Part shown: positions 1 through 64,000 of the stretch, piece by piece | Numbering within the stretch: the stretch's first letter is position 1 | Layout: each line of letters begins with the position of its first letter | Assembly: GCF_001021385.1 (NCBI RefSeq) | Contig: NZ_CP011773.1 | Span: 2,852,001-2,916,000, forward strand | Direction of reading: 5' to 3' | DNA length: 64,000 nt | Origin: Mycobacterium sp. EPa45 | GTDB taxonomy: Bacteria; Actinomycetota; Actinomycetes; Mycobacteriales; Mycobacteriaceae | Notes under the pieces: model-generated | What the model saw: only the letters and a program-made list of their open reading frames with translations | Databases searched by the model: none | Told to the model about the DNA's origin: nothing | Position numbers and translations under genes: made by a program

Positions 1-2700
<2,700 letters not shown>

Positions 2701-2704
2701 CTAA

Positions 2705-2720
2705 CAGTACGGTTGTCCTG
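2705..2720 (-). promoter_or_regulatory. Candidate AcnR operator upstream of acn
   Basis: The sequence CAGTACGGTTGTCCTG fits the motif described for the TetR-type aconitase repressor AcnR (CAGNAC, four bases, GTACTG) with one half-site mismatch. It lies 62 bp upstream of the acn start codon, where a repressor would be expected to act. In corynebacteria and mycobacteria the regulator gene usually sits just downstream of acn, which here is outside the window. The match is seen directly; function is inferred. Confidence 0.55.
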
Positions 2721-2841
2721 CTAAGCGGGCGGATGGGTATCCGCCGGTGTCGGCGGGCGGCCATCGGTCCGCCCTTCAGTCTTGTCTTCTCCGGCGCGTG
2801 GTGCCACCCCGTGTCGGGGCATCGAGGTACGGTTTCCGATC

Positions 2842-3405
2842 GTGACGATTCCGCACGCGCCGACCTTCATCCCCGTGGAGGTGTGCAGTAGTGCCGGGCT
2901 TGCCCCGTCGACTCCGGTCGACCAGTGTCTGGCCGCGGTCAAGGCTGATGTCGCCGCTGACGGCGTCGCCGCGCCGGCGGCCGATGTCGCGGGCCTGCAG
3001 AAGATAGTGGCCTCGGCCAAAGAACACGGCATCGATCTCAAGGTCGTCGTGATGGACAAAAGTCCGGCGATCGACACCCCGCTTCGCGATATCGCCACCG
3101 AGATCGGCAGCGCCAGCCCCGGCTCGACGGTGCTCGTGCTCAGCCCCGGCTGGGCGGGCACGTACAGCGGCACCTACGACCGGGTGATCCTCGAGGCGGG
3201 CCAGGATGTCGCAAAGACCGCCCCCAATCCGGTGGTCGGCACGCAGGCATTTGTCGACCAGTTGCAAACCCCCGACTTTCCCTGGACGGGATTAACGATC
3301 ACGCTTGTGATCGGGGTGGCCGTAGCGGCTGTTTTGACCCGAGTTCTGCAGCTTCGGGCACGTCGCTCGCAAAATACCGTTACCCCGGCTGAACAGGGAA
3401 AATAG
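2842..3405 (+). CDS. Rv1476-family membrane protein
   Basis: Protein of 187 residues from a GTG at 2842, chosen because the product then begins VTIPHAPTFIPVEVC and matches the length of M. tuberculosis Rv1476 (186 aa). An in-frame ATG at 2782 would add 20 unlikely residues. The body is a soluble domain (residues ~10-140). It is followed by one clear transmembrane helix near residues 150-170 and a short basic tail (LQLRARRSQ), so most of it probably faces the periplasm. It is syntenic with ripA in all mycobacteria. The biochemical function is unknown; a link to cell-wall hydrolysis is inference from position only. Confidence 0.85.
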   Translation: MTIPHAPTFIPVEVCSSAGLAPSTPVDQCLAAVKADVAADGVAAPAADVAGLQKIVASAKEHGIDLKVVVMDKSPAIDTPLRDIATEIGSASPGSTVLVLSPGWAGTYSGTYDRVILEAGQDVAKTAPNPVVGTQAFVDQLQTPDFPWTGLTITLVIGVAVAAVLTRVLQLRARRSQNTVTPAEQGK

Positions 3406-3497
3406 CCCTCTCTGGCAAATCAATAAGATTACTTTTCGGCAACATCCCGTAAATGACAAACATGTAATTCTTGCCGGAAGTTTCCTCTGCGACAAAT

Positions 3498-3565
3498 GTG
3501 ACGTACGGTGCAACTGTCGCCATTGTTATTGATGTGACTGATGTGACATCTGTTGCTGGCGTGAC
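3498..3565 (+). promoter_or_regulatory. Cluster of four GTGAC repeats upstream of ripA (candidate MtrA region)
   Basis: Four same-strand GTGAC pentamers begin at 3498, 3534, 3543 and 3561. All spacings are multiples of 9 bp (36, 9, 18), and the cluster lies 33-100 bp upstream of the ripA ATG. MtrA, the response regulator of MtrAB, is known to control ripA and to bind short direct repeats containing GTCAC/GTGAC-like sequence. The repeats are visible; assignment to MtrA is inference. Confidence 0.4.
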
Positions 3566-3597
3566 TGCACGTGTGGAGCAGAGGAGACCAGGGTCGA

Positions 3598-5055
3598 ATG
3601 AGACGTTCCCAACGCGGCTCTCTTTTCCGGCCGGCCATTCGCATTGCCAAGCCGGTGTGTCCGTTGGCGCTCAGTGTCGCCATGACGTTCACGATGCCCG
3701 GACTGGCCCAGGCCGAGCCCGGGGCCGCCCCGAACATCATCGCAGGGCTCATCGCCGACGTCGCCGACGCGAACCAGCGGCTCCAGGACATCGGCGCCAA
3801 GGTGCAGGCCGAGCAGGAGAGCGTCAACAAGGCGCTGGTCGACGTCCAGGCCGCGCGGGATGCGGCGGCCGCGGCGAGTGCGAAGGTCGACGCCAGCGCG
3901 CAGGCCGTCAAGGACGCCAACGCCGCAATTGCCGACGCACAGAAGCGATTCGACGTCTTCGCGGCCGCAACCTATGTCAACGGGCCGTCGGCATCGCTGG
4001 TGATGGCGACCAACCCCGAGGACATCCTGTCCACCGCGGCGGCCGGGCAGACTCTGGCCGTCAGCTCGCAGCAGGTGATGACCGATCTGCAGCGGGCCCG
4101 CACCGAGCAGATCAACCAGGCGTCCGCCGCCCGGCTGGCCAAGGAGAACGCCGACAAGGCCGTCGCCGACGCCGAAGCCAGTCAGCAATCCGCGGTCAGC
4201 GCGCTGACCGCGGCCAAGCAGACGTTCACCGACCAGCAGGCCGAGATCAACCGGCTGGCCGCGGAACGCAAGACGGCCCAGGACAAACTCGACGCCGCCC
4301 GGCAGTGGTCCGCGCCGGCGAATTCGCCTGCGGCAGTACCGCAGTCGGCGGCTACCGGCCCGGCGACCCCGGGAGATCGCTGGGATCCCGCCGCCCCCGG
4401 TTCGCCCAAGGCGCCCGGCGCGGGCACGGCGCCGCCCTACGGCAGTGCGTCGGAATGGGACATGACGCTGCCGATGGTGCCCAGCGCCTTCGTCTCCGGG
4501 GACCCGATCCAGATCGTCAACGCGGTGCTGCAGATCGCGTCGTCCTCGGCGCAGGCCACCGCCCAGATGGGCAAGAGCTTCCTGCAGAAACTGGGCATCC
4601 TCAAGCCCGACTCGACCGGGATCACCAACGGCGCCATTCCCTACGCGAATGGCGCCCAGGCCTCCGAGTACGTGATCAAACGCGCCATGTCGCAGATGGG
4701 CGTGCCGTACTCGTGGGGTGGCGGCACCGCCACCGGCCCCAGCAACGGCATCGACAGCGGCGCAGGGACGGTCGGATTCGACTGCTCCGGCCTGATCCTC
4801 TACGCGTTCGCCGGTGTCGGCATCAAGCTTCCGCACTACTCCGGCTCGCAATACAACATGGGCCGCAAGATCCCGTCGTCCCAGATGCGTCGCGGTGACG
4901 TGATCTTCTACGGGCCCGGCGGCAGCCAGCACGTGACTCTCTACCTGGGCCAGGGCCAGATGCTCGAGGCTCCCTACACCGGATCGAGCGTCAAGATCTC
5001 ACCGGTGCGCACCAGCGGCATGACGCCGTTCGTCGTCCGCTACATCGAATACTGA
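3598..5055 (+). CDS. ripA: Peptidoglycan endopeptidase RipA
   Basis: Secreted NlpC/P60 D,L-endopeptidase that cleaves peptide stems of peptidoglycan during septal resolution; in M. tuberculosis it works with RpfB. It has 485 residues. The start is ATG 3598 with ribosome site GAGGAGA, giving MRRSQRGSLFRP like the M. tuberculosis protein. Order: signal peptide ending near ...PGLAQAEP, an alanine-rich coiled-coil N-terminal domain (~40-245), a Pro/Ala/Gly linker (~240-290) and the catalytic domain. The triad is Cys396 (in VGFDCSGL), His445 (GSQHVTLY) and Glu457. Their spacing (49 and 12) equals that of C383/H432/E444 in M. tuberculosis. The coiled coil normally restrains the active site. ripB follows after 13 bases. 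Confidence 0.98.
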   Translation: MRRSQRGSLFRPAIRIAKPVCPLALSVAMTFTMPGLAQAEPGAAPNIIAGLIADVADANQRLQDIGAKVQAEQESVNKALVDVQAARDAAAAASAKVDASAQAVKDANAAIADAQKRFDVFAAATYVNGPSASLVMATNPEDILSTAAAGQTLAVSSQQVMTDLQRARTEQINQASAARLAKENADKAVADAEASQQSAVSALTAAKQTFTDQQAEINRLAAERKTAQDKLDAARQWSAPANSPAAVPQSAATGPATPGDRWDPAAPGSPKAPGAGTAPPYGSASEWDMTLPMVPSAFVSGDPIQIVNAVLQIASSSAQATAQMGKSFLQKLGILKPDSTGITNGAIPYANGAQASEYVIKRAMSQMGVPYSWGGGTATGPSNGIDSGAGTVGFDCSGLILYAFAGVGIKLPHYSGSQYNMGRKIPSSQMRRGDVIFYGPGGSQHVTLYLGQGQMLEAPYTGSSVKISPVRTSGMTPFVVRYIEY

Positions 5056-5068
5056 CGGAGTTGTACCC

Positions 5069-5758
5069 ATGTCTCGCAACACTTCTCGGCGGCTCTTCGT
5101 CGGGACGGTCCTGACGGCACTAGCGCTCGGGCTTGGGATCGCCGGCCCGGCCAATGCCGATCCGGGCGAGTGGGATCCGACGCTGCCCAAAATCCTGAGT
5201 GCGGGCGCCCCCGGTGACCCGGTCGCCGTGGCCAACGCCTCGCTGCAGGTCACTCAACAGGCCGCACAGGCGACCATGGACCTGGGCCGCAAGTTCCTGT
5301 CCGGTCTGGGCTTCGGCGGCTCACCGTCGGCACTGCCGGGCGGCCGGGTCCGCGGCCCGCAGGCCATCGAGTACGTGATCGCCCGCGGCGCCTCGCAGCG
5401 CGGCGTGCCGTATTCCTGGGGTGGCGGCGCGATCAACGGGCCCAGTGCCGGCGTGGAGGAAGACGCCGGCAAGGTCGGGTACGACTGTTCGGGCTTCACC
5501 CGCTACGCCTTCGCCGGCGTCGGGGTGCAGATTCCCAAGTACTCCGGCGACCAGTACAACGCCGGCAGGCACATCCCGCCGTCGCAGGCCAAGCGCGGCG
5601 ATCTGATCTTCTACGGCCCCGCCGGGACCCAGCATGTCGCCCTGTATCTCGGCAACGGGCAGATGCTCGAGGCCTCCTCGGCGGCCGGGCAGGTCACCGT
5701 GAGTCCGGTGCGCACCGCCGGCATGACCCCGTATCTGACGCGCATCATCGAGACCTAG
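5069..5758 (+). CDS. ripB: Peptidoglycan endopeptidase RipB
   Basis: Short paralogue of RipA (229 residues; M. tuberculosis RipB 241) carrying only a signal peptide and an NlpC/P60 domain. It lacks the autoinhibitory coiled coil, so it is expected to be constitutively active on D-Glu-meso-DAP bonds outside the membrane. The signal peptide spans about residues 1-30 (ending ...GPANADPGEWDP). Catalytic Cys140 lies in VGYDCSGF and the histidine in GTQHVALY 49 residues on. ATG 5069 has an ACGGAG ribosome site 8 bases upstream, and the gene is almost certainly co-transcribed with ripA. The region around residues 25-75 (EWDPTLPKI...) resembles the linker preceding the catalytic domain of RipA, consistent with tandem duplication. 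Confidence 0.97.
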   Translation: MSRNTSRRLFVGTVLTALALGLGIAGPANADPGEWDPTLPKILSAGAPGDPVAVANASLQVTQQAAQATMDLGRKFLSGLGFGGSPSALPGGRVRGPQAIEYVIARGASQRGVPYSWGGGAINGPSAGVEEDAGKVGYDCSGFTRYAFAGVGVQIPKYSGDQYNAGRHIPPSQAKRGDLIFYGPAGTQHVALYLGNGQMLEASSAAGQVTVSPVRTAGMTPYLTRIIET

Positions 5759-5877
5759 GCCGGCTCCGCTCTCGACGCGCCAGCGAACGGGGCACGTCGA
5801 CGGATCTCAGAACGCCTGGAATAGTTGTGGCAGGGCACGGCGTGCCCGCCAAACCCAACAGCTCGTGGAGGAAGTCG

Positions 5878-6996
5878 ATGACGTCACCAGGTGGGTCGCC
5901 CGCAGGCCCCGGATCGTTTGCCGGGCCGAGCGGAGCCCCGGCCGCCCCGCCGTCGGGCGGCAACGGTCTGGCCGGCGAGGTACACACCCTGGAACGGGCG
6001 ATCTTCGAGGTCAAGCGCATCATCGTCGGCCAGGACCAGCTCGTGGAGCGCATCCTGGTCGGGCTGCTGGCCAAGGGTCACGTGCTGCTCGAAGGTGTGC
6101 CGGGCGTCGCCAAGACGCTGGCGGTCGAGACCTTCGCCAAGGTCGTCGGCGGCACCTTCGCCCGCATCCAGTTCACCCCGGACCTGGTGCCCACCGACAT
6201 CATCGGTACCCGCATCTACCGGCAGGGCCGCGAAGAGTTCGACATCGAACTCGGCCCCGTGGTGGTGAATTTCCTGCTGGCCGACGAGATCAACCGCGCC
6301 CCGGCAAAGGTGCAGTCGGCACTGCTGGAAGTCATGGCCGAGCGCAAGATCTCCATCGGCGGCAAGACCTACGAGCTGCCCAAGCCGTTCCTGGTGATGG
6401 CCACCCAGAACCCGATCGAGAACGAGGGCGTCTACCCGCTGCCCGAAGCGCAGCGCGACCGGTTCCTGTTCAAGATCAACGTCGATTACCCGTCGCCGGA
6501 GGAAGAGCGCGAGATCATCTACCGGATGGGTGTCACCCCGCCGGAGCCCAAGCAGATCCTGGAGACCGGTGACCTGCTGCGGCTGCAGAACGTCGCCGCC
6601 AACAACTTCGTGCACCACGCGCTGGTCGATTACGTGGTTCGCGTCGTCACCGCGACCCGCCGGCCCGAGCAGTTCGGCCTGAGCGACGTCAAGGCCTGGG
6701 TGGCGTTCGGCGCCTCGCCGCGTGCCTCGCTGGGCATCATCGCCGCCGCCCGGGCCCTCGCGCTGGTGCGTGGCCGTGACTACGTCATCCCGCAGGACGT
6801 CATCGACGTCATCCCCGACGTGCTGCGCCACCGGTTGGTCTTGACCTACGACGCACTGGCCGACGACATCAAGGCCGAGACGGTGATCAACCGCATCCTG
6901 CAGACCGTCGCGCTGCCTCAGGTCAATGCTGTTTCGCAGCAAGGGCATTCGGCACCGCCGGTGGTTCCCGCCGGGGCGGGTGCCAACGGTCGGTGA
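5878..6996 (+). CDS. moxR1: MoxR-family AAA+ ATPase
   Basis: MoxR1-type AAA+ chaperone-like ATPase, 372 residues (M. tuberculosis MoxR1 377). ATG 5878 has a GGAGG ribosome site and gives MTSPGGSPAGP, matching the orthologue. A Pro/Gly-rich N-tail (~1-35) is followed by the AAA+ module: Walker A GVPGVAKT at residues 73-80, Walker B LLADEINRAP, sensor 1 MATQNPIE and arginine-finger region EAQRDRFLFK. MoxR proteins are thought to help assemble or activate partners bearing VWA domains. Two such partners, a DUF58 protein and a VWA membrane protein, follow immediately with GTGA and ATGA overlaps, so the three form one translation-coupled unit. Confidence 0.96.
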   Translation: MTSPGGSPAGPGSFAGPSGAPAAPPSGGNGLAGEVHTLERAIFEVKRIIVGQDQLVERILVGLLAKGHVLLEGVPGVAKTLAVETFAKVVGGTFARIQFTPDLVPTDIIGTRIYRQGREEFDIELGPVVVNFLLADEINRAPAKVQSALLEVMAERKISIGGKTYELPKPFLVMATQNPIENEGVYPLPEAQRDRFLFKINVDYPSPEEEREIIYRMGVTPPEPKQILETGDLLRLQNVAANNFVHHALVDYVVRVVTATRRPEQFGLSDVKAWVAFGASPRASLGIIAAARALALVRGRDYVIPQDVIDVIPDVLRHRLVLTYDALADDIKAETVINRILQTVALPQVNAVSQQGHSAPPVVPAGAGANGR

Positions 6997-7933
6997 GCGA
7001 TTCGGAAACCGTCCACCCGCCTTCGTTTCAGCGCGGTGAGATCGGTGACGCCAAGCTTTCGGCGGCGCTGCGGACCCTCGAGCTCACCGTCAAGCGCAAG
7101 CTCGACGGGGTGCTGCACGGTGACCACCTCGGTCTGATCCCCGGCCCTGGCTCCGAGCCCGGTGAGTCGCGGATGTACCAGCCCGGCGACGATGTGCGCC
7201 GGATGGACTGGTCGGTAACCGCCCGCACCACCCACCCGCACGTTCGGCAGATGATCGCCGACCGCGAGCTGGAGACCTGGCTGGTGGTCGACATGTCGGC
7301 AAGCCTGGACTTCGGCACCACCGGCTGCGAGAAGCGTGACCTGGCAGTGGCCGCCGCGGCCGCGATCACCTACCTCAACAGCGGCGGCGGCAACCGGATC
7401 GGCGCGATCATCGCCAACGGCGACAAGATCACCCGCGTTCCGGCTCTGTCCGGCCGGATGCACGAGCAGACCCTGCTGCGGACGATTGCCACGATGCCCA
7501 AGGCACCGGCCGGGGTGCGCGGTGATCTGTCCGCCGCCATTGACGCCCTGCGCCGCCCCGAGCGTCGTCGTGGCATGGCGGTAGTGATCAGCGATTTCCT
7601 CGGTCCGATCAATTGGATGCGTCCACTGCGCGCGATCGCCGCGCGCCACGAGGTGCTGGGCATCGAGGTGCTCGACCCGCGTGACGTCGAACTGCCGCCG
7701 GTCGGCGATGTGATCCTGCAGGACACCGAGTCCGGGGTCACCCGGGAATTCACCATCGACGAGCAGCTGCGCGACGACTTCGCCCGCGCCGCCGCGGTGC
7801 ACCATGACGAGGTGGCGCGCACGTTGCGCCGCTGCGGTGCGCCGCTGATGACGCTGCGCACCGACCGCGACTGGATCGCCGACATCGTGCGGTTCGTCGC
7901 GTCCCGTCGTCGTGGCGCCCTGGCGGGCAGCCA

Positions 7934-7937
<4 letters not shown>
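6993..7937 (+). CDS. DUF58/VWA-like protein (Rv1480 family)
   Basis: Cytoplasmic DUF58 protein of 314 residues (Rv1480 317). The GTG start at 6993 overlaps the moxR1 stop. The DUF58 signature segment ([19 protein letters not shown]) is near residues 55-75, followed by a VWA-type fold with [11 protein letters not shown] (~90-100), a partial MIDAS-like loop. This family occurs almost invariably next to moxR and is presumed to be a client or adaptor of the ATPase. No membrane segment is seen. The stop overlaps the start of the next gene. Confidence 0.9.
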
Positions 7938-9758
<1,821 letters not shown>

Positions 9759-9786
9759 AAGAGAAAAGGACTTTCAGGGACTTCAC

Positions 9787-10593
9787 ATGACTCTTTTGCA
9801 AGGCAAGCGGATCCTCGTCACGGGGATCATCACGGACTCGTCCATCGCATTCCACATCGCCAAGGTGGCGCAGGAAGCAGGCGCCGAACTGGTGCTCACC
9901 GGCTTCGACCGGATGAAGCTGATCCAGCGGATCGCCGACCGGTTGCCGAACCCGGCGCCGCTCCTCGAACTCGACGTGCAGAACTCCGAGCACCTGGACA
10001 CCCTCGCCGATCGGATCTCCGAGACGATCGGCGAGGGCAACAAGATCGACGGTGTGGTGCACTCGATCGGGTTCATGCCGCAGACCGGCATGGGCATCAA
10101 CCCGTTCTTCGACGCCCCGTACGAGGATGTCGCCAAGGGCATTCACATTTCGGCGTACTCCTATGCCTCGCTGGCCAAGGCCGTGCTGCCGATCATGAAC
10201 CCGGGCGGCGGCATCGTCGGCATGGACTTCGACCCCACCCGTGCGATGCCGGCCTACAACTGGATGACGGTCGCCAAGAGCGCCTTGGAGTCGGTGAATC
10301 GATTCGTCGCCCGCGAGGCCGGAAAGGTCGGCGTGCGCTCCAATCTCGTTGCGGCAGGACCGATCCGCACGCTGGCGATGAGTGCGATCGTCGGTGGCGC
10401 GCTCGGCGAGGAGGCCGGTGCGCAGATGCAGCTGCTCGAAGAGGGCTGGGACCAGCGCGCCCCGCTCGGCTGGAACATGAAGGATCCGACGCCGGTCGCC
10501 AAGACCGTGTGCGCTTTGCTGTCCGACTGGCTGCCCGCCACCACGGGAACCATCATCTTCGCCGACGGTGGCGCCAGCACACAGCTGCTCTAG
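9787..10593 (+). CDS. inhA: Enoyl-ACP reductase InhA
   Basis: NADH-dependent trans-2-enoyl-ACP reductase of FAS-II and the target of isoniazid and ethionamide. It has 268 residues, one fewer than the M. tuberculosis protein, so numbering is offset by one. The cofactor motif [11 protein letters not shown] is present. The residue equivalent to Ser94 is serine (VHSIGFMPQ), so the wild-type, drug-susceptible form is encoded. The catalytic Tyr lies in [13 protein letters not shown] with the Lys seven residues on. The segment [17 protein letters not shown] forms the mobile substrate loop. The stop codon overlaps the GTG start of hemH, so fabG1-inhA-hemH read as one operon. Confidence 0.98.
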
Positions 10594-11645
10594 TGACAGC
10601 GTTTGATGCGCTTCTGGTGCTGTCCTTCGGCGGGCCCGAGGGGCCGGACCAGGTGATGCCGTTCCTGGAGAACGTCACTCGTGGCCGCGGGATACCGCCG
10701 GAGCGGCTGGCCGCCGTGGCCGAGCACTACCTGCATTTCGGCGGTGTCTCACCGATCAACGGCATCAACCGTGCCCTGATCGACGAGATCCGCGCCGAGC
10801 TCGCCGATCGCGGCGAGCAGCTGCCGGTGTACTTCGGCAACCGCAACTGGCATCCGTTGGTCGAAGACACCGTTGCGGCAATGGCTTCCGATGGAGTGCG
10901 GCGGGCCGCGGTGTTCGCCACCTCGGCGTGGGGCGGGTATTCCGGCTGCACGCAATACCAGGAGGACATCGCACGGGCGCGTGCCGCTGTTGGCGACGCA
11001 GCCCCCGAATTGGTGAAACTAAGGCAGTTCTTCGACCACCCGCTGCTGGTGGCGATGTTCGCCGACGCCATCGCGACGGCGGCTGCGACGCTGCCCGAAC
11101 CGCTGCGGGCCCAGGCCCGGCTGGTGTTCACCGCGCATTCGATACCGCTGCGCGCCGCCGACCGATGCGGCCCGAATCTGTATGCCCGCCAAGTTCGTTA
11201 CGCCGCCGCGCTGGTGGCCGCCGCGGCCGGCCACGGCGACTTCGACGTGGTGTGGCAGTCGCGGTCCGGGCCGCCGCAGGTGCCGTGGCTGGAACCCGAT
11301 GTGGGCGATCATCTTTCACAGCTTGCGCAGGCAGGTACCAAGGCGGTGGTGGTCTGTCCGGTCGGTTTCGTGTCCGACCACATCGAGGTGGTCTGGGACC
11401 TCGACAACGAGCTGCGTGAGCAGGCCGACAATCTCGGTATCGCACTCGCGCGGGCCTCGACACCCAACGCGCAGCGCCGGTTCGCAAGGCTCGTACTCGA
11501 CCTTGTCGACGAAGCGCGCGACGGACGCGAACCTGCGAGAGTCGTTGGCCCCGAGCCGGTTCCGGGCTACGGCTCCAGCGTCGACGGCGCGTTGTGCACG
11601 GACACGTGCGTGGCTAGTGCCAGGCCGAGTGCAGGATCGCGGTGA
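10593..11645 (+). CDS. hemH: Ferrochelatase (coproporphyrin-type)
   Basis: Inserts Fe2+ into the porphyrin; actinobacterial enzymes act on coproporphyrin III (CpfC). GTG 10593 overlaps the inhA stop (TAGTG) and gives [20 protein letters not shown], aligned with M. tuberculosis HemZ; 350 residues. Conserved blocks are [30 protein letters not shown] (Cys119), [17 protein letters not shown] and [15 protein letters not shown]. The C-terminal tail contains Cys335 and Cys339 (LCTDTC). Actinobacterial ferrochelatases carry a [2Fe-2S] cluster bound partly by C-terminal cysteines, so these are candidate ligands. The last 32 bases overlap the convergent Rv1486c-like gene. Confidence 0.95.
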
Positions 11646-12474
11646 CGGCGGCGATTCGGGCCGACCGGACCACGGTTGCCAGCGGACGCAGCGCGTCGCT
11701 GGCGATCTGAGCCTCTGATGCGCTCTGCGTGCCGATCGGCATCAGTCCCGAGCTGACCGTGATGATCGCGTCGACGTGTGCGGCGTTCTCCAGCACCCGA
11801 AGTGCCCGCGTCGGAGCGTGATCGGGGGCACGGTGGTGCCGTCCGGTCTCCAGCACCTGCTCGACGAGGCCACGCGGATCATCGATTCCGCCCGCGGCAC
11901 CGAGCTGCAGCGCGCCCAGCGCCTCGGCGGCCGACCGTACCGCCGACCGCAGGCTGTACTCCGCCTCCCCGAGGTCGAGGTGATCGGTGATGGGGCGGTC
12001 CGGCAGCGAGTACACCGTCCACGAGAGCGCGCACAGCTCGGGCACCCGATCACCGTCGGGCAACTCGTCGTCGGCGTCGTCGTACTCGAAATCCGGGACC
12101 AGGCCGATGGTGTCGCCGCGAGGGCTCGTCACGATGATCGCCTCGCCGACTGCCAGGGCGTCACGCTGGAACTGAGTGCCCGCCGCCAGACCGCGGACAT
12201 CGCCGGGCACCGGCAGCGCCAGGCTGATCGCGGGCGGCCCGGCATCTATCGCGCGGCCGGCGACGGTCCGCAGCGTCTGCAGCAGCGAGACGGCACCGGC
12301 GTCGTCGACGTCGGGCCAGGGCAGGCCGGTATGGCCGGCCGCAACCGAATCGTAGGCGGTCACCGAATGCGTTGGCGCCCATGCCGATAGCGCGTCAAGG
12401 ACGTCGTCGGGCGCGGCCTTGCCCGCGAGCCAGGCATTGGCCCAGACGGAGAGCGAAACACTTGGGCACCACAT
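11614..12474 (-). CDS. Rv1486c-family conserved hypothetical protein
   Basis: Conserved mycobacterial protein of 286 residues (Rv1486c 288). The start chosen is ATG 12474, giving [20 protein letters not shown] like the orthologue. A further in-frame ATG at 12531 would add 19 residues reaching into the promoter of the divergent NfeD gene. No signal peptide or membrane helix is evident. The protein is rich in Ala, Asp and Gly and carries an acidic patch ([19 protein letters not shown], ~150-165). No catalytic motif is recognised; function unknown. It overlaps the 3' end of hemH tail-to-tail by 32 bases. Confidence 0.85.
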
Positions 12475-12552
12475 GATGCTCGCAGTGTAGTGGTTCGACA
12501 CCGAACCGGCTTTCTGCAACCGCTCAGCCATGTGCCGAGATATCCTGGCGCC

Positions 12553-12987
12553 ATGCCCGCGGCGCTGATCTGGTTAGTGTTCGCCCTGGGTCTTGCCGGC
12601 GCCGAAGCACTGACCGGAGACATGTTCCTGTTGATGCTGTCCGGCGGTGCGCTGGCTGCCGCCGGATCGAGCTGGCTGCTGGACTGGCCGGTGTGGGCCG
12701 ACGGCGCGGTGTTCCTGGTGGTCTCGGTGCTGCTTCTGGCCCTGGTGCGCCCGGCGCTGCGCCGCAAGCTCACCGCAGGCAAGGGCCTGCCCGAACCGGT
12801 GAAAGCCCTGGAGGGCAAGACGGCGCTGGTCCTGGACCGGATATCGCGCCATGAAGGCCAGGTGAAACTCGAGGGCGAAATCTGGACGGCGCGGCCCTAC
12901 AACGACAACGATGTCTACGAACCGGGCGACCACGTCACCGTCATGCACATCGACGGTGCCACCGCAGTCGTCTGGAAGAACGACTAA
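12553..12987 (+). CDS. NfeD-like membrane protein (Rv1487 family)
   Basis: Short NfeD protein of 144 residues, identical in length to Rv1487. ATG 12553 begins [20 protein letters not shown]. Two or three membrane helices occupy the first ~75 residues ([39 protein letters not shown]), followed by the C-terminal OB-fold NfeD domain ([11 protein letters not shown]...[15 protein letters not shown]). NfeD1b-type proteins pair with SPFH proteins in lipid-microdomain complexes, and such a partner starts 12 bases downstream. Confidence 0.92.
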
Positions 12988-12999
12988 GGAGAACTCGTC

Positions 13000-14244
13000 A
13001 TGGACGGTGCCGTAGCCGGTTTGGTTCTGCTGGCGGTGCTGGTGGTCTTCGCCATCATCGTCGTCGCCAAGTCTGTCGCACTGATACCGCAGGCCGAAGC
13101 GGCCGTCATCGAACGGCTCGGGCGGTACAGCAAGACGGTTTCCGGGCAGCTCACGCTGCTGATCCCGTTCATCGACAAGGTCCGCGCTCGCGTCGACCTG
13201 CGCGAGCGGGTGGTGTCCTTCCCGCCGCAGCCGGTGATCACCGAGGACAACCTGACGGTCAACATCGACACCGTCGTCTACTTTCAGGTCACCAATCCGC
13301 AGGCAGCGGTCTACCAGATCAGCAACTACATCGTCGGTGTCGAGCAGCTGACCACCACCACGCTGCGCAACGTGGTCGGCGGCATGACCCTCGAGCAGAC
13401 GCTGACCAGCCGTGACCAGATCAACGGTCAGCTGCGCGGCGTGCTCGACGAAGCCACCGGCCGCTGGGGCCTGCGGGTCGCGCGCGTCGAGCTGCGCAGC
13501 ATCGACCCGCCGCCGTCCATTCAGGACTCGATGGAAAAGCAGATGCGCGCCGACCGTGAGAAGCGCGCGATGATCCTCACCGCCGAGGGCAGCCGGGAGG
13601 CGTCGATCAAGCAGGCCGAAGGGCAGAAGCAGGCCCAGATCCTGGCCGCCGAGGGCGCCAAGCAGGCCGCGATCCTGGCCGCCGAGGCCGAGCGGCAATC
13701 CCGGATCCTGCGGGCGCAAGGTGAGCGCGCCGCCTCCTACCTGCAGGCCCAGGGCCAGGCCAAGGCGATCGAGAAGACGTTCGCCGCGATCAAGGCCGGC
13801 CGGCCCACCCCGGAGATGCTGGCGTATCAGTACCTGCAGACCCTGCCGCAGATGGCCAAGGGTGAGGCCAACAAGGTGTGGCTGGTGCCCAGCGACTTCG
13901 GCTCGGCGCTGCAGGGCTTCACGAAAATGCTCGGCGCGCCTGGCGAGGACGGGGTGTTCCGCTACACGCCGTCGCCGGTCGACGACCATCCGGCCAAGTC
14001 CGACGAGGAAGACGCTGCAGAGGTCGCCGACTGGTTCGACACCCAGACCGACCCGGCGATCGCTCAGGCGGTGGCAAAGGCCGAGGCCGAGGCCCGCGCA
14101 ACGGTGCCATCGGTCGGCGTCGCCGCGGTCCCACCGCCGCAGCAGATCGCCCCGCCGCCGGTTTCGTACCCTCCGCTCTCCGAGCAGCAGGCCCCGCCGG
14201 CTGACCCGCAGTACGCGCCGCGGCACGGCTCCGAGCAGCCGTAG
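13000..14244 (+). CDS. SPFH/band 7 (stomatin/flotillin-like) protein
   Basis: Membrane-anchored SPFH scaffold protein, 414 residues (Rv1488 381). ATG 13000 has an AAGGAG ribosome site 9 bases upstream. An N-terminal membrane helix (GAVAGLVLLAVLVVFAIIVV, ~3-24) is followed by the band 7 domain (~30-210) with the paraslipin hallmark ELRSIDPPPSIQDSMEKQM. Next comes an Ala/Glu/Gln coiled coil of repeated EGxKQAxILAAE units (~190-255). The Pro/Gln-rich C-terminal tail (~360-414) is longer than in M. tuberculosis. It is co-transcribed with the NfeD protein. A role in membrane domain organisation is inferred from the family. Confidence 0.92.
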   Translation: MDGAVAGLVLLAVLVVFAIIVVAKSVALIPQAEAAVIERLGRYSKTVSGQLTLLIPFIDKVRARVDLRERVVSFPPQPVITEDNLTVNIDTVVYFQVTNPQAAVYQISNYIVGVEQLTTTTLRNVVGGMTLEQTLTSRDQINGQLRGVLDEATGRWGLRVARVELRSIDPPPSIQDSMEKQMRADREKRAMILTAEGSREASIKQAEGQKQAQILAAEGAKQAAILAAEAERQSRILRAQGERAASYLQAQGQAKAIEKTFAAIKAGRPTPEMLAYQYLQTLPQMAKGEANKVWLVPSDFGSALQGFTKMLGAPGEDGVFRYTPSPVDDHPAKSDEEDAAEVADWFDTQTDPAIAQAVAKAEAEARATVPSVGVAAVPPPQQIAPPPVSYPPLSEQQAPPADPQYAPRHGSEQP

Positions 14245-14249
14245 CCGAC

Positions 14250-14981
14250 CTACGGGGTGTTGGCGGCGACGTCGCCGCCGGCGCGGCGGTGACTGCGGAT
14301 CTCGTAGACCAGGCCGGCGACGCCAACGGCCGCGGTGCAGACCGACACCAGAATCAGCAGCGGGCTGACGTTGCCGGTCAGGGCGTCGCCGAGGAAGACC
14401 ACGGCGGCGGTGCCCGGGATCAATCCCGCCAGCGTGGCCCACAGATACGGCATCACCCGAACGGCTGAGGCGCCCGCGGCGTAGTTGAGCACCGAGAACG
14501 GCACGGCGGGAATCATCCGCAGCGAGAAGATCGCCTGCCAGCCGCGCTCCCGCAGCCGAGCGTCCACCGACACGAGAGCCGGATGGCTGACGAGCTTGCT
14601 GAACTGCCAGCCCACCGCGCGCACCAGCAGCAGCGCGATCAGCGCACTCAGCGCACTGGCCACCACGGCGATCGCCACGCCCAACCCCGGGCCGAACAGC
14701 AGGCCGGCGGCCAATGTGAACGCAGTGCGGGGGAAGGGGAACACGGTGACGACGACGTGCGCGGCCAGGAAGGCCAGCGGGAACCAGGCGCCGAGCGAGG
14801 TTGCCCAGTCCCGCAGCTGCACGGCGGTGGGCAGCGGCACCAACAGCACGATTGCGACGAGAATCACAGTGACGATCGCGGTGACGACGAGGCGCGTCCG
14901 GGATACCTGGCGCGCGGTGGAGATCACCGCTGAGCGCACACTGCGCCACGTGCTGCGAGCCTTCGATGTCACGTTCACCAA
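14250..14981 (-). CDS. TVP38/TMEM64 (DedA-like) membrane protein
   Basis: Polytopic SNARE-associated/DedA-superfamily protein, 243 residues (Rv1491c 252). The start is a TTG at 14981, with GTG at 14978 equally possible; no strong ribosome site decides. About six hydrophobic segments are visible, including TAIVTVILVAIVLLVPL. The family core FPFPRTAFTLAAGLLFGPGLG lies near residues 100-120, and FSLRMIPAVPFSVLNYAAG near 155-175. Bacterial family members are proposed lipid scramblases or transporters; the substrate here is unknown. It ends 5 bases from the convergent SPFH gene. Confidence 0.88.
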   Translation of the reverse strand: MVNVTSKARSTWRSVRSAVISTARQVSRTRLVVTAIVTVILVAIVLLVPLPTAVQLRDWATSLGAWFPLAFLAAHVVVTVFPFPRTAFTLAAGLLFGPGLGVAIAVVASALSALIALLLVRAVGWQFSKLVSHPALVSVDARLRERGWQAIFSLRMIPAVPFSVLNYAAGASAVRVMPYLWATLAGLIPGTAAVVFLGDALTGNVSPLLILVSVCTAAVGVAGLVYEIRSHRRAGGDVAANTP

Positions 14982-15138
14982 GGTTACGGCCCATCTGGGA
15001 CGGCGCGCCGAGTGCGACGCGGGTTACCGGCGGGTAGGCGTAGTCGGCCACGTCACGGCCGAAGTGATCATTTAGCCTGATGGTCTGATGGCTGGTCCCG
15101 GTACGGGCTGCCCCATGCTGCGACAACAGGAGTTGCCG

Positions 15139-16968
15139 GTGTCAGTAGAGGTTGAGGAAGGCCGCGCCCGCTGGCGCAGCGCGGTGGCCGGCGTGCTGGC
15201 CAAGAGCAGCCGGAAAGACCCGGCGGATCTACCCGCCGAGCCCGAGACACTGCTGGATTCGCCCACCTACGAGGGCTTTGCGATCCGGCCCCTGTACACC
15301 GCACTCGACGAACTGCCCGAATCGCCGCTGCCGGGACAGTGGCCGTTCGTCCGCGGCGGCGACGCTCACCGCGATGTCGTCGCCGGCTGGAAGGTCGCCG
15401 AGGTCTTCCCGGGTCCGGGCTTCTCCGGCGCGGTCGCCGACGGCAACGCCGCGGTGTTGGGCGCCCTGAGTGACGGCGTCAGCGCACTGGTGCTCAGTGT
15501 CGGCGACACCGGTGTCGCCCCAGCGGATCTGGACCGGCTGCTGGAGGGGGTCTTCATCGAGCTCGCGCCGGTGATCCTGGAATCCGGTGCACAGTTCAGC
15601 GCCGCCGCCGAGGCCGTGCTGGCACTGGTGGCCGGTGCCGACGAGGCCCAGCGGGCTGGACTGTCGATCGACCTCGGCGCCGATCCGCTCACCGCGCCGC
15701 TCAGCGGCTTCGATGCACCCGGCATCGAGGAGGTGACCCGGGTCGCCGCGAATCTGATCGGCAGCACGGGGGTTCGCGCGATCACCATCGACGGACCGGC
15801 GTTCCACAACCGCGGTGCGAACGCGGCCTGGGAACTCGCCGGAGCGCTCGGGGCTGCCGTCGAGTACGTGCGTGCGCTGGTCGACGCAGGCATCCCGGTC
15901 GCCGATGCGCTGCGACAGATCAGCTTCCGGCTCGTCGCCGACGACGACCAGTTCCTGACGATCGCGAAATTCCGTGCGGCCCGCCAACTCTGGGCCCGGG
16001 TTGCCGACGTGGTCGGTCAACCCGACAACGGAGCGGCGACCGTGCACGCGGTCACCTCGTTGCCGATGATGACCCAGCGTGACCCCTGGGTGAACATGCT
16101 TCGCACCACGCTGGCCGCGTTCGGCGCCGGAGTCGGGGGAGCGGACACCGTGGCGGTGCTGCCGTTCGACATCGCGATCCCCAGCGGTTTCCCCGGCATC
16201 AGCGCCGGCTTCGCCCGCCGGATCGCGCGCAACACCCAGCTGTTGTTGCTGGAGGAGTCGCATGTCGGGCGGGTGCTCGACCCAGCGGGCGGTTCCTGGT
16301 ACGTCGAGGACCTCACCGAAAGCCTTGCGGCCCAAGCCTGGTCGCACTTCCAGGACATCGAGTCGCGGGGCGGATTCGTGGCGGCCGTCGATCATGTCGC
16401 CGAGCAGATCGAACAGGTGCGCGTGCGCCGGGCCGACGACATCGCCCACCGTCGCACCGCGGTCACCGGGGTGAACGAGTTCCCCAACCTCTCCGAACCG
16501 CCGCTGCCGCACTTCGACTCCTCGGAAACCGTGCGGCGCTATGCGGCCGGATTCGAGGGGCTGCGGGACCGCTCCGACGCCTTCCTCGACCGCACCGGCG
16601 CCCGGCCCAGGGCGCTGCTGCTGCCGCTCGGCCCGCTGGCCGAGAACAACATTCGCGCGACATTTGCCGCCAATCTGTTGGCCTCCGGCGGGATCGAGGC
16701 AGTCAACCCGGGTACCGTCGACGCCGCCGGTGTCGCCGCCGCAGCGAACGGCCTCACGGTCGCGGTGATCTGCGGCACCGACGCGCGCTATGCCACCGAT
16801 GCCTCCGATGTGGTGACGGCCGCGCGAGCCGCGGGCGTGACCCAGGTCTACCTGGCCGGCCCGGAAAAGGCGGTGGCCGACGCCGCGGCCAAACCCGACG
16901 GCTATCTGACCGCCAAAATTGATGCGGTCGAAGCACTTTCGTCCCTGCTCACCCAATTGGGGGCTTAG
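15139..16968 (+). CDS. mutA: Methylmalonyl-CoA mutase small subunit
   Basis: Beta (small, non-B12-binding) subunit of adenosylcobalamin-dependent methylmalonyl-CoA mutase, which links propionyl-CoA metabolism to succinyl-CoA and supplies methylmalonyl-CoA for methyl-branched lipids. GTG 15139 is preferred because CAGGAG lies 6 bases upstream; this gives 609 residues (M. tuberculosis MutA 615). An in-frame ATG at 15088 would add 17 residues. The TIM-barrel part (~50-440) retains LPGQWPFVRGGD and [31 protein letters not shown] segments. The C-terminal flavodoxin-like domain lacks the DxHxxG cobalamin motif, as expected. mutB follows after 3 bases. Confidence 0.96.
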   Translation: MSVEVEEGRARWRSAVAGVLAKSSRKDPADLPAEPETLLDSPTYEGFAIRPLYTALDELPESPLPGQWPFVRGGDAHRDVVAGWKVAEVFPGPGFSGAVADGNAAVLGALSDGVSALVLSVGDTGVAPADLDRLLEGVFIELAPVILESGAQFSAAAEAVLALVAGADEAQRAGLSIDLGADPLTAPLSGFDAPGIEEVTRVAANLIGSTGVRAITIDGPAFHNRGANAAWELAGALGAAVEYVRALVDAGIPVADALRQISFRLVADDDQFLTIAKFRAARQLWARVADVVGQPDNGAATVHAVTSLPMMTQRDPWVNMLRTTLAAFGAGVGGADTVAVLPFDIAIPSGFPGISAGFARRIARNTQLLLLEESHVGRVLDPAGGSWYVEDLTESLAAQAWSHFQDIESRGGFVAAVDHVAEQIEQVRVRRADDIAHRRTAVTGVNEFPNLSEPPLPHFDSSETVRRYAAGFEGLRDRSDAFLDRTGARPRALLLPLGPLAENNIRATFAANLLASGGIEAVNPGTVDAAGVAAAANGLTVAVICGTDARYATDASDVVTAARAAGVTQVYLAGPEKAVADAAAKPDGYLTAKIDAVEALSSLLTQLGA

Positions 16969-16971
16969 TTC

Positions 16972-19223
<2,252 letters not shown>

Positions 19224-19224
<1 letters not shown>

Positions 19225-20207
19225 TGCCCTCCGACGTCGCAGGGCTGGCCGAGGCGATTCGCGGCGGCGATCGTGCGGCGCTGTCGCGGGCCATCACGCT
19301 GGTCGAGTCGACCCGTGCCGATCATCGCGACCAGGCTCAGCAGCTGCTGCTGGAGTTGATGCCGAATGCGGGCGCGGCGCTTCATGTCGGCATCACCGGC
19401 GTTCCCGGGGTGGGGAAGTCGACCACCATCGAGGCGCTGGGCATGTACCTCATCGAGCGGGGCCACCGAGTCGCGGTGCTGGCCGTCGACCCATCGTCGA
19501 CCCGCACCGGCGGGTCGATCCTGGGTGACAAGACCCGGATGGCCAAGCTCGCCGTCCACCCAGACGCATACATCAGGCCGTCGCCTACGTCGGGGACTCT
19601 GGGCGGCGTAGCGAAGGCGACCCGGGAGACCGTGGTGCTGGTCGAGGCCGCCGGATTCGACGTGATCCTGGTTGAAACCGTCGGCGTCGGGCAGTCCGAG
19701 GTGGCGGTCGCCAACATGGTGGACACCTTCGTGTTCCTCACCCTGGCCCGCACCGGCGACCAACTGCAGGGCATCAAGAAGGGTGTGCTGGAGCTGGCCG
19801 ACATCGTGGTGGTCAATAAGGCCGACGGCAAGCATGCCACCGAGGCCAAGGCCGCCGCGCGCGAACTCACAGCCGCGATTCGCTTGATCTATCCACGCGA
19901 AACACTTTGGCGTCCGCCAGTTTTGACGATGAGCGCGATCGAGGGGACCGGCTTGTCCGAGCTGTGGGAGACCGTGCTCAAGCACCGTGACGTGCTGAGC
20001 AAGGCCGGCGAGTTCGACGCCCGACGGCGCGAGCAGCAGGTGGACTGGACGTGGTCGATGGTGCGCGACGCCGTCCTCGACCGGGTGCTGAACCATCCGG
20101 CCGTCCGCAGTCAACGGTCCGAGATCGAGCGTCAGGTGCGTGAGGGCGAACTCACCCCGGCGCTGGCGGCCCAGCGGCTCCTCGCGGCCGCTGGACAGTC
20201 AACCTGA
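19224..20207 (+). CDS. meaB: Methylmalonyl-CoA mutase-associated GTPase MeaB
   Basis: G3E P-loop GTPase (ArgK/MeaB family; M. tuberculosis Rv1496), 327 residues. It protects and reactivates MutAB and gates loading of adenosylcobalamin. Motifs: Walker A GVPGVGKST (59-67), the DPSS/T switch region (AVDPSSTRTGGSILGDKTRM), ETVGVGQSE (G3-like) and VVNKADGKHA (G4). The C-terminal helix-rich extension forms the dimer. Its ATG lies inside the mutB stop (TGATG), giving strict translational coupling. Older databases call this family 'ArgK', but the operon context supports MeaB. Confidence 0.96.
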
Positions 20208-20280
20208 CGGGCCGCGGGCCAAGCTAACAAAATGGCAACAATTTGTTACAGATGTGCTTAGACCGATTAAATTCTCAGCT

Positions 20281-21549
20281 GTGACTCAGGTGACTCCGGG
20301 ACGCGACACCCTGCCCCACGGGCTGCAGGGTGCTGCTGATCCGCACTTCGCCTGCGCGCTGCGCAACTTCTCGGCGATGTTCCCGCATCCCCGGTTCGGT
20401 GGCGGTGCGCTGGCGGTCTACCTCGACGGCCAGCCGGTGGTCGACGTGTGGACCGGGTGGTCGGATCGGCGGGGGCGGCAACGCTGGTCGGCGGACACCG
20501 GCGCGATGGTGTTCTCCGCAACCAAGGGTGTGGCCTCGACCGTCATCCACCGGCTCGTCGACCGCGGCCTGATCGACTACGACGCACCGGTGGCCGAGTA
20601 CTGGCCCGAGTTCGGCGCCAACGGCAAGGCTGCGATCACCGTCCGCGACATGATGCAGCACCGCGCCGGTCTGGCACACCTACGCGGGGTGCGCCGACGC
20701 GACCTGCTCAACCACGTCGTGATGGAGGAGCGCATTGCAGCGGCACCGGTCGGCCGAAATTTCGGCAAGCCGGCCTATCACGCGCTCACCTATGGCTGGC
20801 TGCTGTCCGGCTTGGCCCGCGCGGTCACCGGCATCGGGATGCGGGAGCTGATCCGCACCGAGGTGGCCGCGCCGCTCGATACCGATGGGATTCACCTGGG
20901 TCGGCCGCCGGCCGGCGCGCCCACCAGGGCCGCCTCGATCATCGGCCCCCAGATGAACATCCCCAACCCCTTCTTCAACACCATCGCCCCCCGCATCGCG
21001 GCCTTCGAGTTGTCGGCCATTTTCGGCTCCATGTACTTCCCCGGCATGAGGTCGACGGTGCAGGGTGCCATGCCGTTGCTCGACAGCGAGCTGCCCGCGG
21101 CCAACGGTGTCGCGACGGCACGCAGTCTGGCCCGCATGTACGGCGCCATCGCCAATGGCGGCGAGATCGATGGCAAGCGCTATCTGTCCGCCGAATTGGT
21201 GGCGGGCCTCACCGGCCGTCGCAATCTCACCCCGGACCGCAATTTGATTCTGCCGCTGGCTTTCCACCTCGGTTATCACGGGCTGCCGATTCCTGGGCTA
21301 CTGCCCGGCTTCGGTCACGTCGGCCTCGGCGGCTCACTCGGCTGGGCGATCCCGGAGGCGGGACTGTCGTTCAGTTTCGTGCACAACCGGCTGCTCACCC
21401 CGTTCGTGCTGGCTGACCAGGCCGGCTTCGTCACCACCGCCGCCCTGATCCGGCGGGGTGCGGCGGCCGCGCGTAAGCATGGGTTCACGCCCGTCACCGA
21501 GTTCGGCGCACGGTTCCCGGCCGCCTCGGCGGGGGTCGTCGCGGGTTAG
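20281..21549 (+). CDS. lipL: Beta-lactamase/esterase-fold protein (LipL family)
   Basis: Serine hydrolase of the class C beta-lactamase-like family (esterase family VIII), orthologous by sequence and position to M. tuberculosis LipL (Rv1497, 429 aa). GTG 20281 gives 422 residues beginning VTQVTPGRDTLPHGLQGAAD; a second GTG at 20290 is possible. The nucleophile motif is Ser79-A-T-Lys82 (FSATKG), the Tyr motif is near YHALTYGWL, and the HxG-like block is GHVGLGGSLGW near the C-terminus. No signal peptide is obvious. The 73 bases separating it from meaB are AT-rich and probably hold its own promoter. It probably hydrolyses ester lipids. Confidence 0.88.
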   Translation: MTQVTPGRDTLPHGLQGAADPHFACALRNFSAMFPHPRFGGGALAVYLDGQPVVDVWTGWSDRRGRQRWSADTGAMVFSATKGVASTVIHRLVDRGLIDYDAPVAEYWPEFGANGKAAITVRDMMQHRAGLAHLRGVRRRDLLNHVVMEERIAAAPVGRNFGKPAYHALTYGWLLSGLARAVTGIGMRELIRTEVAAPLDTDGIHLGRPPAGAPTRAASIIGPQMNIPNPFFNTIAPRIAAFELSAIFGSMYFPGMRSTVQGAMPLLDSELPAANGVATARSLARMYGAIANGGEIDGKRYLSAELVAGLTGRRNLTPDRNLILPLAFHLGYHGLPIPGLLPGFGHVGLGGSLGWAIPEAGLSFSFVHNRLLTPFVLADQAGFVTTAALIRRGAAAARKHGFTPVTEFGARFPAASAGVVAG

Positions 21550-21712
21550 CTCCGCACCCAGATTCTCGGTCTGAAGCCTTGCTGTGGCATCCCGGTGCTC
21601 GGGAACTTGCCTGATCGCAGGGTTGCGGGCCGACCCCGCCGGCCTCGCCACAGGTCCTCGTTCGGGGCTCCAGCTAACTTTCACAGGGAGTTCACAAGAC
21701 CCCCTTATGCCG

Positions 21713-21726
21713 GTGACAAATGTCAC
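21713..21726. promoter_or_regulatory. Palindrome GTGACA-AA-TGTCAC (CRP-like site)
   Basis: A perfect 6-2-6 palindrome, also readable as GTGA-N6-TCAC. This is the half-site spacing of CRP/FNR-family sites (TGTGA-N6-TCACA). It sits about 165 bp after lipL and 850 bp before the PKS start. Which transcript it serves is unclear. The palindrome is certain; the regulator is inferred. Confidence 0.4.
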
Positions 21727-22041
21727 GGAGTGCCCGATGAACCACCTATTCGGCCCTTTTTCTGGAAAAGTTCGCCAATTATCTGCGAATAGCCGGTCAT
21801 TTCTCTAGAGCCATTTGCTGACTCCGTCCGCGAAATATCAGCGCGCTGGTAATCGAAGTTTCGGTGGGAGTGGAAATGTGGTCTTAATCACGTTTCCGTG
21901 CTTTCTGCTATTGAAATCTCAGCCTACTCTCAGGTTAGTAGCCATCTCCTGTGTAACAGAACGGTAGCTGCAGGCTAGAGGGTTTTCTGATGCTGAGGCA
22001 GGATAGCGGAAACTCTCAGGGTCGCCACGCTATCACGGTGG

Positions 22042-22057
22042 CCAAGGGTGCCCTTGG
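22042..22057. repeat. Inverted repeat CCAAGGG-TG-CCCTTGG
   Basis: Perfect 7-bp arms with a 2-base centre, in the AT-richer region upstream of the PKS. It could be an operator, or a 6-bp stem with a GTGC loop in RNA. It has no T-tract, so an intrinsic terminator is unlikely. It shares the CCAAG/CTTGG core with the repeat just upstream of the PKS start. Confidence 0.35.
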
Positions 22058-22245
22058 GCTCGATGTCCGGCCTTATCGAGTGGTGGCTGGCAAGCAATTC
22101 GGGTGAGCCCTTCGCCCAATCTGGAAACCGGCATATTTTGAATTTGCTATAACGCCGTTGATGCCAAATTGTGTCCGAATTGCGATAGTAAACACTCTGC
22201 AACTTCCAACTTGCCCCGGAAAACAGGGGCGGTGGAGGCATCCCG

Positions 22246-22452
22246 ATGGTTGCTCAGTTGCAGACTCATCATCAAACATGCTGGTCAAAGGCTTGGATAG
22301 CGCAGTCAATGGAAGCGCTGAGAATATCTCGCCGGGAAGCGTTGTCTCCAGATCAGCTATCGGTTATCCGCCAGTCGGAGGACACCCTTAGGGTCAAAGG
22401 TCACTTTGTCCAAACCCCAATCAAAAAGTCGAAACATTTGTCGCGCACTTAA
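22246..22452 (+). CDS. Possible small protein, 68 aa, unknown
   Basis: Short frame starting at ATG 22246, preceded at ideal distance by GGAGG (22234-22238). The predicted product (68 residues, MVAQLQTHHQTCWSKAWIAQ...) is basic and soluble, with no recognised domain. Its central segment (SMEALRISRREALSPDQLSV) could form a helix pair. Base composition is lower in GC than surrounding genes and codon bias is weak, so it may be a spurious frame or a decayed remnant. It is reported because it is the only frame in this 1 kb gap with a strong ribosome site. Confidence 0.25.
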   Translation: MVAQLQTHHQTCWSKAWIAQSMEALRISRREALSPDQLSVIRQSEDTLRVKGHFVQTPIKKSKHLSRT

Positions 22453-22528
22453 CGAAAAACAGCTAGGCTACCGAGGACATTGGCAACTTTGACTCGGTGC
22501 TTTGAGCTAGATGGTCGTGTTTCGTTGC

Positions 22529-22544
22529 CTTGGCCAGTGCCAAG
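22529..22544 (+). promoter_or_regulatory. Inverted repeat CTTGGC-CAGT-GCCAAG before the PKS ribosome site
   Basis: Perfect 6-bp arms with a 4-base loop ending 16 bases upstream of the PKS GTG. It abuts the ribosome site (AGAGAGGTG). It could serve as an operator close to the promoter or as an mRNA hairpin affecting initiation. The structure is seen; function is inferred. Confidence 0.35.
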
Positions 22545-22560
22545 AGAGGTGTGAGCGGAC

Positions 22561-25500
22561 GTGCGTCAGACATCTGTCACCCCCATCGCCGTAGTCGGCA
22601 TGGCGTGCCGGTTGCCCGGTGGTATCGACTCGCCTCACAAGCTGTGGGAAGCGTTGCTCGAGGGTGCCGATCTGGTCACTGAAGTTCCCGCTGATCGATG
22701 GGATGCCGAGGATCTCTACGACCCGGAGCCCGGTGTGCCGGGTCGCTCGGTGTCGAAGTGGGGTGCGTTCATCGATGACGTCACCGGTTTCGATCCCGAT
22801 TTCTTCGGCATCAACGAGCGCGAGGCCACGGCGATGGACCCGCAGCACAGGGTGCTGCTGGAGACCAGCTGGGAAGCCATCGAGCAGGCGGGCTTCACGC
22901 CGTCGTCGCTGTCCGGAACGTCGACCGGCGTCTTCATCGGCATGTCCCACGACGACTACGCGATGGTCACCAGCGACGCCGGCGCCTTCGACCAGGCCTA
23001 CGCCTTCACCGGCAATCCGTTCAGCATGGCCTCGGGCCGTATCTCGCACGCGCTCGGTTTGCACGGCCCCGCGCTGACCACCGACACCGCCTGCTCCTCG
23101 AGTCTCGTCGCGGTGCACCAGGCGTGCCGCAGCCTGCATGAGGGTGAGAGTGACATGGCCCTGGCCGGCGGCGTGATGCTGATGCTGGACCAGCGTCTCT
23201 ACGCCTCGTCGTCGGGGCAGGGCATGCTGTCGCCGACCGGACGCTGCCACTCCTTCGACGTCGCCGCCGACGGCTTCGTGCGCGCCGAGGGCTGCGGGAT
23301 CGTCGTGCTCAAGCGCCTCGACGACGCTCAGCGCGACGGCGACCGCGTCCTCGCCGTCATCAAGAGCACCGCCTCCAACCAGGACGGCCGCACCGAGAAC
23401 ATCCTGACGCCGTCGCGCGACGCCCAGGTGTCGGTGTTCGAGGCCGCGCTGTCCGCCGCCGGCGTCGACCCCGCCACGGTCGGCATGGTGGAGGCGCACG
23501 GCACCGGAACGCCGGTGGGCGACACCATCGAATTCAACAGTGTCTCCAGCGTCTACGGCACCGACGGACCCTGCGCCCTGACGTCGGTCAAGAGCAATTT
23601 CGGCCACGCCGAGTCCGCGGCCGGCGTCCTGGGCCTGATGAAAGCCGTTCTCGCCGTGCACCACGGCGTCGTGCCGCAGAACGTGCACTTCAACCAGCTG
23701 CCCGAGCAGCTCACCAGGATCCAGACGGGCATGTTCGTCCCGTCCGAGAACATCCCGTGGCCCAAGAACGGGGGACCCCGCCGCGCGGGCGTGTCGTCTT
23801 ACGGCATGTCCGGCACCAATGTGCACGCGATTCTCGAGCAGGCGCCCGATGCTCCCGTGGTCGTCGACGCCGCCAAGACCGACGCCGCCAAGGATCTCCT
23901 GGTCTTCCCGGTGTGCTCCAGCTCGGTCGACGAGCTCCGCAACACCGCTGGGCGCCTGGCTGATTGGGTCGAGGCCGCCGGCGACGATCTGTCGCTGCCG
24001 GACCTGGGCTACACGCTCGCCCGCCGGCGCGGACACCGCCCGATGCGCACGTCCGTCATCGCCGACGACCGCGCCGAGCTGATCGCCGGCCTGCGCCACG
24101 TCGCCGAGGGCGACGACCCGTTCCAGCCCGCCGTCGGTCACGACGACCGTGGCCCGGTGTGGATCTTCTCCGGCCAGGGCTCGCAGTGGGCGTCGATGGG
24201 CACCGGTCTGTTGGCCACCGAGCCGGTCTTCGCCGCGAAGGTCGCCGAGATCGAGCCACTGATCGCCGCCGAGTCCGACTTCTCGGTCACCGAGGCGATG
24301 ACCGCCCCGGAGACCGTCGAGGGTATCCACCGGGTGCAGCCGACCATCTTCGCCGTTCAGGTCGCGATGGCCGCCACGATGCGGTCCTACGGAGTTGCGC
24401 CCGGCGCGGTGATCGGCCACTCGCTGGGCGAGGTCGCAGCGGCCGTCGTCTCCGGCGCACTGTCCCTGGAGGACGGCGTCAAGGTCATCTGCCGCCGCTC
24501 GCTGCTGTGCCTGCGGTTGGCCGGCGGGGGCGCGATGGCGTCGGTCGAGATGCCCGCCCAGCAGGTCCGCGAGGAGCTCGAGCAGCAGGGCATCGAAGAC
24601 GTCGTCGTCGCCGTCGTGGCATCGCCCAAGTCCACCGTGATCGGCGGCGACACCGAGACCGTCCGCCGGATCGTCGCAGGCTGGGAGGCCCGCGAGATCA
24701 TGGCCCGCGAGGTCAACGTCGACGTGGCGTCGCACTCGCCGCAGGTCGACCCGATTCTCGACGAGCTCGCCGAGATGCTCGACGACATCACTCCGATGGC
24801 TCCCGAGGTGCCGTACTACTCGGCGACCTCCTTCGACCCGCGCGAGCAGCCGTACTGTGACGCCGACTACTGGGTCGACAACCTGCGCCACACGGTCCGG
24901 TTCTCGGCTGCCGTCCAGACTGCGCTGGAAGACGGTTTCCGGGTGTTCGGCGAACTGGCGCCGCACCCACTGCTGATCCGCGCCATCGACCAGACCGCGG
25001 CCACGCTGGACATCTCCGTGGCCGCGCTGGCCGGGATGCGACGCGGTCAGGAAGTGCCGCACGGCATGGGCGAGTTCCTCGGCGACCTCTACTCCGCCGG
25101 AGCGCAGGTCGACTTCTCCGTGCTGTACCCGGTCGGCCGGCTGGTCGACGCACCGCTTCCGACCTGGGCGCACCGCAACCTGGTCCTGATGCCGGACGGC
25201 ACCGAGAACCAGACCCGCGGCACGCACCTGGTGGCGGCCCACCCGCTGCTGGGTGCGCACGTCCGCCTGCTGGAGGAGCCCGAGCGCCACGCCTGGGCGG
25301 CCGAGGTCGGAACGTCCGCCCACCCGTGGTTGGTGGACCACCAGATCAACAACGTCGCTGCGCTGCCAGGTGCGGCCTACTGCGAGATGGCGCTGGCCGC
25401 CGCGCGCACCGTGTTCGGTGACGACGCGGAGGTCCGTGACGTCACGTTCGACGCGATGCTGCTCCTCAAGGATCTGACCCCGGTCAGCGCCACGGCCGAG

Positions 25501-28500
25501 GCGGACACCACTGGTGTCCTGCACTTCGTGGTCGAGACCGACGCCGAGGGCGAGCGTGAGCAGCGGGCCAGCGCCGTGCTGACCGCGGGCGAGGCCGGCG
25601 AGCAGCCGCGGACGTACGACATGGACGCGCTTCGTGACGCCCATCCCAACCATGCCGCCGGTGACGGCGTGCGGCAGTGGTTCGACGGCCGCGGCGTGCA
25701 GTTCGGTCCGGCGTTCACCGCGCTGCAGGCCGTCAACGCGGCCGACGAGAACGCCGACACCGTGCTGGCCGAGATCGGGTTGCCGACCTCGATCCGCAAT
25801 CAGCAGACGTCCTACGGAGTCCACCCGGCACTGCTCGACGCCTGCTTCCAGTCGGTCGCGGCCCATCCGGGCGTGCAGTCGTCCGGCACCGGCGGTCTGC
25901 TGCTCCCGCTCGGCGTGGACCGTCTGCGCGTGCACGGCCCGGTCCGCAACGCCCGGTACTGCCTGACCCGCATCACCTCGCTCGACGGGTCCACCGTCCA
26001 GTCCGACATCGACCTGCTCGACGACTACGGCACGGTGCTGTTCACCGTCCAGGGTCTGCGGATGGGCAGCGGCATGTCGGAGAGCAATGAAGGCGACCGG
26101 GTGCTCAACGAGCGGTTGCTCGGCATCGAGTGGCGCCAGCAGCAGCTCGCCGAGGTCACCCAGACCACGTCTGCGACGTGGTTGCTGGTCAGTACCTCCG
26201 ACACCGTCGACCTGCTGGCCTCGGCGCTGACCGACGCGCTCAAGCTCGCCGACGCCGACGTCACGACGATGTCCTGGCCGCAGCAGGCCGACCATGCCGC
26301 CAATGCCGAGCTGCTCGCGTCCTACTTCTCCGGCGGCAGCTTCGACAACGTCGTCGTGGTCTCCCCGGCCCGCGTCGCCGGCTGCCCCGAAGAGCAGCTG
26401 CCGCATCGCGGGGGAGAGCAGGTCCGCCACCTCGTGCGCGTCGCCCGCGAGCTGGCCGACACCGCCGGCGACGCGCCCCGGCTCCACGTGATCACCCGCA
26501 ACGCTCAGACCGTGCTTTCCGATGACCGGCCCAATCTGGAGCAGGCGGGCCTTCGCGGCCTGCTGCGGGTGATCGGCGCCGAGTACCCGGAACTGCGCCC
26601 AAGCCAGATCGACGTCGACGACGATGTCGACGCCAAGCTGGTGGCCCGCGTGTTGCTGTCCGGTTCGGAGGAGGACGAGACCGCCTTCCGCGCCGGCACG
26701 TGGTACACCGCGCACCTGTTCCCGAACCCGCTGCGGCCCGACGAGCGCTACACCACCGTCGTCGATCACTCCCGCGACGGCATGCGGCTGGAAATCCGTA
26801 CGCCCGGTGACATGCAGACCCTGGAGCTGGCGGCGTTCGACCGCATCCCGCCCGGGCCCGGGCAGATCGAGGTGGCGGTCACCGCGTCCAGCCTGAACTT
26901 CGCCGACGTCCTGCTGGCCTTCGGCCGCTACCCGAGCTTCGAGGGTCTGCACCCGCAGCTGGGCATCGACTTCGCCGGTGTGGTCACCGCGATCGGCCCG
27001 GACGTCACCTCGCACCGGGTCGGAGACCACGTGGGCGGCATGTCGCCCAACGGCTGCTGGGGCACGTTCGTGACCTGCGATGCCGATGTTGCCGTGACCC
27101 TGCCGCCGGGCCTGCGTGACGATCAGGCCGCCGCCGTGTCCACCGCGTCGGCGACCGCCTGGCACAGCCTGGTCGACCTGGCCAAGATCAAGGCCGGCGA
27201 CAAGGTGCTGATCCACTCCGCCACCGGCGGTGTCGGTCAGGCGGCCATCGCGATCGCCCGGCACGCCGGGGCGGAGATCTTCGCCACCGCCGGTACCGAA
27301 GAGCGCCGGGACATCGTGCGCGCGATGGGCATCGAGCACGTCTACGACTCGCGAAGCGCAGCCTTCGCCGAGGAGATCCGCCGCGACACCGACGGCTACG
27401 GCGTGGACATCGTGTTGAACTCGCTGACCGGTGCTGCTCAGCGGGCCGGCGTCGACCTGCTGGCCTTCGGTGGCCGGTTCGTCGAGATCGGCAAGAAGGA
27501 CATCTACGGCGACACCCGCCTCGGGTTGTTCCCGTTCCGGAAGAACCTGTCCTTCTACGGAGTCGACCTGGCGCTGATGGCGACCACGCACCCCGAGCAG
27601 ATCCGCGAGCTGCTGGACACCGTGTACCGGCTGACGGCCGAGGGCGTTCTGCCCCAGCCGGAGACCACGCATTACCCGCTGGCCGATGCGGCCACCGCGA
27701 TCCGCGTGATGGGTGCCGCCGAGCACACCGGCAAGCTGCTGTTGTCGGTGCCAAAGGTGGGTCACAGCAGCGTCGTCGTGCCGCCGGAGCAGGCCAAGGT
27801 GTTCCGCGGGGACGGGTCCTACATCATCACCGGTGGCCTCGGCGGCCTGGGCTTGTTCCTCGCCTCGAAGATGGCCGCGGCGGGCTGCGGCCGGATCGTG
27901 CTCAACTCGCGCTCGGAGCCGAAGCCCGACGCACTGGCCGAAATCGAGCGCATGCGGGCCGCCGGAACCGAGGTCGAGGTCGTCAGCGGCGACATCGCGC
28001 TGTCGGAGACGGTCGACCGCCTGGTGACCGTGGCCACCGCGACCGGCATGGCCGTGCGCGGCGTGCTGCACGCGGCCGCGGTCGTCGAGGATGCCATCCT
28101 GCCCAACATCAGCGACGACCTGATCGACCGGGACTGGGCCCCCAAGGTCTACGGAGCCTGGCATCTGCACCGGGCCACCACCGCGCAGCCGCTGGACTGG
28201 TTCTGCTCGTTCTCCTCGGCGGCGGCCCTGCTGGGCTCACCCGGTCAGGGCGCCTACGCCGCGGCCAACAGCTGGCTCGACGGGTTCACCCACTGGCGTC
28301 GTGCGCAGGGCCTGCCTGCCACGGCGGTTGCCTGGGGCGCCTGGGATCAGATCGGTGCGGGCAAGCACCTGGCCGCCTCGGGCGACACCACGATGATCAG
28401 CCCGGAGGAAGGCGCGCGGGCGTTCGAGGCGCTGCTGCGCCACGACCGTGCCTACAGCGGTTACGCACCGATGATAGGGACGCCGTGGCTGACCGAGCTT

Positions 28501-28848
28501 GCCGGGCGCAGCCCGTTCGCGGAGGCCTTCAAATCCAGTGGCGATCGTCCCGCAGACACCAGCACCTTCCGGGCCGAGCTGCACGAGCTACCGCGCGAGG
28601 ACTGGCCGATGCGAGTTCGTCGATTGGTATCGGAGCAGCTCAGCCTGATTTTGCGGCGCTCGATTGATCCGGATCGGCCGATTTCCGAATACGGTCTGGA
28701 CTCGTTGGGCAACCTGGAACTGAGGACGCGCATTGAAACTGAAACGGGGATACGCGTCCGATCGATGGATATAACGACTGTCCGGTCGTTGGCCGAGAGC
28801 CTGTGCGAAACACTGGCCGGCGTCATAACGTCAGCTGCATCCCGCTAA
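22561..28848 (+). CDS. Mycocerosic-acid-synthase-like iterative type I polyketide synthase
   Basis: Single-module, fully reducing PKS of 2095 residues, the size of the Mas/Pks2/Pks3-4/Pks5 family that makes methyl-branched acids from methylmalonyl-CoA. Domain order: KS (~5-430; Cys178 in DTACSSS, His313 in EAHGTGT, His349), AT (~530-860; Ser621 in GHSLGE), DH (~885-1150; His927, with N in place of G in HxxxGxxxxP), ER (~1420-1730; [11 protein letters not shown]), KR (~1750-1930; GGLGGLGLF, Tyr in GAYAAANS) and C-terminal ACP (Ser2048 in GLDSLG). There is no thioesterase, as in Mas, where release uses Pap-type acyltransferases. The start is GTG 22561. It heads a probable four-gene operon with the acyltransferase genes. 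Methylmalonyl-CoA could be supplied by the nearby mutAB. Closest to Pks5-type enzymes by context. Confidence 0.93.
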
Positions 28849-28870
28849 TAGGGTCGAAGGGGTAATTAGG

Positions 28871-30328
28871 GTGGTTGCACTAACAGCAATCCATGACTGG
28901 GTAGACGCGCCAGGCAAGGTCGTGTCGTGGAGCCCGTCACCGGCCTGCCTGAAGAAAGTTCAGGACGCGCCGATCAGCGATGCTCCGGCCAGCTATCAGC
29001 AGGCCCAGCACATCCGCAGCTATCGCAATCACACGGCCAATGGCCTGGAGATGGCGCGGCTGCTGATCCCGGCGTGGAACATGCCGGGCAAGTGTGACGT
29101 CCGGGCGATGACCTTCGTCATCAACGCCTACCTGCGGCGGCACGACACGTTCCACAGCTGGTTCGAGTTCTCCGCCGACGAGAACGGTGCGGAGCAGATC
29201 GTCCGCCACACGGTGCAGAACCCGAACGACATCCAGTTCGTGGCCACCAAGCACGGTGAGATGAACTCCGCCCAGTGGAAGAAGCATGTGCTCGACACCC
29301 CGAGCCCGTTGGAATGGGATTGCTTCCGCTTCGGTGTCATCCAGCGCGAGGACCACTTCACGTTCTACGTCAGCGTGGACCACCTGCATGCCGACGCGAT
29401 GCTGATGATGGCGCTGTTCGTCGAAATGCACATGAACTACGAGGCGCTGGCCGGGGGTGGCGCACCGCTGCGGCTGCCCGAGGCCGGCAGCTACCAGGAT
29501 TACTGCACCCGTCAGCACGAGTACACCAAGCAGCTGACCATGGATTCGCCCGATGTCCGGGGCTGGCTGAACTTCCTGGAGAGCAACGGCGGCACCATGC
29601 CGACGTTCCCGCTGCCGCTCGGCGATCCGTCGGTGCACTGCAGCGGTGACCTGCTCACCGTCCAGCTGATGGACGAGCACGAGTCGGACCGCTTCGAGTC
29701 GGCCTGCACCGCGGCCGGTGTGCGCTTCATCGGTGGCGTGTTCGCCGCGGCAGCGCTCGCTCACCGGCAGTTGACCGGCGACGACGACTACCACGTCATC
29801 ACCCCGACCACGACGCGCAGCACTCCCGCGGAGTTCATGACCACGGGCTGGTTCACCGGTGTGGTCCCGCTGTCGGTGCCCGTTGCCGCCCGCAACTTCG
29901 CCGAGGTCGCCCGGGCAGCCCAGGAGTCCTTCGACTCCGGGATGCCGCTGGCCAACGTGCCGATCGAGCGGGTCTACGAGCTGGCGGAGTCCGAAGAGAC
30001 GCCGCGCATCCGGCCGGCCGGTCCCGGCGTCCCGATGCTGTCCTACCTCGACGTGGGCCTGCCGCCACTGAACCCGGTGATCATGTCCCAGTGGTATGCG
30101 CTCAACGGGCACATCTACACGGACCTGGGTGCGGCCAATCAGGTCGGCATGTGGGTGAACCGCCGTGCCACCGGCACGATCATCACGGTCGCGTACCCGG
30201 ACAACCCGATCGCCCGCGAGTCGGTCGCCGAGTTCGTCGAGCTGATGAAGTGCATTTATCTTCGGGTGGCCGACGGCCGTTCCGAGCTGGTTTCGTCGTC
30301 GTCTCGCGTGCCCGCCGCGACGGTCTGA
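28871..30328 (+). CDS. PapA-type polyketide-associated acyltransferase
   Basis: Condensation-like acyltransferase of the PapA1/A2/A3/A4 family, 485 residues (family 470-510). It probably transfers the methyl-branched acyl chain from the upstream PKS onto a sugar such as trehalose. The catalytic HxxxD motif is His171-LHA-Asp175, with Ala instead of the usual Gly after Asp (DA). N-terminal SWSPSPACLKKVQDAPIS and the conserved PTTTRSTPAEFMTTGWFTG-type block (~317-336) are typical of PapA proteins. GTG 28871 follows the PKS stop by 22 bases. Which PapA subfamily it belongs to cannot be settled by eye, so no symbol is assigned. Confidence 0.88.
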   Translation: MVALTAIHDWVDAPGKVVSWSPSPACLKKVQDAPISDAPASYQQAQHIRSYRNHTANGLEMARLLIPAWNMPGKCDVRAMTFVINAYLRRHDTFHSWFEFSADENGAEQIVRHTVQNPNDIQFVATKHGEMNSAQWKKHVLDTPSPLEWDCFRFGVIQREDHFTFYVSVDHLHADAMLMMALFVEMHMNYEALAGGGAPLRLPEAGSYQDYCTRQHEYTKQLTMDSPDVRGWLNFLESNGGTMPTFPLPLGDPSVHCSGDLLTVQLMDEHESDRFESACTAAGVRFIGGVFAAAALAHRQLTGDDDYHVITPTTTRSTPAEFMTTGWFTGVVPLSVPVAARNFAEVARAAQESFDSGMPLANVPIERVYELAESEETPRIRPAGPGVPMLSYLDVGLPPLNPVIMSQWYALNGHIYTDLGAANQVGMWVNRRATGTIITVAYPDNPIARESVAEFVELMKCIYLRVADGRSELVSSSSRVPAATV

Positions 30329-30333
30329 TCTCC

Positions 30334-31764
30334 GTGGGCGACGATCGCCGCCGAGGCTCACGCCTCCGGCGCCGGGCCGTTCGGCCTGCACCCGACAATC
30401 CTGCACCCGACAATCCTGCACCCGACAATGTGGTGCCGTATGCGGATCAGGCGCTGCTGTTGGCACTGCGTGGCGCGGGCCAAGAGGCCGTCATGCAGCT
30501 CATCTGGATCTACGAGCACGAGCTCGACCTTGACGGGGTGCGGCGCTTCCACCAGAACTTCGGGCACGGGTTGGTCGGCCGCCTGATCGAGCGTTCAGCG
30601 CTGCCGTTCGGTCGGCACCGCTGGGTCTCGGTAGCCGGCCCGCAAACCCCACTGGAGATCGCCGACCACCCGCGGCCCCGCGAAGAGTTGTGGGACTGGG
30701 CCCACGAGCAGGTCGAATTGCCGCTCGATCCCGAGATGTCGCCGGCCTGGCGGGTGGGCGTCCAGTCATTCACCGACGGCACCAGCGCGGTGAGCCTGGT
30801 CGTGTCCCACACGATCGTCGACGGCGCCGGCATCGTCGCGTCCGTCATCGCCGCGATCCACGGCAGCGGTAAAGACCTCGGTTATCCGCCTCGGCACTCG
30901 CGTACCCGCACCCGCGCGGTGATCGAGGATCTGCGCCAGTTGGGTGCCGATCTGCCGGAGATCGGGCGAACACTGGTCAAGGCGGCGAAGGTCGCGACAC
31001 GGCGCAGGGACGAGCTGGTGCGCCCGAGCGAACCGGTGTCCGCGCCCGCTCGCGGTCGCGGTCAGCCGGTCATGACGGCGTTCACGACTGCCGTCATCGA
31101 CATCGAGCAATGGGACGCACGCGCGAAAGCGCTTGGTGGGAACTATTTTTCGCTGGTGGCCGGATTCGCCGGCAAGCTGGCTCAGCACATCGGACGCATC
31201 CGTCCCGGTGATGGCGCGGCAACGCTGATGATCCCGGTCAGCGAGCGCGACAACCCCGGCGGCGAGACCGGTGGCAACGTGGTGACGATCGCCAACGTGA
31301 CGTTCGACCCGGAGCCGGTCGCGAACGATCTCACCGGTGCTCGTGCGGCGATCAAGAAGGGGCTGGTGACCGCGCGGGCGACGCCCGACGAGATGGTCGA
31401 GTTGCTGCCGCTGATCCCTTTCGTGCCGAAGCGGGCGATGGGCCGGATGGCCGACATGGCGTTCAACTTCGCCGCCGACGTCCCGGTTTCCTGTTCGAAC
31501 ATGGGCGATGTTCCCGACGACCTGCTCAAGATCGACGGCACACAGGCTGAACGCCTCTACTTCGGCGGTGTCGACCGTAATCTCACTCTCGACGTCCTCG
31601 AACGGCGGCGCGGCCTTATGACGGTGGCATCGGCGCGCCTCGGGGGCAAGGTCATCCTCCCGGTGATGAGTTATCAGCCCGGCGCGGATAATTCGCGCAC
31701 CCGATTGCGCGAGGTGATCGCCCAAACTCTGGCAGAGTTCGAATTGTCGGGCACCATCGAGTGA
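30334..31764 (+). CDS. HxxxDG acyltransferase-like protein (WS/DGAT-like), first paralogue
   Basis: Protein of 476 residues from GTG 30334, 5 bases after the papA-like stop; GTG 30430 is an alternative start that would remove a PAPDN-repeat tail. It has the HxxxDG motif of the condensation/WS-DGAT superfamily (His159-TIV-Asp163-Gly with the longer start). Other shared family blocks are ERSALPFGRHRW (~85-95) and the C-terminal PVSCSNMGDVPDDLLKIDG. The next gene is a clear tandem paralogue. Similar paired genes sit beside pks/papA in lipooligosaccharide-type loci of fast growers. It probably acylates a glycolipid intermediate; substrate unknown. Confidence 0.8.
   Translation: MGDDRRRGSRLRRRAVRPAPDNPAPDNPAPDNVVPYADQALLLALRGAGQEAVMQLIWIYEHELDLDGVRRFHQNFGHGLVGRLIERSALPFGRHRWVSVAGPQTPLEIADHPRPREELWDWAHEQVELPLDPEMSPAWRVGVQSFTDGTSAVSLVVSHTIVDGAGIVASVIAAIHGSGKDLGYPPRHSRTRTRAVIEDLRQLGADLPEIGRTLVKAAKVATRRRDELVRPSEPVSAPARGRGQPVMTAFTTAVIDIEQWDARAKALGGNYFSLVAGFAGKLAQHIGRIRPGDGAATLMIPVSERDNPGGETGGNVVTIANVTFDPEPVANDLTGARAAIKKGLVTARATPDEMVELLPLIPFVPKRAMGRMADMAFNFAADVPVSCSNMGDVPDDLLKIDGTQAERLYFGGVDRNLTLDVLERRRGLMTVASARLGGKVILPVMSYQPGADNSRTRLREVIAQTLAEFELSGTIE
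30385..30429 (+). repeat. Three perfect tandem copies of a 15-bp unit
   Basis: The unit CCTGCACCCGACAAT occurs three times without mismatch (30385-30399, 30400-30414, 30415-30429). It ends directly before the alternative GTG start at 30430 of the acyltransferase-like gene. If translated it encodes (PAPDN)3, and copy-number change would not shift the frame. A minisatellite of this sort can vary between strains. Confidence 0.9.
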
Positions 31765-31774
31765 GGTTTGTGCA

Positions 31775-33127
31775 GTGAGCACGCAATCTGAGGAGCATCG
31801 GCTCGAGTTCTTCGACCAGACGGCATTCGAGCTGATGCGCGCCACCGGGCGCGGCCAGCTCATGCAGTGCGTCTGGGTCTACGAGCACCCCGTCGACTTC
31901 GAGGGGCTTCGGCGCTTCCACCGCAACATCGCGGACTCGCTCGGCGGCCGGCGCATCGAGCGCTCACCGCTGCCGTTCGGCCGACCGCGGTGGGTCCAAC
32001 CGCGCCAGGCGCCGTCGGAGATCCAGATCAACGAAACGCCCCGCCCGCGTGACGAACTCATGGCGTGGGCCGACGAGCTCGCTACCTTGCCGATCGACCC
32101 CGAATATGGCCCCACCTGGTACCTGGTGGTCCAGCCGCTGACCGACGGTGCGACCGCGATCAGCATGGTGGCTTCGCATGTCATCGGCGACGGCACCGCC
32201 GCCGGACTCGCCATCTTCGAGGCGGTCACCGGCAACGTCCGGGACGGGGGATATGACCGGCCGGGCTCGCGGACCCGTCGCCAGGCGCTGGCCGCCGATG
32301 CGCGCCAGGCCCTGCGGGACTTGCCGCAGACGCGCAAGGCGCTTGCGACGGGGGCGAAGTTGGTGTGGAGCAAGCGCCGCGACATCGCCCAGTCCAGGAA
32401 GCGGCGCGCCCGCGAGGCGTCGCTGGAGGAGATCGTCCACGTGCCATCGGTGGCGGCGTTCGTCGACATCTCCGAGTGGGATGAGCGGGCGGAAAGCCTT
32501 GGCGGAAACGGCTATTCGCTCCTCGTGGGTGTCACGGCGAAGCTGGCCGAGCGATTGGGCCGACGTCGCAAGTCCGACGGTGCCGTGACGCTGGTGATCG
32601 CGATCAACCTGCGCGAGAGCCTCGACGACGATCGGGCCCTGGCGATGGCCTTCGCGAATGCCACCGTCGACCCGGAGAAGGTGACCGTCGACCTGACCGA
32701 GGCGCGCACCGTCGTGCGCGAGTCGCGCCAGATGGCCAAGGACCAGACCGACCCGGCGATGGAACTGTTCCCGCTCATGCCGTGGCTGCCCAAGCCCGCG
32801 GTCAAGGGCGTGGCCGAGTTGCTGTTCTCGTATTCCGAAGACCTTCCGGTGTCCTGTTCCAACCTCGGCGACCTGCCGCCGCAGATCGCTCAGGTGGACG
32901 GCACGACCGCGGAGAAGGTCGTGCTGCGGGCCCTCGATCAGAACGTCACCCGCCGCGAGATCGAGCGTTCGCACGGCCAGCTGGTCGTGGTGTCCGCGCG
33001 ACTCAACGGCAAGGTCGTGATCTCGATCGAGGCCTACGAGATCGGTGCGGACAACACCAAGCAGCGACTGCGGGACCTGGCCGCTCAGACGTTGACGGAG
33101 TTCGGGCTCAACGCGGTCATCGAATAG
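31775..33127 (+). CDS. HxxxDG acyltransferase-like protein (WS/DGAT-like), second paralogue
   Basis: Protein of 450 residues from GTG 31775, 10 bases after its paralogue. It aligns with the upstream gene throughout: RGQLMQCVWVYEHPVDFEGLRRFHRN against QEAVMQLIWIYEHELDLDG; ERSPLPFGRPRW; SHVIGDG with His135 and Asp139; PVSCSNLGDLPPQIAQVDG; and a C-terminal GADNTKQRLRDLAAQTLTEF. The pair therefore arose by tandem duplication and diverged. No membrane segment is present. It is the last gene of the PKS operon and ends 6 bases from the convergent GAP-family gene. Family assignment is good, substrate unknown. Confidence 0.82.
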   Translation: MSTQSEEHRLEFFDQTAFELMRATGRGQLMQCVWVYEHPVDFEGLRRFHRNIADSLGGRRIERSPLPFGRPRWVQPRQAPSEIQINETPRPRDELMAWADELATLPIDPEYGPTWYLVVQPLTDGATAISMVASHVIGDGTAAGLAIFEAVTGNVRDGGYDRPGSRTRRQALAADARQALRDLPQTRKALATGAKLVWSKRRDIAQSRKRRAREASLEEIVHVPSVAAFVDISEWDERAESLGGNGYSLLVGVTAKLAERLGRRRKSDGAVTLVIAINLRESLDDDRALAMAFANATVDPEKVTVDLTEARTVVRESRQMAKDQTDPAMELFPLMPWLPKPAVKGVAELLFSYSEDLPVSCSNLGDLPPQIAQVDGTTAEKVVLRALDQNVTRREIERSHGQLVVVSARLNGKVVISIEAYEIGADNTKQRLRDLAAQTLTEFGLNAVIE

Positions 33128-33133
33128 CCCGGC

Positions 33134-33859
33134 TCACAGGCCGTGCAGCCCGATCCCGATCAGGACGAGGCCGAGCACCGCGAGGAAGGCTCCGACGTGT
33201 TTGCGGGTACGGGTGCGGATCCAGTTATTGAAGTGCTGCACCCAGATTCGGGTTCTCGCAGGTGCGACGAGGAAGCTCAGCAGCGGCAACCACGCGACCA
33301 AGCCACCCAGTAGAAGAAACGTCAGCACCGCGGCTGCCTGCTCGAGCGGCGGGGCTTGCGAGGCGATGATGAGCGCGAGCAGTGCAAAATAATCGACGCT
33401 CGGCATCGCGAGCGTCGCGCCGAGCGATCCGGACAACAGTGACGATTCGCCCTTCAGGAACTGGCCGAAGCGGTGGACGAGTTTCTTCAGCCCGGTGGGC
33501 GGTGGGTCCTCTGTCTCGGCGACACCGTCGGTCGCGGCCCGGTTGGGCACCTCCGCCATCGACGGGTGAGAAGCCTTGCGCAACTTGATGTTTGAGGCCA
33601 GCACCGCTCCCAACAGCATGGCGACGATTCCGATGCCGATCTGAATGTAGGCCGGGTTGACGCTGCCGCTGCTCAGAAAACTGTGATGGAAGACGAACAG
33701 GACGACGAATCCCACGGTGAGGCTGACCGTCAGGCCGGTGCAGAGGAACCCGAGCAATTGGCGAACGGGCCGTTGCTTGGTCAGCAAAAAGGCGATCGCG
33801 CCGACCCGCGCCGGTTCGATGCTTATCGCAAAACCGAGCAGAACGACGGTTGTCCACAC
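33134..33859 (-). CDS. GAP/Sap-family lipid-addressing membrane protein
   Basis: Polytopic membrane protein of 241 residues, start GTG 33859. About six membrane helices are visible (e.g. TVVLLGFAISIEPARVGAIAFLL, AYIQIGIGIVAMLLGAVLA, AAAVLTFLLLGGLVAWLPLLSFLV, VGAFLAVLGLVLIGIGL). A charged cytoplasmic loop in the middle (~95-140) carries KLRKASHPSMAEVP and GLKKLVHRF. This is the layout of Gap (needed for glycopeptidolipid surface export in M. smegmatis) and Sap (sulfolipid-addressing protein). Next to a PKS, Pap and glycosyltransferase it most likely helps a glycolipid reach the cell surface. It is the last gene of the reverse operon, 45 bases after the glycosyltransferase. Confidence 0.85.
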   Translation of the reverse strand: MWTTVVLLGFAISIEPARVGAIAFLLTKQRPVRQLLGFLCTGLTVSLTVGFVVLFVFHHSFLSSGSVNPAYIQIGIGIVAMLLGAVLASNIKLRKASHPSMAEVPNRAATDGVAETEDPPPTGLKKLVHRFGQFLKGESSLLSGSLGATLAMPSVDYFALLALIIASQAPPLEQAAAVLTFLLLGGLVAWLPLLSFLVAPARTRIWVQHFNNWIRTRTRKHVGAFLAVLGLVLIGIGLHGL

Positions 33860-33904
33860 GAAGGCGAATCCTACCTTGCCAGCCGATTTGCCCGCGTGGC
33901 TCGC

Positions 33905-35182
33905 TTACCTGGTGACGGAGTTGCCGGCGGTCGCTTCGAGGAGGTCGGCGGCCTTCGCGACGCTGTCCGACGGGGCGGTCATCTGGGTAGCGAGCAAACG
34001 AGCCCGTTCGGCTGTTCCGGGCGTGAGCACTGCCCGGAGATCGCTCAGCAGCGAATCGCGCGTGGTGGCGGTGAACCGCCTGGACCTGCCGACGCCCAGC
34101 CGAGTGACCTGTTTGCCCCATAGCGGTTGTTCGGCCGCCACCCACAGCACCAGGGTGGGGACACCGGCGCGGACGCCGGCCGCAGTGGTGCCCGCGCCGC
34201 CGTGGTGCACCACGGCCCGGCACGACGGGAAGACGGTGGCGTGGTTGACAGCGGGAACGACCTTGACGTGTGGGGCTGTCATGGCGTCGACGTCCGAGAA
34301 TCCCGCGCAGAACAGGGCCCGCTCGCCGAGCAGGTCGCACACGTCGGTGATCATGCGAACCGCGGCGGTGGGGGAGTCGAGTGGCATGCTGCCGAAACCG
34401 AAGTAAATGGGCGGGGTGCCCGCGGCGATCCACGACGCCAATTCCTCGTCGGTGTCGGTGGGCATCTGCAATGTCAGTGACCCGACGAGGGGGCGCCGAT
34501 CGTCCCATTCGCCCACCAGTCCCGGGAAGAAGACCGGGTCGTAGGCCTGGATCTCCAGGGTTTTCGCGGCGACGATGCGGGCCACCGGCCGGGTCGATGC
34601 CGCAGGCAGGCCCAAGGCGACCCGCTGTTGGCTCTCGGCCGGTTTCAAGATCCGCCAATGCATCCATTCGCCGGCCGCATAGCCGGCGCTGACCACGGAC
34701 AACGGCACGTGCACGGGCAGGAGTTGAGTATTGGCGCGGACGGGGAAGTAGTGCACCTCGGCCAGCGGCAGCCCGCGGTACTCGGCGATGTTGGCGGCGA
34801 TTTCCTGATACGCCGTACCGCTCACGACCAGGTCGGCGCCGTCGGTCATGGCCAGCAGTGTGTCACTCATGTCGGCCCAGCCGCGGGTGGCGGCTGCCCG
34901 GGCTTTCCGCAGTGCGTTCAGCGGGTTGCCGAGCCGGAGCCAGTCCGCCGGGGCCGCCGCGGTGAGTGCATCCGGGCGTTCGAACACATCACCTTGCAGC
35001 TGTTGTTGTGAGTCGGGTCCGTACGCGACGGTCGTCGGCAACCCCGCGGATCGGACAAACGCGACGAGGTTGGGTGGGACGGCCATGTGCACGTCATGCC
35101 CGCGGCGCTGCAATTCGAGGCCTACCGCCGCACAAGGCTCGACGTCACCACGGGTGCCGTGAATGCTGACCGCGATCTTCAT
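33905..35182 (-). CDS. GT1-family glycosyltransferase (UGT-like)
   Basis: GT-B glycosyltransferase of 425 residues, similar in layout to mycobacterial GPL/LOS rhamnosyl- or glucosyltransferases such as Rv1524/Rv1526c, which flank pks5 in M. tuberculosis. The N-terminal motif MKIAVSIHGTRGDVEPCAAVG matches the acceptor-domain signature. The C-terminal nucleotide-sugar motif includes PSCRAVVHHGGAGTTAAGVR followed by GVPTLVLW (~325-350), and YFGFGSMP is present near residue 260. No membrane helix; cytosolic. It probably adds a sugar to the lipid made by this locus. Donor and acceptor cannot be read from sequence. Its start is 38 bases after the membrane-protein gene. Confidence 0.9.
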   Translation of the reverse strand: MKIAVSIHGTRGDVEPCAAVGLELQRRGHDVHMAVPPNLVAFVRSAGLPTTVAYGPDSQQQLQGDVFERPDALTAAAPADWLRLGNPLNALRKARAAATRGWADMSDTLLAMTDGADLVVSGTAYQEIAANIAEYRGLPLAEVHYFPVRANTQLLPVHVPLSVVSAGYAAGEWMHWRILKPAESQQRVALGLPAASTRPVARIVAAKTLEIQAYDPVFFPGLVGEWDDRRPLVGSLTLQMPTDTDEELASWIAAGTPPIYFGFGSMPLDSPTAAVRMITDVCDLLGERALFCAGFSDVDAMTAPHVKVVPAVNHATVFPSCRAVVHHGGAGTTAAGVRAGVPTLVLWVAAEQPLWGKQVTRLGVGRSRRFTATTRDSLLSDLRAVLTPGTAERARLLATQMTAPSDSVAKAADLLEATAGNSVTR

Positions 35183-35220
35183 CGATCACCATTATCGGGT
35201 GCGCCGCCGCGGGGCACGCG

Positions 35221-35955
35221 TCAGCCAGGGGTTCGGGTGAACCACCGGGTCTTGATGCGCCACGAATGTGCCGAAGTCACCGCGAAGCCGGCGCCGCAGA
35301 AGCAGGCGAAGAACCAGACCAGGGTGCCGCCCTCGAGATCCTGAAGAGGGGGGACGTAGGCGGTGATGATGCGAATCGTGCAGGCGAGGATGCCGCTCGC
35401 CGACGACACCAGGTAGATGTTGGCAATGCGTCGTGACCGCGGGTCCTGGCGCAGGACGAACAGCGCCCGCGACCCGTAGCCGAGCAGATAGATCAGCGTC
35501 CCGCACAGCAGGAGCCAGTAGGCCGACAGCCAGAAGTCGGTCGGCACGGTGAAGAAGTCCGAACGATAGATTTTCGCGCCGTTGCCGATTGAAAAGGTTG
35601 CCAATAGCAAGGGAATGCAGAGCGTCGCCGGGCGCTCGACATATTGCTTGAATGCGGCCTGCGTCGCGTTGTCGTCCTGCAGCCGGCCGAGTGCGTTGTA
35701 GACGATTGCCGAAGCTGCCACGACATAGCAGTCATGGCCGATGTAGTCCTCGAGGTTCCATACTCCGGTCAGCGAGTGCAGCAGCTGACCGATGGTTTCG
35801 GACGCGAGCGGGGACATCAGGAACACCGCCGCACCCTGCAGTGCGATGTTCAAAGTGGCGGCTACTTCCCACCGGCATGACCAGGTAAGCCGCCTGATCC
35901 ACAAGCTCCACGACACGAACCCAAGCGTGATCGTGATCAGTGCCCCAAGACCCAT
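35221..35955 (-). CDS. Polytopic membrane protein paired with HTH regulator, unknown
   Basis: Integral membrane protein of 244 residues from ATG 35955, with about seven hydrophobic helices, e.g. LGALITITLGFVSWSLWI at the N-terminus, CYVVAASAIVYNALG, FWLSAYWLLLCGTLIYLLG and LVWFFACFCGAGFAV near the C-terminus. A charged loop (GRLQDDNATQAAFKQYVERP) sits around residues 90-110. No enzymatic motif is recognised. It starts 40 bases after the stop of the HTH gene, so the two probably form a regulatory module, perhaps a membrane sensor acting on the HTH protein. It is also plausibly co-transcribed with the downstream glycosyltransferase and GAP genes. Not a family I recognise by name. Confidence 0.75.
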   Translation of the reverse strand: MGLGALITITLGFVSWSLWIRRLTWSCRWEVAATLNIALQGAAVFLMSPLASETIGQLLHSLTGVWNLEDYIGHDCYVVAASAIVYNALGRLQDDNATQAAFKQYVERPATLCIPLLLATFSIGNGAKIYRSDFFTVPTDFWLSAYWLLLCGTLIYLLGYGSRALFVLRQDPRSRRIANIYLVSSASGILACTIRIITAYVPPLQDLEGGTLVWFFACFCGAGFAVTSAHSWRIKTRWFTRTPG

Positions 35956-35995
35956 GCTTTCGTCGCCTTACGCCCCCGAATAACTTCAGCAAATA

Positions 35996-36352
35996 CTACA
36001 GCGGAGGAGCGTCGAGTCGAGGCTTCAATTCTGAGAGTTTCGGCGGATTACGCGTCGCAGTTATATTATTAATTGTCGCCACCGTAAATGGCGAGGAGTC
36101 AATGTAATGCTGGAGTTCTTCGCGACTCATGAGTCCGAATCGGACTTGTAAGTCGGGATAACTCAGCCCGAATCGGGAAGCCACCAGACGCAACTCTTCG
36201 GCGTTCGGATAGTCGTGCTCCTTCACCCGCCGGTAATAAGTGCTGCTGGAGGTGCCTAGCGCGTCGTAGATGTCCCTGGCCTCGATGTCCCCGTCGAGGA
36301 GGTAGTCAAGCAAGGTTTTGAGCTGGCGTCCGTTCTCATCGGTCCTGGGCAC
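35996..36352 (-). CDS. Small HTH (XRE-like) DNA-binding protein
   Basis: Protein of 118 residues from GTG 36352. The helix-turn-helix lies near residues 22-50 (DIEARDIYDALGTSSSTYYRRVKEHDYP), followed by a second helical pair (ELRLVASRFGLSYPDLQVRFGLM). The 3' part is conspicuously AT-rich for this genome (around 36050-36110, including TTATATTATTAATTG), suggesting foreign origin or a recent insertion. There is no ribosome site, and TATTGT just upstream fits a leaderless start. It is first in the reverse operon HTH - membrane protein - glycosyltransferase - GAP. It is divergent from the condensation-like gene across a TATGGGA operator array it may bind. Confidence 0.75.
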   Translation of the reverse strand: MPRTDENGRQLKTLLDYLLDGDIEARDIYDALGTSSSTYYRRVKEHDYPNAEELRLVASRFGLSYPDLQVRFGLMSREELQHYIDSSPFTVATINNITATRNPPKLSELKPRLDAPPL

Positions 36353-36438
36353 GACTCACAATAACCCGAACTCCCGGTATTGGGTACCGGCGACTGGATA
36401 CGACAAATTGATATGTTTATTGACACCACCGTCACACT

Positions 36439-36465
36439 TATGGGATTGGTCTCCCATATATGGGA
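36439..36465. promoter_or_regulatory. Operator array: TATGGGA half-sites in inverted and direct arrangement
   Basis: Three perfect 7-bp half-sites: TATGGGA (36439-36445), TCCCATA (36452-36458) and TATGGGA (36459-36465). The last two form a seamless 14-bp palindrome TCCCATATATGGGA. The two direct copies are exactly 20 bp apart, about two helical turns. The array lies between the divergent HTH gene and the condensation-like gene, 22 bp upstream of the latter's ATG. It is probably bound by the HTH protein; the regulator is inferred. Confidence 0.7.
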
Positions 36466-36486
36466 CACGACCGCTACGGTGGGGGC

Positions 36487-37062
36487 ATGGTTGCACCTGT
36501 GACCTACCCGTCTAGCAATGTGCGGGTAGTCGACGATGAGATTCCCGGCCGGCCTCGACCAGAAGATTTGGTTCGATTGCCGGCGCCCCTGTCCCACGAA
36601 CTGACCGCCGAACTGGACGGAGCCGTCGAGGCTGCGCGGGTCGGCGTGGAGGAAATCCTCTTGGCCGCTCTGGGCCGGGCGATCGCCCGCACCATCGGCG
36701 TCGGTTACGTGACGGTCAGCGGCTTGACCACAGTTCAGCCCCTTCGGCTGTGCTGTGCCGACTCTCGAGGCATGGATGCCAACGCGTTGTTGGCCGACGT
36801 CCGCGAAGCGCTGATGCCAGCCCGGCTCAGTACGTCGCCGGCCGACGTCGCGTTCTCGTTCCTCGGGTTGCCGCCGGAGCCGTCCCTCGGGCCGCTGCAA
36901 CTGGCTGACGGTCCCGCGCTGGGCATTCTCGCCTACCGCGCCGACGGCGAGCTGCAGATGGACTGGTGGTACGACTCGCGCAGGCTGGATCACTGCACGG
37001 TCGAAGAATTGACCAACCAGTTCCGACTCGGCCTGATCAGCGTGACCTCCGAGGCCACCTGA
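36487..37062 (+). CDS. Stand-alone half condensation-domain protein
   Basis: Protein of 191 residues from ATG 36487 (GGTGGGGG upstream). It resembles only the C-terminal lobe of NRPS condensation/epimerisation domains. LPAPLSHELTAELDGAVEAA...EEILLAALGRAIARTIG matches the latch/acceptor helix region. DVAFSFLGLPPEP and WWYDSRRLDHCTVEELTNQF match the terminal block, with a C-terminus typical of such domains (LISVTSEAT). The N-lobe with the HHxxxDG catalytic motif is missing, so it is unlikely to be an active condensing enzyme. It may be a binding or scaffold protein, or a relic of a larger synthetase. It is divergent from the HTH regulator and upstream of the ileS leader. Confidence 0.65.
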   Translation: MVAPVTYPSSNVRVVDDEIPGRPRPEDLVRLPAPLSHELTAELDGAVEAARVGVEEILLAALGRAIARTIGVGYVTVSGLTTVQPLRLCCADSRGMDANALLADVREALMPARLSTSPADVAFSFLGLPPEPSLGPLQLADGPALGILAYRADGELQMDWWYDSRRLDHCTVEELTNQFRLGLISVTSEAT

Positions 37063-37083
37063 GGTCTACGACACCGGCCACGG

Positions 37084-37311
37084 GCTAGAATTCTGCCAAC
37101 GGCACCGATCCGGCCATCACCGGGGAGCCTTCGGAAGAAAGGCCCGCGCCGCGGCGCGGAAACGACCGAGTAGAACCGAACGGGTGGGCCCGTCACAGCC
37201 TGTGAAGAGCGACGCACAGCGACGTGCGTAAGCGGGGTGGTACCGCGGCGCTCGCGCACCGGCGCGTCGTCGTCCCCGTGTCCAGACAGCTGGCACAGGA
37301 GACAACGTACC
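37084..37311 (+). ncRNA. ileS T-box riboswitch (actinobacterial translational type)
   Basis: This leader carries the T-box core GGGGTGGTACCGCGGC (37234-37249), whose TGGT pairs with the uncharged tRNA-Ile acceptor end. Upstream is a short stem I with candidate isoleucine specifier ATC (37116-37118, in CGGCCATCACCGGGGAGCC) and the GCCTTCGGAAGAAAGGC segment. The ribosome site of ileS (CAGGAGA, 37296-37302) lies at the 3' end, downstream of a GC-rich sequestering helix, and there is no T-tract. It therefore acts on translation, as in known actinobacterial ultrashort-stem-I ileS T-boxes. Boundaries are approximate. Confidence 0.9.
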
Positions 37312-37312
37312 C

Positions 37313-40300
37313 GTGACCGATAATGGCTACCCGAAGCCGGCCGGTGGCTCACCCAACTTCCCGGCCCTCGAACTCGAGGTGCTCGACTACTGGGCGGCCG
37401 ATGACACGTTCCGGGCCAGCATCGCCCAACGTGATGGCGCCGAAGAGTATGTCTTCTATGACGGTCCGCCGTTCGCCAACGGTCTGCCGCACTATGGGCA
37501 CCTGCTGACCGGGTACGTCAAGGACATCGTGCCGCGCTACCGCACCATGCGCGGCTACAAGGTGGAGCGGCGATTCGGCTGGGACACCCACGGTCTGCCC
37601 GCCGAACTCGAGGTGCAGCGGCAGCTCGGCATCACCGACAAGGCCCAGATCGAAGAGATGGGCATCGAGAAATTCAACGACGCCTGCCGGGCCTCGGTGC
37701 TCAAGTACACCAGCGAATGGCGCGAGTACGTGACCCGTCAGGCCCGCTGGGTCGACTTCGACAACGACTACAAAACCCTGGACCTGTCGTTCATGGAGTC
37801 GGTGATCTGGGCGTTCAAACAGTTGTGGGACAAGGGTTTGGCATACCAAGGCGTGCGGGTGTTGCCGTACTGCTGGAACGACGAAACCCCGCTGTCGTCG
37901 CATGAACTACGCATGGACGACGACGTCTACCAGAGCCGGCAGGACCCGGCGATCACCGTCGGCTTCCGGATCAACGAGGCCGGATCCGATCTCAACGATG
38001 CCTACTTGCTGGTGTGGACCACCACGCCGTGGACGCTGCCGTCGAATCAGGCTGTCGCGGTCAATCCCGAGGTCAGTTACGTGGTGGTGCAGGTGGATGG
38101 CCGGCGCCTGGTGCTGGCGCAGGCCCGATTGGCCGCCTACGCCCGCGAACTGGGGGAGGAGCCGGAAGTGCTGACCACCGTCACCGGTGAGCAGCTACTC
38201 GGGCTGCACTACCTGCCGCCGTTTCCGTACTTCATGGAGTCCGCCAACGCTTTTCAGGTGTTGCGCGGCGACTTCGTCACCACCGAGGACGGCACCGGAG
38301 TGGTGCACATGGCGCCCGCCTACGGCGAGGACGACAAAGCCACCACCGACACCGTCGGCATCGTGCCGGTCACACCGGTGGACTCCAAGGGCCGGTTCGA
38401 TGCGACCGTGCCCGACTATCAGGGCCAGCACGTGTTCGACGCCAACCCGCAGATCATCCGGGACCTGAAAAACGGAACCGGGTCGGCCGCAGTCAACGCC
38501 CCCGTGCTGATCCGCCACGAAACCTACGAACACTCGTACCCGCACTGCTGGCGCTGCCGCAATCCACTGATCTATCGCGCGGTGTCGTCGTGGTTTGTGA
38601 AGGTCACCGAGTTTCGGGACCGGATGGTCGAGCTCAACCAGCAGATCACCTGGTACCCCGAGCACGTCAAGGACGGGCAGTTCGGCAAGTGGCTGGCCGG
38701 GGCCAGGGACTGGTCGATCTCGCGAAACCGGTACTGGGGCACACCCATTCCGGTGTGGGTCTCTGATGACCCCGCCTATCCGCGGATTGATGTCTACGGC
38801 AGTCTCGACGAGCTCGAACAAGATTTCGGGGTTCGCCCGGACAACCTGCACCGGCCCTACATCGACGAGCTGACCCGGCCGAATCCCGATGATCCGTCCG
38901 GCAATTCGACGATGCGCCGGATCGAAGACGTCTTCGACGTGTGGTTCGACTCCGGGTCGATGCCCTACGCGCAGGTGCACTACCCGTTCGAGAACGAGGA
39001 CTGGTTCGCGAGCCATTTCCCTGGCGACTTCATCGTCGAGTACATCGGCCAGACCCGCGGGTGGTTCTATACCTTGCACGTGCTGGCCAGTGCGCTCTTC
39101 GACAAGCCCGCGTTCAAGACGTGTGTGTCACACGGGATCGTGCTCGGCAATGACGGCGCCAAGATGAGCAAGTCGCTGCGCAACTATCCCGACGTCAACG
39201 AGGTGTTCGACCGCGACGGTTCGGATGCCATGCGGTGGTTCCTGATGGCGTCGCCGATCCTGCGTGGCGGCAACCTGGTGGTCACCGAGCAGGGCATTCG
39301 CGAAGGCGTTCGCCAGGTCTTGCTGCCGCTGTGGAACGCCTACAGCTTCCTGACGCTCTACGCGCCGAAAGTCGGCACGTGGCGTACGAATTCGAGCCAC
39401 GTGCTGGATCGCTACATCCTGGCCAAGCTGGCCGAATTGCGTGACCAGCTCACCGATTCGATGGATGTCTGTGACATCTCCGGCGCCTGTGAGCAGCTGC
39501 GCCAGTTCACCGAGGCGTTGACGAACTGGTATGTGCGCCGGTCACGTTCGCGGTTCTGGGAAGAGGATCCCGACGCGATCGACACCCTGCACACCGTGCT
39601 CGAGGTGACCACCCGGCTGGCGGCTCCGCTGCTGCCGATGGCCACCGAGGTGATCTGGCGCGGCCTGACCGGCGAGCGGTCGGTGCACCTGACCGACTGG
39701 CCGCAGCCCGGTGTGGTGCCGGCCGACCCCGCGCTGGTTGCCGCCATGGACCAGGTGCGCGACGTGTGTTCGACGGCGTCGTCGCTGCGCAAGGCCAAGA
39801 AGCTGCGGGTGCGCTTGCCGCTGCCGAAACTTACTGTGGCGGTGGATAATCCGCAGAGCCTCGAGCCGTTCACCGATCTCGTTGCGGACGAGCTGAACGT
39901 CAAGTCCGTCGAGCTCACCGACGACGTGCCCGCGTACGGCCGATTCGAGCTGACCGTCAACGCGCGCGCCGCCGGGCCGCGGCTGGGCAAGGCCGTGCAG
40001 GAGGCGATCAAGGTCGTCAAGGCCGGCCAGGGTGTGCTCAATCCGGACGGGACGCTTACCGCGGGCGATGTGGTGCTCAACCCGGACGAGTACAGCTCGC
40101 GTCTGGTGGCCGCCGATCCGGAGTGGACGGCCGCTCTGCCGGACGGTGCGGGGTTGGTGGTGCTGGATGGCACCGTCACCCCGGAGCTGGAAGCCGAGGG
40201 CTGGGCCAAGGACCGCATCCGCGAGCTGCAGGACCTGCGGAAGTCGAGCGGTCTGGACGTCAGCGATCGGATCCGGGTCGTCATGTCGGTACCCGCCGAA

Positions 40301-40432
40301 CGGGCGGATTGGGCTGCGGCGCACACCGATCTGATCGCGGGCGAGATATTGGCAACGAGCTTCGACTTCGGCGAGCCCGACGCCGGCGTCGAGATCGGCG
40401 ACGGCGTGCGGGTCGCGATCGCCAAGGCCTGA
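37313..40432 (+). CDS. ileS: Isoleucyl-tRNA synthetase
   Basis: Class Ia aminoacyl-tRNA synthetase, 1039 residues (M. tuberculosis about 1041), the longer eukaryote-like IleRS type often associated with low mupirocin sensitivity. The HIGH-equivalent motif is [12 protein letters not shown] (52-63); KMSKS is [12 protein letters not shown] (~615-627). An editing domain is present between them ([12 protein letters not shown] near 230-242). The C-terminal anticodon-binding part runs from ~700. The GTG start at 37313 follows the T-box leader; expression is expected to rise when charged tRNA-Ile falls. The coiled-coil gene follows after 2 bases. Confidence 0.98.
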
Positions 40433-40434
40433 GC

Positions 40435-41154
40435 ATGGCCGACGACGCACTCGACGAGCTGTACGCGCAATCACCCGACGGCTTCACCGTGACGCGAACG
40501 GAACTGGCCAAGCAGGCCAAGCAGCGCGGTGACACTCAGGCCGCCAAGGAGATCGCCGCCGCGCGACGGCCCACCAAAGCGGCGTGGGTGGTCAACCTGC
40601 TCGCAATCCGGGACCCATCGGTGCGAAAGCAGCTCGGCACGCTCGGTGAGCGGCTGCGTGCCGCGCATCAGACGATGGACGGCAAGCGTATCCGTGAACT
40701 GTCGGCCGAGCAGCGCCACCTCATCGATGCGTTGGCAGACAAGGCGTTTCGGTTGGCGCAGATGGCACAGCCGGTCGCGGCCGTGCGCGAGGACGTGGTT
40801 GGCACGTTGCAGGCGGCGGTAGCCGGTCCGGAGGTGGCGGACGCACTGGGGCGGCTCGCCAAGCCCGAGAGCTGGTCCGGTTTCGCCGAGGGCGTCGAAC
40901 GAGCGGACGAGCAGGAAGACCCGGAGCCGGCCAAGCCGACGGCGCGTGAGAAGCGCGAGCAGCAGGAGCGACAACGTGAGCGCGCCAAGGCGCAATCACT
41001 GGTGCATGCCGCCGAGCGGGAGCGAGACGCCGCACAGAAACGACTCGACGACGCGCAGCGAAAACTCGACGACGCCGAACAGGTGCTGGCCGAGGCCAAG
41101 CGCCGGCTCGAGCGGTCAGACGACGGTCGCAGCGACCGCCGGCAGCAGTCCTGA
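40435..41154 (+). CDS. Coiled-coil protein, unknown function
   Basis: Soluble, highly charged protein of 239 residues from ATG 40435, 2 bases after the ileS stop and therefore co-transcribed. Residues ~10-150 are an alpha-helical domain (FTVTRTELAKQAKQRGDTQAAKEIAAARRPTKAAWVVN near 18-55). From ~155 to the end runs a long charged coiled coil (EKREQQERQRERAKAQ... [27 protein letters not shown]). This is a conserved actinobacterial hypothetical layout; RPTKAAW is a recognisable conserved block. No enzymatic motif. Its last 39 bases overlap the convergent propeller gene. Confidence 0.8.
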   Translation: MADDALDELYAQSPDGFTVTRTELAKQAKQRGDTQAAKEIAAARRPTKAAWVVNLLAIRDPSVRKQLGTLGERLRAAHQTMDGKRIRELSAEQRHLIDALADKAFRLAQMAQPVAAVREDVVGTLQAAVAGPEVADALGRLAKPESWSGFAEGVERADEQEDPEPAKPTAREKREQQERQRERAKAQSLVHAAERERDAAQKRLDDAQRKLDDAEQVLAEAKRRLERSDDGRSDRRQQS

Positions 41155-42417
41155 CCCCCGCAACGCGTCCGTGATCAGCGCCGGCACCCAGAGAATCGCC
41201 GGCAGCACGTAGAACGCCAGGATCGCCGAACCGAGGAATCCGACGACGAACAGACCAGGGGCAAGCGCACTGCCCAATGGCGTGGCGAAGAATGCGGCCA
41301 GATCGAACCCGAACGGCGGGAGCAGTGGCAGGAGCGGTGTGGCGTTGGCGCCGCGGGTGTCGACAAACGACACCAGACCCGAATTGGTCGTCACGAGTGC
41401 CACTCGGCCGTCGCCCAGCAGCGAGACTCTCGCCGTGCCGGGGAATGTCAGCGGGTTTCCGGCCAACCAGCCGGCCGCTGTGTCGATCACGGTCACCCGG
41501 GTCGAGGGCCCGCTGTTCGAGTTGTCGATGGTGGTGGTGACAAGGGCGCGGGTGCCGTCGGCGGTCATGATCGGCGCGGTCTTCGCATAACCCTTGACGG
41601 GAATCGTCCCGGCCACGTCGCCGGTCGTCGCGTCGATCACCGCCACAGCGGTCGTCTCCCCACCCAACTGCGACAGGGTGATCACCACGCGGGTGCCATC
41701 GGTATTCCACACCGGTGCGACGAACGGGTAGCCGTCGAGGGTCGCGGTTCCGGTCTGGGTGCCCGTCTTCGTATCCAGCGTGGCGACCCAGATCTGGGAG
41801 GTGGACTCCAGGAAGAGGGTGACCACCGCGCGGGTCCCGTCGGGGGCGAACGACGCGGACATCGGCGAGGCGTCGACGTAGCCGAGCGTGTTGCCGATCT
41901 GCCCCCCGGCGGTCATGTCCATCACCACGGCCACGGCCTCGACCTTGTCGGTGGCCGGGTTGTGGAAGGTCGTGGTGATCAGGGCTCGTTTGCCGTCGGC
42001 GCTGCGGACCGGCGCGCCCGCCGAACCGTCAACGGTGACAGTCGATCCGATCGGGCTGCTGGTGGTGGCATCGACGACCGTCACCGATGTCTTGTCCCCG
42101 ACCGGGTCGTAGGCGATGCTCAGGTCGCGGCGCGCGTTGGTCGCTGACCCGGCCGCGGTCATCAACAGCGTCACCGAAGCCGTTGGCGCACCGGGCTTTC
42201 GCGTGGGTGCCGGTTTCATCGCCGCCAGGGTGTTCGTGCGTTGGTGCACTCTTGCCGACTTCGCAGTGCCCGCGTGACCCGACGACGGCGACGGGGCTGC
42301 AGCCGAGGCATCCGCCGACGCCGCCGGCGCGTTGAGCAATACCGCGGTGCCGATTCCCAGCGCCACCGCCAATCCGCCGACATAGCCGACGAGATGTCCC
42401 GTACTCACACCAGTCAT
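41116..42417 (-). CDS. Secreted/membrane-anchored beta-propeller-like protein
   Basis: Protein of 433 residues from ATG 42417 ([21 protein letters not shown]); longer in-frame starts would overlap the dinX promoter. The N-terminal hydrophobic segment to ...NAPAASADA fits a signal peptide or anchor, followed by a low-complexity Ser/Pro/Ala linker (~35-75). Then come six or so repeated blades of the type '[19 protein letters not shown]...[15 protein letters not shown]' (VxVID-T-G...; W/S-x-DGTRAxVT), as in YVTN/PQQ-like propellers. The C-terminus has two membrane helices ([31 protein letters not shown]). It is probably displayed on the periplasmic side; ligand unknown. Confidence 0.7.
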
Positions 42418-42490
42418 CGTGCACCCCGGCGCGCCGACGACGCTCAGTATTCGGCTACTGCATCCGGGGCAGCCAATAGCATCGGGAGTC

Positions 42491-43894
42491 GTGGAGCGCT
42501 GGGTCCTGCATTTCGACATGGATGCGTTCTTCGCGTCCGTCGAGCAGCTGACCCGCCCGACGCTGCGCGGGCGTCCGGTACTGGTCGGCGGGCTCGGCGG
42601 CCGCGGCGTGGTGGCCGGCGCCAGCTATGAATCCCGGGTCTTCGGCGCGCGCTCGGCGATGCCGATGCATCAGGCCCGCCGCTTGGTAGGTGCCGCTGCG
42701 GTGGTGCTCCCGCCGCGCGGCGTGGTCTACGGCGTGGCCAGCCGCCGTGTACTGGACACGGTGCGGGCGCTGGTGCCCGTGCTCGAGCAGCTCTCCTTCG
42801 ACGAGGCATTCGGCGAGCCCGCCGAACTCGCCGGTGCCAGCGCCGAGGACGTCGAGGAGTTCGCCGTGATGCTGCGGCGGCGGGTGCGGGAAGAAACCGG
42901 CCTGGTGGCGTCCGTCGGGGCTGGATCGGGTAAGCAGATCGCCAAGATCGCCTCGGATCTGGCCAAGCCCGACGGGTTCCGGGTGGTCCGCCGAGACGAG
43001 GAACGCACGCTGCTCGACGGCCTGCCGGTACGCCGGCTGTGGGGGATCGGCCCAGTCGCCGAGGACAAGCTGCACCGCCTCGGCATCGACACCATCGGCC
43101 AGCTCGCCGCCCTGACCGACGCGGAGGCGGCCAGCGTTCTGGGCGCCACCGGCGGGCCCGCGCTGCACCGACTGGCTCGCGGCATCGACGACCGCCCGGT
43201 CGCCGAGCGCGCGGAGGCCAAGCAGATCAGTGCCGAGTCGACGTTCCCCGCCGACCTCACCACCGTCGAGCAGCTGCGCGAGGCCATGGGCCCGATCGCC
43301 GAGCACGCCCACCGGCGCCTGGAGCGCGACGGTCGCGGCGCCCGCACGGTCACCGTCAAGCTGAAGCGGTCGGATATGAGCACCCTGACCCGGTCGGCGA
43401 CGCTGCCGTACGCGACCGGCAACGTCGGCGCCCTGACCGCCACCGCATTACGTCTGCTGCTCGACCCGCGCGAGATTGGCCCCATTCGCCTTCTCGGCGT
43501 TGGATTTTCGGGGCTATCCGACGTTCGTCAGGAATCGTTGTTCCCCGATCTCGAACAGCAGGAGACCGAGGTCGTCGATACGCCGGACACTCACGCGCCG
43601 GCGCCGGAGCGGACTGCCGATGTGGGCGGCTGGCGTATCGGCGACGATGTCCGCCATCCCGAGTTCGGCCACGGCTGGGTGCAGGGTGCGGGTCACGGTG
43701 TGGTCAGCGTGCGGTTCGAAACCCGCGGCAGCGGACCCGGAGTGATGCGGACGTTCCCCATCGATGACCCTGAGTTACTCAAGGCCAACCCGGTCGACAG
43801 CCTGGATTGGGCCGACTATCTGGCGGAACTCCAGGACCGGTCCGGCTCAGCGCAGGCGGGCAATGACGTCGGCCACGGGCAACCCCAGGCTTAA
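42491..43894 (+). CDS. dinX: DNA polymerase IV (Y-family, DinX/DinB1)
   Basis: Translesion polymerase of 467 residues (M. tuberculosis DinX/DinB1, Rv1537, 463). GTG 42491 gives [14 protein letters not shown], matching the orthologue. Metal ligands are Asp9 and the Asp104-Glu105 pair (SFDEAF). The finger, thumb and little-finger domains follow ([17 protein letters not shown] helix-hairpin-helix near 180; [10 protein letters not shown] near 245). A mycobacterial C-terminal extension contains QESLFPDL, a probable beta-clamp-binding motif of the QxxLF type at ~350, then [19 protein letters not shown]. The last 48 bases overlap the convergent ansA. Confidence 0.96.
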
Positions 43895-44764
43895 CGCCGC
43901 CATCACCAACACCCGGGCCTGGCTGCTGCGCAACCGCGGCACGAGGACGGCGCCTGCGGCCACCAGATCGTGGCCCGGTCCGTACGCCGCGGCGGTGCGT
44001 CCGCCGGGCACCCGGGTGGTCACCACCACGCTCACGCCGCGGGCACACGCGCCCCGCACCGCCGCCACCACGGGCGGTCCCGCGTTGCCTGCGCCCATCG
44101 CCTCGATCACCAGGCCGGCCGCCCCCGCGTCGACGAACGCGTCGATCGCCGTCTCGTCGGCACCTGGATAGACCGCCACGATGTCGACGCGCACCGCCTC
44201 GGCGACCGCCCCCAGATAAGCCCGCGGCGTACCGCCCGTCACGCTGAACATTCCGTCGCTGACCCGGCCCACGGGTGTGCGCCCGCCGAACAGGTCGGGA
44301 CCACCCACCTTGGTGGTGCCCAGCGCGGGCAAGACCCGTCCGGCGAAACAGATCAGCACCCCGAGGCCGCGGGCGAGCGGGCTGTCCGCCACGGCAAGGG
44401 CGTCGCGCAGGTTGCCCGGCCCGTCGGCGTCGGGGTCGTCGGCCGAGCGGGCCGCACCGGTGACCACCACCGGTACGTCCCCGCCGTAGGTGAGCTCCAG
44501 CCACAGCGCGGTCTCTTCCATCGAATCGGTGCCGTGCGTGACGACCACACCGTCGGCGTCCCGGGCGGCGTCGGTGACCGCATTTCCGATGCGCAGCCAA
44601 TCGGCCGGGGTCAGCTGCGAGCTGTCGACGGTGAACAGGTCGATCACCCGGGCATCGAGCCCGCCGACCAGTTCGGCGCCGCCATGCACCGGCCGCAGCA
44701 CGCCCTGCCCGTCGGCGCTGGTGGCGATCGTCCCGCCGGTGGTAACGACGACGAGTCGGGGCAT
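43847..44764 (-). CDS. ansA: L-asparaginase (type I/II fold)
   Basis: Hydrolyses L-asparagine to aspartate and ammonia; 305 residues (M. tuberculosis AnsA 326). ATG 44764 gives [16 protein letters not shown]. The nucleophile Thr12 lies in TGGTIA, and the second active-site block Thr79-Asp80 in [14 protein letters not shown]. No signal peptide, so cytoplasmic. The start is 28 bases from the divergent lspA start. TAGTCT seven bases upstream of the ATG fits a leaderless -10 element. The 3' end overlaps dinX by 48 bases. M. tuberculosis has the same order dinX-ansA-lspA. Confidence 0.94.
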
Positions 44765-44792
44765 GCCCAACAGACTAGGGAATGATGGGGGT

Positions 44793-45347
44793 GTGACCGA
44801 CGAATCCAGGCCCCGAACCGAGTCGCCACGGCGGCTGCGGTTGCTCTTGTCGGTGGCGGGCGTGGTGCTGGCGCTCGATGTGATCACCAAGGTGCTGGCG
44901 GTGCGGTGGTTGACCCCCGGCCAGCCGGTCTCGATCATCGGCGACACCGTCACCTGGACGCTCGTGCGCAACTCGGGTGCGGCGTTCTCCATGGCCACCG
45001 GTTACACCTGGGTGCTGACGCTGGTCGCGACCGGGGTCGTCGTCGGGATCTTCTGGATGGGCCGACGGCTGGTGTCGCCGTGGTGGGCCGTCGGGCTCGG
45101 GATGATCTTGGGCGGCGCGCTGGGCAACCTGGTCGACCGATTCTTCCGCTCACCGGGCCCGCTGCGCGGGCACGTCGTCGACTTCCTGTCGATCGGCTGG
45201 TGGCCGGTGTTCAACGTGGCCGATCCGGCGGTCGTCGGCGGGGCCATCCTGCTGGTCGCGCTGTCGCTGTTCGGCTACGACTTCGACACCGCCGGGCGCC
45301 GCAAGACCGAGCCGGCCACCACCGACGACAAGGCCGAGACGGCCTGA
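44793..45347 (+). CDS. lspA: Lipoprotein signal peptidase
   Basis: Type II signal peptidase that removes signal peptides from prolipoproteins after diacylglyceryl transfer; 184 residues (M. tuberculosis LspA 202). GTG 44793 is preceded by GATGGGGG. Four membrane helices are visible ([81 protein letters not shown]). The catalytic dyad is Asp115 (NLVDR) and Asp144 (FNVAD), with the conserved VRNSGAAFS loop. Its stop overlaps the start of the pseudouridine synthase gene (TGATG). Confidence 0.96.
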
Positions 45348-46273
45348 TGGCCGAGCGGTCCATGCCGGTCCCCGAGGGTCTGGCCGGCATGCGCGTCGAC
45401 GCGGGACTGGCCCGGCTGCTGGGGCTTTCGCGTACGGCCGCGGCCGCGATCGCCGAGGATGGTGGTGTCGAGCTCGACGGCGCGCGGGCAGGTAAGTCGG
45501 ACCGCCTCGAGGCCGGCGCATGGCTGCATGTGCAGATCCCCGAGGAAGCGCCCCCGCCGGAGAACACGCCCGAAGAGATCGAGGGCATGACGATCCTGTA
45601 CTCCGACGCCGACATTGTCGCCGTCGACAAGCCGCCGGGTGTGGCAGCCCACGCCACGGTTGGCTGGCACGGTCCCACCGTGCTCGGCGGGCTGGCCGCC
45701 GCCGGATTCCGGATCAGCACGTCCGGGATCCACGAGCGGCAGGGCATCGTGCACCGGCTCGACGTCGGCACCTCCGGGGTGATGGTGGTAGCGCTGTCCG
45801 AGCGGGCCTATACCCTGCTCAAGCGGGCGTTCAAGCAGCGCACCGTCGACAAGCGTTATCACGCTGTGGTGCAAGGACATCCGGATCCATCCAGCGGCAC
45901 CATCGACGCGCCGATCGGGCGGCACCGGGGCCACGACTGGAAGTTCGCCGTCACCGAAACCGGGCGGCACAGCATCACTCACTACGACACCGTCGAAATG
46001 TTCCGTGCCGCAAGTCTTCTCGACATCCACCTGGAAACCGGTCGCACCCACCAGATCCGCGTGCACTTCGCCGCACTGCATCACCCGTGCGCCGGGGATC
46101 TGACCTACGGCGCCGACCCGGTGCTGGCCAAGCGGCTCGGCCTGGAGCGGCAGTGGTTGCATGCGCGGTCGCTGGCGTTCGCGCATCCCGCCGACGGCAG
46201 GCACTTCGAGGTCACCGCTCCCTATCCGGCCGATCTGCAGCATGCCCTGGACGTGCTGCGCGGCGAATCGTGA
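45347..46273 (+). CDS. RluA/RluD-family pseudouridine synthase
   Basis: 23S rRNA pseudouridine synthase of the RluA family (Rv1540 orthologue, 308 residues). An S4-like domain (~10-70) precedes the catalytic domain. Catalytic Asp139 lies in [13 protein letters not shown], and the conserved [10 protein letters not shown] block is near 93-102. The C-terminal [21 protein letters not shown] block binds RNA. It is translation-coupled to lspA upstream (ATG within TGATG) and to the transporter gene downstream (GTGA). Modification of the large-subunit helix 69 region is likely but not provable here. Confidence 0.93.
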
Positions 46274-47244
46274 CGGCCGCCGAACAGGAGACCAAGACCA
46301 GCGGTCTGTTGTACGGAATCGGCGCCTATGGCTCGTGGGGCCTTTTCCCGGCGTTTTTCCCGTTGCTGAAACCAGCTGGGGCACTTGAGGTTCTGGCCCA
46401 CCGCATTGTCTGGACGCTGGTGCTGATGGCCGGCGTCCTGGTGGCGATGCGCAAGCTGTCCGACCTGCGGTCGATCACCGGACGCACCTGGCTGCTCCTG
46501 GTCTGCGCCTCGGCCCTGGTCTCGGCGAACTGGGTCATCTTCATCTTCGCGGTCAACAACGGCCATGTCGTCGACGGTGCCCTCGGCTACTTCATCAATC
46601 CACTGGTCAGCGTGTTGCTCGGGGTATTGATCTTCCGGGAGCGGCTCAACCGGGCCCAGCTGGTGGCCGTGCTGATCGCGCTCGCGGCGGTGGTGCTGCT
46701 GGGCATCGAGGTCGGCGGCCCGCCGTTCATCGCGCTGGGCCTGGCACTGACGTTCGGCCTCTACGGCGTGGTCAAGAAAGTCGTGCCCACCGACCCTCGG
46801 GTGAGCGTCGGCGTGGAGGCCGCGGTCGCCGCTCCCTTTGCCGTCGCCTACATCGCCGTGTTGCAGCTGAGCGGGCACGGACAGTTCACCGGCAACGGGC
46901 CGGGCCACGTCGCTTTGATGCTGCTGTCCGGGCCGATCACCGCGATCCCGCTGCTGTTCTTCGCCGCCGCCGCCCAGCGGCTGCCGCTGGTGACTCTCGG
47001 GTTGCTGATGTACCTCAATCCGGCCATGCAGATGACCTGGGGTGTTGTGGTGGCGCACGAACCGATGCCGCCGGCCCGCTGGGTGGGGTTCGCGCTGATC
47101 TGGCTGGCGCTGCTGGTATTCAGCGGTGACGCGCTGCGGCGGGCCCGCACCCGGTCGTCGACGGCGGCGCCGGGGTCTAGGGCACGGAACCTATACTCGT
47201 CGTCGCGGCCAGGCCGCGACGATGGCGGCACGCGCCGCCACTAG
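46270..47244 (+). CDS. RarD/EamA-family permease
   Basis: Ten-helix EamA (DMT superfamily) membrane transporter resembling RarD, 324 residues. GTG 46270 overlaps the preceding stop. The N-terminus [26 protein letters not shown] and motif [13 protein letters not shown] are characteristic of RarD. Paired EamA halves span roughly residues 15-150 and 155-295. The C-terminal tail is polar and Arg/Ser-rich (~295-324). Substrate unknown; metabolite export is the usual inference. This gene is not at this position in M. tuberculosis. The next membrane-protein gene starts 14 bases downstream. Confidence 0.88.
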
Positions 47245-47258
47245 TCACTGGGGGTGAA

Positions 47259-48494
47259 ATGCCGAGCACCACGGTCGACACCGGCAGCAGACGCGGCTTC
47301 TTCATCACGGTCACGGCGCTGCTGGTGCTGTGGGCCGCGGTACTCATGACGCTTGCGATCACGGTCGTGCCCGACGGCTATTGGTATTCCTACTTCGCGA
47401 TCGACTACTCGGTGGGGTTCATCCGGCGCGGACTGGCCGGTGAGCTCCTCGGCCTGTTCGGTGCGGCGCACTACTTCGGCGGTCTGGCTGTGCTGCGCTG
47501 GATCCCGACGGTGGCCTTCGTTCTCGCGCTTGCAGCCGTTGCCTGGTCGATTGCGGTCAAATCCGGCCGTTCGCAGCGACGACGACTGCTGGCCTTGCTG
47601 ATTCCCGTCCTGCCGTTCGGGTTTGCGTTCGGCTTGTTCTCCGCGCGCACGGATCTGTTGGGTGGCGCCGCGCTCGCCGCCTTCGCGGTCGTACTGACCC
47701 GGGTGGCCACCACCCGCGCCACCGTAATCGCCAGTGCCGTCTACGGTCTGGCGCTGGCAGTCCTCACGCTGATCCACGAGGCAACTCCGTTCCTGTTCGG
47801 ACTCGGTGTGCTGGTGGCGCTGACGGTGTTGGCGCGCGGGCTGGATGCCAAGGCGTTCTGGGCCAGCGTCGTGCTGGCGCTCGGGCCGTCGGTGTCGATC
47901 GCGCTGGCCCTGGCCGCATTCGGTCGCCACGGCGTTTCCCCGCAGCTGTGTCAACTGGTGCAGCACGGGCCGATGAATCATCCGTTGGCAGGCAAACCCA
48001 CGATCGGCCAGTTGCTGAGCGGCTTCCACTACTACGTCGACTACCACGACTGGTTCTGCCGGGCCTTTCTGCCGATGTTCGACATGACGTTCACCGACGG
48101 CCTGCGCTTCGTCGGCAGCATCGGCGTCGTCGCTCTGGCCGGTTCGACCGTCTACGGATTGGTCGTGCTGGCGGTGTCGGTGTTGGCCATCGCGCACGTC
48201 TCGGGCGTCCCGGTGCGGCGGTACACCGCGCTGTTGCGGGGCCGGCCGCTGGCCGTGCTGGTCGGATTCGTGATGATCCTTCCGGTGTTCTTGACCGGGG
48301 TGGACTGGATCCGGTGGTGGGTCATCATCGCGTTCGATCTCGGCATCGCATTTTTGCTGTATACCCGCGACCAACCCGAAGTCGATGAGCCGCCGACTCG
48401 GCGCACGCTGATCGTGTTCGCTGTCGGCGTCATCCTGCTGGCGGTTATCCCGATCGGGATCATCCCCGGCTTCGGTGCGCCGGTTCCGATGTAA
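47259..48494 (+). CDS. Polytopic membrane protein, unknown
   Basis: Integral membrane protein of 411 residues from ATG 47259 (GGGGGTGAA upstream). About nine to ten hydrophobic segments are visible, including TVTALLVLWAAVLMTLAITV, LLALLIPVLPFGFAFGLF, AVYGLALAVLTLIHEATPFLFGLGVLVAL, GVVALAGSTVYGLVVLAVSVLAIA and TLIVFAVGVILLAVIPIGIIPGFG. An extracytoplasmic loop with HYYVDYHDWFCRAF (~255-270) stands out. A GT-C-like arrangement (many helices plus polar loops with acidic and aromatic residues, e.g. IDYSVGFIRRGLAGELLG near 52-70) is possible but unproven. Continues the lspA-rluD-rarD-like run. Confidence 0.75.
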   Translation: MPSTTVDTGSRRGFFITVTALLVLWAAVLMTLAITVVPDGYWYSYFAIDYSVGFIRRGLAGELLGLFGAAHYFGGLAVLRWIPTVAFVLALAAVAWSIAVKSGRSQRRRLLALLIPVLPFGFAFGLFSARTDLLGGAALAAFAVVLTRVATTRATVIASAVYGLALAVLTLIHEATPFLFGLGVLVALTVLARGLDAKAFWASVVLALGPSVSIALALAAFGRHGVSPQLCQLVQHGPMNHPLAGKPTIGQLLSGFHYYVDYHDWFCRAFLPMFDMTFTDGLRFVGSIGVVALAGSTVYGLVVLAVSVLAIAHVSGVPVRRYTALLRGRPLAVLVGFVMILPVFLTGVDWIRWWVIIAFDLGIAFLLYTRDQPEVDEPPTRRTLIVFAVGVILLAVIPIGIIPGFGAPVPM

Positions 48495-48590
48495 ACACTC
48501 CGAAATTCTTTGTCCCGCACCTATTTTCCGTAAGTTGCGGTAGGCGGCGAACCGGCGTCTGAGGCATTGTTGAAGATCGGCCGCTGCATC

Positions 48591-48725
48591 ATGGGTGCGA
48601 CCTACGAGTTGCTGCTGCCCGGTTACGGGATCGGGTTGGCGCTGCTGACCCTGGTCGCCCTGGGCGCAATGGTGTTCGCGCGGTTCGGGGTCAAGGACGC
48701 GCCGCGCGACACCGGAGTGGGGTAG
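48591..48725 (+). CDS. Possible single-helix small membrane protein, 44 aa
   Basis: Short frame ATG 48591 to TAG 48725 encoding MGATYELLLPGYGIGLALLTL followed by more hydrophobic residues and a charged tail (FARFGVKDAPRDTG). It has one predicted membrane helix (~12-30) and a cytoplasmic basic/acidic end, a plausible small membrane protein. An in-frame TTG at 48570 could extend it by 7 residues. There is no clear ribosome site. It lies in the 268-base gap between two membrane-protein genes, which otherwise shows nothing. Confidence 0.35.
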   Translation: MGATYELLLPGYGIGLALLTLVALGAMVFARFGVKDAPRDTGVG

Positions 48726-48762
48726 CTTCTCCTCGGCACGTTCGCTGCAGATCGAGGAGCGC

Positions 48763-49356
48763 ATGACCGACAACTCCCGCCGTAACCGGCGGATCATGAT
48801 CGCGGTCGTCGCCGCGGTGGCAGCGATCGCCATCGTGGTGCCGGTTGCCGGGGTGTTGCTGGCGCCGTTGATGAACAAGCATCAGCAATCGGACAGTGCC
48901 ATGGTCACGACCACCACCACGCCGCCCCCGCTGACCATCAAGCCACTGTCGCTTCGGCCGGTGAACGGCGCCTACGTGGTCCGGCCCGGAGACTGCGACC
49001 CACCACCACCGACTCCGCCCGAGGCGCCGCTGCGCATCTGCGACATCCTCAAGTCCGCCGTGTACGAACTGGGTCCCCAAGCGCTGACGGTTCAGCTCAC
49101 CGATGTCGACTCGTTCCTGAACCCGCTGACGGCCAAGCAGATGGTGCAGGTCACCATGACGTCGGAGTCGGCCCGGGCGTTCGCCGATTTCACCGCATCC
49201 CACATCGACCAGCAGGTCGCGTTCGTCCGGGCCAACGTCGTCGTGTGGGCGCCGAAGATCACCGAGCGGATCGACGGCGAGGTGCTGCAGCTCTCCGGTG
49301 ACGTGACCGAGGAGCAGGCCCGCGAAATCGCTCGCATGCTCAAAGACGAGGCCTAG
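48763..49356 (+). CDS. Membrane-anchored SecD P1-like extracytoplasmic protein
   Basis: Protein of 197 residues from ATG 48763 with GAGGAGC ribosome site. An N-terminal basic stretch and one membrane helix (IMIAVVAAVAAIAIVVPVAGVLLAPL, ~11-36) are followed by a Thr/Pro linker (TTTTTPPP). The folded domain (~55-197) contains ALTVQLTDVDSFLNPLTAKQMVQVTMTSESARAFADFTASH and a final VLQLSGDVTEEQAREIARML. This resembles the periplasmic P1/SecDF substrate-capture fold of SecD without its translocase helices. It probably faces the periplasm. Function unknown. The stop codon shares CTAG with the convergent DUF202 gene. Confidence 0.75.
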   Translation: MTDNSRRNRRIMIAVVAAVAAIAIVVPVAGVLLAPLMNKHQQSDSAMVTTTTTPPPLTIKPLSLRPVNGAYVVRPGDCDPPPPTPPEAPLRICDILKSAVYELGPQALTVQLTDVDSFLNPLTAKQMVQVTMTSESARAFADFTASHIDQQVAFVRANVVVWAPKITERIDGEVLQLSGDVTEEQAREIARMLKDEA

Positions 49357-49682
49357 CGGTTGGCGTATTCCGACACGATTCCGGCACCGACACCCGCGAT
49401 GAGCACCACGATGAACGCGGCGGCCCCGGGGACGAAGTACCGCGACAGCGGCGTCTGGCCGGCCAGCACGGTGTCGCGGACCCGTCGGTAGCGCCGCCGG
49501 ACCACAACGAGGCTGGCGAGTGCGGCGGCCGTGGTGAGCACGACGCCCGGCCACAGCGGGAACCGTTCGACCACACTCCACCGCACCACCAGAGCTCCGA
49601 CGGCGATCACCCCGATCATCGAGCGCTGCCAGGCCAACGCGGTGCGTTCGGCCACCGCTGTGGCGTCGGTGACCTCGGTCAC
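49353..49682 (-). CDS. DUF202 membrane protein, second of pair
   Basis: Small membrane protein of 109 residues from GTG 49682. Motif ERTALAWQRSMIGVIAVGAL near residues 12-31 is the DUF202 signature (RTxLAWxRT). Three helices (~22-38, ~45-62, ~88-105). The start overlaps the stop of the upstream DUF202 gene (GTGA), so both are translated together. M. tuberculosis has a comparable pair (Rv2272-Rv2273) elsewhere. Function unknown. Confidence 0.85.
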   Translation of the reverse strand: MTEVTDATAVAERTALAWQRSMIGVIAVGALVVRWSVVERFPLWPGVVLTTAAALASLVVVRRRYRRVRDTVLAGQTPLSRYFVPGAAAFIVVLIAGVGAGIVSEYANR

Positions 49683-50050
49683 CGGGTGAACTCGGCGAGG
49701 TAGACCAGCACGCCCGCGGCCACGATGATGATCGCCAGACCGGACACCACGATCCGGGGCAGGGGATCGTCGGGCAGCGGCCGTTTCTCCCGCAGCGCCC
49801 GCTCGGTGCGGTCCCAGCGGACGTAGGCGCCGAAGGTGACGACCAACGACAGCGCCAGCAGCAGCACTGTGAGCACGATCCGGAACGGCCGCGGCCCGAA
49901 GTCGTGGACCAGGCTGGCCAGCGCCACCGCCCCGGCCAGCAGCGCCAAACCCGTCCGCAGCCAGGCCAGGAACGTCCGCTCGTTGGCCAGGGTGAAGCGA
50001 TAGTCGGGGTCGGTGCCCACACTGCGCAGCGGAGGCTTGGGGGCGAACAT
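49679..50050 (-). CDS. YidH/DUF202-family membrane protein, first of pair
   Basis: Small membrane protein of 123 residues from ATG 50050. The DUF202 signature RFTLANERTFLAWLRTGLALLAGAVAL (residues ~18-44) is complete, and three helices are present (~32-50, ~58-76, ~100-118). It is divergent from dnaE1, with 124 bases between the start codons. It heads the two-gene unit with the other DUF202 protein. Function unknown. Confidence 0.88.
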   Translation of the reverse strand: MFAPKPPLRSVGTDPDYRFTLANERTFLAWLRTGLALLAGAVALASLVHDFGPRPFRIVLTVLLLALSLVVTFGAYVRWDRTERALREKRPLPDDPLPRIVVSGLAIIIVAAGVLVYLAEFTR

Positions 50051-50174
50051 AGCTTCTGCCTATCAGGGTGGGCCTCGCCCGCGAAAGCGTTCGGGAGATA
50101 AATCGAACCCGCCGCCAGACACGTACTGCGACACGCCGAAGCCTGTCGGTCAGCGGCCCTAGACTGACGGGCCT

Positions 50175-53100
50175 ATGGGTACTGGAACTTCTGCCGGATC
50201 TTTTGTGCACCTGCACAACCACACCGAGTACTCGATGCTCGACGGTGCCGCGAAGATCACGCCCATGCTCGCCGAGGCGCAGCGCCTCGAGATGCCCGCC
50301 ATCGGCATGACCGACCACGGAAACATGTTCGGGGCCAGCGAGTTCTACAACGCGGCCACCAAGGTCGGCATCAAGCCGATCATCGGCGTCGAGGCCTACA
50401 TCGCGCCCGGGTCCCGTTTTGACACCCGCCGCATCCTGTGGGGCGATCCGGGCCAGAAGAGCGACGACGTGTCGGGCAGCGGCTCGTACACCCACATGAC
50501 GATGGTGGCCGAGAACGCGACCGGCCTGCGCAACCTGTTCAAGCTGTCGACGCTGGCCTCGTTCGAGGGTCAGCTCGGCAAGTGGTCGCGGATGGACGCC
50601 GAGATCATCGCCGAGCATGCCGAAGGCATCATCGCCACCACGGGGTGCCCGTCGGGTGAGGTCCAGACCCGGTTGCGGCTGGGCCACGAGCGGGAGGCGC
50701 TGGAGTCGGCCGCCAAGTGGCGGGAGATCTTCGGGCCGGACAACTACTTCCTGGAGCTCATGGACCACGGCCTGTCGATCGAGCGCCGGGTCCGCGAGGG
50801 CCTGCTCGAGGTCGGCCGCAAGCTCGGCATTCCCGCGCTGGCCACCAATGACTGCCACTACGTGACCCGCGACGCGTCGCACAACCACGAAGCGCTGCTG
50901 TGCATCCAGACCGGCAAGACGCTGTCGGACCCCAACCGGTTCAAGTTCGACGGTGACGGCTACTTCCTGAAGTCGGCTGCCGAGATGCGCGCCCTGTGGG
51001 ACGCCGAAGTTCCGGAGGCCTGTGATTCCACGCTGCTGATCGGCGAGCGGGTGCAGTCCTACGCCGATGTGTGGACCCCCACCGACCGGATGCCGATCTT
51101 CCCGGTCCCGGACGGGCACGACCAGGGCAGCTGGCTGCGGCACGAGGTCGAAGCCGGCCTGCGGCGGCGCTTCCCGGACGGGGTGCCGCCGGAGTACACC
51201 GAGCGCGCCGGCTTCGAGATCGACGTCATCTGCGGCAAGGGTTTCCCGTCGTACTTCCTGATCGTCGCCGACCTGATCAACTACGCCCGCTCGATCGACA
51301 TCCGGGTGGGCCCCGGCCGCGGATCGGCCGCCGGTTCGCTGGTGGCCTACGCACTCGGCATCACCAACATCGACCCGATCCCACACGGCCTGCTGTTCGA
51401 GCGCTTCCTCAACCCGGAACGCCCGTCGGCCCCCGATATCGATATCGACTTCGACGACCGTCGCCGCGGCGAGATGGTGCGCTACGCCGCCGAGAAGTGG
51501 GGCAGTGACCGGGTCGCCCAGGTCATCACGTTCGGTACCATCAAAACCAAAGCAGCGCTGAAGGATTCGGCCCGCGTCCACTACGGCCAGCCCGGCTTCG
51601 CGATCGCCGACCGAATCACCAAAGCGCTGCCGCCGCCGATCATGGCCAAAGACATCCCGTTGTCGGGCATCACCGACCCCAACCACGAGCGGTACAAGGA
51701 GGCTGCCGAGGTTCGCGGCCTGATCGACACCGACCCCGACGTGCGCACCATCTACGAGACCGCGCGCGGCCTCGAGGGCCTGGTCCGCAACGCCGGCGTG
51801 CACGCGTGCGCGGTGATCATGAGCTCGCAGCCGCTGATCGACGCGATTCCGCTGTGGAAGCGGCCGCAGGACGGCGCGATCATCACCGGGTGGGACTACC
51901 CGTCGTGCGAGGCCATCGGCCTGCTGAAGATGGACTTCCTCGGCCTGCGGAACCTGACGATCATCGGCGACTGCATCGAGAACATCAAAGCCAACCGGGG
52001 CATCGACCTGGATCTCGACACCCTGCCGCTCGACGACCCCAAGGCCTACGAACTGTTGAGCCGCGGCGACACCCTGGGTGTGTTTCAGCTCGACGGCGGC
52101 CCGATGCGCGATCTGCTGCGGCGCATGCAGCCCACGGAGTTCAACGACATCGTCGCCGTGCTGGCCCTCTACCGGCCCGGCCCGATGGGCATGAACGCCC
52201 ACAACGACTACGCCGACCGCAAGAACAACCGGCAGGCCATCAAGCCGATCCACCCCGAGCTCGAGGAACCGCTCAAGGAGATCCTCGCCGAGACCTACGG
52301 TCTGATCGTCTACCAAGAGCAGATCATGTTCATCGCCCAGAAGGTCGCCTCGTACTCGATGGGCAAGGCCGACGCACTGCGAAAAGCCATGGGCAAGAAG
52401 AAGCTCGAGGTGCTCGAGGCCGAGTATCAGGGCTTCAAGGAGGGGATGACCGCCAACGGTTTCTCCGAAAAAGCGGTGAAAGCGCTGTGGGACACCATCC
52501 TTCCGTTCGCCGGCTATGCCTTCAACAAATCGCACGCCGCCGGTTACGGGCTGGTCTCCTACTGGACGGCCTACCTCAAGGCCAACTATCCGGCCGAGTA
52601 CATGGCCGGGCTGCTCACCTCCGTCGGTGACGATAAGGACAAGGCCGCGGTCTATCTCGCCGACTGCCGCCGGCTGGGCATCACCGTGCTGCCGCCCGAC
52701 GTCAACGAGTCGGTGCAGAACTTCGCCTCGGTGGACGACGACATCCGGTTCGGGCTCGGCGCCATCCGCAACGTCGGCGCCAACGTGGTCAGCTCGCTGA
52801 TCGCCACCCGCACCGAGAAGGGGAAGTTCACCGACTTCTCCGATTACCTGAACAAGATCGACATCGCGGCCTGCAACAAGAAGGTCACCGAATCCTTGAT
52901 CAAGGCAGGCGCTTTCGACTCGTTGAAGCACCCTCGCAAGGGCCTGTTCCTGATCCACACGGACGCCGTCGACTCGGTGCTGGGCACCAAGAAGGCCGAG
53001 GCGATCGGCCAGTTCGATCTGTTCGGCGGCTCCGACGACGCCGATGCCGGTGACTCGGCGTTCACCATCCGCGTGCCCGATGAGGAATGGGACGACAAGC

Positions 53101-53726
53101 ACAAACTCGCACTCGAGCGGGAGATGCTGGGGCTGTATGTGTCCGGGCATCCGCTCAACGGGGTGGCGCACCTGCTGAACGCTCAGGTCGACACCCAGAT
53201 CCCGGCGATCCTCGCCGGTGACGTCGCCAACGACACCCAGGTGCGGGTCGGCGGCATCCTCGCCGGTGTCAACCGGCGGGTCAACAAGAACGGAATGCCC
53301 TGGGCCTCAGCCCAGTTGGAGGACCTCACCGGTGGCATCGAGGTGATGTTCTTCCCGCAGACCTACTCGCTGTTCGGCGCCGAGATCGCCGACGACGCGG
53401 TGGTGCTCGTCGGCGGCAAGGTCCGCATGCAGGACGACCGCATCTCGCTGATCGCCAACGAGCTTGTGGTGCCCGACTTTTCGAACGCGCAGGCGAACCG
53501 GCCGCTGGCGGTCAGCCTGCCCACCCGGCAGTGCACCATCGACAAGGTCACCGCACTCAAGCAGGTGCTGGCCCGCCATCCGGGTACCGCGCAGGTGCAT
53601 CTGCGGCTGATCAGTGGCGAGCGGATCACCACGCTGGAGCTCGACCAGGCGCTGAGAGTGACGCCGTCCTCGGCGCTGATGGGGGATTTGAAGGCGCTGC
53701 TGGGGCCGGGCTGCCTAGGCGGCTAG
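50175..53726 (+). CDS. dnaE1: DNA polymerase III alpha subunit DnaE1
   Basis: Replicative polymerase of 1183 residues (M. tuberculosis DnaE1 1184). Order: N-terminal PHP domain (~10-280), polymerase palm/fingers (~300-870), helix-hairpin-helix and OB fold (~990-1075), C-terminal tau-binding region. PHP metal residues include the histidines in [13 protein letters not shown] (His12, His14), HGNMFG and NDCHYV. In mycobacteria the PHP domain is the active proofreading 3'-5' exonuclease, so an intact set of residues matters. The polymerase Asp pair lies in [13 protein letters not shown] 50175. It ends with TAG sharing CTAG with the convergent lpqC-like gene. Confidence 0.98.
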
Positions 53727-54643
53727 CTCGACCGGGCGTGCGCGGCGAAAAACTGCCAGATCGTGGCGGTCGCGTCCAACGCCGTCGACGGCGGCGGCAG
53801 GCCGGCGATCTTCTCCACCACGGGATTTGGCACGCCGCCGGGCCATTGATGACCGGCGCCGGCGACGGCGATCAACTCCACGGACCGGCCATCGGGACAA
53901 TCGGCTCGCGTAGTCCTGACATCACCACTGCTCGATGACACCGGTGGCGCACAGCCGTTGATCGTGCGCCACTGCGCATTGACCGACTCGACGGAGGGTC
54001 CGTCGACCCGCGGTGAGCCCGCCGCGGTGAGCGCCTTGCCCGGGCCGCCGTCATAGGGCACGCGGTCGTCGGCAGTGCCGTGAATCTGCATTAACGAGGT
54101 TGGTGAAGGGTTGGAGCACCCGGCCAGCAGGGTGCCCGCGACCGATGCGACCGCGGCGAAAAGTGTGCTCTGGCAGGCCAACCGGAGTGCCATCATGGCG
54201 CCGTTCGACATACCGGTGACAAAGACTCGGGTGGTGTCGATGGGAATCTGCTGTTCGATCGCGCCGACCATGGCGGTGAGGAAGGCGACATCGTCGACCC
54301 CGGATCGGGCGGGTCGGCCGCAGCACGATCCCGCGTTCCACGCCCGGTCCAGCCCGTCGGGATAGGCGACGACGAAGTGGCCGGAGTCGGCTTGGGCATC
54401 CCAGTGATAGGCGCGTTCGGCCTGTGCCCCATCGCCGTATCCGCCGTGCAGCATCACCACCAGTGGCGCGGCTCCGGACAGACCGTCGGGCCGATAGATG
54501 TGGAACGACCGGGTCGCCCCGCCGACGGATAACGATTGAGTGGACTGCCCCGGCGTGCCCGTCGCCTGAGCGCCGCCCAGGCACCCGCCTGCAACCAGGA
54601 CTACGGCACCGATCGCCAGCATCTGGACGACTCGAGTCGGCAT
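53723..54643 (-). CDS. lpqC: LpqC-like lipoprotein esterase (poly-HB depolymerase/feruloyl esterase fold)
   Basis: Secreted lipoprotein of 306 residues from ATG 54643, similar to M. tuberculosis LpqC (304). The signal peptide has lipobox VAGG-Cys21. The alpha/beta hydrolase fold carries oxyanion segment [17 protein letters not shown], nucleophile Ser146 in GMSNG and the C-terminal His in AGHQWPGG. An additional Cys pair lies in [14 protein letters not shown]. It probably hydrolyses short esters at the cell surface. It is divergent from a MarR regulator, with a perfect inverted repeat between them. Its stop shares CTAG with dnaE1. Confidence 0.85.
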
Positions 54644-54672
54644 GTGACCATTCTCGCCCGCATGAATGACAA

Positions 54673-54691
54673 TTGACAAGATGCTTGTCAA
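54673..54691. promoter_or_regulatory. MarR-type operator, perfect inverted repeat
   Basis: TTGACAAG-ATG-CTTGTCAA: perfect 8-bp arms with a 3-base centre, the typical size of a MarR-family site. It sits in the 78-base divergent gap between the lpqC-like gene (start 54643) and the marR gene (start 54722). The left arm TTGACA could overlap a -35 box. It is probably bound by the MarR protein to control both genes; inference from position and symmetry. Confidence 0.7.
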
Positions 54692-54721
54692 AATGGCCGG
54701 CGGTAGGCACACTCGTGCCTC

Positions 54722-55165
54722 GTGGCGAAGCGATCCCTTACTGGGCCGAACTGGCGGCCGACGGTGCCCGCCTTGGTGCACATGCTGGCCGCCAGCGGCG
54801 GTCCGGGCCTGCGTGCGGCGTTCGCGGCGGCCGGCCTCGACGGCCTGCGGCCCGCACAGGCGATGGCCCTCGTGCCGCTGGCTGGTGGCGCGCTGCACGC
54901 CTCCGATCTGGCCGATCGGCTGCGGGTCAGCAGGCAGGCGGTGGCGCAGGCGATCCGCGCCCTGGAAGCCCACGGCTACGTCGTGCGATCTCCCGACGAC
55001 GCCGACGCCCGCGCCTTGCTGATCGCATTGACACCGCGCGGGCGTGCGGCTCTCCGCGTGATGCGTTCCAATGCCCTTGCTGTCGAACGGCATTGGGAGC
55101 GGGTGTTGGGCCGGCAGCGCCTCGCAGAGCTACGCGCGACCGTGCAATTGCTGTTGGAGGCCTAG
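54722..55165 (+). CDS. MarR-family transcriptional regulator
   Basis: Winged-helix regulator of 147 residues from GTG 54722. The recognition helix region is near residues 60-85 (LHASDLADRLRVSRQAVAQAIRALEAHGYV), the wing is RSPDDADARALLIALTPRG (~88-106), and dimerisation helices lie at both ends. It is divergent from the lpqC-like esterase with a perfect palindrome in between. It most likely represses itself and the esterase, released by a ligand that cannot be guessed. Its stop shares CTAG with the convergent F420-type gene. Confidence 0.88.
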   Translation: MAKRSLTGPNWRPTVPALVHMLAASGGPGLRAAFAAAGLDGLRPAQAMALVPLAGGALHASDLADRLRVSRQAVAQAIRALEAHGYVVRSPDDADARALLIALTPRGRAALRVMRSNALAVERHWERVLGRQRLAELRATVQLLLEA

Positions 55166-55596
55166 GCGGCCAGCTCGACCCGCACGATTGCGCTGCCCGG
55201 CCAGAGGTTCGCAGTGCGCAGGCGTTCCCACTTCTCCCGCCAGGGCAGGCTGGCGTCGACGTTCTTGACGCCGGGCAGTGGCAACAGGGGGATTAGGTTG
55301 TACTGCCAGCCGTACCGCGTTCGCAGTTGCTGGTTGGCGCGTTCCGCCGCCGCGCCCGACAGCAGAGTGGCCTGCCCGGCGAGCGTGGGCGCGGAATCGG
55401 CAACGCGACCCTTGTAGTCGCACACCCGCAGCTCCACCCGCGGGTCGTTGACGATCCGCGTGGTCTTGGGTCCGACCTTGGTGCGGAACACCAGGGTGGC
55501 GCCGTCGAGGTGGAACCAGATCGGGGTATCGATGCCGCGGCCGTCGCGGCGATAGGTCCGCAGCAGGGCGTAGCGGCTGGCGTGCAAAGAATCCAT
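55162..55596 (-). CDS. PPOX-class F420-dependent oxidoreductase-like protein
   Basis: Protein of 144 residues from ATG 55596 (MDSLHASRYALLRTYRRDGRG), a split-barrel flavin/deazaflavin-binding protein of the Rv2061-type PPOX family. Conserved segment TPIWFHLDGATLVFRTKVGPKTTRIVNDPRVELRVCD (~25-62) includes the expected TPxW and K-x2-R-I/L-x-N-x-P residues. The C-terminus is WPGSAIVRVEL. It probably carries out F420H2-dependent reduction of an unknown substrate. It is divergent from the MerR gene, with the MerR operator between them. Confidence 0.8.
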   Translation of the reverse strand: MDSLHASRYALLRTYRRDGRGIDTPIWFHLDGATLVFRTKVGPKTTRIVNDPRVELRVCDYKGRVADSAPTLAGQATLLSGAAAERANQQLRTRYGWQYNLIPLLPLPGVKNVDASLPWREKWERLRTANLWPGSAIVRVELAA

Positions 55597-55610
55597 ACCG
55601 CACAGTGAAA

Positions 55611-55632
55611 GACTTAGAGTTGGCTCCAAGTC
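55611..55632. promoter_or_regulatory. MerR-type operator/promoter dyad
   Basis: GACTTAGAG-TTGG-CTCCAAGTC: 9-bp arms with a single mismatch and a 4-base centre, the size and look of a MerR/SoxR-family operator lying in an elongated promoter spacer. It lies 15 bases upstream of the F420-type gene start and 24 bases upstream of the MerR start, so it can serve both directions. Confidence 0.7.
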
Positions 55633-55655
55633 AAGCCCGGTTGCGAAAGGCGGCC

Positions 55656-56039
55656 ATGACCTCTGCACTAACCATCGGCGATGTCGCCCGACGGGCGAAC
55701 GTTGCGCCTACCACGCTGCGCTACTACGAGAAGATCGGGTTGTTGTCCGCGCCGTCGCGGGCTGGCGGTCAACGCCGCTACGACGACGCCGTACTGATCA
55801 GACTCGAGGTGATCGGTTTGTGCAAGGCGGCGGGGTTCGCGCTCGACGAGATCGCCGTGCTGCTGCACGACGACGCCCCAGGGCGGCCGGCCAGCCGGGC
55901 GCTGGCCGAGGCCAAGCTCGCCGATATCGATGCGCAGATGGCGACGCTGGCGCGCGCCCGCGGAATCATCGAATGGGCGATGGCCTGCACCTGTCCGTCG
56001 ATCGACGCGTGCACCTGCGGGATCCACGGCCCTCAGTAA
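55656..56039 (+). CDS. MerR-family regulator (SoxR-like cysteine cluster)
   Basis: MerR regulator of 127 residues from ATG 55656 (MTSALTIGDVARRANVAPTTLRYYEKIGLL); an in-frame upstream ATG would run through the operator and is rejected. Winged helix ~5-70, dimerisation helix ~75-105. The C-terminal Cys-rich tail CTCPSIDACTCG (four cysteines) resembles the metal- or Fe-S-binding end of MerR sensors such as SoxR or mercury/zinc regulators. It probably senses metal or oxidants and controls the divergent F420-type gene. The SRPBCC gene follows 10 bases later. Confidence 0.85.
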   Translation: MTSALTIGDVARRANVAPTTLRYYEKIGLLSAPSRAGGQRRYDDAVLIRLEVIGLCKAAGFALDEIAVLLHDDAPGRPASRALAEAKLADIDAQMATLARARGIIEWAMACTCPSIDACTCGIHGPQ

Positions 56040-56049
56040 CGTGGACGCC

Positions 56050-56445
56050 ATGGAGTCCCGGCACATCAGCGTGTGGATCAACCGTTCGGCAGTCGAGGTG
56101 TATCGCTACGCATCCGATCCGGCCCACCTGCCGGAATGGGCGGCCGGCCTGGCCCGGAGCGAGCTGACCCGCGTCGGCGATACGTGGGTCGCTCAGTCGC
56201 CGATGGGGCAGATCACCATCGAGTTCACCCCCGCCAACGACCTCGGAGTGCTCGACCATGTCGTGAATCTGCCCTCCGGCGAGCCGGTGTTCAATCCGCT
56301 GCGAGTGGTCCCGGCGGGCGATGAGTGGTGCGAGGTGGTGTTCACCCTGCGGCGCAGGCCGGAGATGTCGGACGACGACTACGCCGCCGACGCGGCGGCA
56401 GTGGCGGCCGACCTGGCGGCCCTGAAACGAGTCCTGGAGCGTTAG
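56050..56445 (+). CDS. SRPBCC (polyketide cyclase/START-like) protein
   Basis: Protein of 131 residues from ATG 56050; GTG 56041 is also possible. The N-terminal signature SVWINRSAVEVYRYASDPAHLPEWAAGLA is typical of polyketide_cyc2 SRPBCC proteins, followed by the beta-sheet core and a long C-terminal helix (AAVAADLAALKRVLE). These proteins form a hydrophobic ligand-binding cavity. It is downstream of the MerR gene and possibly co-transcribed. It ends in TTAG overlapping the stop of the convergent small membrane gene. Confidence 0.82.
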   Translation: MESRHISVWINRSAVEVYRYASDPAHLPEWAAGLARSELTRVGDTWVAQSPMGQITIEFTPANDLGVLDHVVNLPSGEPVFNPLRVVPAGDEWCEVVFTLRRRPEMSDDDYAADAAAVAADLAALKRVLER

Positions 56446-56633
56446 TGCTTGCGGCGCAGGCCGAACACCAGCCACACCACGGTCGAGGTGGCGGCGCCCA
56501 GCAGCACGGCGGGCGCGGCGCTCATCGTGACGACGCCGACCACGGCGAAGACGATCAGACCGAGCAGCAGCGCGACCAGCTTGTACCGCGGCCACGGAAT
56601 GCCCGCGATCTGCACCTGGTCCATGCTCGTCAT
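56442..56633 (-). CDS. Small two-helix membrane protein
   Basis: Protein of 63 residues from ATG 56633 (MTSMDQVQIAGIPWPRYK) with two helices (LVALLLGLIVFAVVGVV and PAVLLGAATSTVVWLVFGL) and a basic tail RRKH. Conserved-hypothetical look; function unknown. TATAGT eight bases upstream of the ATG fits a leaderless -10 element. A perfect inverted repeat (56650-56669) lies just before it. Confidence 0.7.
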   Translation of the reverse strand: MTSMDQVQIAGIPWPRYKLVALLLGLIVFAVVGVVTMSAAPAVLLGAATSTVVWLVFGLRRKH

Positions 56634-56649
56634 GGCTCGACTATACCTC

Positions 56650-56669
56650 GTTTTCGGGTGCCCGAAAAC
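56650..56669. promoter_or_regulatory. Inverted repeat GTTTTCGGG-TG-CCCGAAAAC
   Basis: Perfect 9-bp arms with a 2-base centre, between the end of the MFS gene and the small membrane gene. It overlaps the probable -35 region of the latter. Further TCGGG copies (GATTCGGG from 56673, TTCTCGGG from 56689) lie in the adjoining 3' end of the MFS gene. No T-tract follows on either strand, so an operator is preferred over an intrinsic terminator. Confidence 0.55.
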
Positions 56670-58225
56670 TATGATTCGGGTAATGCTGTTCTCGGGTGCG
56701 CAGGCAGCACTGCCAGCACGAATACCGCACCGGCCAGGCAGACCGCGGCGGCCGTCAGGCACCCGGCCTGCAACCCGGCGAGGAACGCGTCGTCGACGGC
56801 ACCGCGCACTGCGGCGGCCAACGGCGGCGGCGCCTGGCCGGCCACCGCCAGTCCCTGCGCCAGGCCTTCACGGGCGGTGGACTGCGCCTCCGTCGGCATC
56901 GCGCCCAGCGCCTGACTGTCGGCCAGATGCCGGATGTAGAGCGTGGAGAAGATGCTGCCGATGACCGCGACGCCGAGGGTCCCGCCGACCTGTCGGGTGG
57001 CGTCGTTGACCGCGGACCCCGCGCCGGCCTGTTCGGGACGCACCACGCCCATGATCGAGTCGGTGGCCGGAGCCGTGGTCAACCCCAGCCCGCCACCCAG
57101 AAGCACCATCTGCATCGCCATCGTCGGGTAGGTGACTGCGAGGTCGCTGGCCGCGATCCAGCCGAACGACGCCGCCAGCAGCAGAAGGCCAACGAAGACA
57201 ACGACTTTGGTGCCGACGCGGGTCACCGCCAGCCGGGTTCCGACGATCGAGCCGACCGCGATGGACAGCGCGACGGGCAGGATCCGCACCCCGGTCTCCA
57301 AGGGGCTGTTGCCCTGCAGCAGTTGCATGAACTGGGTGATCAGGAAGATGAACCCGAACAGCGCGAAGAACGCGACGGTCACCGCGCCGCTGGCGGCACT
57401 GAACCGCAGGTTCGTGAACAGGCTCACGTCGATCAGCGGCTCGTGTTGCCGGCGTTCCCACCAGGCGAAGCCCACCGCGGCGATCAGTGCGACCGCGAAT
57501 CCCGCGAGCGTCGGGGCGCTGGCCCAGCCGCGGTCGGGCGCTTCGATGATCGTGTAGACCAGCGCCCCCAGCATCACGACCGACAGGGCGAGGCCGCCGC
57601 TGTCCAGTCGGTGCTGCCTGCCGGGGTTCGATGCCGGGATGACGATGGGAGCGGCCAGGGCGGCGGCCAGTGCGATGGGCGCCAGCGCGAGAAACAAGCT
57701 GCCCCACCAGAACACCTCCAGCAGGGCGCCGCCGAGGATGGGCCCGATCGCGACGCCGAGGCCGGTGACCGCACCCCAGACGCCGATGGCGGCTGCGCGC
57801 CGGCGGGGCTCCCGGAAGGTGTCGGTGATGATGGCCAGGGTGGTGGGGAAGATCAGCGCCGAGGCGACCCCCATGGCCAGTCGCATCGCGATCAGCGGGC
57901 CGGTCGAGGTGCACAAGGCGGCGCCAATGCTGCTGAGCGCGAACAGGATCAGGCCGCCGATCAGGGTGCCGCGCCTGCCGAAGCGGTCGCCGATCGTGCC
58001 GCCGGCCAGCACCAGCGCGGCGAAGGCCAGGTTGTAGGCGTCGACGATCCACTGCAGCGCCCTGGTGGAGGCGCCGAGCGCCGAATTCAGGGTCGGCAGC
58101 GCGACATTGACGATCGTCGTCTCGACGTTGATGGCCAGGGCGGCGACCAGCACGACCGCGAGGATCGCGACGGGGCGACCCCTGCCGGAGAGGTGGGCCG
58201 GGGCCGGCTCGATGTCGACAGTCAT
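56669..58225 (-). CDS. DHA2-family MFS drug exporter (EmrB/QacA type)
   Basis: Proton-coupled multidrug efflux permease of 518 residues, about 14 membrane helices. Motif A is GGTIGDRFGRRGTLIGG (~75-91), motif C GAVTGLGVAIGPILGG (~150-165), and the first helix contains the ALxNxETTIVNVALP block (~29-45). The N-terminal cytosolic tail is 20 residues. ATG 58225 lies downstream of two copies of a 16-bp operator-like sequence, and the TetR gene lies immediately upstream in the same orientation. Substrate unknown; lipophilic drugs or dyes are typical. Confidence 0.93.
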   Translation of the reverse strand: MTVDIEPAPAHLSGRGRPVAILAVVLVAALAINVETTIVNVALPTLNSALGASTRALQWIVDAYNLAFAALVLAGGTIGDRFGRRGTLIGGLILFALSSIGAALCTSTGPLIAMRLAMGVASALIFPTTLAIITDTFREPRRRAAAIGVWGAVTGLGVAIGPILGGALLEVFWWGSLFLALAPIALAAALAAPIVIPASNPGRQHRLDSGGLALSVVMLGALVYTIIEAPDRGWASAPTLAGFAVALIAAVGFAWWERRQHEPLIDVSLFTNLRFSAASGAVTVAFFALFGFIFLITQFMQLLQGNSPLETGVRILPVALSIAVGSIVGTRLAVTRVGTKVVVFVGLLLLAASFGWIAASDLAVTYPTMAMQMVLLGGGLGLTTAPATDSIMGVVRPEQAGAGSAVNDATRQVGGTLGVAVIGSIFSTLYIRHLADSQALGAMPTEAQSTAREGLAQGLAVAGQAPPPLAAAVRGAVDDAFLAGLQAGCLTAAAVCLAGAVFVLAVLPAHPRTALPES

Positions 58226-58240
58226 ACGCCTGACCCTTCA

Positions 58241-58295
58241 TGTTGACGGCGATAACATCCCCGAGCATGCCAGCCTGAAGTTAACGCTGTCAACA
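58241..58295. promoter_or_regulatory. Paired TetR-type operators upstream of the MFS exporter
   Basis: TGTTGACGGCGATAAC (58241-58256) and, on the other strand, TGTTGACAGCGTTAAC (58280-58295) match at 14 of 16 positions and face each other across 23 bp. The second contains the near-palindrome GTTAAC-GCT-GTCAAC. They fill the 75-base gap between the TetR stop and the MFS start. A related sequence recurs at the TetR start. Regulator assignment is inferred. Confidence 0.6.
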
Positions 58296-58300
58296 TCTGG

Positions 58301-58912
58301 CTAGCGCAGGCCCTCGCCGATCGTGTCGAGCAGGCGAGTGGTGATCAGTCGTTGCCGATCGGTGCCCGCCATCCCGAGCGGGCCGTCCAAGAAGAGGGTC
58401 GCGGCGCCGTGGACGGCAGCCCAGGCCGCCTCGTCGAATCCGTCCCGCCGGTCGGGGGCGAGCATCCCCGCCGCCACCAGGTCATCGATGCAGCCGCGCA
58501 GGATCTGGAACGGATGCCGATCGGCGGGCACCGTTTCCTCGTTGGGCTCCGTGCCGTCCGGCGCGAACGCGGTACGAAACAGCCCCGGCTCGGCCACCGC
58601 GAAGTCGACGTAGGCCTGGCCGGTGGCGCGGAACCGGGCCAGTGCCCGGTCGGTCGACGGACCGTCGTCCGGCACCCGATCGAGCGCCTCGACCATCGCC
58701 CCACCGAGCTGGGCCATGACGTTGGCTTTCACCGCGGCCAGCAGCGCCCGCCGGTCGGCGTAGTGCCGATAGGCGGCCGAATTACTCACCCCGGCCAGGC
58801 GCTGGACGTCGCGCAGCACGACGGCGTCCGGGCCACCCGCACGGGCCAGCGCGACCCCGTGTTCGAGGAGGGCCTGCCGCAGATTGCCGTGGTGGTAGGA
58901 GGCGGTGGCCAT
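58301..58912 (-). CDS. TetR-family transcriptional repressor
   Basis: TetR regulator of 203 residues from ATG 58912 (MATASYHHGNLRQALLEHGV); a longer frame exists but would run through the promoter. The HTH lies near residues 28-55 (VVLRDVQRLAGVSNSAAYRHYADRRALL), followed by a C-terminal ligand/dimer domain (TetR_C_33-like, WAAVHGAATLFLDGPLG). It is upstream of and co-oriented with the MFS exporter, and divergent from nasN. TGTTGACAAGTGTTACA overlaps its start (58912-58928), suggesting autoregulation. Confidence 0.92.
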   Translation of the reverse strand: MATASYHHGNLRQALLEHGVALARAGGPDAVVLRDVQRLAGVSNSAAYRHYADRRALLAAVKANVMAQLGGAMVEALDRVPDDGPSTDRALARFRATGQAYVDFAVAEPGLFRTAFAPDGTEPNEETVPADRHPFQILRGCIDDLVAAGMLAPDRRDGFDEAAWAAVHGAATLFLDGPLGMAGTDRQRLITTRLLDTIGEGLR

Positions 58913-58928
58913 GTTGACAAGTGTTACA
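58912..58928. promoter_or_regulatory. Third TetR-operator-like copy at the TetR start codon
   Basis: TGTTGACAAGTGTTACA shares TGTTGAC plus four further positions (11/17) with the operator pair upstream of the MFS gene. It spans the TetR start region. It is a weaker match than the other two but well placed for autoregulation. Confidence 0.4.
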
Positions 58929-58976
58929 TCGCCACCCGAGTTCTCACACGAGCGCCGCCGACGAAGTGAGCGCGGT

Positions 58977-58991
58977 TTATCGTCGTGATAA
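58977..58991. promoter_or_regulatory. Inverted repeat TTATC-GTCGT-GATAA in the nasN promoter region
   Basis: Perfect 5-5-5 inverted repeat in the 100-base divergent gap between the TetR gene and nasN, 22 bases upstream of the ATG at 59013. It could be the binding site of a nitrogen regulator. It does not fit the GlnR consensus (GTNAC-N6-GNAAC). Confidence 0.4.
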
Positions 58992-58995
58992 CGCG

Positions 58996-59023
58996 CTACG
59001 GCACCTTCCGTAATGTGCCGTAG
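58996..59023. promoter_or_regulatory. 28-bp inverted repeat at the nasN start
   Basis: CTACGGCAC (58996-59004), 10-base spacer, GTGCCGTAG (59015-59023): perfect 9-bp arms. The right arm overlaps the ATG at 59013. If translation actually starts at GTG 59037, the repeat lies wholly in the leader and could be an RNA hairpin or a large operator. Confidence 0.5.
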
Positions 59024-62000
59024 GCACTGTTGGGTCGTGGCTGCCCGGATTGACTGCGCCGACCACATCCGTACCGCGTGCTCGTACTGCGGTGTCGGAT
59101 GTGGCATCGACGTGCGCACGAAGCCCGGCCCCGGAGGTCCGGTCATCGCCAGTGTCGTCGGTGACCGGCTTCATCCCACCAACCTCGGCCGGTTGTGCAC
59201 GAAGGGCGCCACGCACGCCGAATTGATGGCCAACACCGACGGCCGCGCGGTCGATGCGCTGATCCGGCCGGCGCGCGGCGAGCAATTCGAGGCGGCCTCC
59301 GTCGAGGACGCTGCCGCCATGGTGGGCAGCCGGCTCGCCGACATTCGTGACCGGTACGGGCCGGACTCGATTGCCCTGTACGTCTCCGGCCAGATGTCGC
59401 TGGAGGCCCAGTATCTCGCCACCAAATTGGCCAAGGGCTTCATCGGCACCGTCAACATCGAATCGAACTCGCGGCTGTGTATGGCCAGTGCCGCGACCGG
59501 CTACAAGCAATCCCTCGGCGCGGACGGTCCACCCGGCTCCTACGACGATTTCGATTGTGCCGATCTGTTTTTCGTCATCGGCGCCAACATGGCCGACTGT
59601 CATCCCATCCTCTTTCTGCGAATGGCCGACCGGCTGCGGGCCGGCGCCAAGCTGATAGTCGTCGACCCGCGGCGCACCGCCACCGCGGACAAGGCCGACC
59701 TCTTCCTGCAGATCCGGCCCGGTACCGATCTGGCGCTGCTCAACGGGCTACTGCATCTGTTGGTGGAATCCGGCGACATCGACACCGATTTCATCGCCGC
59801 GCACACCGAGGGCTGGGCGGCGATGCCGGAGTTCCTCGCCGACTATCCGCCGGCCCGCGTCGCCGAGATCACCGGCCTGTCCGAAGCCGATATTCGCACC
59901 GCGGCAACGATGATCGCCGAGGCGGGCGAATGGATGTCGCTGTGGACGATGGGTCTCAACCAGAGCACTCACGGCACGTGGAACACCAACGCCATCTGCA
60001 ATCTGCACCTGGCCACGGGTGCGATCTGCCGGCCCGGTAGCGGCCCGCTGTCTCTCACCGGCCAGCCCAACGCCATGGGCGGCCGTGAAATGGGTTACAT
60101 GGGACCGGGATTGCCCGGTCAGCGCTCGGTGGCCTCCGCCGAGGACCGGTCGTTCGTCGAGGCGGTGTGGGGTCTGGAGCCGGGAACGATCCGCGCCGAT
60201 GTGAACCGCGGAACCGTCGACATGTTCTCTCAGATGGCCACCGGTGACATCAAGGCCTGCTGGATCATCTGCACCAATCCGGTGGCCAGTGTGCCCAACC
60301 GCGCCGGCGTGATCGCCGGGCTGGAGGCCGCCGAACTCGTGGTCACGCAGGACGCCTACGCCGACACCGCCACCAACCGCTATGCCGATGTGGTGCTGCC
60401 CGCGGCGCTGTGGGCGGAGTCCGATGGCGTGATGGTCAACTCCGAGCGCAATCTGACCCTCGTCCGGCAATGTGTTTCACCGGCCGGACAGGCCAGGCCC
60501 GACTGGCAGCTGATCTGCCAGGTGGCCGCCGCCATGGGGTTCGGCGCGCACTTCGACTACCGGTCCAGCGAAGAGATCTTCGACGAGATCCGTCACTTCG
60601 CCAATCCCAAGACCGGGTACGACATTCGGGGTGTCAGCTACGAGCGGCTGCGCGAATCACCGGTGCAGTGGCCGTGCCCACCCGGCGACACCGAGGATCG
60701 CCATCCGGTTCGCTATCTCAACGACGGAACGGTGGCCTTCGCCACGCCGTCGGGCCGTGCGGTGTTTCACCCCCGGCCGCACATGGAACCGCACGAATGT
60801 CCTGACGATGAATTTCCGTTGGTGCTCAACACCGGTCGGCTGCCGCACCAGTGGCACACCATGACCAAGACCGGCCGGGTCGCCAAGCTCAACAAGCTCA
60901 ACGGCGGCCCGTTCGTGGAGATCAACCCGACCGACGCCCAGGTGCTCGACATCGTCGACGGCCAGTCCGTGGAACTGCAGTCCCGGCGGGGCCGCGCGGT
61001 GCTGCCCGCCGTCGTCACCGACCGGGTGCGGCCCGGCAGCTGTTTTGCGCCGTTCCACTGGAACGACGAGCATGGCGAATATCTGGCTATCAATGCGTTG
61101 ACCAGTGATGCGGTGGACAAGGATTCGCTACAACCGGAACTCAAAGTGTGCGCGGTGAGCGTGCGTCCGACCAAGACGGTGAGCAGACCGCTTCCGCCAT
61201 CGGTCACCGACGACGAACAAGTCTATTTGGCAGGGTTTTTCGCGGCGCTCAAGGGAGACGTTGCAGGCGTTCCGGTGCTCCCCGCAACCGCGCCGGTCAG
61301 CCGAACGGTCCGACTGTGGGTGGACGGACTGCTGGCCGGAACGTACTCGCGTGTCACCGACGGATCACATGTTCCCGAGCGCGACGCCGTGTCAGGTCCG
61401 TTGGTGCTGTGGGCCTCGCAGACCGGAAACGCAGAGGACCTGGCCACCAGGCTGGTCGATCAACTGGCGGCGGCCGGGCTCGCGGCAACACTCGTCAGCA
61501 TGGACGACTGTGCACTGGATGATCTCGCAGCGCGCGACGTGTTGGTGGTGACCAGTACGTTCGGCGATGGCGAGCCTCCCGACAATGGTGCCGCCTTCTG
61601 GGATCGGCTCCGGGCGCCGGACGCCCCGGACCTGCACGGGCTTCGGTTCGCGGTGCTGGGAATCGGCGACCGGTCCTACGGCCAATTCTGCGGCCACGCG
61701 CGATCTCTCGACACCAGGTTGGCCGAACTGGGGGCCACCCGCCTGCTCGACCGCAGCGACTGCGAAGCGCACGACGAGAATTCGTTGATGTCGTGGACGA
61801 AGCAGGTGGTCGAGCTCGTCAATGCCACCGGGGCGAAACCGGCAGTCGCCGACCTGTCCGCCACAACGCAACCGGCCGAACCGTTCACCCGCGCCCGACC
61901 CATCCCCGCCCGGCTGACTCGCAACATCAGGCTGACCCCGCCCTCGGCGGCCAAGGAGGTGCGCCAGCTCGGCTTCGACATCTCCGAGCATGACGTCACC

Positions 62001-62990
62001 TACGCCATCGGCGACTCGCTGGGTGTGCTGCCACACAACAGCGATGCCGATGTCGCCGCGTGGCTGGCGGCGACCGGCCTCAGCGGCGACGAGGTGGTGG
62101 AGGTCGACGGGGCGGAATGCACACTGCGCCAGGCACTCACCGAGAGTTACGACATCTGTCGCGTGACCCCGAACCTGTTGGCCTTCCTCGCCGAGACGAC
62201 GGCGGACAAGTCTGCCGCCAGGCAACTGCGGGCCGCTCGCGCGCAGCTGGACACCTGGCGGCTGGGACGCAACGGGATCGACGTCGTACGTGCCTTCGGT
62301 GTCCGGGCCGGCGCCGAGCAGTGGCAGGAGGTACTCGTTCGGCTGACCCCTCGACTGTATTCGATTTCGTCGAGCCCGCTGGTCAGCCCACATGAAGTGC
62401 AGCTGACGGTGTCGATCGTCCGCTACCAGGCGCCGGACGGCGGAGAGCGCGGGGGAGTGTGCTCGACGTTCCTGGCCGACCGTGCCCGTGATGTTCCGGT
62501 GTTCTTGCAGCGATCACCGCACTTTCGCCCCCCGGAAGACGCCACCGCGCCGATCGTGATGATCGGTGCGGGCACCGGGATCGCGCCGTTCCGCGGATTT
62601 CTTCAGGAGCGCCGTGCCCTGGGCCACACCGGCCGCAACTGGTTGTTCTTCGGCGACCGGCACCGCGCCGAAAACTTCTACTACGAAGACGATCTGACCG
62701 ATATGGTCACCGACGGCTTTCTGAACCGGCTCGACCTCGCGTTCTCCCGGGATCAGCGCCGGCGAATCTATGTGCAGGACACCATGATCGACAACGGGGC
62801 GCAACTGTGGGCCTGGTTGCAGGACGGCGCCCACCTCTACGTCTGCGGTGACGCCACGGCGATGGCCAGAGACGTCGACATCGCCCTGGACACGATCATT
62901 CAGACCCACGGCCATCTCGGTGCCGATGCCGCACGCGACTACAAGCGAGAACTGATCGCCGCGAAACGGTATCTGCGCGACGTGTACTGA
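59013..62990 (+). CDS. nasN: Single-chain diflavin assimilatory nitrate reductase
   Basis: Fusion of a molybdopterin nitrate reductase with a CysJ/P450-reductase-like flavoprotein, 1325 residues; ATG 59013, or GTG 59037 with 8 fewer residues. The N-terminal [4Fe-4S] is bound by Cys23, Cys26, Cys30 and Cys62. The Mo-bisMGD catalytic domain runs to ~590, and the dinucleotide-binding domain is ~600-720 (LNTGRLPHQWHTMTKTGR). Then come an FMN flavodoxin domain (~790-930; ASQTGNAEDLA), FAD domain (~960-1160; PRLYSISSSPL) and NADPH domain (~1165-1325; GAGTGIAPFRGFLQER, ending RYLRDVY). Electrons can pass NADPH-FAD-FMN-[4Fe-4S]-Mo in one chain. This matches the NasN-type enzyme described in M. smegmatis. 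A nitrate transporter gene follows. Confidence 0.93.
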   Translation: MCRRHCWVVAARIDCADHIRTACSYCGVGCGIDVRTKPGPGGPVIASVVGDRLHPTNLGRLCTKGATHAELMANTDGRAVDALIRPARGEQFEAASVEDAAAMVGSRLADIRDRYGPDSIALYVSGQMSLEAQYLATKLAKGFIGTVNIESNSRLCMASAATGYKQSLGADGPPGSYDDFDCADLFFVIGANMADCHPILFLRMADRLRAGAKLIVVDPRRTATADKADLFLQIRPGTDLALLNGLLHLLVESGDIDTDFIAAHTEGWAAMPEFLADYPPARVAEITGLSEADIRTAATMIAEAGEWMSLWTMGLNQSTHGTWNTNAICNLHLATGAICRPGSGPLSLTGQPNAMGGREMGYMGPGLPGQRSVASAEDRSFVEAVWGLEPGTIRADVNRGTVDMFSQMATGDIKACWIICTNPVASVPNRAGVIAGLEAAELVVTQDAYADTATNRYADVVLPAALWAESDGVMVNSERNLTLVRQCVSPAGQARPDWQLICQVAAAMGFGAHFDYRSSEEIFDEIRHFANPKTGYDIRGVSYERLRESPVQWPCPPGDTEDRHPVRYLNDGTVAFATPSGRAVFHPRPHMEPHECPDDEFPLVLNTGRLPHQWHTMTKTGRVAKLNKLNGGPFVEINPTDAQVLDIVDGQSVELQSRRGRAVLPAVVTDRVRPGSCFAPFHWNDEHGEYLAINALTSDAVDKDSLQPELKVCAVSVRPTKTVSRPLPPSVTDDEQVYLAGFFAALKGDVAGVPVLPATAPVSRTVRLWVDGLLAGTYSRVTDGSHVPERDAVSGPLVLWASQTGNAEDLATRLVDQLAAAGLAATLVSMDDCALDDLAARDVLVVTSTFGDGEPPDNGAAFWDRLRAPDAPDLHGLRFAVLGIGDRSYGQFCGHARSLDTRLAELGATRLLDRSDCEAHDENSLMSWTKQVVELVNATGAKPAVADLSATTQPAEPFTRARPIPARLTRNIRLTPPSAAKEVRQLGFDISEHDVTYAIGDSLGVLPHNSDADVAAWLAATGLSGDEVVEVDGAECTLRQALTESYDICRVTPNLLAFLAETTADKSAARQLRAARAQLDTWRLGRNGIDVVRAFGVRAGAEQWQEVLVRLTPRLYSISSSPLVSPHEVQLTVSIVRYQAPDGGERGGVCSTFLADRARDVPVFLQRSPHFRPPEDATAPIVMIGAGTGIAPFRGFLQERRALGHTGRNWLFFGDRHRAENFYYEDDLTDMVTDGFLNRLDLAFSRDQRRRIYVQDTMIDNGAQLWAWLQDGAHLYVCGDATAMARDVDIALDTIIQTHGHLGADAARDYKRELIAAKRYLRDVY

Positions 62991-63084
62991 CCTCACGACG
63001 GCGCTCCCACCAAAGTGAGCAGGTTGTGACATCAGGATCACGGCGTGCAGCGAAGGCGCAACAAAGAATTCCTACCGTGATCCC

Positions 63085-64000
63085 ATGCAGACTTCCATTA
63101 CCCACAGGGGCTACGACATCGACGACTGGAATGCCGAAGACGTCGAGGCCTGGAACAACGGCGGCGCGAAAATCGCACGCCGCAACCTGATCTGGTCGAT
63201 CTTCGCCGAGCACGTCGGTTTCTCGGTGTGGTCGATCTGGTCGGTCATGGTGCTGTTCATGCCGCAGAATGTCTACCACATCGACGCCGCAGGGAAGTTC
63301 TTCCTGGTGGCGGTCCCGACATTGGTGGGCGCCATCCTGCGCATCCCGTACACGTTCGCCGTTGCCCGCTTCGGGGGCCGCAACTGGACCATCTTCTCGG
63401 CCCTGGCGCTCTTGGTGCCGACCGTGCTGACGCTGTATTTCATGGCACACCCGGGCACTTCGTACACCACGTTCCTGATCGTGGCCGCCTTCGCCGGGGT
63501 GGGCGGCGGGAACTTCGCTTCCTCGATGACCAACATCAACGCCTTCTATCCCCAGCGGCACAAGGGTTGGGCGCTCGGCCTGAATGCCGGCGGCGGCAAC
63601 ATCGGTGTCGCCGTCGTCCAGATCATCGGTCTACTGGTCATCGCGGGAGTAGGCAACCGCTCACCGCACCTGGTCTGTGCCGCCTATCTGGTGCTGATCG
63701 CGCTGGCCGCGGTCGGGGCGGCGCTGTACATGAACAACCTCACCAATCAGCGAAGCGATGCGCGTTCGATGATCGATGTTCTGGCCCATCGTGATTCGTG
63801 GCTGATCTCCCTGCTCTACATCGGTACGTTCGGGTCGTTCATCGGCTTCGGCTTCGCGTTCGGTCAAGTCCTGCAGATCAACTTCCTGGCCGGGCTGTCG
63901 CATGGGGGGCCCGTCACCCCGGCGATGACCGCGCAGGCCTCGCTGCATGCTGCTCAGATCGCGTTCATCGGCCCGGTGCTCGGCTCGCTGTCGCGCCCCT
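63085..64000 (+). CDS. NarK-type nitrate/nitrite transporter (partial; C-terminus beyond window)
   Basis: Major-facilitator nitrate/nitrite porter, first 305 codons visible from ATG 63085. The N-terminal tail (YDIDDWNAEDVEAWNNGG) and first helices (NLIWSIFAEHVGFSVWSIWSVMV) match the NarK/NarU family. The nitrate signature GVGGGNFASSMTNINAFYP lies near residues 138-156, and a second-half signature would fall beyond the edge. The helix-2 arginine region LVGAILRIPYTFAVARFGGRNW (motif A) is present. It lies 94 bases after nasN on the same strand, so it very likely imports nitrate for it. Confidence 0.92.
   Translation, partial: MQTSITHRGYDIDDWNAEDVEAWNNGGAKIARRNLIWSIFAEHVGFSVWSIWSVMVLFMPQNVYHIDAAGKFFLVAVPTLVGAILRIPYTFAVARFGGRNWTIFSALALLVPTVLTLYFMAHPGTSYTTFLIVAAFAGVGGGNFASSMTNINAFYPQRHKGWALGLNAGGGNIGVAVVQIIGLLVIAGVGNRSPHLVCAAYLVLIALAAVGAALYMNNLTNQRSDARSMIDVLAHRDSWLISLLYIGTFGSFIGFGFAFGQVLQINFLAGLSHGGPVTPAMTAQASLHAAQIAFIGPVLGSLSRP

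Follow-up and report, generated by a model that had tools for sequence, protein, structure and literature searches.

A predicted LOS-like acyl-glycolipid locus in Mycobacterium sp. EPa45 with a putative unlinked MmpL exporter and candidate FAAL loading in trans

The 64,000-nucleotide stretch of DNA analysed here in full (the window; G000:C1:2852001-2916000, where G000 is its own genome) carries between lipL and ileS a locus that probably directs the synthesis of a branched-chain surface glycolipid, by a pathway that appears divided between sites and not lacking in parts. From gene content and comparison with related genomes, we consider it likely that the locus provides the core acyl-chain and assembly functions of a LOS-like methyl-branched acyl-glycolipid pathway with dispersed genes, in which a FAAL would act in trans and an unlinked MmpL would export the product. 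Acyl-glycolipid (LOS-like) loci are known and the product is a prediction; the dispersed form is new. The features are listed in Table 1.

Table 1. Features of the lipL-ileS site, in window positions
Feature	Position	Strand	Evidence or remark
LipL-type esterase/beta-lactamase, left site border	20140..21549	+	PF00144 7.7e-61; NF052353 LipL 748 bits, above cut-off
Non-coding leader, 1.0 kb	21550..22560		window's most A+T-rich part; conserved blocks ahead of PKS start
Mas-type PKS	22561..28848	+	NF041183 3604.9 bits; Pfam domains; motifs; 9d2z 2879 bits
PapA-type acyltransferase	28871..30328	+	Condensation 2.4e-24; PDB PapA2 557.6 bits, 2e-166
Acyltransferase AT1, HxxxDG	about 30334..31764	+	HTIVDG; start candidates 30334, 30430, 30433 or later
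Acyltransferase AT2, HxxxDG	31775..33127	+	HVIGDG; WS_DGAT_cat 0.0017, weak, under cut-off
Sap/GAP-like membrane protein	33134..33859	-	PF11139 7.8e-39
Glycosyltransferase (GT28/EryCIII-like)	33905..35182	-	PF06722 1.8e-13; PF03033 8.2e-8
o244, conserved 244-aa site protein	35221..35955	-	in complete-type loci too; not counted as pathway
ileS, right site border	37313..40432	+	TIGR00392 828 bits, above cut-off

Pfam and model matches, together with the motifs, bore out the gene order and domains given in the preliminary description. The PKS comprises 2095 aa, with KS (8-377), AT (533-842), DH (894-1168), ER (~1432-1728), KR (1752-1929) and ACP (2018-2079) domains according to Pfam, catalytic motifs present and no Pfam match to a thioesterase domain. 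The Pks2 equivalog model NF041183 (cut-off 2400 bits) is cleared by this PKS and by the second Mas-type PKS of the genome as well, so that the model cannot discriminate; since the scores, including that against the mycocerosic acid synthase 9d2z, do not discriminate, an assignment of the PKS to Pks2, Pks5 or Mas from model or PDB scores was rejected. The PapA-type protein, with PapA2 as its closest PDB entry, carries the motif HLHADA, not HxxxDG. AT1 and AT2 are 41-42% identical to each other, and AT2 residues H135, D139 and G140 are invariant in 21/21 aligned relatives. The AT2 and Sap genes are convergent and 6 bp apart, and a Pfam search with o244 returned no matches. The order PKS-PapA-AT1-AT2-Sap-GT-o244-o245-ileS is kept in all ten named close relatives (L050-L059; in L053 the contig stops within the PKS), which argues that the arrangement is not due to chance.

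None of the 77 AMP-binding and none of the 39 MMPL domain matches of the genome lies inside the window, in agreement with the earlier claim that FAAL and MmpL are absent from the locus. This absence of two parts expected near such a PKS is what a decaying remnant would present, that is, a locus that lost both and is no longer productive; as the genes are open, the catalytic motifs present and the genes conserved in 10/10 relatives, with 86-96% identity for the PKS, we regard decay as very improbable. With respect to the characteristics of a LOS (pks5) locus, a Mas-type fully reducing PKS without TE and a PapA beside it were found, and a FAAL in the locus, an MmpL in the locus and several GTs were not, the locus itself holding one GT.

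The position is conserved and the content reduced, as had been described: the site, observed among genomes of the window's genus and the named relatives, is common to the relatives, and fewer genes are found here than in the complete-type loci. Slow growers presumably carry the pks5/LOS locus between lipL and ileS. LipL precedes the PKS in complete-type loci too. The mutAB-meaB genes (methylmalonyl-CoA supply) do lie just upstream as reported: mutAB-meaB-lipL precedes the PKS in the complete-type locus L192 too, and mutAB-meaB was therefore rejected as a pathway signal and taken as a shared neighbour.

The sulfolipid-1 set consists of Pks2, PapA1/A2, Sap, MmpL8 and FadD23. The window locus is similar in that its PKS clears the non-discriminating Pks2 model, its PapA is closest to PapA2 among PDB entries and a Sap is present; it differs in having a GT and in its unlinked MmpL. 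Elsewhere in the genome, at C1:422-443 kb, a separate TPP-type locus contains a PapA (PapA3, 46% identical), a Sap (31%), a FadD23 and an MmpL10 from the same families, but its PKS is larger (3736 aa) and ~34% identical to the window PKS. The TPP/DAT set (pks, papA3, mmpL10, fadD23, pE) is not found together at the window locus but elsewhere, the name TPP resting on pks, papA3, mmpL10 and fadD23, with pE not identified (compare PMC10465359). The M. marinum LOS system is alike in its PKS, its PapA and its GTs, and in an acylated glycan whose export depends on an MmpL (PMC12507525, PMC13354803); its locus spans ~40 genes (PMC13354803), including an mmpL12 within the cluster that is required for export (PMC12507525), whereas one GT and an unlinked MmpL are found here. 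The M. smegmatis LOS island (MSMEG_4727-4737), compared by description only, is alike in that a Mas-type PKS is required for a LOS-class glycolipid, and is silenced by Lsr2 bound upstream (PMC8125055, PMC11139207).

Upstream of the window PKS, G+C over 500 bases is 51.6%, compared with 67.3% for the window, and 11 of the 12 lowest-G+C 500-base stretches begin at 21651-22151 (the remaining one at 35951). The leader, with conserved blocks in an alignment of ten window-type leaders, is a candidate regulatory region of the Lsr2 type.

At this site an MmpL is present in related loci, several of which include a FAAL as well; the fullest one seen reads PKS-PapA-AT-AT-FAAL-AT-Sap-GT-MmpL-ileS (L194). 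Complete-type loci (L194, L192, L193, L076), from other genomes of Mycolicibacterium type, have the same ileS site, the PKS-PapA-AT-AT core, a GT and, in some, a Sap; unlike the window they have an MmpL in or close to the locus and, where the flank suffices, mostly a FAAL (none was seen in the flank of L193). Group-2 loci L060 and L065 carry another MmpL and lack a FAAL. L190 combines a FAAL with a group-2 MmpL, so FAAL and MmpL types are not always paired.

An intact MmpL of the locus type was found at G000:C1:1577850-1581017, between add and satS and more than 1 million bases from the locus. It is the best match in the genome to the locus MmpL of L076 (61%), followed by MmpL10 (46%) and a further match at 39%. 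In the MmpL tree, 12 unlinked MmpLs form one clade (100/100) nested in a 100/100 locus-MmpL clade that contains all 11 complete-type locus MmpLs entered, with the TPP MmpL10 and five group-2 MmpLs outside it; L132 joins TPP via long branches. Second copies of rows already present (L073, L074, L131, L134) were left out of this tree, L190 was placed in group 2 by its MmpL despite the FAAL in its locus, and the locus fragments L061, L062 and L066 were excluded from all trees.

Linkage was counted in a genus sample of 248 genomes for the best 72 MmpL matches (>=55% identity) of a longer list, with one AT2 place per genome. At >=72% identity, the MmpL is unlinked in 15/15 genomes (seven at >=1.2 Mb on the same contig, eight on another contig), and at 55-65% it lies <=25 kb from an AT2-family gene in 53/57 and <=8 kb in 43/57. 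Six named relatives are sample entries by identical coordinates (G001=G108, G003=G195, G006=G037, G007=G028, G008=G168, G009=G188); of the four outside the sample, G002 has its MmpL 1.5 Mb away on the same contig, and G004, G005 and G010 have it on another contig. The MmpL is thus unlinked in 19/19 window-type genomes, 11 of them draft assemblies with the gene on another contig, which alone is no proof of distance. It adjoins add and/or satS in 10/10 named relatives. Among 14 genomes with a locus MmpL, the add site has no room in ten (satS next in four, a gap of <=1.4 kb in six) and holds another MMPL (31-32%) in three; one was left unscored. In G111, the MmpL is on the other side of ileS, so its position has shifted elsewhere too. 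On the tree the relocation maps to a single event, so that the 19 genomes do not count as independent observations of it.

By tree and genome-wide matches, the possibility that the MmpL is simply gone was rejected, and export was most likely relocated rather than replaced. Of the two options raised in the preliminary description, action of the missing parts from other sites has good support in the case of the MmpL, through the unlinked clade and the 19 genomes, and circumstantial support in that of the FAAL; a different export route is not supported. Export through MmpL10, the transporter of TPP, or through another MmpL, with another role for the unlinked MmpL, would be consistent with the presence of MmpL10 beside FadD23 in 9/10 named relatives as well as in G000, G025 and G251, and with the group-2 locus MmpLs, which are nearer MmpL10 in the tree (89/83). 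We judge it improbable, as the window-type genome G010 has the unlinked MmpL as its single subfamily match at E<=1e-180, and as complete-type locus MmpLs group with the unlinked MmpL, not with MmpL10. No unlinked exporter for such a locus was seen in those parts of the surveyed literature that were available.

For loading, no FAAL of the locus type was seen in the window's lineage, but another FadD23-type FAAL is present elsewhere in 19/19 window-type genomes, not always the same one. The check for the TPP-type FadD23 covered G000, G001-G010, G025 and G251, the name being given in G001-G009 to a FadD23 ~2 kb from an MmpL10 match; G025 and G251 have this FadD23, G010 has the FAAL of the second Mas-type PKS, and ten of the 13 genomes checked for both have both. 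The second Mas-type PKS is accompanied by a divergent FAAL with a large NRPS nearby. The genes scanned over the 20 kb around this PKS include no PapA, no GT and no MmpL, and the nearest MMPL matches are at 4758 kb. A second complete copy of the cluster linked to a FAAL and an MmpL, an outcome the preliminary description had considered, was looked for and not found in the genome, the TPP-type locus with its FadD23, MmpL10, PapA3 and Sap having a different PKS. Relocation of the locus FAAL in the manner of the MmpL was rejected, as the second-PKS FAAL forms a clade apart from the locus FAALs (100/99) and occurs alongside one of them in both G020 and G022. It was likewise rejected as an obligate partner, since neither G025 nor G251 appears among the matches listed at E<=1e-225 (the five best first-look candidates scored per genome). 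This FAAL may be dedicated to the nearby NRPS, and the TPP FadD23 to TPP.

Purified Mas accepts acyl-CoA primers in vitro, and loading could proceed without a FAAL if the PKS took acyl-CoA or FAS-derived chains directly, with the unlinked MmpL exporting. Such loading would fit the findings that none of the unlinked FadD23-type orthologs is shared by every window-type genome, and that no FAAL was seen in the locus in 10/10 close relatives or in group-2 loci L060 and L063-L065. It appears unlikely in that each of the 19 window-type genomes keeps at least one FadD23-type FAAL, and in that all of G015-G022, the eight named genomes of the complete type, have a FAAL <=~12 kb from the locus MmpL. These distributions are best matched by an exchangeable FAAL that would load the PKS in trans.

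In the KS tree, built on the first 520 residues with loci of cut PKS left out, the window-type PKS groups with group-2 loci L060 and L065 (100/99), apart from the complete-type PKSs, whose KS domains are a different group. Given this grouping with FAAL-less loci, the window locus may be a FAAL-less core by descent or replacement rather than a complete locus that underwent deletion, and the product of the window-type PKS might originally have been exported by something other than the unlinked MmpL.

In the proposed pathway, one of two FadD23-type FAALs, the TPP-type FadD23 or that of the second PKS, would activate a fatty acid in trans and pass it to the window PKS, which would extend the chain with methylmalonyl-CoA. 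PapA would move the chain from the ACP to a sugar, probably trehalose given its likeness to PapA2 and PapA3, and AT1 and AT2 would attach more acyl groups. A sugar would be added by the glycosyltransferase, and the lipid exported by the relocated locus-type MmpL at the add-satS site, assisted by Sap. More tentatively, the PKS may have no dedicated loader and use any FadD23-type FAAL present in the genome, such that two to three lipid pathways would both share it and compete for it, with the exporter unlinked since the common ancestor.

Mycobacterial lipid pathways are commonly inferred from a single cluster in which FAAL, PKS, PapA and MmpL are adjacent. The cluster described here looks incomplete, yet comparison indicates a specific unlinked exporter and a few candidate loaders, whereby the FAAL-PKS pairing becomes testable genetically. 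It also calls for caution, as exporters are overlooked by cluster-based annotation.

The window belongs to a genome of 6.18 Mb in a single contig (G000), and the locus genes named in the preliminary description were found where it had placed them when their coordinates were verified in the window. In a Pfam domain search, the PKS was matched by a complete KS-AT-DH-ER-KR-ACP set and by no thioesterase. The PKS has its catalytic motifs, one of them VASH of the AT domain, which is shared by Mas and which is generally taken to be methylmalonyl-specific. PapA matched PapA2 with 557.6 bits in a PDB comparison; the two acyltransferases carry the motifs HTIVDG (AT1) and HVIGDG (AT2), and no Pfam family scored above the cut-off for either. 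The described lack of MmpL and FAAL was borne out, with 0 of the 39 MMPL matches and 0 of the 77 AMP-binding matches of the genome falling inside the window. As product we infer an acyl-glycolipid.

For comparison of the site, an AT2 scan with one genome per species yielded 27 loci, the nearest genomes being of Mycolicibacterium/Mycobacterium, e.g. M. sphagni, M. litorale and M. pinniadriaticum. Loci L050 - L059 share the order PKS-PapA-AT1-AT2-Sap-GT-o244-o245-ileS, with no FAAL or MmpL found within them (in L053 the sequence breaks off within the PKS). Another four loci whose flanks are long enough (L060, L063 - L065) contain an MmpL placed nearer to the TPP MmpL10 in the tree (89/83), and no FAAL was seen in them. 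In the majority of the remaining loci GT is followed by MmpL; in L070, L072 and L076 the FAAL sits between MmpL and o244, and in the complete-type genomes G015 - G022 it is no more than about 12 kb from the locus MmpL in 8/8. Compared to the fullest locus, L194 (PKS, PapA, AT1, AT2, FAAL, AT, Sap, GT, MmpL, o244, ileS), the window locus is without FAAL, third acyltransferase and MmpL. By these gene orders the site is common to the window and its relatives and the window version is smaller, in agreement with the earlier view of a conserved position with reduced content. In L188, otherwise window-type, the PKS is 90% and PapA 94% identical, AT1 50% and AT2 about 53 - 54%, as if AT1 and AT2 had been exchanged as a pair.

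Nowhere in the window is the A+T content higher than in the 1.0 kb leader (51.6% G+C over 500 bases vs 67.3% overall), and the 500 bases upstream of the PKS were low in G+C (52 - 63%) in 21 other loci measured. Across ten window-type genomes, blocks of the leader are conserved directly 5' of the PKS start, with short blocks farther upstream. According to PMC8125055, Lsr2, a protein with a preference for A+T-rich DNA, represses the M. smegmatis LOS PKS gene MSMEG_4727; PMC11139207 states that the LOS island changes phage adsorption in an lsr2 mutant. By analogy, Lsr2-like control may also apply to the window locus.

Using the locus MmpL of L076 as query, G000 yielded a match of 61% identity at a distance of 1.30 Mb from the PKS locus, followed by matches of 46% (TPP-type MmpL10) and 39%. 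This unlinked MmpL comprises 1055 aa without internal stop and sits between add (adenosine deaminase) and satS (protein export chaperone gene). Orthologs with 73 - 95% identity are present in 10/10 named relatives (G001 - G010), adjoined by add in nine (three of them also by satS) and by satS alone in L113; MmpL and PKS locus lie on different contigs in eight, and on one contig 1.5 Mb (G002) or 1.2 Mb (G007) apart. Among the best 72 MmpL matches of a 248-genome genus sample, those of at least 72% are unlinked to AT2 in 15/15 genomes, including G060, the source of L188. Those of 55 - 65% have an AT2-family gene no farther than 25 kb away in 53 of 57 genomes, and no farther than 8 kb away in 43 of these; in G148 and G204 the MmpL is on another contig of the draft, and for G105 and G175 no acyltransferase was among the matches listed. 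Together with G002, G004, G005 and G010, the unlinked MmpL occurs in 19/19 window-type genomes. The earlier suggestion of an MmpL acting from elsewhere has thereby gained a specific candidate exporter for the window lineage.

In the MmpL tree, the unlinked MmpLs form one clade (100/100) nested in the locus-MmpL clade (100/100), and the add site has no room for the gene in 10/14 genomes with a locus MmpL, with 1/14 undecidable. The simplest reading would be one relocation in the ancestor of the window lineage. The MmpL may also have moved in the opposite direction, into the locus, with which the tree is compatible because it leaves open how the locus MmpLs branch from one another. In the other 3/14 genomes a different MMPL protein adjoins add (L185 of G022, L186 of G018, L187 of G017; 31 - 32% to MmpL10); this site may be a landing place. 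In G111 (L191) the locus-type MmpL is found past ileS, at a distance of about 6 kb from it, and in nine further genomes of the best 72 matches the MmpL lies 10 - 17 kb from the acyltransferases, so that it may have been moved on more than one occasion.

For orphan FAALs, G000 was searched with the locus FAAL of L076, and two candidates exceeded 50% identity, all others reaching at most 42%: one at the second Mas-type PKS, itself 62.5% identical to the window PKS, and the TPP-type FadD23. The former has FadD23 and FadD28 as nearest PDB matches, passes the NCBIfam fatty-acid-AMP ligase model, and belongs to a clade separate from the locus FAALs (100/99). It is present in 10/10 named relatives and in 13/15 window-type genomes of the sample; for the remaining two, G025 and G251, no match was among those listed. 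These two carry TPP-type sets with FadD23 in open frame (89% and 77%, respectively). In the draft G010, the second-PKS FAAL is present with remaining FAAL matches of at most 42%, no TPP-type FadD23 was found, and no second MmpL of the subfamily of the unlinked one was detected at E ≤ 1e-180. At least one FadD23-type FAAL is thus kept in 19/19 window-type genomes, with no single ortholog common to all, as G025 and G251 keep the TPP-type FadD23 and G010 the second-PKS FAAL. This distribution fits acyl supply in trans, in which exchangeable FAALs would load the window-type PKS; loading without any FAAL fits less well. PMC10465359 describes a leaky fadD23 mutant of M. smegmatis, a hint that one FAAL may replace another.

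Positions of features outside the core locus
Feature	Position	Remarks
A+T-rich leader	window 21550-22560	
Unlinked MmpL	G000, 1577907-1580843 (match to L076 locus MmpL)	
Second-PKS FAAL	G000, 4690123-4691868	divergent from second Mas-type PKS; >50% to L076 locus FAAL
TPP-type FadD23	G000, 441468-443162	>50% to L076 locus FAAL
Second-PKS region	G000:C1:4690-4722 kb	L046, L049
FAAL-PKS fusion	G001:C12:126570	L169
FAAL-PKS fusion	G002:C1:175263	L167
FAAL-PKS fusion	G005:C30:548103	L168
L188	G060:C145:55000-74000	

In the second-PKS region, PKS and divergent FAAL lie close to a condensation-PCP protein and two frames, one of 5211 aa with four adenylation domains and one of 1590 aa with a single such domain, which looks like a PKS-FAAL-NRPS lipopeptide cluster; it also occurs in G113 (L268, L269). 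In 3/10 named relatives, FAAL and PKS module are fused in one open frame of about 2470 - 2720 aa.

In the KS tree, window-type PKSs join L060 and L065 (100/99); the complete-type PKSs are joined by the second PKS (97/98). The root is unsure as the outgroup is distant, and the split itself is starred. By this grouping, the window-type locus may represent a long-standing FAAL-less lineage instead of deriving from a complete locus by recent deletion. L190 has a FAAL inside the locus, yet a group-2 MmpL. Both the KS grouping and L190 weaken a simple-loss story and leave the finding of the unlinked exporter candidate unaffected. The window locus would be an acyl-glycolipid assembly core of the ordinary kind; it is its dispersed layout that is unusual.
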